A stretch of DNA of 64,000 bases from Auritidibacter ignavus (GTDB lineage Bacteria > Actinomycetota > Actinomycetes > Actinomycetales > Micrococcaceae): positions 124,001 through 188,000 of the forward strand of contig NZ_RDQR01000001.1 in assembly GCF_003703835.1 (NCBI RefSeq). The letters are read 5' to 3'. Below the pieces are notes generated by a model. That model did no database searches and was not told the origin of the DNA. It worked only from the letters and a program-made list of their open reading frames with translations. Positions 1 through 64,000 of this stretch are shown one piece after another. The position numbers were made by a program, and so were the translations under genes. The first letter of the stretch is position 1, and every line of letters starts with the position of its first letter.

Positions 1-284
1 TCCGTGGGATTACGAATGCCCTTGACCAGCGCATTCGCCCCTTGCTGGCGGCAGACCTCGGCGATCAGCCCGGTCTCCATCGGCACCACCGAGACACCGC
101 TGAGTGATGAGACGGTTTGCTCAATCATGTCCAGACGTTGCTCGAGACTGAACAGGTACTTCTTCTGCGGGTTGGTGGATACCGCAATGACAACCTCGTC
201 GAAGATGAAGGTTGCGCGCGCAATGATCTCGATATGGCCTTTATGGACTGGGTCAAAGGAGCCGGGGCATACTGCACGTTGCAT
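1..284 (-). CDS. coaD: Phosphopantetheine adenylyltransferase, N-terminal part (cut by window edge)
   Basis: The first 94 codons of CoaD, which transfers AMP from ATP to 4'-phosphopantetheine in the penultimate step of coenzyme A synthesis in the cytosol. Translating the minus strand from ATG at 284 gives MQRAVCPGSFDPVHKGHIEI, with the nucleotidyltransferase signature PGSFDPVHKGH near residue 7 and the later LVKGIRNPT segment that binds ATP/pantetheine. The C-terminal half lies left of position 1. It stands back to back with the aminotransferase at 307, leaving only 22 bases between the two start codons, so their promoters must overlap the genes. In related actinobacteria coaD usually follows rsmD directly; here an aminotransferase on the other strand separates them. 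Confidence 0.93.
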   Translation of the reverse strand, partial: MQRAVCPGSFDPVHKGHIEIIARATFIFDEVVIAVSTNPQKKYLFSLEQRLDMIEQTVSSLSGVSVVPMETGLIAEVCRQQGANALVKGIRNPT

Positions 285-306
285 ATCTCGAACTTACTAT
301 GGATCT

Positions 307-1593
307 ATGGACAACGCACAAGACCCAACAGTCATCCCGCAATCCAGCGTCACCGAATTTCCTCCCGGCCCATGGCAAGCCGTAGCTACCGGTGCCGGCT
401 TACTCACCGACGGTGTACCGGCTCCCACGATCTTTGAGGAGATGACCACGGCCGCACGTGAGTATGAGGCGGTCAATCTGGGGCAAGGGTTCCCTGATCA
501 AGACGGACCAGAGTTTATCCGCGCCCGTGCCGGGGAGATCATCGCCGCAGGTAGCGCCACCTACCCCGGGGCTAACCAGTACGCTGCCGGTACCGGGTTT
601 GAGTCATTACGGCAAGCGCTAGCTAACTATTACCGTCGTAGCACCGAGGTGGAGTGGGATCCTGCCTCAAATATTCTGGTGACCACCGGGGCGACGGAAG
701 CTCTGGCCGCTAGCATTCTGGCCTTCGTGAACCCCGGAGACGAAGTCATCACCTTTGAGCCCTCATATGACTCCTACGGCGCCATCATCGGTCTGGCGGG
801 AGCCCGCGATGTTCCGGTTCCCCTGCACGCCCCCGATTTTCAGCCCAGCCCAGAGGCATTAGAACAGGCCATCACCGATGCGACACGGATGGTCATCCTC
901 AATACGCCGCATAACCCGTCAGGTCGCTCAGTCGATGCCGCCACGCTGGCGCAGATCGTGGAGATCTGTGCCCGGCACAATGTGTGGTTGCTCTCCGATG
1001 AGGTCTACGAAACGCTGATGTACACCGGTGAACACCGCTCGGCTGCTATCTACGCCCACGGTGCCCAGGGATACTCCAAAATCATCACCGTGTCGTCTGC
1101 AGGAAAAATGCTCTCGTTGACCGGCTGGAAGGTCGGGTGGCTGTTGGCCGATGCACCGGTGGTCTCCGCTATTCGCGCGGTCAAACAGTTTCTGACGTAT
1201 TCTTCGGGTCCGGCATACCAAATGGCCGTTGCGGAGGCCCTGGATGCTCCGGACCGACTGGATCCCTTCCTCGCATCCCAACGCGCCGAATTTGGTGCCC
1301 AACGCGACCGGTTGGTGACCGCGCTCCGCTCGGCTGGACTGGATCCGGTCGTACCGGATGCCGGCTATTTTGTGGTGGTCGATCTGGCTCCGCTGGGTGT
1401 CACCGATGCAGCCACCGCGGCTCGCGAGCTGGTCAAGGATCCGGGTATTGCTGGCATCCCGGTGTCGTCATTCTGTTCCACCGACAACGCGCTCAAGCGG
1501 TTCGGGTCTTGGATGCGGCTGGCCTTCTGCAAGTCTCCAACGGTGATGGACCAGGCGCTACAGCGGCTCGAACGCCTGCCTGATGGCCGGTGA
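307..1593 (+). CDS. Fold-type I PLP-dependent aminotransferase (class I/II)
   Basis: A 428-residue pyridoxal-phosphate aminotransferase. Visible signatures are LGQGFPDQDGP near the N-terminus, the cofactor-binding NTPHNPSGR, SDEVYE, and the Schiff-base lysine in SSAGKMLSLTGWKVGW, all typical of the kynurenine/methionine aminotransferase and DapC-like branch of class I/II. The donor is not predictable; N-succinyldiaminopimelate, kynurenine, glutamine and methionine are all possible. The open frame runs upstream to base 4, but that part overlaps coaD antisense and is not protein-like; ATG 307 fits family N-termini. The Shine-Dalgarno sequence is weak. It sits on the plus strand between coaD and rsmD, an unusual insertion into an otherwise conserved order. 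Confidence 0.88.
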   Translation: MDNAQDPTVIPQSSVTEFPPGPWQAVATGAGLLTDGVPAPTIFEEMTTAAREYEAVNLGQGFPDQDGPEFIRARAGEIIAAGSATYPGANQYAAGTGFESLRQALANYYRRSTEVEWDPASNILVTTGATEALAASILAFVNPGDEVITFEPSYDSYGAIIGLAGARDVPVPLHAPDFQPSPEALEQAITDATRMVILNTPHNPSGRSVDAATLAQIVEICARHNVWLLSDEVYETLMYTGEHRSAAIYAHGAQGYSKIITVSSAGKMLSLTGWKVGWLLADAPVVSAIRAVKQFLTYSSGPAYQMAVAEALDAPDRLDPFLASQRAEFGAQRDRLVTALRSAGLDPVVPDAGYFVVVDLAPLGVTDAATAARELVKDPGIAGIPVSSFCSTDNALKRFGSWMRLAFCKSPTVMDQALQRLERLPDGR

Positions 1594-1619
1594 CGCGGCG
1601 ATAGTCTGGTGGTCGATCG

Positions 1620-2225
1620 CTAGTCCCGGGGTACTTTTCGCACGTAGAACACCGCCGATTCTCCGTAGGTTCTGGTGTCGATGATCTCGGTGGCGGCCGG
1701 AAAGCGCGGGGGCTGCGAGCGCGCCGACCGTTCCAAGACCAGCAGTCCGTCGACCACCAGGGCCGGAAAGATCAGAGCCAGCACCTGATCGAGCTTCTCG
1801 CCTTCGATCGGGTACGGCGGGTCGGCTAGGGCCAGGTCAAAATCTCCGTGCGCGTTCTTCTCCCCCGCCAGCCGGGTGGCTAGCAAGGGCAAGAATTTTT
1901 CCACGGTGGCCTGACGCACCGTGATGACCTTCCGGGACCCACCCAAGGCCCGGTTGACGGCTTGGGCATTGTCTCGTGCCACGGCGACAGCCTGGCGGTG
2001 GTTGTCAACCGAGATGACCTGTTGGGCTCCCCGGGAGGCAGCTTCGGCACCCAAAGCACCTGAGCCAGCAAACAGGTCCAAGACCCGGGTGTTGTCCAAC
2101 CAACCTTTGGTCTCCAACCAGGAGAACACCGCTTCTTTGGTCCGGGCGGCGCTGGGGCGGGTGTGGTCACCGGCCAGGGTTTTCAGACGCAACCCGCCGG
2201 CGGCCCCGGCGATAATTCGGTTCAC
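1620..2225 (-). CDS. rsmD: 16S rRNA (guanine(966)-N2)-methyltransferase
   Basis: A 201-residue SAM-dependent methyltransferase that modifies guanine 966 of 16S rRNA in the assembling 30S subunit. The N-terminus (NRIIAGAAGGLRLKTL) and TRPSAARTKEAVFSWL are characteristic of RsmD. The SAM-binding LDLFAGSGALGAEAASRG lies around residue 50 and the catalytic ADPPYP (the N-methyltransferase [DN]PPY motif) near residue 135. The length is normal for the family. It lies 26 bases downstream of recG on the same strand, the usual actinobacterial order, and probably shares a transcript with recG and the DAK2 gene. Its end faces the aminotransferase end convergently. Confidence 0.95.
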   Translation of the reverse strand: MNRIIAGAAGGLRLKTLAGDHTRPSAARTKEAVFSWLETKGWLDNTRVLDLFAGSGALGAEAASRGAQQVISVDNHRQAVAVARDNAQAVNRALGGSRKVITVRQATVEKFLPLLATRLAGEKNAHGDFDLALADPPYPIEGEKLDQVLALIFPALVVDGLLVLERSARSQPPRFPAATEIIDTRTYGESAVFYVRKVPRD

Positions 2226-2251
2226 AGGTGGCTCCTCCCCGGTGACGGTGG

Positions 2252-4483
2252 CTAGTTCTTGACCAGGTACGCCGATCCCTCGGCGTGCTCATCATCCCAG
2301 ACGTCTACCGCGTGTGCCAAGGCCGGGTGGTGTTCCAGAGTGGGGTCACGCTCCAGGGTGGGGGCAATCCAGTTGTTAGCGGCCACGATCAAGTCCTCGT
2401 CACGGATCACCCGCAACACGCGCAGGCGAGAGGAGTAGCCGTGTTGGCTTGCTCCAAGGACATCGCCTTCGCCACGTTGTTCGACATCGGCCCGGGCGAT
2501 CTCGAAACCGTCTTGGGTTTCGGCCAGCACCGCGAGCCGATCCAGGGAGGGATGGTGATCCGGCAATCGGGTTGCCAAAAAACACCGGGCGGCAGCGCGA
2601 CCACGTCCCACCCGTCCGCGGAGTTGGTGCAGGGTGGAGAGTCCGAAGGACTCGGCATCAAGGATGGCCATGACCGTGGCGTTGGGAATGTCAACCCCGA
2701 CTTCAATCACGGTAGTCGAGACCAGCACGTCAATCTCCCCGGCGACCAGCTGTTGCATCACCGCTCGCTGGGTGTCGGCGTCCTGTCGGCCGTGCACCAT
2801 ACCGAAGCGCACCTGCTGGCGGTCAAAGACCGAGACCTGCGGAAGCTTGTGCACCATCTCGGTCACACTGGCCGCATGTGCGGGGTCGGCCAGTTCCGTA
2901 CTGGCTGGTTGCTCGGCGGGGTCCGGCGGATCGATTTTGGGGCAGACGATAAAGGCTTGATGTCCGGCAGCGACCTCTTCGGCGATAATTTCCCAGACTC
3001 TGCCAATAATCTGAGGGCCGTGGGCCATCCGTGCCACATGAGTTTCAACCGGTTGCCGGCCCGAGGGTAATCCGTGGAGCAACGTGATGTTCAGATCACC
3101 GAAGACGGTCATCGCCACCGAGCGTGGGATGGGCGTGGCGGTCATGACCAGCATGTGGGCCCCGGGGTGGTCTTCACGCAACGTCTCGCGCTGGTCTACT
3201 CCGAAGCGGTGTTGCTCATCGATGACAATCAGTCCCAGCTCAGCAAAGGAGACCTGGTCAGAAAACAGTGCGTGGGTGCCAATCACGATGCCGGCTTGGC
3301 CGGAGGCGATCTTGAGCAACGCCTGTTTTGTCTGCGCGGTCGTCATCGACCCGGTCAACAGGACAACTTCGGTAGCTGGGCCGGTGTAGGAGCTCAATTG
3401 CCCGGCGGTGGCCAGCGGGCCCAGCGTCGTCGTGATGGATTGATAGTGCTGGGTGGCCAACACCTCGGTTGGGGCCACTAGCACGGCTTGGGCTCCCGAG
3501 TCCACCACCTGGGCCATGGCCCGCAGAGCCACCAGGGTTTTCCCCGAGCCGACTTCGCCTTGGAGCAGACGCGACATGGCGGTGGTGGAGTTCAGCTCGG
3601 CGGCTAGCTGGTCGCCGGCTTCGCGCTGTCCGGCAGTGAGGCTAAACGGCAGGTGCTCATCCAATGCGGTCCGGATTCCGTGCTTACGCACCGGGTAGGC
3701 GGTTGCCGTCCGGTCGGTGCCGTATGCGGTCCGACGTTGGGCCAGCAGGGTTTGGAGGATGACCGCTTCTTGGAGCGCAAACCGGCGACGGGCGCGGTGA
3801 GCCTCGTCGATGGTCTCGGGCCGATGAATCATGGTGTACGCCTCCCCCAGGTGGGGCAGGTTGCCTTGGGTCACCAGCAACTCGGCGGGAACAGGATCTT
3901 CGATGACATCCCAATTGATGGCGTCCAACACCATCTCGATGCAGGTGCGAATCGTCCAGGTCGGTAGCTTGGCCGTGGCGGGATAGACCGGCACCGGGGC
4001 TAAATCGGCGGCGGTGAGGGTCGCGTTGGCGGTGTCCACATCCTCGTAGCCGGTCGACAGGATTGAGAATTCCGGGTTATTCAGGGTCAGCTGGTGGCGG
4101 TACAGGCTGGTTTTGCCGTGGAAGATAGCGTGCGCTCCAGCGCTGAGGCGTTTCAGCGCGTCCCAGCCATTGAAAAATGCCATCGACATCATCGAATCAT
4201 CGGCTTGGTCGGTGACCACCACCTCGACAATGAAGCCTTTGCGCGAGCGCATCTGGCGTTTGGTCACCGACAGGACTTTGGCCACGACGGTGACGTGTTC
4301 CCCGACCGGCAACGAGGAAATGGGGGTCAGTTCACCACGTTCGATCCAGCGGCGCGGAAAGTAATCCAGCAGGGCCCCGGTGGTGGTAATGTTCAGTTCG
4401 GTCGCGATCCGGCCGGCGGTCTGGGGGCCCAGCAGTCGATCCAGTCCCAGGTGGAGCGGGTGGTTAATGCTGGTGGTCGTCAT
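2252..4483 (-). CDS. recG: ATP-dependent DNA helicase RecG
   Basis: A 743-residue superfamily 2 helicase that remodels stalled replication forks and branch-migrates Holliday junctions. The N-terminal wedge/OB-fold region (about residues 1-250, with GEHVTVVAKVLSV) is followed by the helicase core: Walker A GEVGSGKT, the DEQH box IDEQHRFG, MTATPIPRS and the C-terminal motif LHQLRGRVGRG. The length is typical of actinobacterial RecG. The ATG at 4483 lies inside the end of the upstream DAK2 gene, overlapping it by 20 bases, which points to translational coupling; the ribosome site itself is weak. A coding region this conserved is not in doubt. Confidence 0.96.
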   Translation of the reverse strand: MTTTSINHPLHLGLDRLLGPQTAGRIATELNITTTGALLDYFPRRWIERGELTPISSLPVGEHVTVVAKVLSVTKRQMRSRKGFIVEVVVTDQADDSMMSMAFFNGWDALKRLSAGAHAIFHGKTSLYRHQLTLNNPEFSILSTGYEDVDTANATLTAADLAPVPVYPATAKLPTWTIRTCIEMVLDAINWDVIEDPVPAELLVTQGNLPHLGEAYTMIHRPETIDEAHRARRRFALQEAVILQTLLAQRRTAYGTDRTATAYPVRKHGIRTALDEHLPFSLTAGQREAGDQLAAELNSTTAMSRLLQGEVGSGKTLVALRAMAQVVDSGAQAVLVAPTEVLATQHYQSITTTLGPLATAGQLSSYTGPATEVVLLTGSMTTAQTKQALLKIASGQAGIVIGTHALFSDQVSFAELGLIVIDEQHRFGVDQRETLREDHPGAHMLVMTATPIPRSVAMTVFGDLNITLLHGLPSGRQPVETHVARMAHGPQIIGRVWEIIAEEVAAGHQAFIVCPKIDPPDPAEQPASTELADPAHAASVTEMVHKLPQVSVFDRQQVRFGMVHGRQDADTQRAVMQQLVAGEIDVLVSTTVIEVGVDIPNATVMAILDAESFGLSTLHQLRGRVGRGRAAARCFLATRLPDHHPSLDRLAVLAETQDGFEIARADVEQRGEGDVLGASQHGYSSRLRVLRVIRDEDLIVAANNWIAPTLERDPTLEHHPALAHAVDVWDDEHAEGSAYLVKN

Positions 4484-5531
4484 GGGTGTGACAGTGTTCG
4501 TCGTCGATCTCGTGCAGTGCGGTGATGGTGAGGTTTTCGGGCTCTCCCACTCTCCGGATGAGGTCCAGGGCCTGTTCCGATTCTGGGACGTGGACGTGTA
4601 GCCGCCAGCGCACGGTGCCGGCTTGGTCTTCGGACATGGTCATCGGCGACATGATCACCGAGTCGCCGATCTCATCCAGACCAAAGCGCAAGGTCGCTGC
4701 ATCCAGGGGGGTTAGCTCCAGCGAGCACATCACTTCGAAGCCTTCCTCGACGTCCATGTCTTGGTGCACGTGTGGGTATTGCGGGTGGAAACCATTGAGC
4801 GAGTCTAAGATATCGGGGTCGAGGCGCTGGCCTCGCACGGAGGCGCGTAACGCGTCCAGGACCAGTAGCAGTCCCATTCCTCCGGCATCTACCACGTGAG
4901 CTTTGGTGAGTTCATGGAGCTGGTGCTCGGTCTCCACGGCCGATCGCCAGGCTGCCTCAACCACGCTGTTGACCACGACTTCCAGGGTTTTGCGAGAATG
5001 CCGGCGGTCCTCTTCGGCATAGTTCAGTTCCTGCAGACCGGTCTGTGCGGCCTGGGTGGCGGCCTCGAGGACCGAGAGCATGGTGCCTTCTTGAGGGTCT
5101 GATAACGCGGCCCACGCAGCGGTGCGGGCTCGTTGGAGGCCGGCAAGGAATAACGGTGCGCTCAGTCGGCTGGCACCGTCCAGAGGTGGGGCCATCGCAT
5201 TGATAATCACCGCAATCAGCGTGCCAGAATTGCCGTGGGCATGATCCAAGGCGGCCCGTCCGGCCACGCCCAGGCAGTCACCGACGGTCATGGTGGCTTG
5301 CTGGTCGTCGCTGAGGCTTTCCACATGGGCCATCAACGCTACCCGGGAGGCGGAGATGGTGGCATACATATTGGAGCCGGTATCCCCATCGGCGACGGGA
5401 AAAATATTAATGGCGTTCAGCCGATCACTGGCGTTACCCAGGGCTGATTCAGAGAGTTTGAGCCAGCGCAATACGTCACGGATGGCATGAGACGTCGTCT
5501 GCACCTGCGTGGTGAAACTCTCTGTGCTCAT
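4464..5531 (-). CDS. DAK2 (DhaL) domain protein, FakA/YloV-like kinase
   Basis: A protein of about 355 residues whose N-terminal half is a DhaL/DAK2 nucleotide-binding domain: NAINIFPVADGDTGSNMYAT (metal-binding aspartates), AALDHAHGNSGT and HVVDAGGMGLLL are the family landmarks. Such proteins resemble FakA, the ATP-binding subunit that phosphorylates acyl groups held by FakB proteins, though the actinobacterial version is not well characterised and no fakB is nearby. The C-terminus ends in a His/Asp-rich tail (DDEHCHTHDDHQH), possibly metal-binding. Start chosen at ATG 5531 (MSTESFTTQV); an in-frame ATG at 5576 with GGAGAAAG upstream is an alternative. The position before recG is conserved in actinobacteria; the usual upstream rpmB is absent here. 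Confidence 0.85.
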   Translation of the reverse strand: MSTESFTTQVQTTSHAIRDVLRWLKLSESALGNASDRLNAINIFPVADGDTGSNMYATISASRVALMAHVESLSDDQQATMTVGDCLGVAGRAALDHAHGNSGTLIAVIINAMAPPLDGASRLSAPLFLAGLQRARTAAWAALSDPQEGTMLSVLEAATQAAQTGLQELNYAEEDRRHSRKTLEVVVNSVVEAAWRSAVETEHQLHELTKAHVVDAGGMGLLLVLDALRASVRGQRLDPDILDSLNGFHPQYPHVHQDMDVEEGFEVMCSLELTPLDAATLRFGLDEIGDSVIMSPMTMSEDQAGTVRWRLHVHVPESEQALDLIRRVGEPENLTITALHEIDDEHCHTHDDHQH

Positions 5532-5695
5532 GCCCTGATTCCGTTCGTGGTGACAACATCGCTCAGCGCTGGTCATCGGCCCGGTCTTTCTCCGGCGATT
5601 CCATGCGTCTTTACCCTATCGATTCATGGGCCTAATTGCTATGCGAACACTCAATATTGGCTGGAATGGTCCACTCGTGGCATACGCTGGAGATT

Positions 5696-6223
5696 ATGTT
5701 TGGTCATGATCATCACCTGCGACATCGCGTTGCGATGTGGGGCTTGCTCGCCGGTGCGCTGAGCGTTGTTGCTACCGGGTGCAGTGCCACGGTGGCCGGT
5801 ATTGAGGTGGCCGAGGATGCCACCAACCCGGAATGCGCTGAAGCCATGGTGGCGCTGCCCGATGAAGTTGCCGGCCAGGAACGTCGTCGGACTGACTCCC
5901 AATCAACTGCCGCCTGGGGAGACCCCGCCACTGTGATCTTTCGGTGTGGTGTGCCGGTCCCCGGCCCCACCACCGAACATTGTGTGGAAGCCAACGGCGT
6001 CGATTGGATTACCCAAGAAGAAGACCAAGCCTGGCGTCTGACCACCTACGGGCGGGACCCGGCCATGGAGGTAGTCTTCACCGCCGATGCGGTGGCCTCC
6101 TCCTCGGTCATGGTGGACCTGGCCGATGCGGTCTCACGCGTTGAGTCCTTCGGGCAATGCACCACCTCGGATGTGGAGACCGTGGAACCAATACCCGAGA
6201 CCAGCCCGCTGGAACAGCAGTAA
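5696..6223 (+). CDS. DUF3515 family lipoprotein
   Basis: A predicted secreted lipoprotein of 175 residues. From ATG 5696 (preceded by GGAG) the protein has a basic start, a hydrophobic stretch and a lipobox SVVATGC with the lipidated cysteine at residue 29. The rest matches the actinobacterial DUF3515 pattern: a short conserved domain with paired cysteines (IFRCGVPVPGP, ...EHCVEANGVDW) and WRLTTYGRDPAMEVVF. The function of the family is unknown. It normally lies next to ddl and thiL in Micrococcales; here it sits convergent with ddl while thiL is about 8 kb away, so the block has been rearranged. Confidence 0.82.
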   Translation: MFGHDHHLRHRVAMWGLLAGALSVVATGCSATVAGIEVAEDATNPECAEAMVALPDEVAGQERRRTDSQSTAAWGDPATVIFRCGVPVPGPTTEHCVEANGVDWITQEEDQAWRLTTYGRDPAMEVVFTADAVASSSVMVDLADAVSRVESFGQCTTSDVETVEPIPETSPLEQQ

Positions 6224-6281
6224 CCAGTAGCGGCCACCAGTGCCGACGGTGTTCGTCCCCTTCCTGCCTAGCCCTGCGCCG

Positions 6282-7487
6282 TCAGTGACCGCGGCGTCCA
6301 AGGTTCAGGCCGTGGGTGATCAGGTGCTCGATCAGGCTGGAGTAGTTCACTCCCGAGTGTTCCCACATTTGCGGATACATCGAGATGGGAGTGAAACCGG
6401 GCATGGTGTTGATCTCGTTGATCACAAAGTGCCCGTCGTGGGTGTAGAAGAAATCCACCCGGGAGAGCCCGCGGGCATCGACGGCATCAAAACCGCGCAC
6501 CGCAAGCTGACGGATCTCGCGGATAGCCTCATCGCTGAGGTCGGCCGGACACTGCAGTTGCGCGGCGGATTGGTCTTGGTATTTGGCGGAGAAATCATAA
6601 AACGGCAGGTGTTCGTCATCGCCCACCACTGAGATTTCGCCGGGATAGGAGGCAATTGATCCTTTGTCTGGCCCCAGATCCAGCACCGCGCATTCGATTT
6701 CGCGACCGTCGATGCCAACCTCGACCAGTACCTTGGTGTCAAAGGTGCGAGCCTGTTGGATTGCTGGTTCCAGCTGCTCGGGTGCGTCCACGCGGGAAAT
6801 CCCCAGCGAGGAACCACCGCGGGCGGGTTTGACGAATACCGGTAGCGGGAGCCGACCCACTCGTTGTAGCACCGCCTCACGCTCGGTCTGCCATTGGCGT
6901 TCGGTGATAGTGACCCAGTCACCGACGTCCAACCCGGCATGAACGAAGGCAATCTTCATGAAGTGCTTATCCATACCCACCGCCGAAGACAACACGCCGG
7001 TACCGACATAGGGCACCCCGACAGTCTCACAGTAGCCCTGCAGGCTACCGTCCTCTCCCCCGGGTCCGTGCAACAGCGGGAAGACAATATCGACGTGTTC
7101 CAGCACCTCGCCGTCGTCGTTGCGCAAGGTAACCGGATCCCCGGCCACCAGGTGCACCGGCTGATCGGGTTCGGGCACCCGAGGCAACCGGGAGCCCAGG
7201 GCCGATTGGCCGGCAGAGGTCTCATCGCTGTCGTCGTTGACTAATGTCCCCACACTCCAGGGGGCACCGTGCTGGTGGGCGGTCCCTAGTCGATTCCAGT
7301 AGCCCTGGGAGGTGATCCCGACCGGGATGGGGCGGAACTTCTGCGGATCCATAGCATTGAGCACCCCGACTGCAGAAACGATGGAGACCGGATGTTCTGG
7401 TGAAATACCACCAAAGAGCACCAGCACGTTGAGGGGTTGTTCCCCGGTGGAATACTGTGCGGTGTCGACAGGCAGTGGTGTGCTCAT
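6282..7487 (-). CDS. ddl: D-alanine--D-alanine ligase
   Basis: A 401-residue ATP-grasp ligase that joins two D-alanines for the peptidoglycan stem peptide in the cytosol. Landmarks are VLVLFGGISPEHPVSIVSA at the N-terminus (SPEHxVS), PLLHGPGGEDGSLQGYCE, the ATP-grasp segment FVKPARGGSSLGISRV, and the metal-binding end FVINEINTMPGFTPIS. Slightly longer than E. coli Ddl, as usual for actinobacteria. The start ATG overlaps the gpsA stop as ATGA, so the two are translationally coupled in a murA-plsC-gpsA-ddl operon. Confidence 0.96.
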   Translation of the reverse strand: MSTPLPVDTAQYSTGEQPLNVLVLFGGISPEHPVSIVSAVGVLNAMDPQKFRPIPVGITSQGYWNRLGTAHQHGAPWSVGTLVNDDSDETSAGQSALGSRLPRVPEPDQPVHLVAGDPVTLRNDDGEVLEHVDIVFPLLHGPGGEDGSLQGYCETVGVPYVGTGVLSSAVGMDKHFMKIAFVHAGLDVGDWVTITERQWQTEREAVLQRVGRLPLPVFVKPARGGSSLGISRVDAPEQLEPAIQQARTFDTKVLVEVGIDGREIECAVLDLGPDKGSIASYPGEISVVGDDEHLPFYDFSAKYQDQSAAQLQCPADLSDEAIREIRQLAVRGFDAVDARGLSRVDFFYTHDGHFVINEINTMPGFTPISMYPQMWEHSGVNYSSLIEHLITHGLNLGRRGH

Positions 7488-8551
7488 AACCGCGCCTCCG
7501 GTTTCAAATCTCGTCCCAGCAGTAATGTTGAAATATCGGAAATGCTGATCTGGCCGTTGACCACAGCGTTCATCGCCTCAGAAATCGGCATTTCCACCCC
7601 GGCTGAGTGGGCCAGGGCCACCACCGCAGACACGGATTTCACCGATTCGGCGGTTTGCTCCATCCGGTCGATGACTTCTTGGGTCGACAGCCCTTGCCCG
7701 TAGAGTCGTCCGGCGGTGCGGTTGCGGGACAACGGTGAGGCACAGGTGGCCACCAGGTCACCGAGCCCGGCCAGTCCGGCCAGGGTATCGGGGTTGCCCC
7801 CTACGGCAGTGGCCAGGCGGGTGGTTTCGGTCAGTCCGCGCGTAATAATGGATGCTTTGGAGTTATCTCCCAGCCCCTGGCCATCGCAGAGCCCCACCGC
7901 CAGGGCGATAATATTTTTGACCACGCCACCAATTTCGACACCGGTGACGTCAGTATTGCGATAGGGCCGGAAGTATTTGGAATTACACAACGCCACCACC
8001 CAGTCGGCGACCGATTCTTCACGACAGGCCACCACGGTGGCGGTGGGTTCTTCATGGGCGATTTCCATAGCCAGGTTCGGGCCGGAGACCACGACAAAGC
8101 GTTCGGGTCCAAGCTGTAGTTCGGACTGACACAGTTCCCACATCGACGATTGGCTATCCCGTTCCAGGCCCTTGACCAAAGAGACGATCACGGTCTCGGA
8201 CCCGATGTTCTCGGTGAGGTCAGAAAGCACACCGCGCACCTGCTGCGCCGGAACAGCTAGGACCACCAGGTCGGCGGTCCTGACTGCCTCGACGGCGTCG
8301 GTGGTGGCGGTAATGGATGCAGGAAGCACAATATCGGAGAGGTATTGGCTATTGCGGTGGGAGAGGTTGATATCGTCGGCGACTTCCTGACGACGCGCCC
8401 AGAGCCGGACGGTAACCTCTTCACCCCGCTCTTCGGCAGCATCGGCGAGAACTTTCGCAAAGGTTGTCCCCCACGAGCCTGAGCCCAAAATGGCAACCGT
8501 GACTGCCTGGGTGGACCGAAGGGGGTGCAAACGTGCGGTATCAGCCGTCAT
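7484..8551 (-). CDS. gpsA: NAD(P)-dependent glycerol-3-phosphate dehydrogenase
   Basis: A 355-residue enzyme reducing dihydroxyacetone phosphate to sn-glycerol-3-phosphate for phospholipid synthesis. It shows the Rossmann motif VAILGSGSWGTTFAKVLAD, VSLVKGLERD, and GVEIGGVVKNIIALAVGLCDGQGLGDNSKA around the catalytic lysine, then GLTETTRLA and GLAGLGDLVATC. I chose ATG 8551 (MTADTARLHP), preceded by AAAGG; an in-frame extension to 8638 lies inside plsC and is unlikely. It overlaps the plsC end by 11 bases and the ddl start by 4, indicating one tightly coupled transcript. Acting next to PlsC, it supplies the acyltransferase pathway. Confidence 0.95.
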   Translation of the reverse strand: MTADTARLHPLRSTQAVTVAILGSGSWGTTFAKVLADAAEERGEEVTVRLWARRQEVADDINLSHRNSQYLSDIVLPASITATTDAVEAVRTADLVVLAVPAQQVRGVLSDLTENIGSETVIVSLVKGLERDSQSSMWELCQSELQLGPERFVVVSGPNLAMEIAHEEPTATVVACREESVADWVVALCNSKYFRPYRNTDVTGVEIGGVVKNIIALAVGLCDGQGLGDNSKASIITRGLTETTRLATAVGGNPDTLAGLAGLGDLVATCASPLSRNRTAGRLYGQGLSTQEVIDRMEQTAESVKSVSAVVALAHSAGVEMPISEAMNAVVNGQISISDISTLLLGRDLKPEARL

Positions 8552-9344
8552 CGGTTCGCCTTTCTGAGTGCTGCGGTGCCGGTCCGTTCCTGGGGCGCGG
8601 TGCTCGCGCGTGCTTGAGCGCCTGATCCGGACCTTCATAGCGTTGCCTGGAGGGGTTCCACAGCTGGTTTGTCGGCGGGTTCTTCCCGCGAAGTGGCGCG
8701 ACCAGGTCGGTCACGGCCGTCATCATCCGCCAGGTGGTGTCATGCAACACAGTGCTATTCAGTGTCGTATCGCGCAGGTCGGAGAGGTCCAGGGGTTTTC
8801 CGACGTTGATCTGGTGGATGGTGCGCGGCCACATTTTCGGCTTGGTGGCCCGTTTCGGCAACATCCTGTGCAGTCCCCATTGACCCACCGGCACCACCGG
8901 AGCACCGGTCTTCAACGCCAAACGTGCCACCCCGGTTTTGCCCTGCATCGGCCAATAATCCGGGTCCGTGGTAATCGTCCCCTCGGGATAGATGATCACC
9001 ACGCCCCCTTCGCCAATGACTTCGGACGCCACCCGCAGAGATTCTTGCCCGCGACCACCGCGGTCGACCGGAATCTGTTTCAACCCATTCAGCGCAGTTT
9101 TCAGCCCAGGGATCCCAAACAGTTCTTTCTTGGCCATGAAGTGCGGTAGCTTGCCGTGGTTATACAGCATGTGCCCCAGGGCCACCGGGTCAATCTGCGA
9201 GATATGGTTGGCGACGACAATACAGCCACCATCCGGAAGGTTATCGGTCCCGGTCCATTTCTTGCCGTAGGCCATATTCACCAGCGGGCGCACGATATTG
9301 GCGGCCACGGCGAACTGTAGCCGCTCTGCAAACGGTTCACTCAC
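8541..9344 (-). CDS. plsC: 1-acyl-sn-glycerol-3-phosphate acyltransferase family protein
   Basis: A 267-residue membrane-associated acyltransferase of phosphatidic-acid synthesis. The catalytic HX4D box is present as NHISQID near residue 47, followed by the substrate-binding FGIPGLKTALNGLKQIPVDR region and the YPEGTIT block (the EGTR-type motif). No long transmembrane segments are seen beyond the N-terminal hydrophobic patch, as expected of the family. It starts with GTG at 9344, overlapping the murA stop by 4 bases (GTGA). Its C-terminal tail is basic and Pro-rich and overlaps the gpsA start. Paralogues of this family can prefer other acceptors, so the symbol reflects the family. Confidence 0.88.
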   Translation of the reverse strand: MSEPFAERLQFAVAANIVRPLVNMAYGKKWTGTDNLPDGGCIVVANHISQIDPVALGHMLYNHGKLPHFMAKKELFGIPGLKTALNGLKQIPVDRGGRGQESLRVASEVIGEGGVVIIYPEGTITTDPDYWPMQGKTGVARLALKTGAPVVPVGQWGLHRMLPKRATKPKMWPRTIHQINVGKPLDLSDLRDTTLNSTVLHDTTWRMMTAVTDLVAPLRGKNPPTNQLWNPSRQRYEGPDQALKHARAPRPRNGPAPQHSERRTDDG

Positions 9345-10681
9345 GCTGAGACTCGGTCTTCCGTGCTCGACAACTCAACATCGGCGCCGAGACCATCCAA
9401 CTTGGTCATGAATTTCTCATAACCGCGGTTGATGATTTCTAGCCCGGTGGCCTGCGAGGTGCCCTGGGCTGCGAGGGCGGCGAGCAGGTGAGAGAATCCG
9501 CCACGGAGATCTGGAATATCGAACTTCGCACCGTGCAACTGGGTGGGGCCCGAGATCACCGCAGAGTGTAAGAAGTTGCGTTGCCCGAAACGGCAGGGCA
9601 CTGAACCCAAGCACTCTCGGTGCAACTGAATCGAGGCGCCCATCCGCACCAGCGCGTCAGTGAATCCGAAACGGTTTTCGTAGACGGTCTCGTGCACAAT
9701 GGACACGCCGGAGGCTTGGGTCAGGGCCACGACCAAAGGTTGTTGCCAGTCGGTCATAAACCCTGGGTGCACATCGGTTTCCAGCACCAACGGCTTGAGA
9801 TCTCCGCCGTTGCGCCAAAACCGAATGCCGGTGTCGCTGACCTCAAATTCACCTCCGATTTTGCGGTAGACGTTCAAGAACGCGGTCAAATCGCGTTGCA
9901 TGGCGCCTTCGACGAAAATGTCGCCGGTGGTCACCAGGGCAGCCGAGGCCCAGGAAGCGGCCTCATTGCGGTCATAGATGGCAAAGTGGTTATAACCGCC
10001 CAGTTCCGAAACCCCTTCAATCCGGATGGTGCGGTCGGTTTGGACGGTAATAATCGCGCCCATCTTCTGTAGGACGTGAATCAGATCGTGAATCTCTGGT
10101 TCCACGGCAGCGCCCTTGAGCTCGGTGATCCCTTCAGCTTTCACCGCGGTGAGCAATACCTGCTCGGTGGCTCCGACTGAGGGGTACGGCAGTTCCAGCT
10201 TGGCGCCTTTGAGGCCTTTGGGGGCCCGGATATGAATACCCGAGGGTAATTTATCCACCACGGCGCCGAAACTCCGTAGCACGGTGAGATGAAAGTCAAT
10301 GGGACGATCACCGATCTGGCACCCGCCCAGATCCGGGATAAAGGCTTCACCGACCGAGTGCATCAAGGGGCCGCAGAATAGGATCGGAATCCGGGAATCA
10401 CCGGCGAACGCATCGATCTCCGAATTGGCTGCGGTGGTGGTATCAGAGGGGTTGAGGTAGACTTCGCCGGACTCTTTATTCCACTCCACGACAACACCAT
10501 GGAGCTTCAACAGCCCGATCACGATCTCGACGTCCTTAATTTCCGGGACGTTGCGGATAATGGATGGTTTAGACCCCAACAGTGCAGCGACCATGGCTTT
10601 GGGCACCAGGTTCTTTGCACCGCGTACCGAAACTGTTCCTGTCAGGGGCTTGCCCCCATTGATTGTTAGTAGCTTCGACAT
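9341..10681 (-). CDS. murA: UDP-N-acetylglucosamine 1-carboxyvinyltransferase
   Basis: A 446-residue enolpyruvyl transferase performing the first committed step of peptidoglycan synthesis. VRGAKNLVPKAMVAALL near the N-terminus supplies the conserved Lys-Asn pair, and GGCQIGDRPIDFH carries the catalytic cysteine at residue 121. This is the cysteine targeted by fosfomycin; mycobacteria have aspartate there. A second typical stretch is TDWQQPLVVALTQASG. The ATG at 10681 is preceded by GGAGG at a rather long spacing of about 12 bases. It heads the murA-plsC-gpsA-ddl operon; the 117 bases upstream to leuD hold no gene. Confidence 0.96.
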   Translation of the reverse strand: MSKLLTINGGKPLTGTVSVRGAKNLVPKAMVAALLGSKPSIIRNVPEIKDVEIVIGLLKLHGVVVEWNKESGEVYLNPSDTTTAANSEIDAFAGDSRIPILFCGPLMHSVGEAFIPDLGGCQIGDRPIDFHLTVLRSFGAVVDKLPSGIHIRAPKGLKGAKLELPYPSVGATEQVLLTAVKAEGITELKGAAVEPEIHDLIHVLQKMGAIITVQTDRTIRIEGVSELGGYNHFAIYDRNEAASWASAALVTTGDIFVEGAMQRDLTAFLNVYRKIGGEFEVSDTGIRFWRNGGDLKPLVLETDVHPGFMTDWQQPLVVALTQASGVSIVHETVYENRFGFTDALVRMGASIQLHRECLGSVPCRFGQRNFLHSAVISGPTQLHGAKFDIPDLRGGFSHLLAALAAQGTSQATGLEIINRGYEKFMTKLDGLGADVELSSTEDRVSA

Positions 10682-10798
10682 CTACGTCTAAATCCTCCAA
10701 GATCCCACCGCTGCGGCCACCTGTCATCGTGACGGCGGGACGTCACCATGGCTTGTATGGGAAAAACTGTTATGTGGTCCGAAAACTAGTCTAAGTGA

Positions 10799-11413
10799 TC
10801 ATGACCGAAACGATGAGCGCTTCGCCGGGAGCGTGGTGGGTTTAAACCCGGGGCGACGTTTTTCAAAATCGGCGATAGCCTTTTCGTGGCGCAGAGTAAT
10901 GCCAATGTCGTCCAGCCCCTCCATGAGCCTCCACCGCGTGTAGTCGTCTATGTCGAAGTGTGTCGTTAGCCCCCCGCAAGAGACCACCCGGTGTGCCAAA
11001 TCCACGCTGACGGCAGTGCCCGGATGATTCTCCAGCTCTTTCCAGATCAACTCAACATCACTGTGGTTCACAACACCAGCCACCAGACCTTGTTTGCCGG
11101 CGTTGGAGCGGAAAATATCGCCGAAACGCGCCGAGAGGATCACTTTAAATCCGTAGTCCCGCAGTGCCCAGACGGCGTGCTCGCGGGAGGAACCGGTCCC
11201 GAAATCCGGTCCGGCCACCAGCACACTGCCGTGGCTGTAGGCAGGCTGGTTGAGTACGAAGTCCTCGTCCTGGCGCCACCGTTCAAACAGCGCGTCGTCG
11301 AAACCGGTCTTACTGATTCGTTTCAGATACATGGCCGGCAGGATTTGATCGGTATCGACGTTGGAGGCCTTCAGCGGCACGCCGACCCCGGTGTGGGTCA
11401 CAAACTTTTCCAT
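10799..11413 (-). CDS. leuD: 3-isopropylmalate dehydratase small subunit
   Basis: A 204-residue swivel-domain subunit which, with LeuC, isomerises 2-isopropylmalate to 3-isopropylmalate in leucine synthesis. The protein shows [20 protein letters not shown] near residue 20, [17 protein letters not shown] (substrate-binding loop) and [18 protein letters not shown], all characteristic. The length is normal. It begins 21 bases after leuC with a clear AGAGGA ribosome site and is evidently co-transcribed with it. Confidence 0.96.
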
Positions 11414-11434
11414 GAGCTGTCCTCTCTGTTCCCG

Positions 11435-12913
11435 CTATTCAGCCGCGGTCTCGCCGGCCGGTGTGGTAGCCATCACGGGCGGGGCCAGTCCTAAATCTGC
11501 CGGTGATGACAAGGTGCCACGCACTGCGGTGGCAGCGGCCACCACCGGAGACACCAGGTGCGTGCGTCCGCCCCGACCTTGTCTCCCCTCAAAGTTGCGA
11601 TTCGAGGTTGAAGCGCAACGTTCTCCGGGGGCAAGCTGGTCAGGGTTCATCCCCAAACACATCGAGCATCCAGCAAATCGCCATTCGGCTCCGAAATCTC
11701 GGAAGATCTGGTCCAATCCTTCGGCTTCGGCTTGCAGGCGGACCTGCATCGAGCCGGGTACCACCAGCATCGTGACGTTCTCGGCTTTGCGCTGTCCCTG
11801 GATGATCTGGGCCGCTGCACGCAAATCTTCAATTCGGGCATTGGTGCAGGACCCGAGGAACACGGTGTCAACGGCGATGTCCTTCATCTTCGTGCCCGGG
11901 GTGAGGTCCATGTATTCCAAGGCCCGAACCGCCGAGTCATGCTCGACCGGGTCATCAAAGGAGTCGGGATCGGGCACCTCAGCGTTCAATGGCACGCCCT
12001 GTCCCGGATTGGTCCCCCACGTCACGAAGGGCTCGAGTTCATGGGCGTCAATGAAGACCTCCCGATCGAAGACGGCCCCCTCATCGGTGTGCAATGTCTG
12101 CCAATAGGCCATCGCCTCATCCCACTGGTGCCCCTGCGGAGCGTGTGGACGACCCTTGAGATACCTGAAAGTGGTCTCATCGGGGGCGATCATCCCGGCT
12201 CGGGCTCCGGCCTCGATGGACATGTTGCAGATGGTCATCCGGGCTTCCATGGATAGCGACCGAATGGCCGATCCGCGGTATTCCAGCACATACCCGGCTC
12301 CCCCTCCGGTGCCGATCTTGGCGATGACCGCCAGAATAATGTCTTTGGAGGACACCCCGGGCCGCAAGGTGCCTTCAACATTGATGGCCATGGTTTTAAA
12401 TGGTTGCATTGACAGGGTCTGGGTGGCCATGACGTGTTCGACCTCCGAGGTGCCGATACCAAAAGCCAGCGCCCCCATCGCACCGTGGGTCGAGGTGTGG
12501 GAGTCACCACACACCACCGTCATACCCGGCTGGGTCAAGCCCAGCTGGGGTCCCACCACGTGAACAATGCCTTGGTCGTCATCCCCCAGCGAGTGCAAAC
12601 GGATGCCGAAATCCTGCACATTATCACGCAGGGTACTGACCTGAAGCCGGGAGGTGGGCTCCTGGATCATGGCGTTGATATCCCGGGTGGGCACATTGTG
12701 ATCTTCGGTGCCAATAGTCAGATCGGGCCGGCGCACCGCGCGGTTGGCCATGCGCAACCCTTCGAAGGCCTGTGGGGAGGTGACCTCATGAATCATGTGG
12801 AGGTCGATATAAAGCAGGTCCGGGGTCTGCACATCGCCCTGCGTTTCGCCGGGCACGACCACATGGTCCTGCCAGACCTTCTCCGCTAACGTCCGAGGCG
12901 CGTTCTCGGTCAT
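11435..12913 (-). CDS. leuC: 3-isopropylmalate dehydratase large subunit
   Basis: A 492-residue aconitase-family subunit carrying the [4Fe-4S] cluster. [19 protein letters not shown] is the substrate-binding signature, and the cluster cysteines lie in [13 protein letters not shown] and [11 protein letters not shown]. It starts at ATG 12913 behind a good AAGGAG. The gene is divergent from the IclR regulator at 13071, with a 17-base palindrome between them, an arrangement known for leuCD control in Corynebacterium (LtbR) and Streptomyces (NdgR). The short C-terminal tail ending [10 protein letters not shown] is Ala/Thr-rich. Confidence 0.97.
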
Positions 12914-13022
12914 GGTTCCCTGCTCCTTGATGCTCGAGGTGAATCGCGACTGGCGATGACCACCGATAACTTGCCCTCAGACTGGCACCACCGGCGAGAA
13001 ATTCCAACCTCTCCACGTTCCC

Positions 13023-13039
13023 ATCTCATTTATTGAGAT
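13023..13039. promoter_or_regulatory. Candidate operator palindrome between leuC and the IclR gene
   Basis: A perfect inverted repeat, ATCTCA-TTTAT-TGAGAT, lies 110 bases upstream of leuC and about 30 bases upstream of the divergent IclR-family gene. It is the only strong dyad in this intergenic stretch. By position it is a plausible binding site for the IclR protein and would let it control leuCD and itself. That it binds the regulator is inference. Confidence 0.5.
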
Positions 13040-13070
13040 ACACACCGAGGTGCCCGTAGAATCTGTCGTG

Positions 13071-13808
13071 ATGAGCGATAAATCTGAGATCCCCCCGTCG
13101 GGAGTTGGCGTCATCGACAAAGCGATGACGATCATGGCAGCTTTGGAATCTGGCCCGGCTGACCTGACCACGCTGGTCGCTGCCACCGGTATTCCCCGCC
13201 CGACATTGCACCGCATTGCTGCCGCGCTGATCCATCATCGCCTGCTCACCAAGGACGAGCGTTCTCGCTATGTGCTGGGCCACCGGATTGGCGAGTTAGC
13301 AGCAGCAATGGGTGGCGATGATCCTCTGGCTGTGGTTGCGCCCGACACACTGCGCTGGTTGGCCGAGATGACCGGAGAATCCACGCAGGTGTACCGGCGT
13401 CAAGGAGACTTACGGTTGTGCGTGGCCACGGCCGAGCGCCCTGTCGGGTTCCGGGACACCATTCCGATCGGTTCCCGTTTCTCCATGAAGGCCGGCTCGG
13501 CAGCTCAGGTGTTTTTAGCCTGGGAAGACCACGATGAAATGGTTTCCGGTCTGGATGGCGCTGTTTTTTCAGCGAGCACCTTGGCTCAAGTGCGCCGCCA
13601 GGGGTGGGCCCAAACCGTGGCAGAACGCGAAGACGGCCTCGGTTCGGTGTCGGCTCCGATTCGGGCGGCCAATGGCAAGGTGGTGGCTGCTGTGTCAATG
13701 TCTGGACCGGTCGATCGCATCACTCGCCATCCGGGGAAATTACACGCCACCTCGGTAGTGGCCGCCGCTCACCGAATCTCTGACCTCTACCAGAATTATT
13801 CTGCCTAG
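13071..13808 (+). CDS. IclR-family transcriptional regulator of leucine synthesis (LtbR/NdgR-like)
   Basis: A 245-residue DNA-binding regulator. An N-terminal winged helix (VIDKAMTIMAALESGPADLT, then TGIPRPTLHRIAAALIHHRLL, residues about 13-60) precedes an IclR effector domain (TGESTQVYRRQGDLRLCVAT, FSMKAGSAAQVFLAW, and GSVSAPIRAANGKVVAAVSM at the end). Its place divergent from leuCD and its architecture match the LtbR/NdgR group, which controls leucine and sometimes tryptophan or methionine genes. ATG 13071 is preferred; an in-frame GTG at 13050 is possible and no strong Shine-Dalgarno is seen for either. The stop codon shares a CTAG with the converging thiL stop. Confidence 0.88.
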   Translation: MSDKSEIPPSGVGVIDKAMTIMAALESGPADLTTLVAATGIPRPTLHRIAAALIHHRLLTKDERSRYVLGHRIGELAAAMGGDDPLAVVAPDTLRWLAEMTGESTQVYRRQGDLRLCVATAERPVGFRDTIPIGSRFSMKAGSAAQVFLAWEDHDEMVSGLDGAVFSASTLAQVRRQGWAQTVAEREDGLGSVSAPIRAANGKVVAAVSMSGPVDRITRHPGKLHATSVVAAAHRISDLYQNYSA

Positions 13809-14854
13809 CTGGTCCGGAAATGATCCCAGCCGGGACCCTGGTCCTGTTCCGCTGCCGCCCAGCTCTCGCCGTCGACGGTGGTGGCCGGGCTCAGGGTGCC
13901 GATGACTTCGAAGCCGTCGGGAATCGGGTCGTACTCACCGATCACGGCCAGCAACCCGTAGTCTTCTCCCCCACCGTGGACCCACTGCTCGGCCGTCGCG
14001 GTCTCACCGGTCAGGGCTTGTGCCAACGGCGCCAGCTCGGTGGCTCGGTGACGCACCCATGTCGGGTCAACGCGTACCCTCGCCCGGTTGGCTTTCGCCA
14101 AACGGTGCGCATCGCGACCGATCCCGTCGGAGACATCCATCATCGCTACCACCTGCCGGGCCACGGCCGGTCCCACGGCCAGCTCCGGACGGGGCCGGAG
14201 TTGGGCCCGCACTGCCCGGGCGGCATCACGAGACAGTGCCCGTGGGAGCTCGGTGGTGGACTCCAAGACCTCCAGCCCAGCAGCTGCCCAGCCGGGGTGG
14301 CCACGATGAATCAGCCGGTAGGAACTGGCTACTGTGGGGTTAGCGCGAATGGACCGTTGTGTCACGGCCTCGGTGGCCAGCACCCCAAGGGCGGTGAGCG
14401 AGGCTGAAATTTCGGCGCCTGCGGTCAAATCTCCCCCGGCGACTTTGACTCCCGGCACCCCCAAATAATGCAGGCTGGCCATCACTCCGGTGGCAAACTG
14501 CTCCACCCATTGGACCCGAAGCCATCCGGGCAGTGCCAGGGAAATAACCAGGTGGGTGGGGATTGCTCCCATGGCGTTGAGATCAGAAAGATTCTGGGCG
14601 ACCAGTTTCCAACCGGTGGAGTATCCGTTGTCCTCGACCCCACGGGGCCACGATAGTCGGAAACTGCGGTCCTGGTTCATGGTGTCAGCGCAGACCACCA
14701 TCCGGGCTGGGCCCGCGCCTGGTGCCGTGTGGTGACCAAGGTGAATCACGGCCGCGTCATCGCCGGGGCCGACCTCGTCCTCGGCCCAGCTGGTAAAGAA
14801 TCGAGCGTGAAGAATGTCGAGAATGCCATCTTCACCGATATCTGCTATGGTCAT
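13805..14854 (-). CDS. thiL: Thiamine-monophosphate kinase
   Basis: A 349-residue kinase making thiamine diphosphate from thiamine monophosphate. The PurM/ThiL fold landmarks are GPGDDAAVIHL near residue 27, CADTMNQDRSF, NLSDLNAMGAIPTHLVISLALP, GVKVAGGDLTAG and MMDVSDGIGRDAHRLA, then GGGEDYGLLAVI. A good AAAGG precedes ATG 14854. It converges with the IclR gene, overlapping by 4 bases. In many relatives thiL adjoins ddl and DUF3515; here leu, mur and regulator genes separate them. Confidence 0.95.
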   Translation of the reverse strand: MTIADIGEDGILDILHARFFTSWAEDEVGPGDDAAVIHLGHHTAPGAGPARMVVCADTMNQDRSFRLSWPRGVEDNGYSTGWKLVAQNLSDLNAMGAIPTHLVISLALPGWLRVQWVEQFATGVMASLHYLGVPGVKVAGGDLTAGAEISASLTALGVLATEAVTQRSIRANPTVASSYRLIHRGHPGWAAAGLEVLESTTELPRALSRDAARAVRAQLRPRPELAVGPAVARQVVAMMDVSDGIGRDAHRLAKANRARVRVDPTWVRHRATELAPLAQALTGETATAEQWVHGGGEDYGLLAVIGEYDPIPDGFEVIGTLSPATTVDGESWAAAEQDQGPGWDHFRTS

Positions 14855-14908
14855 CGTGGCCTTTCGCGCGTCAGCCGGTCATCGGTCGAGCTGCACATGG
14901 CGAGAACG

Positions 14909-14936
14909 AAAAAACCTCCGGTGGTGCCACCGGAGG
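14909..14936 (-). terminator. Rho-independent terminator after the tRNA-Gln/tRNA-Glu genes
   Basis: On the minus strand a perfect 10-base-pair stem CCTCCGGTGG-CA-CCACCGGAGG is followed by six T residues. It lies 12 bases beyond the 3' end of tRNA-Glu and 55 bases before thiL, so it should end the tRNA transcript. Confidence 0.88.
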
Positions 14937-14947
14937 TTCCTCGACTG

Positions 14948-15020
14948 TGACCCCAGCGGGATTCGAACCCGCGTTACCGCCGTGAGAGGGCGGCGTACTA
15001 GGCCGCTATACGATGGGGCC
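14948..15020 (-). tRNA. tRNA-Glu (anticodon CTC)
   Basis: A 73-base minus-strand cloverleaf beginning GGCCCCATCGTATAGCGG. The acceptor GGCCCCA pairs with TGGGGTC (one G-U pair) with A as discriminator; the anticodon loop reads CCTCTCA with anticodon CTC; the T arm contains GGTTCGAATCC. The 3' CCA is not encoded. It decodes GAG. Confidence 0.95.
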
Positions 15021-15040
15021 AAAACCCGTCGAGACGGGTT
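15021..15040 (-). other. Hairpin between tRNA-Gln and tRNA-Glu
   Basis: An 8-base-pair inverted repeat AACCCGTC-TC-GACGGGTT followed by TT fills the 23-base gap between the two tRNAs. It could act as a processing signal or a weak terminator; the T-run is too short to be sure. Confidence 0.45.
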
Positions 15041-15043
15041 CAG

Positions 15044-15115
15044 CTGGGGTACCAGGACTCGAACCTAGAATGACGGTACCAGAAACCGTTGTGTTGCCAA
15101 TTACACCATACCCCA
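15044..15115 (-). tRNA. tRNA-Gln (anticodon CTG)
   Basis: A 72-base minus-strand cloverleaf beginning TGGGGTATGGTGTAATTGG. The acceptor TGGGGTA pairs with TACCCCA, the discriminator is G as usual for tRNA-Gln, the anticodon loop TTCTGGT gives CTG, and the T arm has GGTTCGAGTCC. CCA is not encoded. It sits just downstream of gltX, whose enzyme may charge both this tRNA and the following tRNA-Glu. Confidence 0.95.
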
Positions 15116-15231
15116 CTATTGAGTTGTGTTGCCGGCATCTCTGCCGAACACGAGTAGTCACTCTACCCGATGATTTTCCCAGATATCAAATCCAGGGTGA
15201 GCATCTGCGTCGTGATGCTCACCACCTGAAT

Positions 15232-16764
15232 TTAGGTGACCGGGAAGGTGGCATCCTGTTCCTCAGCGAAACGCCGGATGCGAGCCAGGGTGGCGTCTTG
15301 ACCGAGAATCTCCAGCGACTCAAATAGCGGCGGTGATACCTTGCGCCCTGACACCGCACTGCGCACCGGGCCGAATGCTTGACGCGGTTTCAGCCCCAGC
15401 CCATCGATCAACGCCACGCGCAGAGCTGGTTCGATGGCCTCGGTGGTGAACTGCTCGGGGTCGATGGCCTCCAGGGCACGATAGGCGGCTTCCAGAGCGG
15501 AAGCCAGGTCTTCGGGCATGCCTTTCAGCGCCTGTTGTTCGGTTTCGATCTGGTCATCGTCCAGATAGAGGAAGGCCATCATCTCGGCAGCATCGGCCAG
15601 CAACTGGGTACGTTCTTGCACCAACGGTGCTGCCTGAGTGAGAATTTCCAGCTCGCGTTCGGTGGGGTTGTCTGCGATGAGTTGCTGGGCCTGCAGGTAC
15701 GGGATCATCCGATCGCGGAAGTCCTCGGGCTCCAGCATGCGGATGTGGGTGCCGTTGATGGCAATGGCTTTCTTCTCATCGAAGCGTGCCGGATTAGCCA
15801 ACACGTCGTGGATATCGAAGTGTTCGACGAACTGTTCGGGTGTGAAGATATCCTCATCGGCCGATAGCGACCAGCCCAGCAGGCCCAGGTAGTTCAGCAG
15901 ACCTTCGCGGATAAAACCGCGGTCCCGGTGCAGGAACACATTGGATTCTGGGTCGCGTTTGGACAGCTTTTTATTGCCGGTTCCCATCACATAGGGTAGG
16001 TGGCCGAAAACCGGCATGTGCGTGGCGACACCGATCTCGTACAGCGCCTGATACAGCGCAATCTGGCGTGGGGTGGAAGACAACAGGTCTTCCCCGCGCA
16101 ATACGTGGGTGATGCCCATCAGCGCATCATCGACCGGGTTGACCAGCGTGTATAGCGGGGAGCCGTCGGCACGTACCACGACGAAGTCCGGTACCGAACC
16201 GGCTTTGAAGCTGATCTCCCCACGGACCGCATCAGTGAAGCTGATGTCTTCATCCGGCATCTTCAACCGCAACACCGGCTCACGGCCTTCATCCCGGAAA
16301 GCCTGCTTTTGTGCTGCGGTAAGGTTCCGGTCGTAGTTGTCATAGCCCAATTGCGGGTCGCGACCGGCGGCTTGGTGACGGGCTTTGATTTCCTCAGCGT
16401 TCGAGAAGGACTCATAGACGTGCCCGGATTCCACCAGCTTGTTGATCACATCCTGGTAGATCTCGCCTCGCTGGGATTGACGGTAGGGCTCGTGCGGGCC
16501 GCCAACTTCCACGCCTTCGTCCCAGTCGATCCCCAGCCAGCGCATCGCGTCCAGCAGTTGTTGGTAGGACTCTTCGGAGTCACGCTTGGCGTCGGTGTCT
16601 TCGATGCGAAAGACCAGCGTGCCACCGGTGTGGCGGGCCCACCCCCAGTTGAACAGGGCGGTGCGGATCAAACCGACGTGTGGCGTTCCGGTCGGTGAAG
16701 GACAGAACCGCACGCGCACCGGGGTCGAAGCATCAACTGCAGGAATATCGTCAAAACTGGTCAT
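15232..16764 (-). CDS. gltX: Glutamate--tRNA ligase
   Basis: A 510-residue class I synthetase. [20 protein letters not shown] carries the HIGH-box equivalent (PHVG) near residue 25, and KKLSKRDP is the KMSKS-type loop near residue 265. [16 protein letters not shown]-like [11 protein letters not shown] and [14 protein letters not shown] are also typical. ATG 16764 is preferred because GGTGGAG precedes it; an in-frame GTG at 16773 is possible. In bacteria lacking glutaminyl-tRNA synthetase this enzyme would also misacylate tRNA-Gln for GatCAB; no glnS is visible in the window. The two tRNAs that use it lie directly downstream on the same strand. Confidence 0.95.
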
Positions 16765-16825
16765 AATCTCCACCCTACGCCACTGATGGTGTGGTTGGTG
16801 CCGAGCACGTGCGGTTCTGAACGCT

Positions 16826-17587
16826 TTAGCGCCGGATGAGCGTGGTCAAGGTGCCGATGCCCTCAACCTCGCACTCCACGCGGTCTCCGTCCTCGATGGT
16901 GCCGACCCCGGCCGGGGTACCGGTCAGGATCACGTCCCCGGGCAATAACGTAAACGCCCGGGAGATCTCGGCAACCAGATCAGCAACACCGAAGACCATC
17001 TGGGAGGTATTGCCTTCCTGGCGCACCTCACCGTTGACCGACGAGCGAACTTCAGCGTCTTCTACATCCAGCTCGGTTTCAATCCACGGGCCCAGTGGGC
17101 AGGAGCCGTCGAAGCCTTTAGCCCGGGCCCACTGGTTTTCAGCGCGCTGGATATCCCGTGCGGTGAGGTCATTGGCGACCGTGTAGCCGAAGACCACCTC
17201 GGGGACCTTCTCCACCGGCACCTCTTTGCAGATCCGACCAATCACTACGGCCAGTTCGGCTTCGTAGGAGACCTCTTCACTCCACGACGGCAAGGTCACC
17301 GGGTCGCCGGGACCCACCACGGTGGTGTTGGGCTTGAAAAACAGCATCGGGACGGTGGGTACCTCGTTGCCCAGTTCGTGGGCGTGGTCGAGATAGTTTC
17401 GGCCCACCCCGATGATTTTCGAGCGCGGGATGATCGGGGCCACCAGCCGGATATCGGCCACCTGGTGGGTGGTCGAGGTCGGCTGGATGCCCTGATAGAA
17501 GGGGTCGCCGTGGATTTCGGTGAACGTCGCGTCGTCAACCAGCCCGAAGGTGGGCTGGTCGTCGATGACAGCTCGAGCTATCCGCAT
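16826..17587 (-). CDS. Fumarylacetoacetate hydrolase family protein
   Basis: A 253-residue FAH-fold enzyme of the 2-hydroxyhepta-2,4-diene-1,7-dioate isomerase / acylpyruvate hydrolase type. [20 protein letters not shown], the metal-binding [28 protein letters not shown] and the closing [19 protein letters not shown] are all recognisable. The substrate cannot be told from sequence; oxaloacetate decarboxylase or acylpyruvase activity is common in this subgroup. A gene of this type between ilvE and gltX is usual in Micrococcales. ATG 17587 chosen; an in-frame TTG at 17596 sits too close to the AGGAC site. Confidence 0.88.
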
Positions 17588-17613
17588 GGATGACAAGTGT
17601 CCTCTCGATCTGA

Positions 17614-18741
17614 TTAGGCCAGGCGGTAGAGCCAGCCATAGGGGTCGTCACTGGCACCGGTTTGCAGATCCAGCAGGGTCTGACGCAACCGGTTGGTGAC
17701 CGCAAAGTCCGAGTGGGAGGAATCAATCACCCGGTCGCCGTCGCGAAGTGTACCGATCGGGGTGATCACCGCGGCGGTACCGCAGGCAAAGACCTCCGTA
17801 ATGGTCCCATCAGCCACGCCACGGTCCCACTCATCCAGGGTGATACGACGTTCTTCGACGGTCATACCCTGATCTTCGGCCAGCTGCAGGATGGACTTGC
17901 GGGTCACACCTTCCAGGATGGTACCGGTCAGCTGCGGGGTGATCAGGCGGTTGTCGTCGGTCACGAACATCACGTTCATGCCGCCGAGCTCTTCAACAGC
18001 GTTGTCGTGGGTGGGGTCCAAGAACAATACCTGGTTATATCCCTGAGCATCGGCCTCGAGTTGCGGGGCCAGGGAGGCAGCGTAGTTTCCACCGCACTTG
18101 GCTTCACCGGTACCGCCGGGGCCCGAGCGGGCGTACTGGCGGGAGACCATAATCGAGACTGGCTTGAGCTCGCCACCGAAATAGTTACCGGCCGGGGAAG
18201 CGATCACGTGGAAGGAGACCGCGCGGGCTGGGCGCACCCCCAGGAAGGCTTCGGTGCCGATCATGAAGGGGCGGATATAGAGTGATTGACCGTCGCCGTC
18301 CGGGACCCAGTCCTGGTCTTGTTCGACCAGCAACTGGATGGCTTTCACGAACGCTTCTTCGTCTAATTGCGGCAACGCCAAACGGCGTGCGGACCGGTTC
18401 AACCGACGCGCATTTTCGAAGGGCCGGAACGTCCAGATGGAGCCGTCTTGGTGGCGGTAGGCCTTGATGCCTTCGAAAACTTCCTGGGCGTAGTGCAACA
18501 CACCGGCCGCCGGTGAAAGCGTGATGGGGCCGAAGGGCTCGATCCGGGCCGAGGACCAGGTGCCTTTCATGTCCAAGAAGTTTCCGGCAGCCGCGGCTTC
18601 CCGTTGGGCACTCACGTCGGCTTTCCACTCAATGGTGGCCATGTGGTCGGTGAAGTAGCTACCGAAGCCGGGATCTTTCAGAATCTGGGCACGTTCGTCA
18701 GCGCTGACGGGTGCCGGATGGGGGTGAAGTTCAAATTCCAT
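17614..18741 (-). CDS. ilvE: Branched-chain amino acid aminotransferase
   Basis: A 375-residue fold-type IV PLP enzyme for the last step of isoleucine, valine and leucine synthesis. WSSARIEPFGPITLSPAAG, LHYAQEVFEGIKAYRHQDG and GGNYAASLAPQLEA (just after the PLP lysine in EAKCGGNYA) are diagnostic, with GTAAVITPIGTL at the C-terminus. I start it at ATG 18741 (MEFELHPHPA), 19 bases after leuB; the open frame continues upstream into leuB antisense but is not protein-like there. The ribosome site is distant. It belongs to the serA-metG-leuB-ilvE run. Confidence 0.95.
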   Translation of the reverse strand: MEFELHPHPAPVSADERAQILKDPGFGSYFTDHMATIEWKADVSAQREAAAAGNFLDMKGTWSSARIEPFGPITLSPAAGVLHYAQEVFEGIKAYRHQDGSIWTFRPFENARRLNRSARRLALPQLDEEAFVKAIQLLVEQDQDWVPDGDGQSLYIRPFMIGTEAFLGVRPARAVSFHVIASPAGNYFGGELKPVSIMVSRQYARSGPGGTGEAKCGGNYAASLAPQLEADAQGYNQVLFLDPTHDNAVEELGGMNVMFVTDDNRLITPQLTGTILEGVTRKSILQLAEDQGMTVEERRITLDEWDRGVADGTITEVFACGTAAVITPIGTLRDGDRVIDSSHSDFAVTNRLRQTLLDLQTGASDDPYGWLYRLA

Positions 18742-18760
18742 GGGGAAAATCAACGACCTT

Positions 18761-19810
18761 TCACTTCGTTTCTGGCAGGGCGGCGATGATGTCATCGCCG
18801 ATCTGCTCGGTCGTCCGGGGACGGCGATTGGCCACATCGCGGCTGACTGCCGTGCGGATTGCCCGTGCGGCCTCGGGCTGACCGTGGTGTTCGAGCAGGA
18901 TGGCTGCCGAAAGGATCGCTGCGGTCGGGTCGGCACGACCCTGGCCCGCAATATCCGGGGCGGATCCATGAACCGGTTCGAACATCGACGGTGCGGTATC
19001 GGAGAGATTCCCCGATGCCGCCAAACCGATCCCGCCGGTGATTGCGGCGGCCTGATCAGTGATGATGTCACCAAACATGTTATCAGTCACAATCACATCA
19101 AACCGGGACGGATCGGTGGTCAGAAAGATGGTCGCCGCATCGACGTGCAGATAATCGTGGGTGACCTGCGGAAATTCTTCGGCCACTTGATTCACCGTGT
19201 CCTGGTAGAGCCGACCAGCGTGAACCAACACGTTGTGTTTGTGCACGAGGGTGAGGTGTTTGCGCTCACGGTGTTCGGCGGCATAGGTAAAGGCTGCGCG
19301 CACCACTCGCTCTACCGAGAACCGGGTATTGACCGAAACCTCGGTGGCCACCTCGTGGTCGGTGCCCGCCCGCAACCGACCACCCTGTCCCAGGTAGAGC
19401 CCTTCGGTGCCTTCGCGGAAGACCACGAAGTCGATATCGCCGGGGTCAGCCAACGGGGAGCGGACTCCCGGGTAGAGCTGAGCGGGGCGGAAGTTCACCC
19501 CGTGGTCCAGGCTGAACCGCAGTCTCAGGATGATCTCGCGTTCCAGGATGCCCGAAGGAATCCGGGTGTCGCCCGGGTGGGAGCCGATGGCACCGAACAA
19601 GATGGCCTGGTGGCCACGGATAGCCTCCAGTGTCTCATCGGTTAGGGTCTCACCGGTGGCCAGATAGTGCTCGGCACCCAGCAGATACTCGGTGGTGGTC
19701 ACCGGGGTCTGAGAGACCGCCTTGAGCACCTTGACCGCTTCAGCGGTAACTTCCGGGCCGATCCCGTCGCCGGGTATCACCGCAAGATCCAATGCGGGGA
19801 TGGTTGTCAT
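18761..19810 (-). CDS. leuB: 3-isopropylmalate dehydrogenase
   Basis: A 349-residue NAD-dependent beta-decarboxylating dehydrogenase of leucine synthesis. [20 protein letters not shown] opens the protein; [20 protein letters not shown], the [10 protein letters not shown] loop, [11 protein letters not shown], and [20 protein letters not shown] with the metal-binding aspartates follow. ATG 19810 is preceded by AGGGGG. It begins 10 bases after metG ends, within one minus-strand transcript. Confidence 0.95.
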
Positions 19811-19820
19811 CACCGGCCCC

Positions 19821-21440
19821 CTACTGCTGATCGTCGGTGTCGTCGTGCCGCGGGAACACCCCGACCGGCTTGGGAATCTCAGTTCCGGGCGTAAGCTTTT
19901 CATCCCAGGCCGCGAAGGACCGCGGGCCGTGCCCGGAGACCAGGGTTGCTCCGGCATCGCCCTCGGCAGGCACACCCAACAGGCTCAACAGCTGAGTAGC
20001 AGAGTCCGACATGACCGGTTGGATCAGCAACGCGACCTGACGCACGACTTCCAACGTCACCCACAGGACGGTCTTCATCCGCTCGGGGTCTGCTTTGCGC
20101 AACACCCAGGGTGCCTGGTCGGCGAAATAGGTGTTGGCTTCATCGAGCACACGCCAGGTTTCGGCCAGGGCACGGTTGAACTCTTGCCGGTAGTAGTGGT
20201 CCTGGTTGATCTTTAACAGCGGCTGTGCGTGGTCCAGTAGCGCCCGGTCGGCGTCCGTGAGGTCACCGCCGGGTGCTGGAATCTGGGCGTCGCAGTTTTT
20301 GAACACCATTGACAGCGATCGTTGGGCCAGGTTACCCAGGTTATTGGCCAAGTCGGCGTTCTTGCGGGCGACCACAGCCTGGTGGGTGTAGGACCCATCA
20401 GCACCGAAGCTGAATTCGCGTAGTAGGAAGTAGCGCACCGTATCCAGCCCGTAGTGCTCGACCCAGTCGGCCGGGGCAACCACGTTGCCCAAGGACTTGG
20501 ACATCTTTTCGCCGTCATTGGTCAAAAATCCGTGGATGATGACTCGCTGCGGGAGCTCAATGCCTGCCGACATCAAAAACGCCGGCCAGAACACGCAGTG
20601 GAACCGGGAGATGTCTTTACCGATCACGTGTAGATCAGCCGGCCAGTAGCCAAACATCTCATCATCGTGGGGGAAACCTGCACCGGTGAGGTAGTTGGCG
20701 AGGGCATCGACCCACACATACATCACGTGTTTCTGGTCGGTGACCAGTCCAGGGTCGGCGGCCAGGGCTTTTTCGCTGGGCTCTGGGACGTCAATGCCCC
20801 AGTCGAAGCTGGTACGCGAGATGGAGAGATCTTGCAGACCAGATTCGACAAAGCGGCGGATTTCGTTGGCACGAGAGGCCGGTGCGATGAACTCAGGGTG
20901 TGCATCGTAGTGTGCCAACAAACGGTCCTGGTAGGCCGAGAGCCGGAAGAAATAGGATTCTTCTTCAGTCCAGGTCACCTCAGTACCGGTTTCGGTGGCG
21001 ATGCGGGTGCCGTCGTCGGCCAGCTCGGTTTCGTCTTCGGTAAAGAACCGTTCATCACGCACCGAGTACCACCCGGAGTACTTATCCAGGTAAATATCAC
21101 CGTTGTCGCTCATCCGCTGCCAGAGCTCTCGAGCAGCCACCCGGTGATCGGTGTCGGTGGTTTGGATGAACCGGTCGTAGGACACCTTCAGCACCGTGTC
21201 GTCCATGTCCTTGAACCGGGCTGAATTGCGGGAGGCGAGTTCAGCGGCGGTGATGCCCAGCTTCTGGGCGGTTTGTTGCATTTTCTGACCGTGTTCATCG
21301 GTGCCGGTCAAAAAGCGCACATCGCGCCCATCAAGGCGGGCGAACCGTGCCATGGCATCAGCGCCAATGTACTCATAGGCGTGACCGATGTGTGGGTCGC
21401 CGTTCGGGTAGGCAATCGCGGTGGTCAAGTAGTATTTCAT
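19821..21440 (-). CDS. metG: Methionine--tRNA ligase
   Basis: A 539-residue class I synthetase. [20 protein letters not shown] holds the HIGH box near residue 15, [14 protein letters not shown] follows, and [13 protein letters not shown] is the KMSKS loop near residue 310. The connective segment after [10 protein letters not shown] lacks the paired zinc-binding cysteines found in E. coli-type enzymes, and there is no C-terminal tRNA-binding (Arc1p-like) domain. The sequence reads more like the proteobacterial short form than the usual actinobacterial enzyme. It is tucked between serA and leuB, an unusual place, which may mean it is an extra or acquired copy. ATG 21440 follows GGAAG. Confidence 0.93.
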
Positions 21441-21441
21441 A

Positions 21442-23049
21442 TCAGCGTTCTTCCAAGTTGAGTTCGCAGGAACGTTCCGCACCGATGGTGTCGCTGATGG
21501 TGATCAACGTGCCCTCCGCCAGAGCGGCATCCAGGGTGACCACGGCCAAGGCGGTGTCATTGTCACCATCGGGGCTGACGTCCATGGCAGCAATGTTGAC
21601 GTGCTGATCGCCCAGGGTCTGACCAATGACACCAATCACCCCGGGTCGATCCTGATACTGCAACACCAGCAGGTGGTCAGCCAAGACCACCTCAAATTCA
21701 AAGTCATCGATGCCGACCAGTTTTTGGACCTGCTTGGGGCCGGTCAGGGTACCGGTAACCGAATACTGCTCACCGTTAGCGGCCGCTCCGCGCACCGTGA
21801 CGGTATTACGGTAGGACGGGGATTCCGGGGAGGTGGTCAAACGCACCTCGACACCGCGGTTTTCGGCCATCACCGGGGCATTGACGTAGGAGACCTGAGT
21901 GGAGACCACATCGGTAAACACGCCCTTCAGGGCAGCCAATTTCAGCGAGTCCACGTTCATCTCGGCCAGTTCCCCGGCAACATGGACCTCCACGGCGGTC
22001 AGCGACTGGTTGCGCATCAGCGCGGTCAGGATCCGTCCCAGCTTTTCGGTTAGCGGAATGCCCGGGCGCACGTAGGGATCAATCGCTCCCCCGGCGACGT
22101 TAACGGCATCGGGCACCAGCTCTCCGGCCATGGCCAACCGCACCGACTTCGCCACAGCGACTCCGGCCTTTTCCTGGGCCTCAATAGTCGAAGCACCCAG
22201 GTGCGGGGTGACGGTGGCCTTCGGTGATGAGAAGAAGCCCAGGTCCTTGGCGGGTTCGTTGACGTAGACGTCGATGCCGGCTCCAGCGATAGCCCCGGAT
22301 TCCAAGGCGCGGGTCAGAGCGTCCTCATCCACCAGACCGCCACGTGCCACGTTGATGACGTAGGCGGTGTCCTTCATGAGCGCGAACTGCTCGTCGGAGA
22401 TCATGCCCATGGTTTCGGGAGTGCGTGGCATGTGGATGGTGACAAAGTCGGAGGCTTGGAGAACTTCCTCGAGGCTGAGGAGTTTCGCGCCGATGGACTG
22501 AGCGCGTGCGGCGGTGACGTAGGGGTCGTAGGCGACGATGTTCATGCCGAAAGCCTGCATTCGCTCGGCCACCAGCGATCCGATACGTCCTAAACCGACG
22601 ATGCCCAGGGTCTTTTCATACAGTTCAGTGCCCTTGAGTTTCGAGCGCTTCCACTCCCCCGCTTTCAGGGTGGCGTTACCTTCAGCCAGGTTCCGAGCCG
22701 AAGCCAGGATATGTGCACAGGTCAGCTCGGCCGCAGAGATGATGTTCGAGGTCGGGGCATTGACCACCATCACCCCGGCGTCGGTGGCCGCTTGGGTGTC
22801 AACGTTGTCCAGCCCCACACCAGCGCGGGCAATAATTTTCAGTTTGGGGGCCGCGGCGATGGCTTCGGCATCCATGGTGGTCGCGGAGCGAATCAGGACG
22901 GCGTTGGCCTCGGGCAGGGCTTGGAGGAGTTGTTCGCGGTCCGACCCGTCGGTGTGGCGAACATCGAAGTCACCTCCCAAGACGTCCATGGTGGCCGGGG
23001 AGAGCTCTTCGGCAATCAACACGACAGGTTTTGTCACGGTTCTGGACAC
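21442..23049 (-). CDS. serA: D-3-phosphoglycerate dehydrogenase (long form)
   Basis: A 535-residue NAD-dependent enzyme, first step of serine synthesis. The catalytic and nucleotide-binding parts show [50 protein letters not shown] and the catalytic-histidine segment [17 protein letters not shown]. After about residue 320 come the actinobacterial ASB domain and a C-terminal ACT domain ([18 protein letters not shown]) that senses serine. The start is GTG 23049 with a weak ribosome site. A TAGACT promoter element lies near 23150 on the minus strand. It heads the serA-metG-leuB-ilvE run, with metG starting one base after its stop. Confidence 0.95.
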
Positions 23050-23197
23050 GCTTTCATCATCTCAAGGGGTGGTTCACTTATTGGTGCATCAGTCACCGGT
23101 GTTGATGAGCGGACCATGTGGCCCGCCAACACTGACACCTCACCTAGTCTACGACGCGAGCGAGGGCTGGGAGACTGTGCGAAGCGGGAAAGATCGG

Positions 23198-23246
23198 AAC
23201 CCCACCGCAGGCGGTGATCATCGATCACGCACCTTGCGGTGGGGTT
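23198..23246 (-). terminator. Large hairpin downstream of ilvC
   Basis: A perfect 12-base-pair stem AACCCCACCGCA / TGCGGTGGGGTT encloses a 25-base loop that itself contains the dyad GTGATCGATGATCAC. It begins 27 bases after the ilvC stop and precedes serA, so it probably ends the ilvBNC transcript. It lacks a clean T-run. Confidence 0.55.
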
Positions 23247-23272
23247 CAGTCTCGGGTGAGCTGTGCGAGCGC

Positions 23273-24819
<1,547 letters not shown>

Positions 24820-24822
24820 GGT

Positions 24823-26694
24823 CTAGTCCTCCTCTGACCATTCCGGTGTCAGATCACGGGCAACCTGAATATCGTCATTGGACACCCCGGCGGGCACCAT
24901 CGGCCAGACCATCGAGTCCCGGGAGACGACGAAGTCCACCACGACCGGGCGGTCATTGATCTGCATCGCCTGGTTAATGATGTCTTCCAAATCCTCGGCG
25001 CGTTCACACCGCAACCCGGTAGCACCGTAGGCCTCGGCGAGCTTCACGAAGTCGGGCACCCGGACGGTGTCGGCTCCGGTATTGAGATCGGTATTGGAAT
25101 ACCGGCCGTCGTAGAACAAGGTCTGCCACTGGCGGACCATGCCCAGCGATGAGTTATTGACTACCGCGATCTTGATCGGGATCTGGTTGATCACGCAGGT
25201 GGCAAGTTCCTGGTTGGTCATCTGGAAGCATCCGTCACCGTCAATAGCCCACACCACCCGTTCGGGTTGGGCCACCTTGGCACCCATGGCGGCTGGGACG
25301 GCAAAGCCCATGGTGCCCAGTCCGGCGGAGTTCAACCACTGGTGGGGACGTTCGTAGGCCACGAATTGGGAGGCCCACATTTGGTGCTGGCCCACCCCGG
25401 CAACGTAGACGGCTTCCGGACCGGCAATCTGGGAGAGTTTCTCGATAACGGTCTGCGGGGCCATCAGCCCATCGTCGGTGGGTGGGTAACCCAGCGGGTA
25501 GGTGCTGCGTACCTTATTGAGCACCGTCCACCATTCGCTGAGGTCCGGTGTGCCCTCGGACTCACGCAATGCGGTGACGTCCTGGTACAGATCGGGCAGG
25601 ATCTCTTTGAGATCCCCCACGATCGGAACATCGGCCGCACGGTTCTTGGAGATTTCGGCCGGGTCGATATCGGCGTGAATGACCTTGGCTTTGGGGGCGA
25701 AGCTGGAGAGTTTGCCGGTCACCCGGTCATCGAATCGGGCGCCTAGCGTAATCAGCAGGTCCGACATTTGCAGGGCGGTGACCGCGGCCACGGTGCCGTG
25801 CATGCCGGGCATGCCCAGGTTTTGCTCATGCGAGTCGGGAACCATGCCCCGGGCGTTCAAGGTGGTCACCACCGGTGCGCCGGTGAGTTCCACCAACTCC
25901 AGGAGTTCTTTTTGAGCCTCGCCGCGGGCGGCACCACCGCCGACGTAGAGCACCGGACGGGACGCGGAGTTAATGAGCTTGGCGGCCTCGCGCACCTGAC
26001 GGGAGTGGCCACGGGTCACCGGACGGTAGCCCGGAATATTGGGCTTCGGTGGCCAGGCGAAGTCCAGGGTGCCTTCCTGCGCATTCTTGGTGATATCGAC
26101 CAACACGGGCCCGGGACGACCGGAGGTGGCGATATAGAACGCTTCCGCCAGCACCTGCGGGATGTCTTCGCTGCGGGTCACCAGCCGGGAGTGCTTAGTG
26201 ATCGGCATGGTAACCCCGACAATGTCGGCTTCCTGGAAAGCGTCGGAGCCTATCAACTGGGCTCCGACCTGTCCGGTAATGAAGACCACGGCTTCCGAGT
26301 CCATGTGGGCATCGGCGATGGCGGTGACCAGGTTGGTCGCACCGGGCCCGGAGGTGGCGATAGCAACCCCGGGTTTACCGGTCGCCAAGTAGTAGCCCTG
26401 GGCGGCGTGGCCGGCGCCTTGTTCGTGGCGGACGAGAATGTGGCGAATCTTCTCAGCGTCCAAAAGCGGGTCATAGAGGGGTAGAACTGCCCCACCGGGT
26501 AGACCAAAGACATCGGTGACGCCGAGTTCTTCCAGTGACCGGACAATGGCCTCGGCGCCGGTCATCGTGGTGGGTTCGATCCGCCGGTTCTCTCCGGGGA
26601 CTCGGTCATCGTATCCACCGGCGGTGGTTCTCGTGCCGCGTGTTGGTGGATGAGGGGGCATCACCGACGGGGTGATATTCGCTCCAGAACTCAT
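24823..26694 (-). CDS. ilvB: Acetolactate synthase large subunit
   Basis: A 623-residue thiamine-diphosphate enzyme, first common step of branched-chain amino acid synthesis. [20 protein letters not shown] and [12 protein letters not shown] open the core after a variable 40-residue tail; the catalytic glutamate lies in [15 protein letters not shown], the TDP motif is [18 protein letters not shown], and [12 protein letters not shown] follows. ATG 26694 has GAGG upstream. About 70 bases further up ends an intrinsic terminator preceded by a leader peptide, so transcription into ilvB depends on charged branched-chain tRNA levels. Confidence 0.96.
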
Positions 26695-26766
26695 GAGCTA
26701 TGCCTCATTCATTTCTTCTGTCTTCGACTCGTGATTCCGCCATTTGTGGTTTGCACAAAAGGCCAT

Positions 26767-26862
26767 AAAAAAACCCCGATACCGGCTCTGGTGTGGGCCT
26801 TACGGGGTCAGCGCATGGTGGCGGTGCTTCGCCAGCTGAGTTTCTCGACTCAGGCCATGCGC
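26767..26862 (-). promoter_or_regulatory. ilvBNC transcription attenuator (antiterminator and terminator)
   Basis: Downstream of the leader peptide the minus strand contains alternative pairings. GCGCATGG, starting in the leader stop codon (26855-26862), pairs with CCATGCGC (26811-26818), with an inner hairpin CTGAG...CTCAG between them. Next comes the terminator: ACCCCG (26803-26808) pairs with CGGGGT (26773-26778), followed by a run of seven T (26767-26773). A ribosome stalled on Leu/Val codons would change which pairing forms. This is classic amino-acid attenuation. Confidence 0.85.
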
Positions 26863-26891
26863 TACATAACGACTACTAGGGTCTTCGACAT
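26862..26891 (-). CDS. ilvB leader peptide MSKTLVVVM
   Basis: A 9-codon ORF, ATG at 26891 to TAG at 26862, encoding MSKTLVVVM, with one Leu and three consecutive Val codons (CTA GTA GTC GTT). It is immediately followed by the attenuator stem. No Shine-Dalgarno is present; the putative -10 element ends only a few bases before the ATG, so the peptide is probably translated from a leaderless mRNA. Its job would be to sense leucyl- and valyl-tRNA supply. Confidence 0.82.
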   Translation of the reverse strand: MSKTLVVVM

Positions 26892-26894
26892 GTT

Positions 26895-26927
26895 CTTATA
26901 TTTGCAGTCGAGGAACTGAAAAGTCAA
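26895..26927 (-). promoter_or_regulatory. Candidate ilvBNC promoter
   Basis: On the minus strand TTGACT (26922-26927) matches a -35 element and an AT-rich CAAATATAAG block (26895-26904) provides the -10. Depending on which hexamer is used the spacer is 17-21 bases. The expected start of transcription falls at or next to the leader-peptide ATG at 26891. Confidence 0.6.
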
Positions 26928-27037
26928 ATATGTCGTGAGGTGGCCCACGGTGTGCTATCTCACACCGATTTGACCATCTCACGACCCCGTGTCGTCAGCC
27001 CGCTCTGTGCTGTTGTGTGGCGCGCTGTACTGTTGCG

Positions 27038-28774
27038 TTACCGGGTGCTCACCGGGCGTGAGGTGACCGCACCTGCGGAGGCGGAGGAGACCATGTCGGC
27101 AAATTTTCCGAGCACGCCTTGCTGGAATTTCGGTGGCAGGGGCTCGAAGTTCTCCCGGCGACGCTCCAGTTCGGCCTCATCGACCAGCAGATCAATACGA
27201 CGATCTTTAATGCTGACCTGGATCGCGTCACCGTCTTCGATCAGCCCGATGGGTCCGCCGACAGCTGCCTCGGGAGCAATGTGTCCAATACACAATCCGG
27301 TGGTCCCGCCGGAGAAGCGACCATCGGTAATCAGCAACACGTCTTGACCCAGACCGGCGCCCTTGATGGCACCGGTAATGGCTAGCATTTCGCGCATACC
27401 GGGTCCTCCCTTGGGGCCTTCGTAACGGATGACCACCACGTCTCCGGCCTGTAACTCGCCGGCTGCCAGTGCGTCCATGGCGGCCTGTTCGCGTTCAAAG
27501 ACCCGCGCGGTACCGTCAAAGACCTCCGCGTCGAATCCCGCGGATTTCACCACCGCGCCTTCCGGGGCCAACGACCCGTGCAACACGGTCAGTCCTCCGG
27601 TGGGGTGCACCGGGTTGTCCAGGGTGCGCAATACCTCGCCATCAAGTCCCTGCGGGTTGAGTTCTTCGAGGTTTTCGGCGACAGTCTTGCCGGTCACCGT
27701 CAGGGCATCGCCGTGGAGCACTCCGAGATCCAGCAACGCCTTCATGACCACCGGGACGCCACCAATGCGGTCCAGGTCGGTCATCACGTACTGACCGAAG
27801 GGCTTCATATCTGACAGGTGCGGGACCTTGTCTCCGATCCGGTTGAAGTCGTGCAGGCTCAGGTTCACCTGGGCTTCATTGGCGATGGCCAGTAGGTGTA
27901 GCACCGAGTTCGAGGAGCCTCCGAAGGCCATCATCACGGCAATAGCATTCTCGAACGCTTCCTTGGTGAGGATGTCACGAGTGCGGATCCCTTGTTTCAG
28001 GAGGTTGATCACAGCCTCACCGGCCCGGCGAGCATCAGCATCGCGACGACGATCGGCCGAAGGCGGGGCGGCCGAGCCCGGAATCGACAGACCAAGGGCC
28101 TCCCCGACCGAGGCCATAGAGTTGGCAGTATACATCCCGCCACAGGCACCTTCGCCAGGACAAATCGCGCGTTCGATGGTGTCCACGTCCTCGCGCGAGA
28201 TCAACCCGCGAGCGCATGCCCCTACGGCTTCGAACGCATCGATAAGGGTCACCTGCCGAGTCTTGCCATCCGACAAGGTTGCATAGCCGGGCATGATCGA
28301 CCCGGCATAGACGAATACCGAGGCCAGATCCAGACGGGCGGCGGCCATCATCATCCCGGGTAGCGACTTATCACACCCGGCTAGCAACACCGAACCGTCC
28401 AAGCGCTCAGCCATCATCACCGTCTCGACCGAGTCGGCGATCACGTCGCGAGACACCAGTGAGTAATGCATACCGTCATGGCCCATAGAAATACCATCGG
28501 AGACCGAAATGGTGCCGAATTGCAGCGGGTACCCGCCGGCTGCATGGACACCCGACTTCGCGGCATCAGCCAGACGGTCCAGGGAGAGGTTGCAGGGGGT
28601 GACTTCATTCCACGACGACGCAATACCGATCAGCGGTTTGGAGAAGTCCTCATCCCCCATGCCCACGGCACGGAGCATGCCACGGGCTGGGGCCCTTTCC
28701 ATCCCATCGGTCACGTCCCGTGAGCGGGGCTTGAGATCTGGCTCAGATGAATTGTCCGTAGTGCGAGGTGTCAT
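27038..28774 (-). CDS. ilvD: Dihydroxy-acid dehydratase
   Basis: A 578-residue iron-sulfur dehydratase producing the 2-oxo acids for valine and isoleucine. Fe-S ligands lie in [16 protein letters not shown] and [30 protein letters not shown] carries the third, and [19 protein letters not shown] closes the active site. A TAGACT -10 element at 28781-28786 ends six bases before ATG 28774, so the transcript is probably leaderless. It is separate from the ilvBNC unit, with about 145 bases between its stop and the ilvB promoter, and divergent from the hypothetical gene at 28911. Confidence 0.96.
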
Positions 28775-28780
28775 GACGAC

Positions 28781-28786
28781 AGTCTA
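28781..28786 (-). promoter_or_regulatory. -10 element of ilvD (leaderless start)
   Basis: TAGACT on the minus strand, the common actinobacterial -10 sequence, stands six bases from the ilvD ATG. A plausible -35 (TTGCAG) is 20 bases upstream, somewhat far. The spacing predicts transcription starting at the A of ATG. Confidence 0.5.
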
Positions 28787-28896
28787 CGACTGCTCGCCCC
28801 TGTTATCTGCAACACGACGAACACATTGCACTGACTGAATCGTCGAGTAAATCAATCGCTGGTGATTTCATCATGACGCAGCGTCATCCCAGAGAC

Positions 28897-28902
28897 TAGA
28901 CT
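28897..28902 (+). promoter_or_regulatory. -10 element of the hypothetical gene at 28911
   Basis: TAGACT eight bases before ATG 28911. As for the divergent ilvD, this placement predicts an mRNA with little or no 5' leader. No clear -35 hexamer is seen. Confidence 0.45.
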
Positions 28903-28910
28903 GGTCCATT

Positions 28911-29393
28911 ATGATGGCACACCTCAAGCAGGGCTCTTCCTCGTCTGCGGCGCTGAAGCAGCGCCTGCGTTTGCTCTTTGAAGCCACAATTTTTAACTAC
29001 GGCGATTACAACCTGATTTATGCCCACCCGGTCGCGACCGGACCGGCCTTCGTGATCGGCTATCGTCGCCAGCCTTTAGAGATGGTATTGCTGCCGATCG
29101 TCACCGAAGAGGTCGAAGCCTTTGGGGTGCACACCGAGGCCGACCGAGAAGACATCCTGACCATTGACCTGTCGAATGTAGCCATGGTGTCTGATTCGGG
29201 TGCTGGGTACGGAGTCACCACTGTGACCGGCCATCGCGCACATTTTGATGTGGTGGGAGACCCCGAGGTTCCTCTCGGTGCCGGGCACAGCGTGGCTCTC
29301 GAGCAGTTCGATGATTCGGAGGACTTTCACGAGTTCATGACCGAACTGATGGACCAGCTCGATGAGCTCTACAAGCGCAAGCAAGATCAGTAG
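28911..29393 (+). CDS. Conserved hypothetical protein, about 160 residues
   Basis: Not assigned to a known function. The protein is cytosolic in appearance, without signal peptide or membrane segments, acidic overall, and ends in an acidic helix with a basic tip (FMTELMDQLDELYKRKQDQ). The central part (YAHPVATGPAFVIGYRRQPL, VLLPIVTEEVEAFGV) looks like a small beta-rich fold. There are two tandem ATGs (28911 and 28914). Codon use and third-position GC match the neighbours, which with the -10 element supports a real gene. It lies between ilvD and tRNA-Lys. Confidence 0.75.
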   Translation: MMAHLKQGSSSSAALKQRLRLLFEATIFNYGDYNLIYAHPVATGPAFVIGYRRQPLEMVLLPIVTEEVEAFGVHTEADREDILTIDLSNVAMVSDSGAGYGVTTVTGHRAHFDVVGDPEVPLGAGHSVALEQFDDSEDFHEFMTELMDQLDELYKRKQDQ

Positions 29394-29491
29394 GCTGAAC
29401 AAGAGGTCGTGATCGTCACACCGCTCAGATTTAACAATCGATAAACTCCTCTGCTAGAGTAGTTCCTCGTGCGAAACGCGCATCTAGTTCT

Positions 29492-29564
29492 GCGCCTCTA
29501 GCTCAACTGGTAGAGCACTTGACTCTTAATCAATAGGTTGTGGGTTCGAGTCCCACGGGGCGCA
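29492..29564 (+). tRNA. tRNA-Lys (anticodon CTT)
   Basis: A 73-base cloverleaf GCGCCTCTAGCTCAACTGGT... The acceptor GCGCCTC pairs with GGGGCGC with discriminator A; the anticodon loop ACTCTTAAT gives CTT; the T arm is GTGGG-TTCGAGT-CCCAC. CCA is not encoded. It marks the left edge of the sulfur-related region. Confidence 0.96.
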
Positions 29565-29572
29565 CTCTAAGT

Positions 29573-29608
29573 CGGCACCTCGTTTGGCCACACGTCAAAC
29601 AGGTGCCG
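29573..29608 (+). terminator. Terminator-like hairpin after tRNA-Lys
   Basis: CGGCACCT (29573-29580) pairs with AGGTGCCG (29601-29608), and inside it GTTTG pairs with CAAAC across a one-base bulge. It starts 9 bases after the tRNA. Only a short GTTGT follows, so the T-run is poor, but position and stability fit tRNA transcript termination. Confidence 0.6.
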
Positions 29609-30003
29609 TTGTCATATCCGGCGGACACGGCAAATCCACCGTCTACCCACAGCTTTAAAGCCACCAGGCCCGCCTCCACGCTGGGTTGTTTGTGCCTATT
29701 GACTGCCAGCTTCCGTGTGGCTCTGAGTCTCCGTCATGGTCTGGGCGCTGGTGCCCACCGACTTACTCCTCCTGCATCACGCCCGCGACAGGACCACGAT
29801 CTGATCCATCCGGTGCAATCGTTACCTCCCACCCTCTCGCTCTCTCGTCCCAGAGCAGGGTACCTCATGAGGCATCGACCACCATGTCCCGACGTGGCGC
29901 AACACCCTGGGTGGGAGCCACCTGTCGTACCGGCCCTCTCGCGACGGGCCGCCTGTTGAGCGTGGCCTGGTACGTGTAACACTGCGTCAAGGACACGAAA
30001 TAT
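29609..30003. other. Intergenic stretch without a convincing gene
   Basis: Open frames here on both strands (for example 29686-29979 plus and 29734-30126 minus) are rich in Cys, Trp, Arg and His, lack ribosome sites and resemble no family, so I read them as chance frames. No repeat, tRNA-end duplication or RNA family was recognised. It could hold decayed coding sequence left by insertion beside the tRNA. Confidence 0.4.
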
Positions 30004-30042
30004 ATGACAGGGGAAACCGTCGCGCCAGAGATGAACGGACGA

Positions 30043-30069
30043 ATGTGTCAGTGCTTTGACCTCGACTAG
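30043..30069 (+). other. Possible Cys-codon upstream ORF (MCQCFDLD)
   Basis: ATG TGT CAG TGC TTT GAC CTC GAC TAG, ending 79 bases before the flavin oxidoreductase at 30149. It is also in frame with ATGs at 30004 and 30031. Two cysteine codons so close together upstream of a sulfur-related gene recall the cysteine-responsive upstream ORFs of actinobacteria. No clear attenuator hairpin follows, so the role is speculative. Confidence 0.3.
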
Positions 30070-30148
30070 GTCCCAGCCTTCCCTATCTGAAGAATGGTTA
30101 ATCGTTCCTCTATCAACCAACGTCAATGGGAAAACGGGAAGTGATCTG

Positions 30149-31291
30149 ATGACAGTCCGGCTTAGCGCTTTCGATTTGGTACCGCTCTCTGAAGGGTATA
30201 CCCCTGCCGAAGGTATTGATCATGCTCGAGCCTTTGCTCGTGGCATTGAAGAAGCCGGCTATCACCGCTTGTGGTACGGGGAGCACCACCTGAACCCAGG
30301 GATGTTGGGCTACTCCCCTGCCCTGACCATCGCCTTGTTGGCCAGTGAAACCGGAACCTTGCGGTTTGGTTCCGGAACGGTTCTGACCGGTCACCGCACT
30401 CCTTTCTCGGTGGCAGAAGAATTCAGCCTGCTTGAAGCGGCCTTTCCGGGACGAATTGACCTCGGCTTGGGACGTGCCGGGTTGAAGGGCCCTAAAAAGA
30501 AGCGCACCGAGGCCGAAGCTGCCAAACAAGAGAAGAAAGATGAGGCTAAGCAGCAGTCAGACGACTACGAGACCGACAACGGCGTGTTTATCCCCGCTTC
30601 CCCCGATTTGTCTCACCTCTTTGGCTCACCGCGTGCTACCGCTCAGCAGGCCCTATTGCATCAGCCCGGCGCGGAGCCTCGCTTCTATGATGAGTACCTC
30701 GATCAATTACTGGATTTGTTCCATGACCGCGCCGTAGTACATGGCGAACCGATCTCGAATGCCACCGCGGATGTGGGTTCTCCGGAGATTTGGATTTTGG
30801 GTACCAACGCCGGTGACTCCTCGCAACTGGCCGCAGAAAAGGGACTACGGTTTGGTGCGAATTATCACGTAGCCCCCACCCATACTCTGGAAGCTCTGGC
30901 GGACTACCGCGAGCGCTTCCAACCCAGCGAAGACCTCGATGCCCCATACACCATCGTCTCCGCTGAAGTTTTGGTGGCCGATACCACCTCCGAGGCTGAC
31001 ACCTTGGCAGCTGGTTACGACCAGTGGGTCTACAGCATCCGTAGCGGTCAAGGCGCTATCACATATCCTTCACCCGATACCGCTGCACAAAACCAGCTCA
31101 CCGCCGAACAGCAACCCCTGGTCCGCGACCGGACGACGACCCGCTACGTGGGGGACCCGCACCAGGTGGTCGAGAAACTCAAGGCGCTACAGGCCGCTAC
31201 ACAAGCCGACGAATTGCTGATCTCGACCATTACCCACGACCCGGAAGCCCGCCTGCGTAGCTTCCAGCTGTTGGCTGAGGCCTGGCAATAG
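30149..31291 (+). CDS. LLM-class flavin-dependent oxidoreductase (MsnO8/LuxA-like)
   Basis: A 380-residue TIM-barrel monooxygenase of the bacterial luciferase-like family. GYHRLWYGEHHLNPGMLGYS and RFGSGTVLTGHRTPFSVAEE with FPGRIDLGLGRAG are the typical N-terminal half; IWILGTNAGDSSQLAAEKGL and FGANYHVAP the second. Family members oxidise small organic or organosulfur molecules using reduced flavin. Odd is a Lys/Glu-rich insertion (residues about 112-140, starting GPKKKRTEAEAAKQEKKDEA). ATG 30149 follows GGGAAG; an upstream in-frame ATG at 30056 is unlikely. It lies 76 bases before a SAM riboswitch and heads the sulfur cluster; substrate unknown. Confidence 0.85.
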   Translation: MTVRLSAFDLVPLSEGYTPAEGIDHARAFARGIEEAGYHRLWYGEHHLNPGMLGYSPALTIALLASETGTLRFGSGTVLTGHRTPFSVAEEFSLLEAAFPGRIDLGLGRAGLKGPKKKRTEAEAAKQEKKDEAKQQSDDYETDNGVFIPASPDLSHLFGSPRATAQQALLHQPGAEPRFYDEYLDQLLDLFHDRAVVHGEPISNATADVGSPEIWILGTNAGDSSQLAAEKGLRFGANYHVAPTHTLEALADYRERFQPSEDLDAPYTIVSAEVLVADTTSEADTLAAGYDQWVYSIRSGQGAITYPSPDTAAQNQLTAEQQPLVRDRTTTRYVGDPHQVVEKLKALQAATQADELLISTITHDPEARLRSFQLLAEAWQ

Positions 31292-31366
31292 CTTCCCCGT
31301 TGCCCTCCGGCTACCCCTGACCACCCATCCCAGCCCATCAACTACCCAACCACCACCGAGAATTTA

Positions 31367-31470
31367 TTGTCACGAGATCCGATTTCAAGCCCTGGCTGAT
31401 CGGACAGCAACCCTCTCTCTGGAGATCGACCACAATCTCTTACACAGTGGGGTGCTCCAGGTGAAGACAA
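31367..31470 (+). ncRNA. SAM-binding riboswitch (SAM-IV / SAM-I-IV type)
   Basis: The stretch contains the SAM aptamer core in order: TTGTCACGAG at the 5' side, CAAGCCCTGGCTGATCGGAC, AGCAACCCT, then GTGGGGTGCTCCAGGTGAAG and GACAA closing P1 with the initial TTGTC. These match the actinobacterial SAM-IV/SAM-I-IV consensus as I know it. It lies 32 bases before the start of the second flavin monooxygenase. No terminator with a T-run lies between aptamer and gene, so control is probably at translation, by hiding the AAGGAG site. It should shut the operon when SAM is abundant. Confidence 0.85.
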
Positions 31471-31502
31471 GGCCCATTCGGCAAGTGTGTTTAAGGAGAA
31501 TC

Positions 31503-32660
31503 ATGTCACGTGCCACACCCGAAACCTCCCACTTCGTCATCGGAGTTGCGCTGGATCGAGGGGGTTTCCACCCCGCAGCCATCCGGAGCCAGCAGGCTCT
31601 TGCCGATAACTTCTCCATCACAGCGTGGGAAGACCTCGTGCGTCAGGCTGAGAACCTGGGGGCCGGATTCGTGACCCTCGAGGATGCGTTCAATGACGCC
31701 ACCCGCCCGGGATTCGATACGTCGTTGCTGGCCTCGTGGTTGGCGCCCCGCACCGAGAAGATCGGCCTGATCCCGACGCTGACCACCACCCATACCGAGC
31801 CCTTCCACGTCTCGAAAAATCTTGCCACGCTTGACTATGTCAGTCACGGTCGCGCTGGCTGGCAGGTTGCAGTCTCAGCCACCGAAGCCGAAACGCTGCT
31901 AGTGGGACGAGGACGCGCCTACGACGATGAGGCCTCGCTTTATGCTGAAGCCCGCGACGTCATCGAGGTCGTGCGCGGTCTGTGGGATTCGTGGGAAGAC
32001 GACGCCGAGATTCGCGATGTAGCCACCGGACGATTCATCGACCGCGACAAGCTCCACTACGTGGACTTCGAAGGAGACTTCTTCTCCATCAAAGGCCCCT
32101 CTATCGTTCCCCGGCCACCGCAAGGCCAGCCACTGGTCACCATTGCAGGTACCAGCGAAGAGGTGCTGAACACTGCAGTGCGCGCTGCCGACGTGATCTT
32201 CACCGGCACCTCGGCCCCGGAGAAGTTGACCTCACTCCACGAAAGGATTACAACGCTGTCCGACCAGCACGGTCGTGACAAGAACGCGCCGCCGAAGGTC
32301 GTGGCCGATGTGTACTTTGCGGTTGATCCAGACGAGTCAGAGGCGCTCGCACGCTGGCAACGCCTCAACGAGGTCCAGACCCTTAATCCTTCTCAGGCCG
32401 ATGAGGTCGTCATCGGTACTCCAGAGCACCTCAGTGAACGCCTCGACCAGGTCAAGGCCGCCGGGGTTGATGGCGTCCGGCTTTGGCCTGCCCAGAACCA
32501 GCACGACCTTGCTGTGATCGAGCAGCACCTGAAATCTGTCGTGGAGACACTCCAAGATCACCCAGCCGATAACAATGCCGCTCCATTGCGGGCCCGGTTC
32601 GGACTTGGTCGTCCCGCAAACCGGTACGCCTCAGCTTCCTCGTCCGCTTCCGCTCACTAA
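31503..32660 (+). CDS. LLM-class flavin-dependent monooxygenase (NtaA/SnaA/DszA-related)
   Basis: A 385-residue luciferase-like protein. ALADNFSITAWEDLVRQAEN, FVTLEDAFNDATRPGFDTSL, IGLIPTLTTTHTEPFHVSKN and ATLDYVSHGRAGWQVAVSAT are hallmark stretches; the last resembles the FMN-binding segment of the NtaA/SnaA/DszA group. A Ser/Ala-rich tail closes the protein. ATG 31503 follows a strong AAGGAG. It is the first gene downstream of the SAM riboswitch and 19 bases from the next monooxygenase. These enzymes need reduced FMN from a separate reductase, which is not encoded in the cluster. Probably acts on an organosulfur compound. Confidence 0.87.
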   Translation: MSRATPETSHFVIGVALDRGGFHPAAIRSQQALADNFSITAWEDLVRQAENLGAGFVTLEDAFNDATRPGFDTSLLASWLAPRTEKIGLIPTLTTTHTEPFHVSKNLATLDYVSHGRAGWQVAVSATEAETLLVGRGRAYDDEASLYAEARDVIEVVRGLWDSWEDDAEIRDVATGRFIDRDKLHYVDFEGDFFSIKGPSIVPRPPQGQPLVTIAGTSEEVLNTAVRAADVIFTGTSAPEKLTSLHERITTLSDQHGRDKNAPPKVVADVYFAVDPDESEALARWQRLNEVQTLNPSQADEVVIGTPEHLSERLDQVKAAGVDGVRLWPAQNQHDLAVIEQHLKSVVETLQDHPADNNAAPLRARFGLGRPANRYASASSSASAH

Positions 32661-32679
32661 CCTCCCCCAGGAGACACTC

Positions 32680-34053
32680 ATGACGAATCAGCAGAATCAC
32701 TCTTCCCCTCGCCAGATCATCCTTGGGGCACACTTCCCCGGGGTGAATCATCACACCGTGTGGTCCGATCCGGAGTCTGGAAGCCACATTGAGTTCGAGT
32801 CTTTTGAGAAGTTCGCCGCCGAAGCCGAGCGTGGTCGCCTGGACTTCATTTTCTTGGCCGAAGGGCTCCGACTGCGCGAAAACCGGGGTCTGATCCACGA
32901 CCTGGATGTCGTTGGTCGCCCCGACACGTTGCCGATCTTGGCAGCCTTGGCCTCGGTGACCGACCACATTGGACTGGTCGGGACTATTAACGCCACCTTC
33001 AATGAGCCCTATGAGGTGGCTCGGCAATTTTCAACCTTGGACTATGTCTCCAACGGGCGAGCTGGTTGGAATATTGTCACCACCTCCGATTCCTTCCACG
33101 GCGCCAACTTCCGTCGTGGCGGTTACCTCGACCGGGCGGACCGCTATGTGCGGGCTTCTCAGGCTCTGGATGTTGCCAATCGTTTCTGGGCAAGCTGGAA
33201 AGATGTCGAGTCCGAGCGGGAACGTGTGAACGTCACCAACGATCAGTTCGATATTCACGGCGAGTTCCCGCTCCCCCGTTCCCCTCAGGGGCGTCCGTTG
33301 ATCTTCCAGGCCGGAAAATCCGCTCAGGGTCAAGACTTCGCGGCCGGTAACGCCGATGCTATTTTCACTTTGCACACTGATAACGAAGACAGCCGACAGT
33401 TCTACCATGAACTCTCCGAGCGGGTGCGACAGGCCGGCCGTGATCCCGAATCTGTCAAGATCCTGCCGGGTACTTCCGTTGTTGTGGCAGATACCGATGA
33501 AGAAGCAGAAGAACTGGCTGCGACGATTCGGGCTCAGCAGGTCAGCGGTCAGACCGCCATCCTGTTGCTGGAACAGATTTGGAACCGAGAGCTTTCAGAG
33601 TTCGATCCCGAGGGCCCACTTCCTGATGTGGACCCGGTGGTCGGTGAAACCACCATCAGTAAGGGTCGCAGTGAGGTCAGGCATGACGACCGGTTCGCGG
33701 CCGTGCAGAAGCTGCGGGACATCGCTGAGGCGCGCAATCTGAACCTGCGCGAAACAGTGATTGCCACCCAGTCGCGGCAGACCTTCGTCGGAAGCCCTGA
33801 AACCGTGGCGTCCGAAATGATTGAGACTGTGGAAACCCATGTCAGCGACGGATTCATTCTGGCACCACATCTGAGCCCGACCGGACTCGTGCCTTTCATC
33901 GACCGCGTTGTTCCGTTACTCCAAGAGCGGGGTGCTCTACGCACCGAATACCCCGAGGGCGCAACGTTACGTGAATTGCTCGGTCTGCCCACAACGTGGG
34001 ATCCGGCCACGACCGGCCGGGCAACTTTCCGGCAGGGGGTGAACGTCTCATGA
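32680..34053 (+). CDS. NtaA/SnaA/DszA-family FMN-dependent monooxygenase
   Basis: A 457-residue monooxygenase. GAHFPGVNHHTVWSDPESG, RGRLDFIFLAEGLRLRE, GLVGTINATFNEPYEVARQF and DYVSNGRAGWNIVTTSDSFH are strongly characteristic of the family that includes DszA (sulfone cleavage), NtaA (nitrilotriacetate) and sulfonate-ester monooxygenases such as those of Corynebacterium seu. RRGGYLDRADRYVRASQAL and IFQAGKSAQGQDFAA follow. ATG 32680 is preceded by CAGGAGA. Its stop overlaps the start of the lipoprotein gene as ATGA. It is the best candidate for C-S or S-O bond cleavage in the pathway. Confidence 0.9.
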   Translation: MTNQQNHSSPRQIILGAHFPGVNHHTVWSDPESGSHIEFESFEKFAAEAERGRLDFIFLAEGLRLRENRGLIHDLDVVGRPDTLPILAALASVTDHIGLVGTINATFNEPYEVARQFSTLDYVSNGRAGWNIVTTSDSFHGANFRRGGYLDRADRYVRASQALDVANRFWASWKDVESERERVNVTNDQFDIHGEFPLPRSPQGRPLIFQAGKSAQGQDFAAGNADAIFTLHTDNEDSRQFYHELSERVRQAGRDPESVKILPGTSVVVADTDEEAEELAATIRAQQVSGQTAILLLEQIWNRELSEFDPEGPLPDVDPVVGETTISKGRSEVRHDDRFAAVQKLRDIAEARNLNLRETVIATQSRQTFVGSPETVASEMIETVETHVSDGFILAPHLSPTGLVPFIDRVVPLLQERGALRTEYPEGATLRELLGLPTTWDPATTGRATFRQGVNVS

Positions 34054-35684
34054 AGCATCGTCACGCACGGTCCTCACGCCATGGCGTCCGCTCGCTAGCC
34101 CTTGTTGCAACGGCCCTATTTGCCTTCACTGGTTGCAGCAGTGGAACTGGCCTGGAATTTTCCCCCGCCGCGGAGGTGGACGAGGAGAACGTTTTACACT
34201 TTGCACTCGGAACAGATGCGGGTTGCGTTGATCCCCAACAAGTGACGCTGAACGACGCCGTCTTTTCGCTCCGTCATTTGGTGGATTCGCTCACCGACCA
34301 AGATCCTGAAACCGGTGAAATCGTCCCCTGGCTAGCTACTGACTGGGATGTTAACGACGATACGACCGAGTTCAGATTCACGCTACGGTCCGACGCGACC
34401 TTCTCTAATGGGGAACCAGTCAATGCTGAAGCCGTCAAGGCAAATTTTGAACGAATCCTCGAGTTGGGCGCACGTGGTGGACTGACAAGGAGTTACCTGG
34501 ACTACTACGAGGACACCGAGATCATCAGCGACCACGAATTTGTGGTGAAGTTCTCCGAACCGAACGCCCAATTTATGCAAGCCACATCCACCCACAACCT
34601 GGGTCTAATAGCTCCAGAATCACTAGAGAAATCGGATGACGAGCGGTGCGAAGGCGTCATCGGATCTGGACCCTTTCTCTTGGATTCGTACGTACCAAAC
34701 GAGGGCATAAACCTCGTGGCCCGCCAAGACTATGACTGGGGGTCCTCAATCTATGACAACCGCTCGGCTCCAAAAGTGTCCGCTGCTAGTTTCTCCATCG
34801 TTCCGGAGTCCGGGGTGAGGGCCGGTCTGCTCCAATCAGGACAGGTCGACGCTATCAGCAGTGTAGCTCCACAGGATATTCCGGCACTGGAACAGACCAC
34901 TGCCACTCTCCACACGGTTGTCAATCCTGGGGTGCCGATGACCATTCGCATGAACCACGACAACCCCTTGATACAGGAACATGCTGTGCGTAAAGCGATT
35001 TCTCTGGCAATCAACCGCAAACAGTTAGCCGAAGTGGTCTATCCTGATGACGCTCCTGTTGCCACCAGTATCCTCGCTTCAACTACCCCGGGGCACGCAG
35101 ACTTCTCTGAAGAATTGCGATACGACCCAGATGAAGCCATTGAGTTGCTTACTGACGCTGGATTCAGCCCTGATGAAGACGGTGTTATGGCCCGGGATGG
35201 CGAGCGTCTCGAGTTCGATTTCACCTGGGCCATGGTGTTCGCACCTAACTCAGCGGCAGTCGAATTGCTACAACAGCAACTTGCGGAAGTCGGTATTGCC
35301 ACCGAGCTACATGAAGACGCAATTGCTCAGTGGAATGCGAGAGTGATCGAAGGAAATTACGATATCGACTGGTTCAATACAACCCGCGCTGATGGTGACC
35401 ACCTACGGACCATATTCGACTCTAGGCTAGGCAATATTTCTAACCTGCCTGAAAACTATCACACTGATGAAGCCTTGGCGCTTCAGTCCACCACGCTAGA
35501 TCCCGACGTACGCGAAGAAGCGCTTTATCAAGCGCAAAAAGCACTCGTCGAAGATTACACCGCCGTTCCAATTATTGATGTGACCAATGTGGTTGGTACC
35601 TCCGACGAAGTATCAGGAACGCGGTTCGATGCCGCAGCAAGAGTCCGTCTCAACGACATCACTCTAAATCGAGGTGAGGAATGA
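34050..35684 (+). CDS. ABC transporter substrate-binding lipoprotein (family 5)
   Basis: A 544-residue extracellular binding protein of the peptide/nickel (SBP_bac_5) family. A basic N-terminus, hydrophobic helix and lipobox FAFTGC with the lipidated cysteine at residue 29 show a membrane-anchored lipoprotein. WLATDWDVNDDTTEFRFTLR and DATFSNGEPVNAEAVKANFE are the family signature region; AVRKAISLAINRKQLAEVVY and EAIELLTDAGFSPDEDGVM follow. Translationally coupled to genes on both sides. Codon use here looks somewhat more AT-rich than in the flanking housekeeping genes. The ligand is likely an organosulfur molecule, inferred only from neighbours. Confidence 0.92.
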   Translation: MKHRHARSSRHGVRSLALVATALFAFTGCSSGTGLEFSPAAEVDEENVLHFALGTDAGCVDPQQVTLNDAVFSLRHLVDSLTDQDPETGEIVPWLATDWDVNDDTTEFRFTLRSDATFSNGEPVNAEAVKANFERILELGARGGLTRSYLDYYEDTEIISDHEFVVKFSEPNAQFMQATSTHNLGLIAPESLEKSDDERCEGVIGSGPFLLDSYVPNEGINLVARQDYDWGSSIYDNRSAPKVSAASFSIVPESGVRAGLLQSGQVDAISSVAPQDIPALEQTTATLHTVVNPGVPMTIRMNHDNPLIQEHAVRKAISLAINRKQLAEVVYPDDAPVATSILASTTPGHADFSEELRYDPDEAIELLTDAGFSPDEDGVMARDGERLEFDFTWAMVFAPNSAAVELLQQQLAEVGIATELHEDAIAQWNARVIEGNYDIDWFNTTRADGDHLRTIFDSRLGNISNLPENYHTDEALALQSTTLDPDVREEALYQAQKALVEDYTAVPIIDVTNVVGTSDEVSGTRFDAAARVRLNDITLNRGEE

Positions 35685-36631
35685 TGGCCCGATATATCGG
35701 TATTCGAGTCCTCATGGCCCTGGCTGTGTTATGGGCCGCATATACCGTTAGTTTTATCATTCTCTATATCGTTCCCGGCGATCCTGTACTGGCCATGGCC
35801 GCCGGGGGAATGGATAGTGGTGGCGTAGATGAAGAACTTCTCCAAGAGATGCGCGAAGCTTATGGGTTCAATGACCCGTTGATCGTCCAGTACTTCAATA
35901 ATCTTGGTGCAGCCATAACGGGTGATTTTGGGAACTCCATTCAGACCGGGCGTCCCGTTAGCACAGCGATCGCTGAAGTTATACCGGCCACTGCACAGTT
36001 GGCAGGCGTCGCTTTGTTGCTTGCTGTGGTATTGGGGGCAGCTATTGCCTTGCTGGCCACCTACACCAGAATCACATGGTTGAAGAACCTCTTGCTGTCG
36101 TTGCCTCCTCTGGCCATCTCACTGCCCACCTTCTTCATTGGTTTGCTACTCATCCAGGTTTTCAGCTTCCAGTTGGGTTGGCTACCTGCGTTGGGTGGCT
36201 CCGACTTCGCAGGGATTGTCCTTCCTGCGGTGACCTTGTCGCTTCCCATCGGAGCGCTGATCTGCCAGGTCTTTGCATCCAGCCTGGAAAGAAGCTCGGC
36301 AGAGTCCTACGTCAATACAGCGCGGGCAAAGGGGCTCAACCGGTTTACCGTGCACCTGCGCCATGTGGCCCGAACCTCGCTGGTCCCGGCCCTATCGATG
36401 GTGGGACTGGTCGCCGGCGGTTTACTAGCCGGGTCAGTCATCGTTGAAACGGTGTTCTCACGTCCCGGTGTCGGACAGCTGACGGTTCAAGCTGTTTCCA
36501 CTCAGGATCTTCCGGTGGTTCAAGGCATTGTCGTCTTAGCAGCTGTCGTCTTTGTCACCGTGAATCTGCTGGTGGACCTGGTGTTGCCAGCGATCGATCC
36601 TCGAGTACGACTTGGCCGTCGTTTCGCCTAA
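35681..36631 (+). CDS. ABC transporter permease (DppB/OppB type)
   Basis: A 316-residue integral membrane permease. The first helix (MALAVLWAAYTVSFIILYIV) is followed by PGDPVLAMAAGG, the extracytoplasmic YGFNDPLIVQYFNNLGAAIT with GDFGNSI, and the EAA loop YVNTARAKGLNRFTVHLRHV that contacts the ATPase. About six transmembrane segments are visible, as in DppB. The start overlaps the binding-protein stop (ATGA); tandem ATGs at 35681 and 35684. Confidence 0.94.
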   Translation: MMARYIGIRVLMALAVLWAAYTVSFIILYIVPGDPVLAMAAGGMDSGGVDEELLQEMREAYGFNDPLIVQYFNNLGAAITGDFGNSIQTGRPVSTAIAEVIPATAQLAGVALLLAVVLGAAIALLATYTRITWLKNLLLSLPPLAISLPTFFIGLLLIQVFSFQLGWLPALGGSDFAGIVLPAVTLSLPIGALICQVFASSLERSSAESYVNTARAKGLNRFTVHLRHVARTSLVPALSMVGLVAGGLLAGSVIVETVFSRPGVGQLTVQAVSTQDLPVVQGIVVLAAVVFVTVNLLVDLVLPAIDPRVRLGRRFA

Positions 36632-36649
36632 GAGAACGGGAAACTCATC

Positions 36650-37549
36650 ATGACTCAAACACTCTCTGCTCGACTGCCCCGATCGTCCGCAGAACCTACC
36701 ATCGCACAACGATCTCAACACAACCGACCACCACAATTCTCGCCAAAATCCATCACGTCTCGAATCGGGCTGATCCTGGCCGGTGTGTTCTTGGCCCTCG
36801 TGGTGATCGCTGCCTTTTTCCCCGGGGTCCTGGCTCCCGGTGATCCTTACCAAGGTGATACCAATAACGTGCTACAGTCGCCCAGCCTGGCCCATTGGTT
36901 CGGTACCGATCAACTCGGCCGAGATTTGTTTACCCGCGTAGTCCACGGTACTTCACTGTCACTGCAGACCGCCCTGATGGCCGTTGTCATCGCCTTCGTG
37001 AGCGGAAGCTTCTTCGGAGTGCTCTCTGGATTCCTGGCAGGTAAAGTCGACCAGGTCATCATGCGCGTTGTGGATGTCCTTTTGGCGATTCCTTCGTTGC
37101 TCCTCTCACTCGCGTTGATTTCCGCACTCGGTTTCGGCTCGTTGAATGTTGCCATTGCTGTCGCTGTGGGGTCCGTGGCAACCTTTGCTCGCATCGCACG
37201 GTCCGAGAGCCTCAAAGTCTCGGGTGCAGACTATGTTGATGCGGCCCGTTCCGTGGGCTCCAGTCGATTCAGCATCCTGGTGCGGCACGTGTTGCCCAAT
37301 GCTTCCGGACCTATCATCGCGCTGGCCGTATTGGAATTTGGCAACGCCATCCTGGCGGTCTCCGCCTTGAGCTTCCTGGGCTTCGGTGCTCCCAAGCCGG
37401 CACCTGAATGGGGAGCCCTGGTCTCTGAGGGCCGCAACTATCTCTACAGTGCTAGCTGGTTGACGCTACTACCGGGCCTGGTGGTAGCTGCTACTGTGCT
37501 CTCCGTCCACGTCATTGCCCGCCGGATTTCCGCGCGAAAGGGGGTTTGA
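36650..37549 (+). CDS. ABC transporter permease (DppC/OppC type)
   Basis: A 299-residue permease pairing with the preceding one. A hydrophilic N-terminal tail is followed by a first helix (IGLILAGVFLALVVIAAFFP), HWFGTDQLGRDLFTRVVHGT, the family-typical segment, then helices and the EAA loop YVDAARSVGSSRFSILVRHV. SFLGFGAPKPAPEWGALVSEG near the end is a strong DppC signature. It starts 18 bases after the DppB-type gene. Confidence 0.94.
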   Translation: MTQTLSARLPRSSAEPTIAQRSQHNRPPQFSPKSITSRIGLILAGVFLALVVIAAFFPGVLAPGDPYQGDTNNVLQSPSLAHWFGTDQLGRDLFTRVVHGTSLSLQTALMAVVIAFVSGSFFGVLSGFLAGKVDQVIMRVVDVLLAIPSLLLSLALISALGFGSLNVAIAVAVGSVATFARIARSESLKVSGADYVDAARSVGSSRFSILVRHVLPNASGPIIALAVLEFGNAILAVSALSFLGFGAPKPAPEWGALVSEGRNYLYSASWLTLLPGLVVAATVLSVHVIARRISARKGV

Positions 37550-37554
37550 TTCCC

Positions 37555-39228
37555 ATGACCGTTCTGCTTGAAAATGCCTCGTCGAGCGCCCCGAAGCCAA
37601 CGACACCGTTGCTTCAGTTGGAAGGACTGAAAGTCGATTATCGATCCGGGTCCTCCACCACACCGGCCCTACACGGCATCGATTTTGCTGTCTACCCCGG
37701 ACAGAGAATCTCCGTGGTAGGCGAGTCCGGGTCCGGCAAGTCCACCTTGGCTCTGTCCCTGCTCGGGTTGCTCCCGCCGGAAGCCTCCATTCGTGACGGC
37801 AAACTCTCCTGGGGCGATACCCCCGTCGCGCTGAGCTCTGATCGAGCCTGGCAACGACTCCGTGGTCAAAAGATCGGATTGATCCCTCAGGATCCCGGTG
37901 TCAGCCTCAACCCGGTCTACACCATTGGCCATCAACTCATTGAGGCCATTCGCGCCCACCAGAAGGTGCCGAAGGCTCTTGCCCGTCAACGCGCTCTGGA
38001 GTTGCTCGACCAGGTAGGGCTCGATGCGGTAGAGACCCGTTTTGACCAGTACCCACATCAACTCTCGGGTGGTATGCGTCAACGCGTCCTCATTGCTATT
38101 GCCTTGGCTCCCGAGCCGGATCTGCTCATCGCGGATGAGCCCACCTCCGCTCTGGATGCCACGGTGCAGCGCAAGATCTTGGACCTGCTGGATTCCATCA
38201 TCAGTGAGCGAGACATCGCCTTGGTGCTCATCACCCACGATTTGGCAGTCGCTGCGCAACGCACCGAGACCACCGTGGTGATGCACCACGGAAACGTGGT
38301 GGAAATCGGAGACACCGGAACCATCCTCAATACCCCCACGCACAGCTACACCCAGCGTCTGGTGGCTGCGGCTGATTCATTACACCGCTCGACACATATC
38401 CGTCCGCCACTGGACGTCGAAACCGAAGTCCTGGTCCAGGTCCGCGGACTGAAACGCCATTTCGCCCAGCCAAAGGCCACGTCACGGCGCCGTGACGCCT
38501 CAACATTGCGCACCAACGCCGTTGACGGCATTGATTTCGTGATCCGGCGCGGTGAGACACTGGCACTCGTGGGTGAATCGGGGTCCGGTAAATCTACCAC
38601 CGCACGATTGGTACTCGGTTTGGATACTCCGACCGAGGGAACCGTGACCTTCGACGGTGAGCCCGTCCATAACCTGTCGGGACGTCGTTGGCGACAGTTG
38701 CGTCGCCGGGCGCAGTTGATCTACCAGAATCCGTTTGCGTCATTGAACCCTCGCTGGAGCCTGGAGCAGATCATCACCGAGCCCCTGCGCGCTTTCAAAG
38801 TCGGCAACCGCGCCGAGCGTCGTGCCACGGCCGAGACACTGCTCGACCAAGTCGGGTTACCCGCCACGTTTGGGTCCAGATTGCCCAGGGAGCTGTCTGG
38901 CGGTCAGCGTCAACGCGTCGCGATTGCACGGGCCTTGGCCTTATCCCCCGACTTTGTGGTCTGCGATGAGCCGGTCTCAGCCCTGGATGTTTCGGTCCAG
39001 GAACAGGTGTTGGACCTGATGTTGGATCTGCAAGCCGAACACGAATTGACCTATTTGTTCATCACCCATGACCTGGCTGTCGTACGCCGACTAGCACACC
39101 GCGTCGCGGTGATGAACCAGGGCAAAATTGTCGAGACCGGCACCACCCAAGAGGTGTTTGCTAACCCGCAAGAAGAATACACCGCCTCGTTGCTCAAGGC
39201 TGTTGAACCTCTTGGGGCAGGACACTAG
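37555..39228 (+). CDS. Fused double ABC ATPase (DppD-DppF type)
   Basis: A 557-residue protein with two complete ABC ATPase domains, energising the peptide-type importer from the cytosolic side. Domain 1 has Walker A GESGSGKSTLALSLLG, signature LSGGMRQRVLIAIAL and Walker B DLLIADEPTSALDAT. Domain 2 repeats GESGSGKSTTARLVLG, LSGGQRQRVAIARAL and VVCDEPVSALDVSV. The C-terminal oligopeptide-transporter tail is weak in the first half (HSYTQRLVAA). ATG 37555 chosen; an in-frame TTG at 37546 overlaps the permease stop. It completes the five-gene riboswitch-controlled operon after the two monooxygenases. Confidence 0.94.
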   Translation: MTVLLENASSSAPKPTTPLLQLEGLKVDYRSGSSTTPALHGIDFAVYPGQRISVVGESGSGKSTLALSLLGLLPPEASIRDGKLSWGDTPVALSSDRAWQRLRGQKIGLIPQDPGVSLNPVYTIGHQLIEAIRAHQKVPKALARQRALELLDQVGLDAVETRFDQYPHQLSGGMRQRVLIAIALAPEPDLLIADEPTSALDATVQRKILDLLDSIISERDIALVLITHDLAVAAQRTETTVVMHHGNVVEIGDTGTILNTPTHSYTQRLVAAADSLHRSTHIRPPLDVETEVLVQVRGLKRHFAQPKATSRRRDASTLRTNAVDGIDFVIRRGETLALVGESGSGKSTTARLVLGLDTPTEGTVTFDGEPVHNLSGRRWRQLRRRAQLIYQNPFASLNPRWSLEQIITEPLRAFKVGNRAERRATAETLLDQVGLPATFGSRLPRELSGGQRQRVAIARALALSPDFVVCDEPVSALDVSVQEQVLDLMLDLQAEHELTYLFITHDLAVVRRLAHRVAVMNQGKIVETGTTQEVFANPQEEYTASLLKAVEPLGAGH

Positions 39229-39262
39229 CAACGCCAGCGACACCCAATACCGCAATAGCTGA

Positions 39263-39318
39263 AAGACCTCCGGCCACCACGATGCGGATCTCAGATTCCG
39301 TTAGTCACCGGAGGTCTT
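39263..39318 (+). terminator. Terminator-like hairpin after the ABC operon
   Basis: AAGACCTCCGG (39263-39273) pairs perfectly with CCGGAGGTCTT (39308-39318) around a 34-base loop, 34 bases beyond the ATPase stop. The T-run is weak on both strands. As it lies between convergent units it may serve both. Confidence 0.5.
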
Positions 39319-39459
39319 CTGCTGTCGGTTCCTCGCCCTGTGTCCCGTACCCGTCAGCCCACCGCACACGAGTGCCGTCATCATCAGCGCCGTCGTTAGC
39401 ACGTACCAGCGACCTGCAGGGCTCTCGGAGGCTCCTGTCTTGAGATTCTCGCCGTACAC
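39301..39459 (-). CDS. Possible small single-pass membrane protein or gene remnant
   Basis: A minus-strand frame, too short for normal calling, that reads from a possible GTG at 39459 to TAA at 39301 (52 residues). It shows a polar start, a hydrophobic helix (WYVLTTALMMTALVCGGLTG) and a basic tail (GHRARNRQQKTSGD). The frame stays open upstream to about 39550. There is no ribosome site, so it could equally be the C-terminal anchor of a lost surface protein. It overlaps one arm of the hairpin at 39263-39318. The rest of the gap 39460-39610 shows nothing else. Confidence 0.25.
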   Translation of the reverse strand: MYGENLKTGASESPAGRWYVLTTALMMTALVCGGLTGTGHRARNRQQKTSGD

Positions 39460-39610
39460 CGTGCGGGGCTGAGGAGTGCACGGACGAGTCCGCTGGTAGC
39501 CGCCGTCCGCTCCAGGTGGCCGGACTGCTTGGCCCCAAAGTCACGAAGGCCCGACTCACGACCGCTGAATCGCGTTATCGTAGGGGAACGGGAAAATCGG
39601 GAAACGGGAA

Positions 39611-40909
39611 TCAGCAGACCGAGTCGGTCGGTTTCGGATTATCCATCCCGAACAGCGCGCGGGCTTTCAACCCGGCCCAGGTACCCGCCAACGCGGCCAC
39701 GGCCCACAGCCAACCCGACACGGATCCCGAGGCAATGCCACCTAAGTAGGCGCCGATATTGCACCCTTCGGCAAGACGGGCGCCGATCCCCATCAGGATG
39801 CCGCCAAGAACAGCGATGCCTGCTTGCCTCCAGTTGATATTGCGGGCAAACGCCCAGGTCCCGGCCGCCGTAGCAGCAAGGGCTGCCCCGATCATGATGC
39901 CAAAGTTTGTCAGTGAGTTCTTGTGGGAAAGCACTGAACCCTCCAGCATGGCGGCCCAGTTTTCTTGTTGCCAGAATTCCCACGTTTCGGGCTGGAAACC
40001 AATGAACTGTAGAACCTTGGCGCCCCACAGAGCGAAGGCATTGGTAATGCCCCAAATTCCGCCAGAGACCCACATCACGGCCCCGCCGAGCACCGCGAGC
40101 ACCAGTGCTCCAACCCACATCGGCCATGAGCCTCGTAGTATTCGAGCAGCACCACGTGCTGTCGGAGGGTTTCCGGTTGGAGGTGGGTTGCGACGGCCCT
40201 GGACAACGCGCGTGATCGCCACAATAACAAGTAGCACCGCAATGGTGATCGCCCAGCCTCCCACATAGCCGACATGGTCTGAGAGCAATACCGGTTCCAT
40301 ACCGGGAAGGTCAGAGACCAACGGGTAGAAAAATGGGGCGGTATAGATGATGGAACCAGCGATAAAGCCAATCAGCGTGGGGATCACCATCGATTGTCCG
40401 GAGCCCACGGCAAAAAGTGTTCCCGAGGCGCAACCACCGCCCAATTGCATCCCCATGCCGAAAATAAAGGCACCTAGGAGAAGCCCTACCCCGATCGTCC
40501 CGGCATAGGGCGTCGGTTCGTTGCCGAAGGCTCCCCACCCGGTGGTAAAGAGCAACATAAAGATTGTTGCAGTTGTCCCGAGTAAGAGAGCGTGATTTCG
40601 AAGTCCTTTACCATTGCCGACAGCTACCAGCTGTCGCCAGGCGGAGGTAAAACCGAACCGGGAGTGAAATAGCGCTACGCCGAGTCCGAGGCCAATGAGA
40701 AAGAGCACGCCGAAGTAGAGCCCCTGCTCTATGCCGGCGTTGAGGGAGTTGACATTGTAGATCAGGGCCAACAACCCGATGGCCAATAGAATGAAGATGC
40801 TGATCTTGTTACGTTGTACCGGACCAACCGGATCAGGCTTCGGAGGTTCTACTCGAGTCGGCGCCGGTTCGAAGACTGAGAATTCTGTTTTTGTCTTGCT
40901 AGTTGTCAT
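39611..40909 (-). CDS. YeeE/YedE family permease (thiosulfate transporter TsuA-like)
   Basis: A 432-residue polytopic membrane protein. The two repeats characteristic of the family each carry a conserved cysteine motif: MQLGGGCASGTLFAVGSGQ (Cys160) and LAEGCNIGAYLGGIASGS (Cys383). Family members pass thiosulfate or related sulfur species across the membrane through these cysteines. There are roughly ten hydrophobic segments. A TusA-like (YeeD/TsuB) partner is not adjacent. It faces the ABC operon convergently and precedes metB/metY on the same strand, consistent with sulfur supply. The start at ATG 40909 has a weak ribosome site. Confidence 0.85.
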   Translation of the reverse strand: MTTSKTKTEFSVFEPAPTRVEPPKPDPVGPVQRNKISIFILLAIGLLALIYNVNSLNAGIEQGLYFGVLFLIGLGLGVALFHSRFGFTSAWRQLVAVGNGKGLRNHALLLGTTATIFMLLFTTGWGAFGNEPTPYAGTIGVGLLLGAFIFGMGMQLGGGCASGTLFAVGSGQSMVIPTLIGFIAGSIIYTAPFFYPLVSDLPGMEPVLLSDHVGYVGGWAITIAVLLVIVAITRVVQGRRNPPPTGNPPTARGAARILRGSWPMWVGALVLAVLGGAVMWVSGGIWGITNAFALWGAKVLQFIGFQPETWEFWQQENWAAMLEGSVLSHKNSLTNFGIMIGAALAATAAGTWAFARNINWRQAGIAVLGGILMGIGARLAEGCNIGAYLGGIASGSVSGWLWAVAALAGTWAGLKARALFGMDNPKPTDSVC

Positions 40910-41108
40910 TGCTCAACAGACCCTTCGGAACAGACGTCACCAGCAAACGCTGGGCAGAGACATTAGTTGGACCAGGCTAACGCCGATCACGTTGTTAACA
41001 TCAGCTGTCTGTCATAAAGGGTCATCACCCGGTCACGAACATTAACACGGAACTTTCTCCCCAGAACCGCTGGCGCGCCCGTGTTTCGCGAAGTGTGCCC
41101 AGCAACGG

Positions 41109-41142
41109 CTCGGGCCCGTCGCAAGCTTGCGAGGGGCCCGAG
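41109..41142 (-). terminator. GC-rich hairpin downstream of metB
   Basis: CTCGGGCCC (41109-41117) and GGGCCCGAG (41134-41142) form a 9-base-pair stem; the loop itself contains the palindrome TCGCAAGCTTGCGA. It starts 41 bases after the metB stop, so likely ends the metY-metB transcript although no T-run follows. Confidence 0.55.
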
Positions 41143-41182
41143 CTGTTACTGGTGAGCTTGGTCTGTGCTCTGTGGGATCCAA

Positions 41183-42394
41183 CTAGCTGCGCAGAGCGCG
41201 CTCAAGATCGATCAGCAGGTCCTCGATGTTTTCGATGCCCACGGACAGCCGCACCACATCAGCGGGCGGAGCTTGTTCGCTGCCCTTGGTGGAACCGTGT
41301 GTCATGGTGGCAGGATGAGAGATGAGCGACTCGACGCCACCGAGGCTGACCGATAACAGGAACGTTTCGGTGGATTCGGCCACCTGACGCGCTTTGGCCT
41401 CTCCCCCGTTTAATCGGAAGCTCACAATCCCCCCGGAATCACTCATTTGTCGACGAGCGATGTCGTAAGTGGGGTGGGAAGACAATCCGGGGTAGAAAAC
41501 CTGGTCGACCTCGGACCGATCCTGGAGCCATTCCGCGATGATTCGTGCATTTTCACAGTGTTGTTGCATCCGCACGCCCAGAGTTTTCAACCCACGAGAG
41601 GTGAGGAAACAGTCCTGGGGGCCTGCCACAGCACCGGCAGCGAATTGCTGGAAGCCGATGACCTCGGCTAGTGGTTTGTCTTCCCAGCTCGTCTGGCCAA
41701 CCACAATGGCGCCACCCAAAACGTCTGAATGGCCGCCAATGTATTTGGTGGTTGAGTGAATCACCAGATCCGCACCGAGAGTGATCGGCTGTTGTAGTGC
41801 CGGTGATGCGAAAGTGTTATCCACTACGAGCAGTCCGCCATATTGATGCGTTGCTTCTGCCCAGGCAGAGATATCAACCACGGTCAGCAACGGGTTGGAG
41901 GGCGTTTCCAACCAGACCACGTCAGGACGGTATGTTTCCACCGCCTGAGCGAGCTTGTCTTGCTCGCTGGGACTCACGAAGACGGTATTAACTCCCCACC
42001 GAGCGTAGAGCTGGGTGAGCAGTCGGTGTGTACCACCGTAGGTTTCGGCCGTGCTGACAACGGTTGCACCAGGTTTCAGCACCGCCCGCAACAGAGCATC
42101 TTCAGCAGCCATGCCCGAGGCAAAACTAAACGCTGCAGCACCGGCCTCGAGCTTGGCCAGCTGTTCTTCGAGACCGGTCCGTGTGGGATTACCGCCGCGG
42201 GAATATTCAAAGCCAGCGCGTAGTGTTTCCACACCGGGTTGCACAAACGTCGAGGTTTGATAGATCGGTGGAATCACCGCTCCGGTCAGTGGATCCGGGT
42301 CTTGACCAGCATGGATGGCTCGGGTTCGGAACCCCGGGGTGGGATTTTCGTTTTTCTTGCTCGGGATGTTGTGGTGAAGATCAAGAGTTGTCAT
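41183..42394 (-). CDS. metB: Cystathionine gamma-synthase / trans-sulfuration PLP enzyme
   Basis: A 403-residue Cys/Met-metabolism PLP enzyme. GFRTRAIHAGQDPDPLTGAV, PPIYQTSTFVQ, YSRGGNPTRTGLEEQLAKLE, VDNTFASPALQQPITLGADL and the PLP-lysine stretch VIHSTTKYIGGHSDVLGG are diagnostic, with SLGGVESLISHPATMTH at the end. This pattern fits cystathionine gamma-synthase, though gamma-lyases look alike, so the direction of trans-sulfuration is not certain. Its ATG overlaps the preceding gene's stop (ATGA). It is co-regulated by the upstream SAM riboswitch, which supports a role in methionine synthesis. Confidence 0.85.
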   Translation of the reverse strand: MTTLDLHHNIPSKKNENPTPGFRTRAIHAGQDPDPLTGAVIPPIYQTSTFVQPGVETLRAGFEYSRGGNPTRTGLEEQLAKLEAGAAAFSFASGMAAEDALLRAVLKPGATVVSTAETYGGTHRLLTQLYARWGVNTVFVSPSEQDKLAQAVETYRPDVVWLETPSNPLLTVVDISAWAEATHQYGGLLVVDNTFASPALQQPITLGADLVIHSTTKYIGGHSDVLGGAIVVGQTSWEDKPLAEVIGFQQFAAGAVAGPQDCFLTSRGLKTLGVRMQQHCENARIIAEWLQDRSEVDQVFYPGLSSHPTYDIARRQMSDSGGIVSFRLNGGEAKARQVAESTETFLLSVSLGGVESLISHPATMTHGSTKGSEQAPPADVVRLSVGIENIEDLLIDLERALRS

Positions 42395-43845
42395 GACAGT
42401 GCCGCCTTTGCTGATTCTTCTGCCTTAGTGGTGTTTGCATCTGCCCAGACCTGTTCGGACGCGGGCTGATTTGCTTGAACAAGCTGGTCCAGCCCTTGTT
42501 TGACGTCGTGCCACAAATCGTCGACATCTTCGCGTCCAACTGCCAGTCGCACGGTGGTCTCGTTGATCTGTCCAGCGATGCGAAGCTCCTCCGAAAGGCG
42601 ACAGTGGGTCGTGGTCAGCGGGTGGGTGATCAAGGAGCGAGAGTCGCCAAGATTGACCGCCAGGGTAAACAGCTGCAGTGAATTGAAAAACCGCTCAACA
42701 CCGGCAGAATCGGTATTCAATTCGAAAGAGAATACCGCTCCCGTCCCCCGCGTGAAGTCTCGTTCCGCAATGTCTTTATTCGGGTGAGATTCCAGCGAGG
42801 GGTGGCTCACCGAACGCACACCGGGGTGCTGTTCCAGTCGACGAGCGAGTTCCGTAGCGGTCTGGCTGTGGCGGGGCAACCGCAGGTCGAGCGTTTCAAT
42901 ACCCTCCAAAGCCTGCTGGGCGTTCAACGCCGATAGCACCGGTCCCACGTCGTTGAGCAACTGTGCTCGAAGCAGATGCAGCACAGAGCCTGCCTCCCCG
43001 TATTTCTCCACCAAGGACTGAGGACCAAAACGAGGGCGTGGTGTGGTCAGCTGTGGCCATAGCTCTGGACGTTGTGAGGGATGGAAATTGTCCGTGACAA
43101 TGACCGCTCCTCCGAGAGAGGAACCGTTTCCGACCAAGTATTTGGTCACCGAGTGCACCACGAGGTCAGCACCCAGACGAGCAGGTTGGAGCAAATACGG
43201 TGTCGCCAGGGTATTGTCGACAATCAGTGCCACCCCGTGCCGGTGAGCAACTTCTGCCAAGGCCGGGATATCCGGCAGGTCTGCGTGTGGGTTGGCAATG
43301 GATTCGACCACAAAGACCCGCGTGCGTTCGGTGATCGCTTCCTCCCACTGCTGGGGATCGTGCGGATTGACCCAGGTGGTGGTGATCCCGGCTTCCGCCA
43401 GGCTGTCGTTGAGCAAGTCAGCGGTGCCACCATAGATACGGTTTGAAGCCACCACGTGGCCGGCCGGAGCCTCCGGATGGGGTTGACCGTCTGGGCTTTG
43501 CGAGGACCGTCCTGCCAGGGCCAGCACACTCAGCGTGATGGCGGCCTGGCCCGACGCGGTGGCGACCGCCCCGACTCCGTCTTCCAGGCTGGCAAGTCGC
43601 CGTTCCAGCAATCCAACCGTGGGATTTCCAGTTCTGGAATAGGTCAGTCCAGGTTGACGTTGGGCGAAGACTTCACGGGCTTGGGCGAAAGAATCGAATC
43701 CGAAGGCAGCTGAAACATAGACTGGTTCGCGTACAGGACGAATGGATTCATCCGGGATACGGCCCGCGTGAATTTGTTGGGTACTAAACCCGGATTGACA
43801 TGGGCCCTCAGAGTCTTCGGCAGAAAAGTGACTGGTAGTAGACAT
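42391..43845 (-). CDS. O-acetylhomoserine (thiol)-lyase-like PLP enzyme
   Basis: A 484-residue member of the same PLP family but of the longer sulfhydrylase type. FSTQQIHAGRIPDESIRPVR, YSRTGNPTVGLLERRLASLE, VESIANPHADLPDIPALAEV, IVDNTLATPYLLQPARLGAD and the PLP-lysine segment VVHSVTKYLVGNGSSLGGAV match O-acetylhomoserine sulfhydrylase (MetY), which makes homocysteine directly from sulfide. Start set at ATG 43845 behind AAGGGGG; the frame extends upstream into the riboswitch leader and is not coding there. The 3' end has a charged tail. Sulfide released by thiosulfate or organosulfur use could be fixed here. Confidence 0.85.
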   Translation of the reverse strand: MSTTSHFSAEDSEGPCQSGFSTQQIHAGRIPDESIRPVREPVYVSAAFGFDSFAQAREVFAQRQPGLTYSRTGNPTVGLLERRLASLEDGVGAVATASGQAAITLSVLALAGRSSQSPDGQPHPEAPAGHVVASNRIYGGTADLLNDSLAEAGITTTWVNPHDPQQWEEAITERTRVFVVESIANPHADLPDIPALAEVAHRHGVALIVDNTLATPYLLQPARLGADLVVHSVTKYLVGNGSSLGGAVIVTDNFHPSQRPELWPQLTTPRPRFGPQSLVEKYGEAGSVLHLLRAQLLNDVGPVLSALNAQQALEGIETLDLRLPRHSQTATELARRLEQHPGVRSVSHPSLESHPNKDIAERDFTRGTGAVFSFELNTDSAGVERFFNSLQLFTLAVNLGDSRSLITHPLTTTHCRLSEELRIAGQINETTVRLAVGREDVDDLWHDVKQGLDQLVQANQPASEQVWADANTTKAEESAKAALS

Positions 43846-43920
43846 AACGTCCCCCTTGATACTAGGGCGTGTCTGCCAGTGCTGGGCACGCCGTGCTTGC
43901 CTCCAGCGGTGTGCTGAAGA

Positions 43921-44006
43921 CCGGATCATCATCTGAGGCACCCCGTCACAGCGGAAAGGGTTGCCGACCGGCCAGTCAGAGCTTGTTGAACCGGTTCTCG
44001 TGATCC
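43921..44006 (-). ncRNA. SAM-binding riboswitch upstream of metY-metB
   Basis: Read on the minus strand: GGATCACGAG at 44006, then AAGCTCTGACTGGCCGGTCG, GCAACCCTTTCCGC, GTGACGGGGTGCCTCAGATG, and GATGATCC closing the first stem. This is the SAM-I/IV-type core (P1 GGATCA with TGATCC, conserved GCAACCCT and GGGGTGCC). It leaves 75 bases before ATG 43845, with no clear intrinsic terminator, so translational control is likely. TAGAAT at 44018-44023 is a candidate -10 element a few bases upstream. Confidence 0.85.
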
Positions 44007-44194
44007 TTTGTCAAAGTATTCTACTTGTTTTCGAGGAGTGGTTGGTCTAACGAATTTGGTCTCAACCTCCGCTACCGCCACCCACTCTGAAAGACACTTT
44101 AAAAATCGCCCTGATAGTGGTCAAAGCACCGGGTGGAGGACCCGTCATATTCTGTCGTCAAACCTTCATTACCGTGAATATCTCACATTATGAC

Positions 44195-44236
44195 GACGCT
44201 GGCCGCGCCGGGTTCTTTCCCCACGCGGCCAGCGTC
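44195..44236 (-). terminator. Strong hairpin after the surface-protein remnant
   Basis: A perfect 13-base-pair inverted repeat GACGCTGGCCGCG / CGCGGCCAGCGTC with a 16-base loop. It starts 46 bases past the last codon of the degraded surface-protein gene. No T-run, but very stable; probable terminator. Confidence 0.55.
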
Positions 44237-44281
44237 GCGGTGTGTCTTCCGTGCCGTCGTTATTCGACGATCAGGTGACGC

Positions 44282-45819
44282 TTAGTGCACCCGGCGGTTG
44301 CGCACCGGGACGAAAATGGTTCCTCACACAATCGAGCCCACAGCCAGGCCGGCAATGGCCAAGATGTTTCCGGTACCGGTAGTCGCCACGTCTGAGGACG
44401 AACCAGAGCCAGTTGCACCAGACTGCTCATCCAAGCGGCGCTTGTTCGGTGCAGCACCCTCCGTTGCGGTTCCGGATCCACCGCTTTTGTCCTCGTCCAC
44501 GGCGTTCTCAGGCGCACGGTACGTGATGGTTCCCGTGGTCTCATCAAGCGAGATCTCCCAGTCGTCTGGGACGGTAAATGACTCGTCGATTGCAAATCGA
44601 GTCCCCTCTGGCAGTTGCGGCTCGACGGTTTGTGGGGCCGCAACCGTTCCACCCGGTGCAGCGGTGACCGCCTCATATCCCGGACCATACTGCTCGCTCG
44701 CAGACGTGACGGTAATCGTCACCGGCACGGTATACTCCCGCGGTTCGGCGTTCTGTGGGGTGGGTGCGACGGCAATGGAACCATCCTGTTGCAGTGCGGC
44801 CCACTGTGGCCACTCTCCGTCGACATCGACGGTGGTGCCGTCGGGCAACGGGTTGCCATCGTTTCCGCGTGGCACCGCAACGGTCGCTTCCTCGTTCATC
44901 GCTACGGTGATGGGCTCGTAGACAGGGACTTGAGCCACGATAACCTTAACCTGAAGTTCATCAGGGTGACCATCACCAAAGGTGCGCTGAATCGGAACGG
45001 TATAGGAGCCCGGCTCGACCGTGCTGTCTGCCGTTGCGGTCACCTCACCATTCTCCGGATTAACCGTCACAGGAAGTCCTTCGGGGCATCCGGCGTGTAC
45101 TTCACGGCGCTATTCGGGGCCGGTTTATCACCGATATCATTGGTCTTTGCATCATCTCCGCCGGCTTTGACCGTCACCGGCTCCCAGTTATGCATCGGTG
45201 CTTCGCACTGATAGGGAACTTCTCCGAGGGATCCTGGGAGTAGTCGGGGGCTCACCACCCGTTCCAATCCGCAGGCGGGAATTCTGCCTCAACGTCTCCG
45301 ACGAGGTCGCATCACGTTCATCAACCCAGTCATCTAAGATCGCGGTCAGAGTCTCGCCCGCGCGTGGCGCGCGGGTCATCATGTAGCCGGTATCGAGGTA
45401 GGGATTCTGGAAACGTTCCCGAACCGTGGCTGGGCTCGTGGTGTCCGTGTGTGACGTGCTGGGAACGCCAGGGGCTGAGATCCTGTGAATTCTTCGACGG
45501 GGATTCCCCGGCCAGGGTGATGCACCACGAGTCCGGATTGTGTCGCACCATCGGGTCGTGTCTGGGGCCAGTGCAACTCCTGGCTCGGTGTGGGCGCACT
45601 CGAGAATTGGTGAGCCACGTCGGCGGTGCCCACCCCATTGTGGTGTGCATCCTGCACGGGGGTGTTAGCCAGGGGCGGGATCGGGATTGCGGTCACCACG
45701 GGCACACCGGCACCCAGAAGCCCACAGGTCAACACGCTGGTACCGAGAATGATCGATGGACGCGTTTTCCGGTGCGCTGAGCAAACCCGGTGGCGCCTTT
45801 CCTGCAGGGTAGCAGGCAT
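44282..45819 (-). pseudogene. Degraded cell-surface protein with Rib/YPDG-type repeats
   Basis: The minus strand carries successive protein-like pieces in different frames. A signal-peptide start from ATG 45819 (LGTSVLTCGLLGAGVPVVTA) runs to about 45470. A second frame continues with RERFQNPYLDTGYMMTRAPR. A third carries APMHNWEPVTVKAGGDDAKT to a stop at 45067. The fourth, from about 45080, has Rib/YPDG-like repeats (LPVTVNPENGEVTATA, GNPLPDGTTVDVDGEWPQWA), a Ser/Gly-rich linker and the hydrophobic end LAIAGLAVGSIV followed by TGA. Beyond that TGA the same frame continues GTIFVPVRNRRVH to TAA at 44282, a normal basic tail. The last shift is explained by one missing C in GATGCCCCGAAGG. Once a wall- or membrane-anchored protein of about 500 residues. 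Confidence 0.7.
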
Positions 45820-45960
45820 GTTGGTCTCGTTTCTGCGGTCACACTGATCTCAACCGCTGGAAAGATCGTCACGTGTCCGGACACCAGGTGTGATGGCAAG
45901 CAACGTCTCCACTCCAGCAATCAGGCTCTTACCATCGAGTAGAAATCTTCCGAAAAGCCC

Positions 45961-46956
45961 CTAGTCCAGTGAGCGTTCGGCGTGCTGCGCGGCACGCCAG
46001 CGGAAGAATACTGCTAGCAATCCGCCAGAAATATTGTGCCAAACACTGAATACGGCGGCCGGTAGCGCCGCGGTGGGGTTGAAGTGGGACGCGGCGAGCG
46101 TTGCGGCCAGTCCAGAGTTCTGCATCCCGACCTCGACCGAGGTCGTGCGGGCCACACGCGAGGGGTAGCCAAATAACCGCGCGGCGCCATAGCCCAGCAG
46201 GTAACCAATCCCGTTGTGCACGATGACCGCCAGTAGCACCAAACAGCCAGCGGTGACGATGGCATCAGCAGAACCGGACACCACAGCAATCACCACGTAG
46301 GCAATGCCGAGCACACTCACCCACGGTAAAAGTGGCAGAATCTTGTCGATCCACTGACGCAACAGCCACCGCACGAGCAGACCGGCCACAATCGGGATCA
46401 GCACCATCTGCACGATAGACCACGCCATGCTCCCGGCATCCACGGGCAAGAGTGCTCCGGCCAGCCACTGGGTCAACAGCGGGGTAATAATCGGGGCCAG
46501 CAGGGTCGAAACCGAGGTGATCGTCACCGACAGCGCCACATCCCCCTTGGCCAAATAGGTAATCACGTTCGAGGAGGTCCCGCCGGGGGCACAACCGACC
46601 AGAATCACCCCGACCGCCAACTCCGCAGGGAGCTGGAAAATCCACACCAGTCCCACCGCAAGCACCGGCATGATCACGTATTGAGCCATAGTGCCCAACA
46701 GCACCGGCAGGGGACGTTTAACCACCAGCGCAAAGTCCGGCAGGGTTAACGTCAGTCCCATGGCGAACATGATGATCCCCAAGGCAATATTGGTGAACTC
46801 TCCCAGCCCGGCGGTCTGGTCGGGGAAGAAGAACCCCACGAGAAAAGCCACAATAATAATGGCTGGGAAAACCGTCACGGCCAGCCGGGCTGACCGGTCT
46901 TCTTTGACCTGTGCGGTGTGGGTGAGTTCTTGAGTGCTGGGGTCTTGTTCAGCCAC
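45961..46956 (-). CDS. Bile acid:sodium symporter family transporter
   Basis: A 331-residue membrane protein with about nine to ten hydrophobic segments. VGCAPGGTSSNVITYLAKGD and VALSVTITSVSTLLAPIITP in the first half and SVEVGMQNSGLAATLAASHF in the second are signatures of the BASS family, whose bacterial members move bile acids, pantothenate, pyruvate or other organic anions with sodium. The true substrate cannot be read from sequence. It stands alone, divergent from the small membrane protein at 47183. Confidence 0.88.
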   Translation of the reverse strand: MAEQDPSTQELTHTAQVKEDRSARLAVTVFPAIIIVAFLVGFFFPDQTAGLGEFTNIALGIIMFAMGLTLTLPDFALVVKRPLPVLLGTMAQYVIMPVLAVGLVWIFQLPAELAVGVILVGCAPGGTSSNVITYLAKGDVALSVTITSVSTLLAPIITPLLTQWLAGALLPVDAGSMAWSIVQMVLIPIVAGLLVRWLLRQWIDKILPLLPWVSVLGIAYVVIAVVSGSADAIVTAGCLVLLAVIVHNGIGYLLGYGAARLFGYPSRVARTTSVEVGMQNSGLAATLAASHFNPTAALPAAVFSVWHNISGGLLAVFFRWRAAQHAERSLD

Positions 46957-47182
46957 AGTACCTGCCTTCGAGTCACGAGGTGTCTCCGGTCCGACACCAC
47001 GCAGCGGGCGGTGCAGATCGGTCTATCTGTCGGTTCAGTAGAATCCCTGGTCTGGTGTCGTGTCAAAACCGATGACCACCGGTGACCACATAGTGAGCAC
47101 CGGTAGTGCGAGCTCAGGTTCAGATGGGGTGAGTTGTAGGCTGGAGTCACGGTGGCCAATCGTGTAGAGGAGATGAACACAG

Positions 47183-47446
47183 ATGACGCTCAACAGCAGA
47201 AAAGCCCTGATCATCGGCGCTCTCATCGGGCTCGTGGCGTCCTCGGTCGTCGAGGGCATCCGGTGGCTGACCGGCCAACGGATCATCGAGGATCTGCTGG
47301 GTACGCTGGTGACCATCGCACTGTTTACCCTGGCCGGAGCGGTCCTGGGTTTGTGGCTGTATCAGGTCCGTCGCCGTTCCGCCGAAACTGACTCCTCAGG
47401 CACGGGCTCGTCGAGCTCCTCGAGCTCGCACCGTTCTCAGCGGTGA
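47183..47446 (+). CDS. Small two-helix membrane protein
   Basis: An 87-residue protein with two hydrophobic segments (ALIIGALIGLVASSVVEGIR and LLGTLVTIALFTLAGAVLGL), a short basic tract (YQVRRRSAET) and a Ser-rich tail. ATG 47183 follows GAGGAG at good spacing, and a TAGGCT -10 candidate lies about 40 bases upstream. Not assigned to a family. It ends two bases from the convergent P-type ATPase stop. Confidence 0.7.
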   Translation: MTLNSRKALIIGALIGLVASSVVEGIRWLTGQRIIEDLLGTLVTIALFTLAGAVLGLWLYQVRRRSAETDSSGTGSSSSSSSHRSQR

Positions 47447-47447
47447 T

Positions 47448-50225
47448 CTAACCGTCAGCAGAGCCACGGTGTGCCAGTCGGCGCACCAGCTTCTCGCCCT
47501 CAACAATCAACAGCACCGTCGATCCGATCGCCGTGCACATCAGCCATTCGGTGACCGACAAGGCGGTCAGACCAATCAGATCCGCGATCGGCTCCCAACT
47601 GGATGCCAACCACTGCAACCCCAGAGCAGCCAGCGCTGAAATGAGCAGGAGCGGGTTCGAGAAGGGGTTGAGCCGGAACACCGATTGACGTTCTGCCCGG
47701 GCGGAGAACACCTGGAAGAAGTTAAACATCACCATGGTGATCAATGCCAGGGTACGACAGTGGTCGAGCTCGAGACCAGCTTCGTGGGCCATCCGGTAAA
47801 CCAGCAAGGTGCCCACACCCATCCAGGTACCGGTGATCACCGTGCGCAACCACATGGTGCGGTTCAGTACGCCCTCAGAACGTGGTCGGGGAGACTGGTC
47901 CAGTTCGTCTCCTTCACCTTTTTCGAAGGCCAGGGCAATGTCCTGAATACCGTTGGTCACCACGTTCATGAACAGCAACATCACCGGCAAGAAGATCAGT
48001 GGTAACTCGGTGAAGGTGTTGACGGCGACCGCGATCAACGCGGCAAGACCGTTGGAGAGCAGGAAGAAGGTGGCTTTACGAATCGAGGAGAACGTAATGC
48101 GCCCCTGGCGCACCGCCTCGACGATGGTCACGAAGTTGTCGTCGGTGAGTACGACATCGGAGGCTTCCCGGGCCACGTCGGTGCCGGACTCGCCCATCGC
48201 CACACCGATCGAGGCGGCTTTCAGCGCCGGCGCGTCATTGACGCCGTCACCGGTAATGGCCACGATTTTGTCCTGTTCTTGCAGAACTTTGACGACGCGC
48301 AGTTTGTCCTGCGGTGACATGCGGGCAGCGACGGTGATCTGTGGCAGTCGCTCCACCAGTTCAGGATCAGACAGTTCCGCCAGCTCGGTGCCGGTGATGA
48401 CCGACTCCGCTTCGGAGTGGCGGGAGCTGGTGGTCTGTGTCGGGGCCAAACCCAACCGGTCGGCGATCGCCGCGGCGGTGGTGGGGTGATCACCGGTAAT
48501 CATCATCACGTGCACGCCAGCCTCACGGCACTGGGCAATAGCGTCTTCCACGCCCCCACGCGGTGGGTCCATCATCGCTTGCAGACCACTGAGTTCCATT
48601 CCGGTGGGTCTCGGAGCCTGAGAGTTTTCGAACTCTTCCACCAGCTCGTCGAGTTCGTCGTCGGCAATCTGGCGGTGAGCGGTGGCAATCACGCGCAGCC
48701 CGCGGTGAGCCATCTCCGAGACGGCTTTCCGGGCTTTATGGGCGGTCTCCTCGTCCACGGTGCAGAAATCCAAAATCGTTTCAGGAGCACCCTTGGCATG
48801 CAAGACCGCGGTACCATCCGGATCAGTGCGGATGGTTTGCGAGTAGGCCAGCTCGGGCTCATAGGGCATGGAGGCCATCGGCGTTTGACCCCGCTCCTGG
48901 CTCGTGACCTGTTCCGATTCGAGCCCAGACACCGCCATGGCCACATCCACCGCGTCACCGATCAGATCAAGCAGAGAACCTTCGCTGTCGGTTCCTTCAC
49001 TATCGGCATCCGCACCGTCGCGGTCGCCCTCGGCTGCCGGAACGGCGTCGTTGGTGAGCGCCCCGGTGCGCAAGCACTGCGTCTGCGCTGCGGTGTAATC
49101 TTCCAGCTCTTCACGGTTCTCCCCGCTGATGGTCACGGTTCCCGCATCTGGAGTCCACAGTTGTTCGACGGTCATACGGTTGACCGTCAGCGTCCCGGTT
49201 TTATCGGATCCGATCACGGTGGTGGATCCCAAGGTTTCGACACTGTGGAGTTGGCGAACGACCGCACGGTGTTTGGCCATACGAGACACACCGACGCCCA
49301 TGGCTACTGAGAGCACAATGGGTAGCGCTTCGGGCATCGCGGAGACCACCAAGGCGACAGTGATCAGGAAGGTATCGCCGATCGTGGTGCCCATGATCAG
49401 GCTAGAAATGAAGGTCAGGATCGCCACGCCCAGAATCACGTAGGCGATGTTGCGTTCCAGCTGGTCGGTGAGAATCTGCAACGGTGTTTTGGCCGATTCT
49501 GTGCTGACCAGTTCGGCAATGTGTCCCAGCTCGGTATCGGTACCGGTGGCGACCACCACACCGCGGGCCCGGCCTGAAATGACCAGGGTGCCCGAGTAGC
49601 CCATATTGATGCGGTCGCCCAGGGAGATATCGGCCTCAAGGACCTCGTCGTGTTTGCTCACCGCCATCGCTTCTCCAGTGAGCATGGATTCATCAACTTG
49701 GAGGCCGTTAGACTCCAGAATTCTCACATCGGCGGCAATCTGGTCCCCCGATTCCAGATACAGCACATCACCGGGAACGACATCACTGGCCGGAATCTGC
49801 GACTGTTCGCCTGCTCGAATCACCGTCGCGGTCGGGGCCGATAGTTCTTGCAGGGCTTTGACATCACGTTCTGCTTTGCGGGCCTGCCAGAAACCGATAC
49901 TGGCGTTGAGCAACAACACCAAAACGATCACCAGGACATCGAACCATTCCTGCAGTACAGCGGTCACCACCGCGGCGACGGCCAAAAAGAGCACCATCGG
50001 TGAGCGGAACTGTTTGGCCAAGGTGACATACCACGCGTCGCTGTCGGAGGTGGGCAACCCGTTGGGGCCACATTTCTCTAAGCGTCGTTGGTGCTCCTGG
50101 GAGCTGAGTCCCTCAGCGGTGGTTTCCACCGCCTGAAAGGTCTGGTCAACACTGAGCTCATGCCATTGCTGGGCGTTGGGAGGTGAGAATAATGACGATG
50201 TCTTCTGGACGGTCGTGGTGGCCAA
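47448..50225 (-). CDS. P-type cation-transporting ATPase (Ca2+/Na+-type P2)
   Basis: A 925-residue membrane pump. Cation-ATPase N domain (WHELSVDQTFQAVETTAEG), actuator loop VDESMLTGEAMAVSK, transmembrane motif VSAMPEALPIVLSV (the PEGLP position reads PEALP), phosphorylation site GSDKTGTLTVNRMT, nucleotide site HAKGAPETIL, hinge ITGDGVNDAPALKAASIGVA and a C-terminal cation-ATPase domain with about six more helices. Most like calcium- or sodium/potassium-type bacterial ATPases, but the ion is not certain. The segment after the phosphorylation site has an acidic low-complexity stretch (AAEGDRDGADADSEGTDSEG). Confidence 0.92.
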   Translation of the reverse strand: MATTTVQKTSSLFSPPNAQQWHELSVDQTFQAVETTAEGLSSQEHQRRLEKCGPNGLPTSDSDAWYVTLAKQFRSPMVLFLAVAAVVTAVLQEWFDVLVIVLVLLLNASIGFWQARKAERDVKALQELSAPTATVIRAGEQSQIPASDVVPGDVLYLESGDQIAADVRILESNGLQVDESMLTGEAMAVSKHDEVLEADISLGDRINMGYSGTLVISGRARGVVVATGTDTELGHIAELVSTESAKTPLQILTDQLERNIAYVILGVAILTFISSLIMGTTIGDTFLITVALVVSAMPEALPIVLSVAMGVGVSRMAKHRAVVRQLHSVETLGSTTVIGSDKTGTLTVNRMTVEQLWTPDAGTVTISGENREELEDYTAAQTQCLRTGALTNDAVPAAEGDRDGADADSEGTDSEGSLLDLIGDAVDVAMAVSGLESEQVTSQERGQTPMASMPYEPELAYSQTIRTDPDGTAVLHAKGAPETILDFCTVDEETAHKARKAVSEMAHRGLRVIATAHRQIADDELDELVEEFENSQAPRPTGMELSGLQAMMDPPRGGVEDAIAQCREAGVHVMMITGDHPTTAAAIADRLGLAPTQTTSSRHSEAESVITGTELAELSDPELVERLPQITVAARMSPQDKLRVVKVLQEQDKIVAITGDGVNDAPALKAASIGVAMGESGTDVAREASDVVLTDDNFVTIVEAVRQGRITFSSIRKATFFLLSNGLAALIAVAVNTFTELPLIFLPVMLLFMNVVTNGIQDIALAFEKGEGDELDQSPRPRSEGVLNRTMWLRTVITGTWMGVGTLLVYRMAHEAGLELDHCRTLALITMVMFNFFQVFSARAERQSVFRLNPFSNPLLLISALAALGLQWLASSWEPIADLIGLTALSVTEWLMCTAIGSTVLLIVEGEKLVRRLAHRGSADG

Positions 50226-50337
50226 CGCAGTCTCCTCATCCTGGCCTGTACTGCTCAGTCTCTCCGTGTCTTATTCTAGGCAATCAACCTGCTCAGAGGG
50301 GTTGAGACGTTGCTAACGCCTCCGAACACAACGCCAG

Positions 50338-50976
50338 CTATTTCACGCCGGCGTCTTTGAGAATTTTGCGTACGCGGAACGCTAGCACCAAGGAAATAAT
50401 CCCCGAGATGATGGCAAACAGGCCGAGTACCCACACCAGACTGATGATGGTGGCCCCAGGCTGGACGAGCAAAAGTACGCCGAGCACCAGACCAGCAATC
50501 ATCATCAGCACGCCCAACAGGGTGCTCCAGCCACCGGTGTACCGAGAGGCGATGACGAAGATTCCGCGCAACAACACGGCGGCGACGATAATCCAGGACG
50601 CCACCAACAACAGCACGCTTCCGGAAATCAGCGGGAAAACGATGAACAGCAACCCCAGCAGCAACGAGATGATGCCGGTGGCCACGATCCAGCCCCAGCC
50701 AGGCTCATCGGCCTTACGCTCACGATGGGCATCAACGAATTCCGCCACACTGTAGACCACCAGTCCAACCCCGATAAAGACCGCTGCCAGTGTGCCGAGC
50801 GCGGGGGCGAGAATTGCTGGCGCCAGCACCATCAGCACACCGATGATCAACGCAAAAATCCCGCGGAAAAGTATGGTCCCGAAACTCAGTTTCCGCACGA
50901 AGCTGCGCACCTGGTCCTGTGCGACGAATTCGGGAGGGGTCTCGGAGGGTTGAGAGGCGTCGTGAGGGGTGGACAT
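50338..50976 (-). CDS. DUF308 (HdeD-like) membrane protein
   Basis: A 212-residue protein with a hydrophilic N-terminus and six regularly spaced hydrophobic helices, e.g. GIFALIIGVLMVLAPAILAP, GIISLLLGLLFIVFPLISG, GVLMMIAGLVLGVLLLVQPG. The repeated Gly-rich pairs ending in P are the DUF308/HdeD pattern, linked in enterobacteria to acid stress; the function here is unknown. ATG 50976 follows AAGGAG; an in-frame extension to 51069 is unlikely. Confidence 0.82.
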   Translation of the reverse strand: MSTPHDASQPSETPPEFVAQDQVRSFVRKLSFGTILFRGIFALIIGVLMVLAPAILAPALGTLAAVFIGVGLVVYSVAEFVDAHRERKADEPGWGWIVATGIISLLLGLLFIVFPLISGSVLLLVASWIIVAAVLLRGIFVIASRYTGGWSTLLGVLMMIAGLVLGVLLLVQPGATIISLVWVLGLFAIISGIISLVLAFRVRKILKDAGVK

Positions 50977-51135
50977 AACCGGCTCCTTAAAGTGGTTGTG
51001 ATCAGCGGCGATTATGAGCAATTGCTGAAATCGGTCCTGAGGTGTGTTTAGTTCTATCCTCGCCGTCACCCTCCAGTTTTTGCTAGTCGATGTCTTCGTG
51101 TTTCACTGTTACTGAAGTTGTGCCACAGTAGGGGT

Positions 51136-51618
51136 ATGACTGATGCACAAACCGCTCGACTCGTCCAGGGCGATGTTGCCCCCGATTTCACCTTGCCAGA
51201 TGCCCGCGGCCAGCAGGTCAGCCTCAGCGATTATTCCGGTGACAAAGTAATCGTCTATTTCTATCCTCGGGCGATGACTCCTGGGTGCACCACCGAGGCG
51301 TGCGATTTCCGAGATAACCTCAACCGCTTCGCACAGGATGGCTACCAGGTGGTGGGTATTTCGCCGGACCCGGTCGACAAGCTCGAAAAATTCACGGAGA
51401 AAGAAGATTTGAATTTCCCGGTGCTCTCCGATGCCGATCACGCCGTCGCCGAAACCTACGGAGCCTGGGGCGAGAAAAAGAATTACGGAAAAGTCACCGA
51501 AGGCTTGATTCGTTCGACCATTGTTGTTGGTCCCGATGGCACCGTCGAACTGGCTCAATATAATGTTCGCGCCACAGGGCACGTGTCGAAATTGCGTCGC
51601 GACCTCGGATTGGACTAA
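51136..51618 (+). CDS. bcp: Thioredoxin-dependent thiol peroxidase (BCP-type peroxiredoxin)
   Basis: A 160-residue peroxiredoxin that reduces peroxides in the cytosol. The N-terminal GDVAPDFTLPDARGQQVSLS leads to the active-site YFYPRAMTPGCTTEACDFRD, with peroxidatic Cys51 and a second Cys56 as in E. coli Bcp, then VVGISPDPVDKLEKFTEKED. ATG 51136 (preceded by AGGGG close by) is preferred to the in-frame 51118. It stands alone between DUF308 and tRNA-Leu. Confidence 0.93.
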   Translation: MTDAQTARLVQGDVAPDFTLPDARGQQVSLSDYSGDKVIVYFYPRAMTPGCTTEACDFRDNLNRFAQDGYQVVGISPDPVDKLEKFTEKEDLNFPVLSDADHAVAETYGAWGEKKNYGKVTEGLIRSTIVVGPDGTVELAQYNVRATGHVSKLRRDLGLD

Positions 51619-51720
51619 CCAAACGAGACCCACCAGACGGTCCAGACTAGCCAGGGGCCGACAAATGCGGTAAACGGAAGTCGTTTCAGCTACACTGGTC
51701 TACGGTCTTCGCCGACCGTT

Positions 51721-51801
<81 letters not shown>

Positions 51802-51857
51802 CTGTTGAGATTGAGTGAGCAGTTATCTACCGAGTCATCGCGTGATGGGGGCTAGCT

Positions 51858-53558
51858 ATGGAACTCTCACGCCGCTCGTTGCTGAGTGCGGTTGCTGCCG
51901 GTGGGCTCGGTCTGGTCGGCGCCCGGCACCTTTCCCCGGCCGTGGCTTCCACCCCGAAACCACCCCGTTTGGCCCAGCCATCCTCCGGCACGCTCCGGTT
52001 AGGCATTCCCAGTCGGCCGATGTCCACCGATCCTTCGGTGGTCAGTGACCACGATTCGTTGCGGCTCACCCGACAGGTCTACGACACACTGGTGGCTATC
52101 ACCCCGGACACCGGTGAACCCACCGCCCGACTGGCACTGGAATGGGACCGTTCTGCCGACCATTTGCGTTACGATTTCACGTTGCGTGACGACGTAGAGT
52201 TCCACGACGGAACACCGCTGACTGCCGAGATCGTGGCCCAAAATTTTCAGCGCTGGGCCACCCTTCCCGAGCGGTTAGACGAGGCGGGAATATCTACGCG
52301 CCCCCGACTGGCCTTCGCCATAGTCTTTGGCGGCTATACCGGTGAGACCGAGTGTCTGTATGACTCCAGTGAGGCCGTCGATGATACCCATTTCCGACTT
52401 CAGCTTCACCAACCGATCTCAGGTTTGGTCTCGGCGCTGACGGACCCGTCTTTTGCCATCACCTGCCCTGAGGACTGGCCGGCGTTCGATCAGGAACTAT
52501 CCCGCCTGAATGCTGACCCCGAGGCGACCGAGATCATCTGGCCGATGGTTCCCCTATCGGGCACCGGTAGCTTTACCTGGCCCGAGAACATCGACTCGGA
52601 CGCAACCAGCGTGACGTTGACCCGCACCGAGACGGCCGTTTCCAATCCAGATATTCCCACCGAAGAACAGGTCACCGAAGTCCACGCGGTGGTGGTCACC
52701 AGTGTGCACCAGCGACTCTACGGCCTCGAGTCCGACCAGCTCGATGCATTCGATGGGGTAGCCCCGGCGGTCTTACGCCCGTTGGTGCAAAACGGTTTCC
52801 AAGTCATTCAGCGCGACCCGATGTCCACCGTGTATGTGGGCTTCAACCAGCAGCACCCGGTGGTGTCCTCGTTGCAAGTGCGCCAGGCGGTCGCCCACGC
52901 GATTGACAGCCAAGACCTGGTCAACGAAACCATGCTGTCCGGGTCGATGGTGGCCGATCATTTCCTCCCGCCAGCGATCATGCAGGCCCCAGAAGACATC
53001 CAGTCCTATCCTTTCGACGTAGCCAGAGCCCAAGAGTTGCTGGACTCATCGGCCTATCAAGGCCAGGAACTGGAGTTCTGGTATCCGATCGAGGTCGGTC
53101 GTCCATATCTACCCAATCCCGAGGCGGTCTACGCCAAAATCTCGGAGGATCTGGCAACCATTGGCCTGGTGCTCAAACCGGTGCCCGTCCCCTGGGAGGA
53201 CTACTACCTGCAACAGGTCCTGTCCGCCAATTCCAACCGGGCCTTCCACCTACTCGGTGCCCACGCGGTCACCCGCGACCCGTTACGCATGCTGGCTCGA
53301 CTGTTCGGACCCCCGAACCCCGAATTCGGGTGGGAAAACCCGATGGTAGCCCAGACACTGCGCACCGCCCGCAGCGAATTGGATTCTTCCGCCCGTGACC
53401 GACAGCTCGCCCGTATTTCTCGCGCCGCCGCTCTGGATCTGCCGGCTTTTCCGCTGGCCTTTCCGATTTCCTCGCTGGCTTCGGGGTCTCGGGTGCAGTA
53501 CTACCCGATTTCGCCGGTGCTCGATGAACATTTTGACCACCTGCGGCTCAGCCAGTAA
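51858..53558 (+). CDS. ABC-type substrate-binding protein (family 5), Tat-exported
   Basis: A 566-residue peptide/nickel-type binding protein. The N-terminus LSRRSLLSAVAAGGLGLVGA has a twin-arginine signal (Arg5-Arg6) rather than a lipobox, followed by an Ala-Ser cleavage-like site (AVAS). LALEWDRSADHLRYDFTLRD with VEFHDGTPLTAEIVAQNFQR is the family signature and VRQAVAHAIDSQDLVNETML the second. No permease or ATPase lies nearby, so it is an orphan that may use transporters elsewhere. It directly follows tRNA-Leu, 56 bases downstream. Confidence 0.87.
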   Translation: MELSRRSLLSAVAAGGLGLVGARHLSPAVASTPKPPRLAQPSSGTLRLGIPSRPMSTDPSVVSDHDSLRLTRQVYDTLVAITPDTGEPTARLALEWDRSADHLRYDFTLRDDVEFHDGTPLTAEIVAQNFQRWATLPERLDEAGISTRPRLAFAIVFGGYTGETECLYDSSEAVDDTHFRLQLHQPISGLVSALTDPSFAITCPEDWPAFDQELSRLNADPEATEIIWPMVPLSGTGSFTWPENIDSDATSVTLTRTETAVSNPDIPTEEQVTEVHAVVVTSVHQRLYGLESDQLDAFDGVAPAVLRPLVQNGFQVIQRDPMSTVYVGFNQQHPVVSSLQVRQAVAHAIDSQDLVNETMLSGSMVADHFLPPAIMQAPEDIQSYPFDVARAQELLDSSAYQGQELEFWYPIEVGRPYLPNPEAVYAKISEDLATIGLVLKPVPVPWEDYYLQQVLSANSNRAFHLLGAHAVTRDPLRMLARLFGPPNPEFGWENPMVAQTLRTARSELDSSARDRQLARISRAAALDLPAFPLAFPISSLASGSRVQYYPISPVLDEHFDHLRLSQ

Positions 53559-53678
53559 CCCATCTCTGTGACGCGGTGAGACTGAGCTGATCCGGCTGAT
53601 CGGTAGTAGAGTGAACCTGTTAGATGATCCGCGGCCGCGCGCCGGTCAGATAGTCGATCCGAAAATCAGGAGATAGAC

Positions 53679-55160
53679 GTGCCGCACGAAAGCGACTCCC
53701 CCGTTTATGATGTTGTTCTGATCGGGGGCGGGATTATGTCCGCCACGCTCGGAACTTTCCTCAAGGTTCTCGAGCCGAACTGGTCAGTTGCCCTGTACGA
53801 AAACCTCAATCAGGCCGGTCAGGAGTCTTCTGACCCCTGGAACAACGCCGGTACCGGTCATGCCGCACTGTGCGAACTGAACTACTCGCCACAGCAAGCT
53901 GACGGATCCGTAGACATCACCAAGGCCGTCAACATCAACGAGCAGTACCACGTCTCCGAACAGTTCTGGTCCTACCTGGTGCGTAACGGCACCCTGACCG
54001 ACCCGCAGAGCTTTATTCACCGTCTGCCACACATGAGCTTCGTGTGGGGTGATGATCATGCGAACTATCTGAAGACCCGCTACGAGGCGATGAAGGCTCA
54101 CCCACTGTTTTCCAACATCGAATACAGCGAGGATCCCGAGACCATCGGCTCCTGGGCTCCGTTGCTCACCGAGGGACGCATTGGTTCCCAACGACTGGCT
54201 GCCTCCCGCGTGGAGACCGGTACCGATGTGGACTTCGGGGCGCTCTCTCGCCAGCTGGTTTCTCAGCTCGACGATTACGTTGATATCCGCTTCGGCCACC
54301 AGGTCAAGTCTCTAACACGTGGCTCGGATGGTCGCTGGGAGGTATCGGTCAAGGACAAGATCGGCGACCGGGAATTCACTGCCCGGTCACGCTTCGTCTT
54401 CATTGGTGCCGGCGGTGGCGCCCTGCCGTTGCTACAGTCCTCCGGTATCCCTGAGGCCAAAGGCTTCGGCGGTTTCCCGATTTCCGGGAAGTTCCTGCGG
54501 TGCCATAACCAGCAGGTCATCTCCCAGCACAACGCCAAAGTCTACGGTCAGGCCCAGGTCGGTGCTCCTCCGATGTCGGTCCCGCACCTCGATACCCGTT
54601 TTGTCGACGGGCGCCGTTCGCTGATGTTTGGCCCCTACGCTGGGTTCTCCACCAACTTCCTGAAGACCGGCTCCTTATTGGATCTTCCGCTGTCGGTGCG
54701 TGGACACAATATTCTGCCGATGCTCAACGTGGCCAAGGACAACCTGGATCTGGTCAAGTATTTGGTCTCGGAGTTGACCACCTCCACGTCCAAGAAATTC
54801 GCATCCCTGGAGGACTTCTATCCGGCCGGTGACCAGCAGGACTGGGAGATGATCACCGCCGGTCAGCGTGTCCAGGTGATGAAAAAGGACGCCAAGAAAG
54901 GCGGCGTGCTGCAGTTCGGTACCGAACTGGTCACCTCCGAGGATGGCACCATTTCGGCCCTGCTGGGTGCTTCCCCGGGTGCTTCCACCGCGGCACCGAT
55001 CATGCTCAACCTGCTGAATAAGTGCTTCCCGGCCCGGGCTGAGCAATGGCGTCCGACCTTGGAAGAAATCATCCCGTCCTTCGGCCAGAAGCTGGCCGAT
55101 AATCCGGACCTGTACGAAGAAATTGTCGCCGAGAATGCTAAGACACTGAAACTGGCCTAA
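53679..55160 (+). CDS. mqo: Malate:quinone oxidoreductase
   Basis: A 493-residue peripheral membrane flavoprotein oxidising malate to oxaloacetate with electrons passed to quinone. VYDVVLIGGGIMSATLGTFL is the FAD-binding motif; WNNAGTGHAALCELNYSPQQ, FIGAGGGALPLLQSSGIPEA, FGPYAGFSTNFLKTGSLLDL and LLGASPGASTAAPIMLNLLN are diagnostic of Mqo. It starts with GTG 53679 behind AGGAGA. A TAGAGT element about 70 bases upstream is a candidate -10. It converges with sbcC, 22 bases apart. Confidence 0.96.
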   Translation: MPHESDSPVYDVVLIGGGIMSATLGTFLKVLEPNWSVALYENLNQAGQESSDPWNNAGTGHAALCELNYSPQQADGSVDITKAVNINEQYHVSEQFWSYLVRNGTLTDPQSFIHRLPHMSFVWGDDHANYLKTRYEAMKAHPLFSNIEYSEDPETIGSWAPLLTEGRIGSQRLAASRVETGTDVDFGALSRQLVSQLDDYVDIRFGHQVKSLTRGSDGRWEVSVKDKIGDREFTARSRFVFIGAGGGALPLLQSSGIPEAKGFGGFPISGKFLRCHNQQVISQHNAKVYGQAQVGAPPMSVPHLDTRFVDGRRSLMFGPYAGFSTNFLKTGSLLDLPLSVRGHNILPMLNVAKDNLDLVKYLVSELTTSTSKKFASLEDFYPAGDQQDWEMITAGQRVQVMKKDAKKGGVLQFGTELVTSEDGTISALLGASPGASTAAPIMLNLLNKCFPARAEQWRPTLEEIIPSFGQKLADNPDLYEEIVAENAKTLKLA

Positions 55161-55182
55161 GCCAGGCCCCCAGTCATGGGGT

Positions 55183-58100
55183 TTACACCCCGGTGGTGTT
55201 TTGAACCAACTCGAGGTTGGAAACGCCCTGGGGTGTTTTTGTGACCCGGATACGGGTCGGAATTTGGTGTTTCATCGATTCCACGTGAGATACCAACCCG
55301 ATGGTGCGACCATCATCGCCCAATCCGTTGAGGACCTCCATGACTTGCTCTAAGGTTTCGGAGTCCAGAGATCCAAACCCTTCATCAATGAACAACGTGT
55401 CCATCGTGATCCCGCCGGCCTCGGCTTGAACTGTGTCGGCCAACCCCAGCGCGAGAGCCAAGGAGGCCATGAAGCTTTCGCCACCGGACAGTGTCGCTGG
55501 GGCGCGGTAGGTGTCATTGAGGTGGTCGCGGACCTGAAGATCGAGCCCGGATTTCCCGCGGGATTGGCCAGCATCATCGTGTTCCAGGCTGTAGCGGCCC
55601 TGTGTCATCCGCTCCAAGCGTTCTGAAGCTGCCGCAGCGACTTTCTCCAAGCGCCCGGTCAGCACATAACTACCCAGTGACATCTTGTAGGAGTTCTCCC
55701 CCTGACCCCGCACCACCTTGAGCAGATCGTCAAGTTGCTGGTGCTTCTCTGCGACCTCGGCGGTTTGACTGGAGCGTTGGTGTAGCTCGGTGGTTTCAGC
55801 GGTGACCTGTTGGTGGGCGTGTTCGACGGTCCCGCGACGCGAATCGGCGGCCTGCCGGTTGCGAATGGTCTCCTCCAGTTGCTGCCGGTGGGCGCTCAAC
55901 ACTTGTTGACTCGGTAGCGGGTGTTCCTCCGGGTCGTTGTGGTGCTGGGCGAGTAAGTCCAGGCCATGGACGACGTGCTCATGCTCTGCCAACTCGGCTA
56001 ATCGTGCCGACTCAGCGTCCCAGTCGGTCACTTGTTGTTCGGCTTCGGTCACCGAGCGATCCTCCATCACCGCTGCCGTGATGGCCTCCACGGAGCTGGC
56101 ATCGATGGTCAGTCGGTGAGTCTTCACGTGTTCTTGAGCTTGTTTCAGCGCAAGGTCTCGGCTGGTGATGGCCTGATCTCGTCGTGCCACCGCGACACCA
56201 AGTTGGTCGAGGCGCTGGCTGATGGCGGCGACGAGTCGATGCGCTTGCTCGGTGTGGTCCTGTAGCTCACTCACCGAGGCATAGGAACCCAGCGCCTTGT
56301 GCAGTTGCTCCTGGAGCTTCTCCTGTCGTTCTCGTTGCGCTTCGAGGGTTGTCGCGGTTGCGGTTCGTTGTGCTTCCAGATCGGGAAGCATGGTGGTGAT
56401 CTTCTCGATGGCCTGTTCGGCACGCTGTTGGTCCTGAACCAGCTGACGATAGCGTTGTACGTCCTTTCGGAGCTGCACCACGTGTTCCTTCGCCTCATCT
56501 CTGGTTTGGCTGGCTTCCTCGGGGGTCACACCTGAACTTGCTGCCAGCAACCTTTCGTGCTCGTCGCGAGCCGCCTGAAGCACCTTGTCCTGTTGCACGC
56601 GGGCTGTGTGCAGCTCGTCAGCACGCTGACGGGCTTGTTCCACGCGGTGTTGCGAAATCTCTTCGAGCCCCTGCCCCTGGGCGGGGGCCGGGTGCTCGAT
56701 GGAACCGCAGACCGCACAGGGCTGTCCCTGAACCAGTTCTTCGGCCAACAGCTCGGCTGCAGCATCCAGGCGTGCCTGCACCAGCCGCTGATAGGTATCC
56801 ACCGCCCGCTGTGCTTGATCTACCGCATCGTGATGCTTATGTTGCTCTTCGCTAAGTGTTTTCTTCGCGGTCTGCCTCGCTCGAGCGGCTGTTAGTGCTG
56901 TTTCGGTCTGCTGGTGGCGTTGTTCTGCGGCTTCCAATCGTTCCTCAGTGCCGTGTAATTCCTCCAGGTTTCCGGCCAGTTCCCTCAGTTGACCCGCCAT
57001 CTCTTCGCGCTTGTTTTTGCGAACCTGAAGGGTCTCGTCGAGCTCCTCGAGCTCGCGCTCACCTCCGGTAATGCTGTCTGCCAGTTCCCTGATCTCACGT
57101 GCTTGCTGGTGTCGGTCCGAGAGCCGGTCTACCGCCCGGTCGGCTTGTCGCTGCACGTCATTCCATCCCTGCCTCAATGCCTGCAGGCCGGCATCCGACT
57201 CGCCGAGGTCATCCAGATGGTCTGCAAACTGTGCCACACCGAGCTCTGCCGCGCGCGCCCAGGTCTGGATCAGCGGATGATCTTGCCCAGCGGTGAAGGT
57301 CTCAGCGAGCGCCTTCGCTTGATCCTGAACCACCTGAGCGGTTCTGCAGACCGCTTGGACGGCACGCCACACCGGTTCGGCCACGCGATGAGCAGCCAGT
57401 TGCTGTGTGACAAGACTGATCTGCTCCCGCTGGTGCTCGTGTTGGTTGCGTCGCTGGTGATACGAGGTGGCTTGGTCCAAGCAGGTGAGATCACGGGTGA
57501 TCGTCTCGACTCGCTGTCGAAGGGTGTTTTCTGTTGTAGAGAGTTCTTGTTGCCGGTGGTGGGCTGAGGCCACTAAACCCGCCATCGTCTCGGTCGCCCG
57601 TGTCGCCAGCGTCTCATCGTCCAATTCTTCAGCGCTTTCCGGAGCCTGGTTCTCAGCCCACCAAGCCTCCTGCGTCAAAGCCGAGATGGTAGTGATCACA
57701 TCGTGACGCAACGATGTGATCCGATCGGTTTCAGACCCGAGGTGGTGCTCGAGTGCGTCGCGTTCGTCTTTGAGAGCGTCTTCCACTTGCTCGAACCGGG
57801 CAGTGTCGAACAGTTTGCGTAAGAGCGCCTGGCGTTCGCTCGAACTGGCGTGCAAAAACGCCGCAAATTCTCCCTGTGGGAGCAGGATCACGCGCATGAA
57901 CTGCTCGGCGGTGAGCCCCAGCACCGCATTCATCAGCTGACCGGCTTCATCGGCTCGGGTGGTCACCTCACGCCAGGCGCCGTGCAACAGTTCTGACACA
58001 CTGACAGTGGAGTTTTCTTTCACCACACCGTTCTTGGCCCGTTTCGAAGGGCGCTGATAACTCGGCGAGCGCGTGATAAGAAACCGCCGCTCAGCCACCG

Positions 58101-58347
58101 AGACGTCTAAGACCACTTCCGGCCGGGTGGAGGATCCGGCCAGGGTCGAGTGCAGTGAGTCGGTTTTCCGTTCGCCGGGTACGGTACCGTACAGCGCGAA
58201 GGTTAAGGTGGCTAGGATGGTGGATTTTCCCGACCCGGTGGGGCCATCCAGCAAAAACAATCCGGCCTGGTTGAGCCGGTCGAATTCGATCACCTCGCGC
58301 TGGGCAAAGGGACCGATGGCTTGAATTTCGAGGCGGTGGATTCTCAT
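55183..58347 (-). CDS. sbcC: Exonuclease SbcC (SMC-like ATPase subunit)
   Basis: A 1054-residue Rad50-like protein of the SbcCD nuclease that opens DNA hairpins and ends. FLLDGPTGSGKSTILATLTF is Walker A near residue 40; long heptad-rich coiled coils (about 180-500 and 590-880) surround a zinc hook QPCAVCGSIEHPAP near residue 545; the C-terminal ATPase half has LSGGESFMASLALALGLADT and Walker B DTLFIDEGFGSLD. It is fused in translation to sbcD: its ATG overlaps the sbcD stop (ATGA). Confidence 0.96.
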   Translation of the reverse strand: MRIHRLEIQAIGPFAQREVIEFDRLNQAGLFLLDGPTGSGKSTILATLTFALYGTVPGERKTDSLHSTLAGSSTRPEVVLDVSVAERRFLITRSPSYQRPSKRAKNGVVKENSTVSVSELLHGAWREVTTRADEAGQLMNAVLGLTAEQFMRVILLPQGEFAAFLHASSSERQALLRKLFDTARFEQVEDALKDERDALEHHLGSETDRITSLRHDVITTISALTQEAWWAENQAPESAEELDDETLATRATETMAGLVASAHHRQQELSTTENTLRQRVETITRDLTCLDQATSYHQRRNQHEHQREQISLVTQQLAAHRVAEPVWRAVQAVCRTAQVVQDQAKALAETFTAGQDHPLIQTWARAAELGVAQFADHLDDLGESDAGLQALRQGWNDVQRQADRAVDRLSDRHQQAREIRELADSITGGERELEELDETLQVRKNKREEMAGQLRELAGNLEELHGTEERLEAAEQRHQQTETALTAARARQTAKKTLSEEQHKHHDAVDQAQRAVDTYQRLVQARLDAAAELLAEELVQGQPCAVCGSIEHPAPAQGQGLEEISQHRVEQARQRADELHTARVQQDKVLQAARDEHERLLAASSGVTPEEASQTRDEAKEHVVQLRKDVQRYRQLVQDQQRAEQAIEKITTMLPDLEAQRTATATTLEAQRERQEKLQEQLHKALGSYASVSELQDHTEQAHRLVAAISQRLDQLGVAVARRDQAITSRDLALKQAQEHVKTHRLTIDASSVEAITAAVMEDRSVTEAEQQVTDWDAESARLAELAEHEHVVHGLDLLAQHHNDPEEHPLPSQQVLSAHRQQLEETIRNRQAADSRRGTVEHAHQQVTAETTELHQRSSQTAEVAEKHQQLDDLLKVVRGQGENSYKMSLGSYVLTGRLEKVAAAASERLERMTQGRYSLEHDDAGQSRGKSGLDLQVRDHLNDTYRAPATLSGGESFMASLALALGLADTVQAEAGGITMDTLFIDEGFGSLDSETLEQVMEVLNGLGDDGRTIGLVSHVESMKHQIPTRIRVTKTPQGVSNLELVQNTTGV

Positions 58348-59540
58348 CGGAGATTAGCGTCCCTTCCCTCACGGCCTACCTGTTCCAAGGCTTGGCTGAT
58401 CCAGTGTTTTTCTGCCTGGGAGGCTGGGCGACCCCGGACATGGTCGATAAAGTCGGTCACCACGTCCAGGTCGGTGGTGGCCGATGCCAACCGTTTGGCG
58501 TAGGTCAATTGCCGGGTCGGCGGGTTCCCGGAGGGGGCTAGTATGAAGTTCAACAGGTCCGGGAACCGTTGTTTCAGTCGCTGATAGGCCCGTGGCGGTC
58601 GTTGCTCATCGGTAACGGTGATTTGGCACCAGGCGTCTTCGGCCCAGGTGTGCTCGGGGTTGTCCAGCAGGTCGTCAATTTCACCGGTGAGCCGGGCCAG
58701 CTTCTTCCCGGCGCTGAGGTCAACGGGTTGAATATCGGTGACGCGGTTCTGCCCAGTGGTGATCACCCACGCTCCTTTGGTGTGATCCGCCTCGGAAAAG
58801 GAGTAGGCCACCGGGGAACCGCTATAGCGCACCGCGGGGGAGATCGTCTGTCGCCCGTGGAGGTGCCCGAGCGCAGCGTAGTCGAAGCCGTCGAAGATAC
58901 TGGCCGGAACCTGGCCGAGGGTGCCCACAGTGGTTTCGTCATGATGGGCACCGATGTCGCGCTCAGAATCAGATCCGGTACCACCGGCGGCAAACAGGTG
59001 CGCCATCACCACGTGGGCGGCCTGATCGCGCCCGAGGTGCTGTTGGCTTTCTTGGGCCTGGCGGATGTCGTTGACGGCGGCCTGGATGACGGCGGTGTGC
59101 TGGGGTTCGACGCCCCAGTGCCCGGCGGAGGTCCCGGGGTCCAGATAGGGAATCCCCCAGATCGCCACGGTGCCACCGTCGGGATCCTCGAGCACCACCG
59201 GGTGGGTGATATCAGCAATTTGGGTGCGAAAGTGAACCCCGGAGGCCCGCATGAGCTCGCGGCCAAAGCCTAACCGAATGGAGGAATCGTGGTTGCCGGA
59301 GGTCAACACCAGTTCCGCTCCGGTCTCCCGTAGTGTGGCGAGGCCGGCATCCAGCGTGCGGACCGCATCGGCGGCCGGCAGGGCACGGTCATAGATATCA
59401 CCTGAGACGACCACCGCCGCAATTCCGTGCTGAACCACAATCTCGGCCAGTTGCTCCAGAGCACGCTGTTGGACCGGTAACATGCCGGTGCCGTGAAAAC
59501 TCCGACCAATGTGCCAGTCCGAGGTATGAAGAATTCGCAT
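58344..59540 (-). CDS. sbcD: Exonuclease SbcD (Mre11-like nuclease subunit)
   Basis: A 398-residue metallophosphoesterase. MRILHTSDWHIGRSFHGTGM contains the metal-binding Asp and His; VVVSGDIYDRALP, LTSGNHDSSIRLGFGREL and VMAHLFAAGG complete the metallophosphoesterase motifs, with GHLHGRQTISPAVRYSGSP in the capping region. The length is normal. Divergent from the ADP-ribosylglycohydrolase gene, 87 bases away. Confidence 0.96.
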   Translation of the reverse strand: MRILHTSDWHIGRSFHGTGMLPVQQRALEQLAEIVVQHGIAAVVVSGDIYDRALPAADAVRTLDAGLATLRETGAELVLTSGNHDSSIRLGFGRELMRASGVHFRTQIADITHPVVLEDPDGGTVAIWGIPYLDPGTSAGHWGVEPQHTAVIQAAVNDIRQAQESQQHLGRDQAAHVVMAHLFAAGGTGSDSERDIGAHHDETTVGTLGQVPASIFDGFDYAALGHLHGRQTISPAVRYSGSPVAYSFSEADHTKGAWVITTGQNRVTDIQPVDLSAGKKLARLTGEIDDLLDNPEHTWAEDAWCQITVTDEQRPPRAYQRLKQRFPDLLNFILAPSGNPPTRQLTYAKRLASATTDLDVVTDFIDHVRGRPASQAEKHWISQALEQVGREGRDANLR

Positions 59541-59627
59541 GAGCCCAGCCTATGGTGCATGTCTGGACAAGATAAACTTTCCGATGTGTGTGCTTTATCC
59601 TCCACTGACCCCGGCCCCGATCCACAC

Positions 59628-60674
59628 ATGCCTGATCACGGTGCGGTGACCGCAGCGGACAGGATCCGGGCGACGTTGCATTCCGGAGCTGTCGGGGATG
59701 CATTGGGGTACCGATGTAGCTGGGAACAGGGCACCAAGAGCTCATCGTCTCCGCTGGCGATCTCCGATGACACACAGATGAGCCTGTACGTCATGGACGG
59801 GCTATTGGAGGTCATGGAGTGGGCCGCTGAGGGATCGGCCGCCGACCCGCCCGCCACCGTCTGGCTGGCCATGTTGCGCTGGTACCGAAGCCAGCGCGGA
59901 GATTTTCCCGAAGACACTCCCCGACCACTGTTGCGCTGGATTGATGCAGACGATCAGCCATTGGGCCACGAACGGCACCCAGACCCGGTATGTTTATCCG
60001 GACTGGAACATACCCAGATGCGGTTGATCAACCGTGTGGCGAATCCGGACGCGGTGACCGCCACCGCGGTGTCCCGGGCCAGCGGGTATGCGATGTTGCC
60101 AGATATTGATCACCGTCTGCGGATCTCCTTGGTTCGCCAAAGCGTAGTACTCACCCACGGGTCCACGACAGCCTGGGTATCGGCTGCGGTCTTCGCCCTG
60201 ATACTGACCGAGCTACTGGCGGGATCCGATCTTGACCGTGCGGTGCACCAAGCACTGAAGTACCTGCGACAAGAGAACTCCGTGGAGGAACAACTGAGCG
60301 CGGTGTTAGCACAGATCGGTCGCTACACCGAACAGCCCACGTTGAACCCAGGTCGCGATGCTGACCATCCCCAGCGTGTTCCCGCCGATCGTGTGCTCGC
60401 CTGCGCACTCGGGATGGTGGCAACCAATCCGTCGGGTTCGCTCGGCGTGCTGGCTGATCAGCTCTTCGACTGTCTCGGACAGGCGCCGCACGAGGATCTG
60501 TCCACCCTGGGGAGCATCGCCGGGCAACTACTCGGCGCCCGTGACGGGCACTTACCCCACCACCGCCGCAGCGATCTGGAATCGGCGCTCGCGGCCGATC
60601 AGGTTGCAGTCCTCGACGAGATGGCGACCCGCTGGTTGAAATTCACCGAACCACTCCCGGAAACGACAGGTTAG
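59628..60674 (+). CDS. ADP-ribosylglycohydrolase family protein
   Basis: A protein of about 348 residues of the family that removes ADP-ribose from proteins or dinitrogenase reductase. The first metal/ribose site ATLHSGAVGDALGY and AISDDTQMSLYVMDGL are clear; VLTHGSTTAWVSAAVFALIL matches the central helix. The C-terminal metal motif usually reads GDSDSTGSIAG but here is HEDLSTLGSIAGQLLGA, keeping only some acidic residues, so metal binding and activity may be altered. Start chosen at ATG 59628 because family members begin near that point; ATG 59559 would add 23 residues. No Shine-Dalgarno is evident. Confidence 0.82.
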   Translation: MPDHGAVTAADRIRATLHSGAVGDALGYRCSWEQGTKSSSSPLAISDDTQMSLYVMDGLLEVMEWAAEGSAADPPATVWLAMLRWYRSQRGDFPEDTPRPLLRWIDADDQPLGHERHPDPVCLSGLEHTQMRLINRVANPDAVTATAVSRASGYAMLPDIDHRLRISLVRQSVVLTHGSTTAWVSAAVFALILTELLAGSDLDRAVHQALKYLRQENSVEEQLSAVLAQIGRYTEQPTLNPGRDADHPQRVPADRVLACALGMVATNPSGSLGVLADQLFDCLGQAPHEDLSTLGSIAGQLLGARDGHLPHHRRSDLESALAADQVAVLDEMATRWLKFTEPLPETTG

Positions 60675-60721
60675 TGTCAAGCCCCTCTCGGGCCGGTCAT
60701 CGCTCGAGGCGGGCACGACCG

Positions 60722-61756
60722 CTAGCTGGTGTGGGCCGGCCAGACGTAGTCCAGCATCTGGAGAAATTCGGGCTCGGTGACAATAGTGATCGACTGACCG
60801 GTCTCATTGCGGTGTAGCACCTCACGCATTTTCTTATGGGTACGAGCCGGGTGCCGGGAACGCGCCTGCAGGTCATGGGAGCGGAAGCCGTCGCCGACCA
60901 CCAGCATGGTGGTCGACCCGTTGACGCGGCTAGCAGTGTGGGCCCCGTAGGTGGCCGCTCGGTTCTTGGCCTCCTGACGCGAGATCCCCAGATTCCCGGT
61001 GAAGACCACGTGTTGGTCGAAAAGCGGGTGATGCGGATCGGCGGCTGTATTGGGTTCGGGATTATCGCCCTCATCGGGCCAGTGCAACAGGTCCGGCATC
61101 TCATCAGCAGCGGTGATGACCCGGGAATCAAAGACCGACCCCATCCGCTGGGCGTGCCGGGTGGCCCGAGACAGCGGCTCGCCGGGCTGTTTAGCCGTCA
61201 GCTGGCGCAGTCCGACCCCGGCGCGTTCCATCAGGTCCGCGACGCTGTCGGCCTGTAGCCGACGGGCACAATCGATCACGATCGCAGCGCAGGCTTCGGC
61301 ATCATCCAAGGCGTGGTGGTGGACGGTGAGATCGAAACCGGCTTCGGCCGAGGCCGAGGGTAAGGCATGGGAGGCCAGCTGGTAAACCTTCCGCGACAGC
61401 ATCAGCGTGCATCCGTAGGTGATGGCCGGCACCGGTCTCAAGGAGACTTCCATGCCGGACTCGATGACTCCCAGATCAAATCCGGCGTTGTGGGCGAACA
61501 CCGTATCGGTGCCGATGAACTCCATCAGCCCCTCCATGGCATCACCGAACCGCGGGGCATGGGCCACATCCTGGGTGGTGAGCTGGTGAATGCGGGTGTT
61601 GCGCGGATCGAACCGGTCATAGCCTTCCGGTGGCCGCAATAGTTGGTAGTTGCGGGCCACCACCTTCCCGTGGCGAACCCGCACCATCCCGATGGAGCAG
61701 GCTGAGCCCCGAAAACCGTTGGCCGTTTCGAAGTCGATGGCGGTGAAGTCGATCAT
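60722..61756 (-). CDS. DnaQ-like 3'-5' exonuclease with C-terminal BRCT domain
   Basis: A 344-residue protein with two domains. Residues 1-170 form a DEDDh exonuclease: FTAIDFETANGFRGSACSIG (ExoI), VFAHNAGFDLGVIES (ExoII) and HHHALDDAEACAAIVIDCAR (ExoIII with the His). Residues about 245-340 form a BRCT module (HPLFDQHVVFTGNLGISRQE, then NGSTTMLVVGDGF). This combination occurs in actinobacteria and suggests proofreading or repair linked to DNA-damage signalling; the exact role is unknown. Its ATG overlaps the rdgB stop as ATGA. Confidence 0.9.
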   Translation of the reverse strand: MIDFTAIDFETANGFRGSACSIGMVRVRHGKVVARNYQLLRPPEGYDRFDPRNTRIHQLTTQDVAHAPRFGDAMEGLMEFIGTDTVFAHNAGFDLGVIESGMEVSLRPVPAITYGCTLMLSRKVYQLASHALPSASAEAGFDLTVHHHALDDAEACAAIVIDCARRLQADSVADLMERAGVGLRQLTAKQPGEPLSRATRHAQRMGSVFDSRVITAADEMPDLLHWPDEGDNPEPNTAADPHHPLFDQHVVFTGNLGISRQEAKNRAATYGAHTASRVNGSTTMLVVGDGFRSHDLQARSRHPARTHKKMREVLHRNETGQSITIVTEPEFLQMLDYVWPAHTS

Positions 61757-62427
61757 GATTGGCTCAGCACCCGCAGGATATGGGGTAGCAAGGCCTCGAA
61801 AGCCCGGCCTCGGTGAGAGATCGCGTTTTTCTCCTCAGGGGAGAGTTCCGCGGCGGTGCACTGATAACCGTCCGGGATAAAAATTGGGTCGTAGCCGAAT
61901 CCGCCGCGCCCCGTAGCATTGGTGGCCAGCTGGCCCTGCATGACGCCGTGTGCAACGTGGGTTTGTCCGGCCGGGGTGGCCAGTGAGGCCACGCACCGAA
62001 AGTGCGCGCCACGGTGCTCGGCCGGAATATCGCAGAGCTGAGCCAGCAAGAGATTCAGGTTGGCGGTGTCATCCCCGTGGGTTCCTGACCAACGGGCCGA
62101 AAAAATGCCGGGAGCACCGTTGAGCACGTCCACGCATAACCCGGAGTCATCAGCGATAGCAACCAGTCCGGTGGCCTGGGCGATCTCACGAGCCTTTTTC
62201 AGCGAGTTCTCGGCGAAGGTGACCCCATCTTCCACCACGTCTGGGGCGCCGGCGGTGGTAGCATCAATAATCTGGGTTTCGACATCGAGGTCCAGCTCTG
62301 GGTGCGTGCTCAGCCCAGTGGCGATCAGCTGACGCAGTTCAGTGAGCTTCCCGAGATTATGAGAGGCCAACACGAGCACCGGATCACGGTTCGATCGCGC
62401 AGCTGTGGATGCGGAGGTGGCGCTCAC
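61753..62427 (-). CDS. rdgB: XTP/dITP diphosphatase (RdgB/HAM1)
   Basis: A 224-residue pyrophosphatase that removes inosine- and xanthosine-type triphosphates. [17 protein letters not shown] holds the SHNxxK motif; [40 protein letters not shown], and [18 protein letters not shown] follow. It starts with GTG 62427, overlapping the rph stop by 4 bases. rph-rdgB is a common pair. Confidence 0.95.
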
Positions 62428-63170
62428 TGGACTCCGGCCTCCTGCAGTGCCTGGCGCTGGATTTCTGCCAGCTCGGTGGTTCCGGCTACCGCCAGGTCCA
62501 GTAGCGTGTTCAGCTCGTCCCGGTTGAACGGCTGGTTTTCGGCGGTCCCTTGGATTTCCACGAAGTCACCGGATCCGGTGACCACCACGTTCATGTCGGT
62601 ATCGGCCCGGGAGTCTTCCGGGTAGGGCAAATCCAACATGGCGACCCCGTCGACCACGCCAACCGAGATGGCGGAGATGGAATCTGTCAGCGGATTGTGT
62701 GCTGCGGGGATTAGTCCCTGGGATTTGCCCCAGGACACCGCTTGGGCCAGGGCCACATAGGCGCCGGTAATCGAGGCGGTACGGGTGCCACCATCGGCCT
62801 GCAACACATCACAGTCCAGTACGATGGTGTTCTCGCCCAGCACCTTCCGGTCGATGATGGCCCGCAGGCTCCGACCAATAAGTCGCGAGATTTCGTGGGT
62901 TCGGCCCCCTATCTTGCCTTTGACCGATTCGCGAGTGGAGCGCTGACTGGTGGCGCGCGGTAACATCGCGTACTCGGCGGTGACCCAGCCGGTGCCCTGG
63001 CCTTTCAGCCACGTCGGGACACCTTCGGTCAGCGAGGCGTTACACAACACGACGGTTTCACCGCACCGAATCAGCGCCGAGCCTTCGGCTTGGGTGGACC
63101 ATCCGGTCTCAATGGTGATCGGGCGCAGTTGATCAACGCGACGACCATCGGCTCGCTGCTGAGTGCTCAC
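62424..63170 (-). CDS. rph: Ribonuclease PH
   Basis: A 248-residue phosphorolytic exoribonuclease that trims tRNA 3' ends. [60 protein letters not shown] and [20 protein letters not shown] are diagnostic. Start chosen at GTG 63170 ([10 protein letters not shown]) to match family N-termini; an in-frame ATG at 63242 would add 24 basic residues and is less likely. Coupled to rdgB. Confidence 0.94.
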
Positions 63171-63249
63171 AGCAACATCACGTCCTTTTCTTGCCTTATT
63201 TGGCCTTATTCGGGCCCCGCGCAGGGGGCTGTCTGTGTTCACGTCGGTC

Positions 63250-64000
63250 TCAGACGGTGTAGGTCACTCCCGAGACCGCCACCGCTAAGGGCCCGGCAAA
63301 GCTACGACGGGCTTCTTCGGCGACAGTCAGCGGATCGTTCCACACCGGCAGGTGGGTGAGCAATAGCCGGGACACGTCAGCGCGATGGGCCATCTCGCCC
63401 GCGCGCTGACCGGTCAGGTGCACCCCCTCAATCCCGTCATCACGACCTTCTTGAAAGGCTGCCTCGCACAGGAAAATATCGGCGTGATCGGCTGCTTCCA
63501 CCAGCTCATCACAGGTGTCGGTATCGCCGGAATAGGTCAGCGCCGACCGCACGGTGTCGCCGCCAATGTGCTCTTCGGCCTCAATGCGAATGGCGTAGGC
63601 CTCATCAATCGGGTGACGCACCGGATAGGGGGTGATCGTCATCGGTCCCAGCTTCACCGGGACCCGACTCTGCCAGTGCTGAAAATCAAATTCTTCGTGC
63701 ATCCCCGGGTCCAGGTCGAGCCCGTAGGCGATAGCCATCCGATCAGCAGTGGCAGCCGGCCCCCAGACGGGAACCCGTCCGGCCCGCCAGCCGGAGGGAT
63801 CCCACCGGATCGCCACATGCATGCCACATAAGTCCATGCAGTGGTCCGGATGCAGATGCGAGAGACAAATCGCGTCCACCTCGTCCAACGAGATGTAGCG
63901 TTGCAAGGCACCTAAGGCGCCGTTGCCCAGATCCAGCAGGATGCGATATTTCTTCGGGTTGCCCTGTTCGTCGACACCTTGGGCCGAGACCAGGTAGCAC
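63250..64000 (-). CDS. Metallo-beta-lactamase-fold hydrolase (5' end outside window)
   Basis: The open frame enters from beyond 64000 and ends at 63250, giving about 250 residues of the C-terminal part. [20 protein letters not shown] precedes [15 protein letters not shown], the HxHxDH metal motif; [20 protein letters not shown] supplies the next aspartate and [10 protein letters not shown] the last histidine. It resembles the MBL-fold hydrolase next to rph in many actinobacteria, where the family is often compared with RNase Z or cyclic nucleotide phosphodiesterases. The function is not established. Confidence 0.85.

Follow-up and report, generated by a model that had tools for sequence, protein, structure and literature searches.

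In Bacillus, the operon for S-alkylcysteine salvage contains an importer, carries an N-acetyltransferase and a deacetylase, and is under protein control by CymR; one of its enzymes, CmoJ, we take to be YtnJ. CmoO and CmoJ dealkylate S-alkylcysteine in two flavin-dependent steps, within a salvage route to which N-acetyltransferase and deacetylase steps also belong, as described in PMC10863075. A protein regulator likewise governs the McbR regulon of C. glutamicum, which is reported to include metY and the FMNH2-dependent sulphonate monooxygenase gene ssuD1 (PMC2580772). Described targets of SAM-IV riboswitches include, in M. avium, an O-acetylhomoserine sulfhydrylase (PMC3774663) and, in S. clavuligerus, a class-V PLP enzyme (PMC8269248). 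Here we analyze a 64,000-nucleotide stretch of the Auritidibacter ignavus genome (the window), in which a SAM-IV element stands before an operon for FMN monooxygenases and an ABC importer. We consider it quite probable, from comparison of sequences, that this element is an ordinary SAM-IV OFF switch and that the operon, predicted to import organosulfur compounds and cleave their C-S bonds, is turned off at high SAM.

The element lies downstream of gene 1 (30149-31291, +), which encodes an MsnO8-family luciferase-like monooxygenase (TIGR03558, 276.6 bits, cut-off 166.95), and precedes gene 2 (31503-32660, +), encoding an NtaA/DmoA-like luciferase-like FMN monooxygenase (PF00296, 140.6 bits) that scores 213.2 bits with TIGR03860, under the cut-off of 279.7. 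Gene 3 (32680-34053, +) encodes an FMN monooxygenase of the NtaA/DmoA family, above that cut-off at 349.2 bits. The importer comprises a family-5 solute-binding protein of peptide/nickel type (gene 4, 34050-35684, +; PF00496, 253.5 bits; TIGR04028, 297.4 bits, under the cut-off of 468.5), two ABC permeases of OppB/NikB type (gene 5, 35681-36631, +; PF00528, PF19300) and OppC/NikC type (gene 6, 36650-37549, +; PF00528, 105.9 bits), and a double ABC ATPase (gene 7, 37555-39228, +; PF00005 in two stretches). Genes 2-7 are co-directional with successive gaps of 19, -4, -4, 18, and 5 nt, in keeping with the first-pass annotation, which had described a monooxygenase gene followed by five tightly spaced or overlapping genes. 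Profile annotation of genes 1-7 shows neither an acetyltransferase nor a deacetylase, and no flavin reductase gene lies within the operon. Among solved proteins, gene 3 comes nearest to B. subtilis YtnJ/MoxC (about 249 bits), followed by a nitrilotriacetate-type protein (227), 7e36 chain B (208), DszA (184), and DmoA (162 bits). In PDB 7e36, gene 2 matches chain A and gene 3 chain B, each with a weaker cross-match to the other chain, which hints that their products might form a heteromer. The six-gene operon probably imports and oxidizes a sulfur-containing compound, judging from these families and from the regulatory context described below.

The Rfam covariance model RF00634 (SAM-IV) matches positions 31368-31493 (+) with 74.4 bits, the gathering threshold being 38, and the match spans model positions 1-116 (E 2.3e-11 in the 64 kb window; 7.3e-13 when only the 2 kb at 29560-31560 were scanned). 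This significant match was the sole family at E <= 1 in a permissive scan of 29560-31560, in which overlapping matches of the same clan were collapsed to the best one; the scan returned no other Rfam element before gene 1. Our own covariance model, R1, was built from 25 other SAM-IV elements, among them the remaining three of the same genome, with the window element left out; it scores the window element at 81.2 bits. R1 gave zero matches across 0.53 Mb in 33 related loci and is therefore not a promiscuous pattern. The SAM-I/IV class is described as having an undivided P2, no PK-1, and a P4 (PMC6890682), and the window element, in which PK-1 is present, falls outside it. In the Rfam alignment a P5 hairpin follows P1 and P4 is missing, the SAM-IV arrangement. 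The element is thus confirmed, by covariance-model comparison, as a genuine SAM-IV aptamer. The class named in the first-pass annotation agrees with this score, all the motifs it cited are found in the sequence, and its count of 32 bases between 31470 and the ATG at 31503 is correct; its aptamer end at 31470 falls too early, since the P5 hairpin and the 3' strand of PK-2 occupy about 31472-31490, and the structured part extends to about 31490.

P1 pairs 31368-31371 with 31466-31469, as placed by the Rfam alignment and checked by letter. In PK-1, the P2 loop (CCUGG, 31391-31395) pairs with the strand following P3 (CCAGG, 31457-31461), the location that defines SAM-IV, with letters checked and covariation in our alignment A3. 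In PK-2, the P3 loop (ACACA, 31442-31446) forms five Watson-Crick pairs with the 3' tail (UGUGU, 31486-31490) in the same register as in relatives; we paired this strand by hand because A3 misaligns the window row there. A3 holds 45 rows from the window, its relatives, and other SAM-IV loci, counting one weak element (L068:2675-2806, 44.6 bits). Across it, 95.8% of cells are paired for the structure including both pseudoknots, and 32 of its 40 pairs show two-sided changes, measures reached by 0 of 500 shuffles, and slid versions of the structure drop to 34-47% paired. For PK-1, 99.5% of cells are paired and four of the five pairs show two-sided changes, with gaps in 5 of the 45 rows; for PK-2, 90.8% of cells are paired, counting only rows with letters. 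The PK-1 columns are gapped in three Streptomyces elements (L094 9220-9365, L110 5075-5219, and L111 8765-8910 (-)) because their P2 region is enlarged. PK-2 is of CGCG/CGCG-like type at most met genes and richer in A-U at the compact elements before gene 2, as with ACACA/UGUGU.

The Shine-Dalgarno sequence AAGGAGA (31493-31499, +) begins 2 nt beyond the PK-2 strand, which stops at 31490, and the gene 2 ATG follows at 31503. This spacing gives a concrete basis to the ribosome-site sequestration suggested in the first-pass annotation, which is probable, and the absence of an intrinsic terminator noted there also holds: we found 0 terminator-like sites in 31200-31600 (shuffle mean 0.3), nor a promoter-like site on the + strand of the same interval. 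Translational control is favored by the lack of a terminator-like site, and masking of the ribosome site by PK-2 is the likeliest mode for the window, as read from its sequence. Compactness is shared by some relatives. By a rough start-codon rule, 17 nt separate CAAG from the start in the window, and L067, L068, and L148, whose compact leaders likewise stand before gene 2, have 20-22 nt; among the 27 further elements that have a candidate start, the distance is 44-211 nt in 23 and 20-32 nt in four, a tally that leaves out seven Streptomyces rows (L143, L136, L146, L141, L090, L117, and L121) whose PK-2 was read from A3. The compact leader is not general at gene 2, as the same distance is 44 nt in L152, and about 280-300 nt lie between the aptamer and the gene 2 start in L069 and L094. 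Action on transcription through early termination, possibly Rho-dependent, we regard as unlikely, although a premature transcription unit in S. clavuligerus is predicted to contain a SAM-IV riboswitch (PMC8269248): besides the empty terminator search, the 2 nt between PK-2 and the Shine-Dalgarno sequence leave scant space for a separate platform.

To place the arrangement among relatives, two sets of loci were compiled: the best 80 named loci with a gene-2 homologue, scanned with R1, and 53 places outside the own genome from a search of 295 Micrococcaceae genomes, all of which were examined. The sets overlap in N. alkaliphila, where L068 and L147 are the same contig; GTDB places Nesterenkonia in Micrococcaceae, and the family name rests on G252 being the N. 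alkaliphila contig. The gene-2 frames of L010 and L011 contain an in-frame stop and were left out of alignment A1. Genes 2 and 3 are same-strand neighbors in 80/80 of the best 80 named loci, with gene 3 downstream within 600 nt in 69 and just upstream in 11; in the 53 Micrococcaceae loci gene 3 is downstream in 45 and upstream in six, and in the other two both queries match one single gene. A same-strand SAM-IV element stands upstream of the gene-2 homologue in 12 of the best 80 named loci (two Nesterenkonia, one Ornithinimicrobium, nine Streptomyces) and in 4 of the 53 family loci. It was not found in the upstream DNA examined of the remaining 68 named loci, some of which end near the gene so that upstream DNA is incomplete there, or of 49 family loci; in L110 and L111, which belong to the 68, the only SAM-IV lies on the opposite strand. 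In eight of the nine Streptomyces an ABC ATPase gene intervenes and the element is 3.4-4.2 kb upstream, and the only importer typed among these Streptomyces, that of L143, belongs to family 3. The binding protein and both permeases were matched in 19 loci of 18 genomes, with SAM-IV in six genomes and absent from 12, and one Micrococcaceae locus (L149) has the whole operon without SAM-IV. Predicted SAM control of the operon is thus recurrent yet lineage-specific, because most gene-2 loci and 12 of the 18 importer genomes are without the element.

SAM-IV also precedes a gene-1 homologue in L069 and L151. In Ornithinimicrobium L069 two SAM-IV elements stand back to back in divergent orientation (9412-9525, -, and 9607-9721, +), one before gene 1 and the other before genes 2 and 3. 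An FMN reductase gene adjoins the monooxygenases in L069 and L143. We considered whether loci without SAM-IV use another class of SAM riboswitch and rejected this for the seven of 117 such loci (six named, one family) in which an Rfam scan over 14-21 kb returned no SAM family; of the rest, some were scanned with Rfam for about 1.5 kb on each side and the others with R1 only. One gene-2 locus, L072 of Compostimonas suwonensis, holds a Guanidine-III riboswitch (15851-15915), and two loci with a gene-2 relative lie on viral contigs.

The genome has four SAM-IV elements in total, whose targets are metY (L001), a metY-like gene with a cystathionine gamma-synthase gene, the monooxygenase/importer operon, and a PF01613 flavin reductase gene (L004). 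The second element of the window (43888-44005, -; RF00634, 80.8 bits) precedes an O-acetylhomoserine sulfhydrylase-like, or metY-like, gene (42391-43845, -; TIGR01326, 409.4 bits, below the cut-off of 495.1), a cystathionine gamma-synthase gene that overlaps it (41183-42394, -; NF005871, 553.3 bits, cut-off 513) and, after a further 273 nt, a possibly co-transcribed gene for a YeeE/YedE-type sulfur transport protein (39611-40909, -; PF04143, 212.5 bits). This gene set (39611-44005, -) converges on the first, and the interval from 30 to 44 kb therefore reads as a sulfur island. Between the two convergent sets, at 39263-39318, a perfect 11-bp inverted repeat (AAGACCTCCGG/CCGGAGGTCTT) was seen by eye and is possibly a shared terminator. 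Ten of 22 proteins encoded behind SAM-IV elements were tested; Cys/Met PLP enzymes account for seven and MetX for one, in line with the first-pass statement that SAM-IV usually precedes methionine genes, and the remaining two are a class-V aminotransferase and a flavin reductase. At least one SAM-IV element is present in each of 294 of the 295 family genomes.

The flavin reductase is a stand-alone PF01613 protein encoded on contig C9 of the same genome (G000), with SAM-IV directly upstream; the genome has three further flavin reductase candidates. A homologue was matched in 133 of the 295 family genomes. SAM-IV lies upstream in 30/30 of the best loci, the own genome included (L227-L256), and in 11 of 20 further loci picked down the ranking (L265-L275), the nine without it (L276-L284) being the lowest-ranked of the 20. 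This amounts to 41 of the 50 loci examined with SAM-IV directly upstream. Three genomes (G217, G252, and G136) carry the SAM-IV operon, but the best-matching reductase examined in each is without SAM-IV, so the pairing of operon and reductase elements is not universal. We found no paper linking a SAM riboswitch with a flavin reductase in the open-licence literature searched.

We infer the following mechanism, including SAM binding, the OFF direction, the translational mode, the substrate, and the reductase partnership. Binding of SAM would stabilize P1 and both pseudoknots, and the 3' strand of PK-2 (31486-31490), then held 2 nt from the Shine-Dalgarno sequence, would block ribosome entry at gene 2; the block would spread to the remainder of the operon through its close or overlapping genes. 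At low SAM the leader would open, and the importer would take up an organosulfur compound whose C-S bond the paired FMN monooxygenases would cleave using reduced flavin, perhaps supplied by the flavin reductase whose gene, elsewhere in the genome, has its own SAM-IV leader. Sulfur freed in this way could enter homocysteine and methionine synthesis via MetY and cystathionine gamma-synthase, both likewise encoded behind SAM-IV. The purpose would most likely be to scavenge sulfur only when SAM is low. More broadly, and tentatively, there may be an actinobacterial SAM-IV regulon in which near-always-paired monooxygenases, an importer, and a flavin reductase acting in trans, with its conserved SAM-IV leader, are coordinated by RNA as a two-component oxygenase system for oxidative organosulfur scavenging.

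That SAM control is informative about physiology, as the first-pass annotation held in calling it a strong clue to the product, stands; with gene 3 nearest to YtnJ/MoxC, the clue points more to a sulfur-supplying substrate than to a product. A substrate unrelated to sulfur supply, such as a chelator or xenobiotic, with SAM control tied to methyl-group status or arising from an aptamer captured by chance, would suit the nitrilotriacetate-, EDTA-, and alkane-type enzymes among the solved relatives and the absence of SAM-IV from most gene-2 loci. We nevertheless judge it decidedly unlikely, as SAM-IV is linked to the monooxygenases in several genera with differing operon arrangement, the same genome places SAM-IV on met genes and a flavin reductase gene, and the convergent neighbor is a methionine/sulfur gene set.

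The P3 loop carries an insertion (31413-31441, +) of 27 bases against four in the Rfam consensus. Were this insert the expression platform, its UCUCUU would pair with the Shine-Dalgarno sequence or with an SD-like GGAGAU within the loop, and an 11-bp bulged duplex between loop and tail is indeed feasible at -10.5 kcal/mol. Direct pairing of insert and Shine-Dalgarno sequence is striking by eye, but we rejected it: 437 of 2000 dinucleotide-shuffled inserts pair equally well or better, and a local 6-bp hairpin (31421-31426/31435-31440, -4.8 kcal/mol) competes, which makes an insert platform very improbable. That the aptamer is a decayed or chance structure without function is scarcely credible: P5 is unusually short (3-4 bp, one non-standard pair flagged), the P3 loop is inflated, and an unconstrained fold of the leader, in which pseudoknots are not representable, fails to return the aptamer and leaves the Shine-Dalgarno sequence partly paired, yet nothing is lost from the core letters, P1, PK-1, or PK-2, which keep the family register, and the same position recurs among relatives.

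If a SAM-IV OFF switch does govern this operon, SAM-IV control extends beyond methionine synthesis to the acquisition of organic sulfur, and uncharacterized monooxygenase/importer operons of several actinobacterial genera gain a testable function. The flavin reductase link predicts which reductase serves the sulfur-scavenging oxygenases, and the compact leader, with PK-2 beside the Shine-Dalgarno sequence, may offer a simple model of SAM-IV action at a ribosome-binding site. The open-licence literature searched yielded no such SAM-IV target, which does not prove its absence from print.

Set against the described systems, the window element shares the core, P1-P2-P3, P5, PK-1, and PK-2 of the SAM-IV riboswitch as given in a cryo-EM description (PMC6890682), and differs from the Rfam family in its 27-nt P3 loop (consensus four), its P5 of 3-4 bp, a Shine-Dalgarno sequence 2 nt past PK-2, and its target, the importer/monooxygenase operon. 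With the B. subtilis CmoO/CmoJ salvage system the locus has in common that luciferase-like monooxygenases of two kinds adjoin an importer. Gene 3 is nearest to YtnJ/MoxC, ahead of a nitrilotriacetate-type protein and DszA, and the family of gene 1 (TIGR03558) has a candidate member in B. subtilis as well. The Streptomyces operon at L143, with its family-3 binding protein and FMN reductase, also invites this comparison. The window differs from that system in its family-5 importer, in having neither acetyltransferase nor deacetylase among genes 1-7, and in its predicted control by RNA. The McbR regulon offers the parallel of one global sulfur regulator over metY and an FMN monooxygenase, although C. 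glutamicum uses a protein repressor and SsuD where the window has a riboswitch and another monooxygenase. Because sulfur control of organosulfur monooxygenases through protein regulators and the chemistry of CmoO/CmoJ are already known, what the finding adds is a new and physiologically sensible target for a riboswitch class that is itself known.
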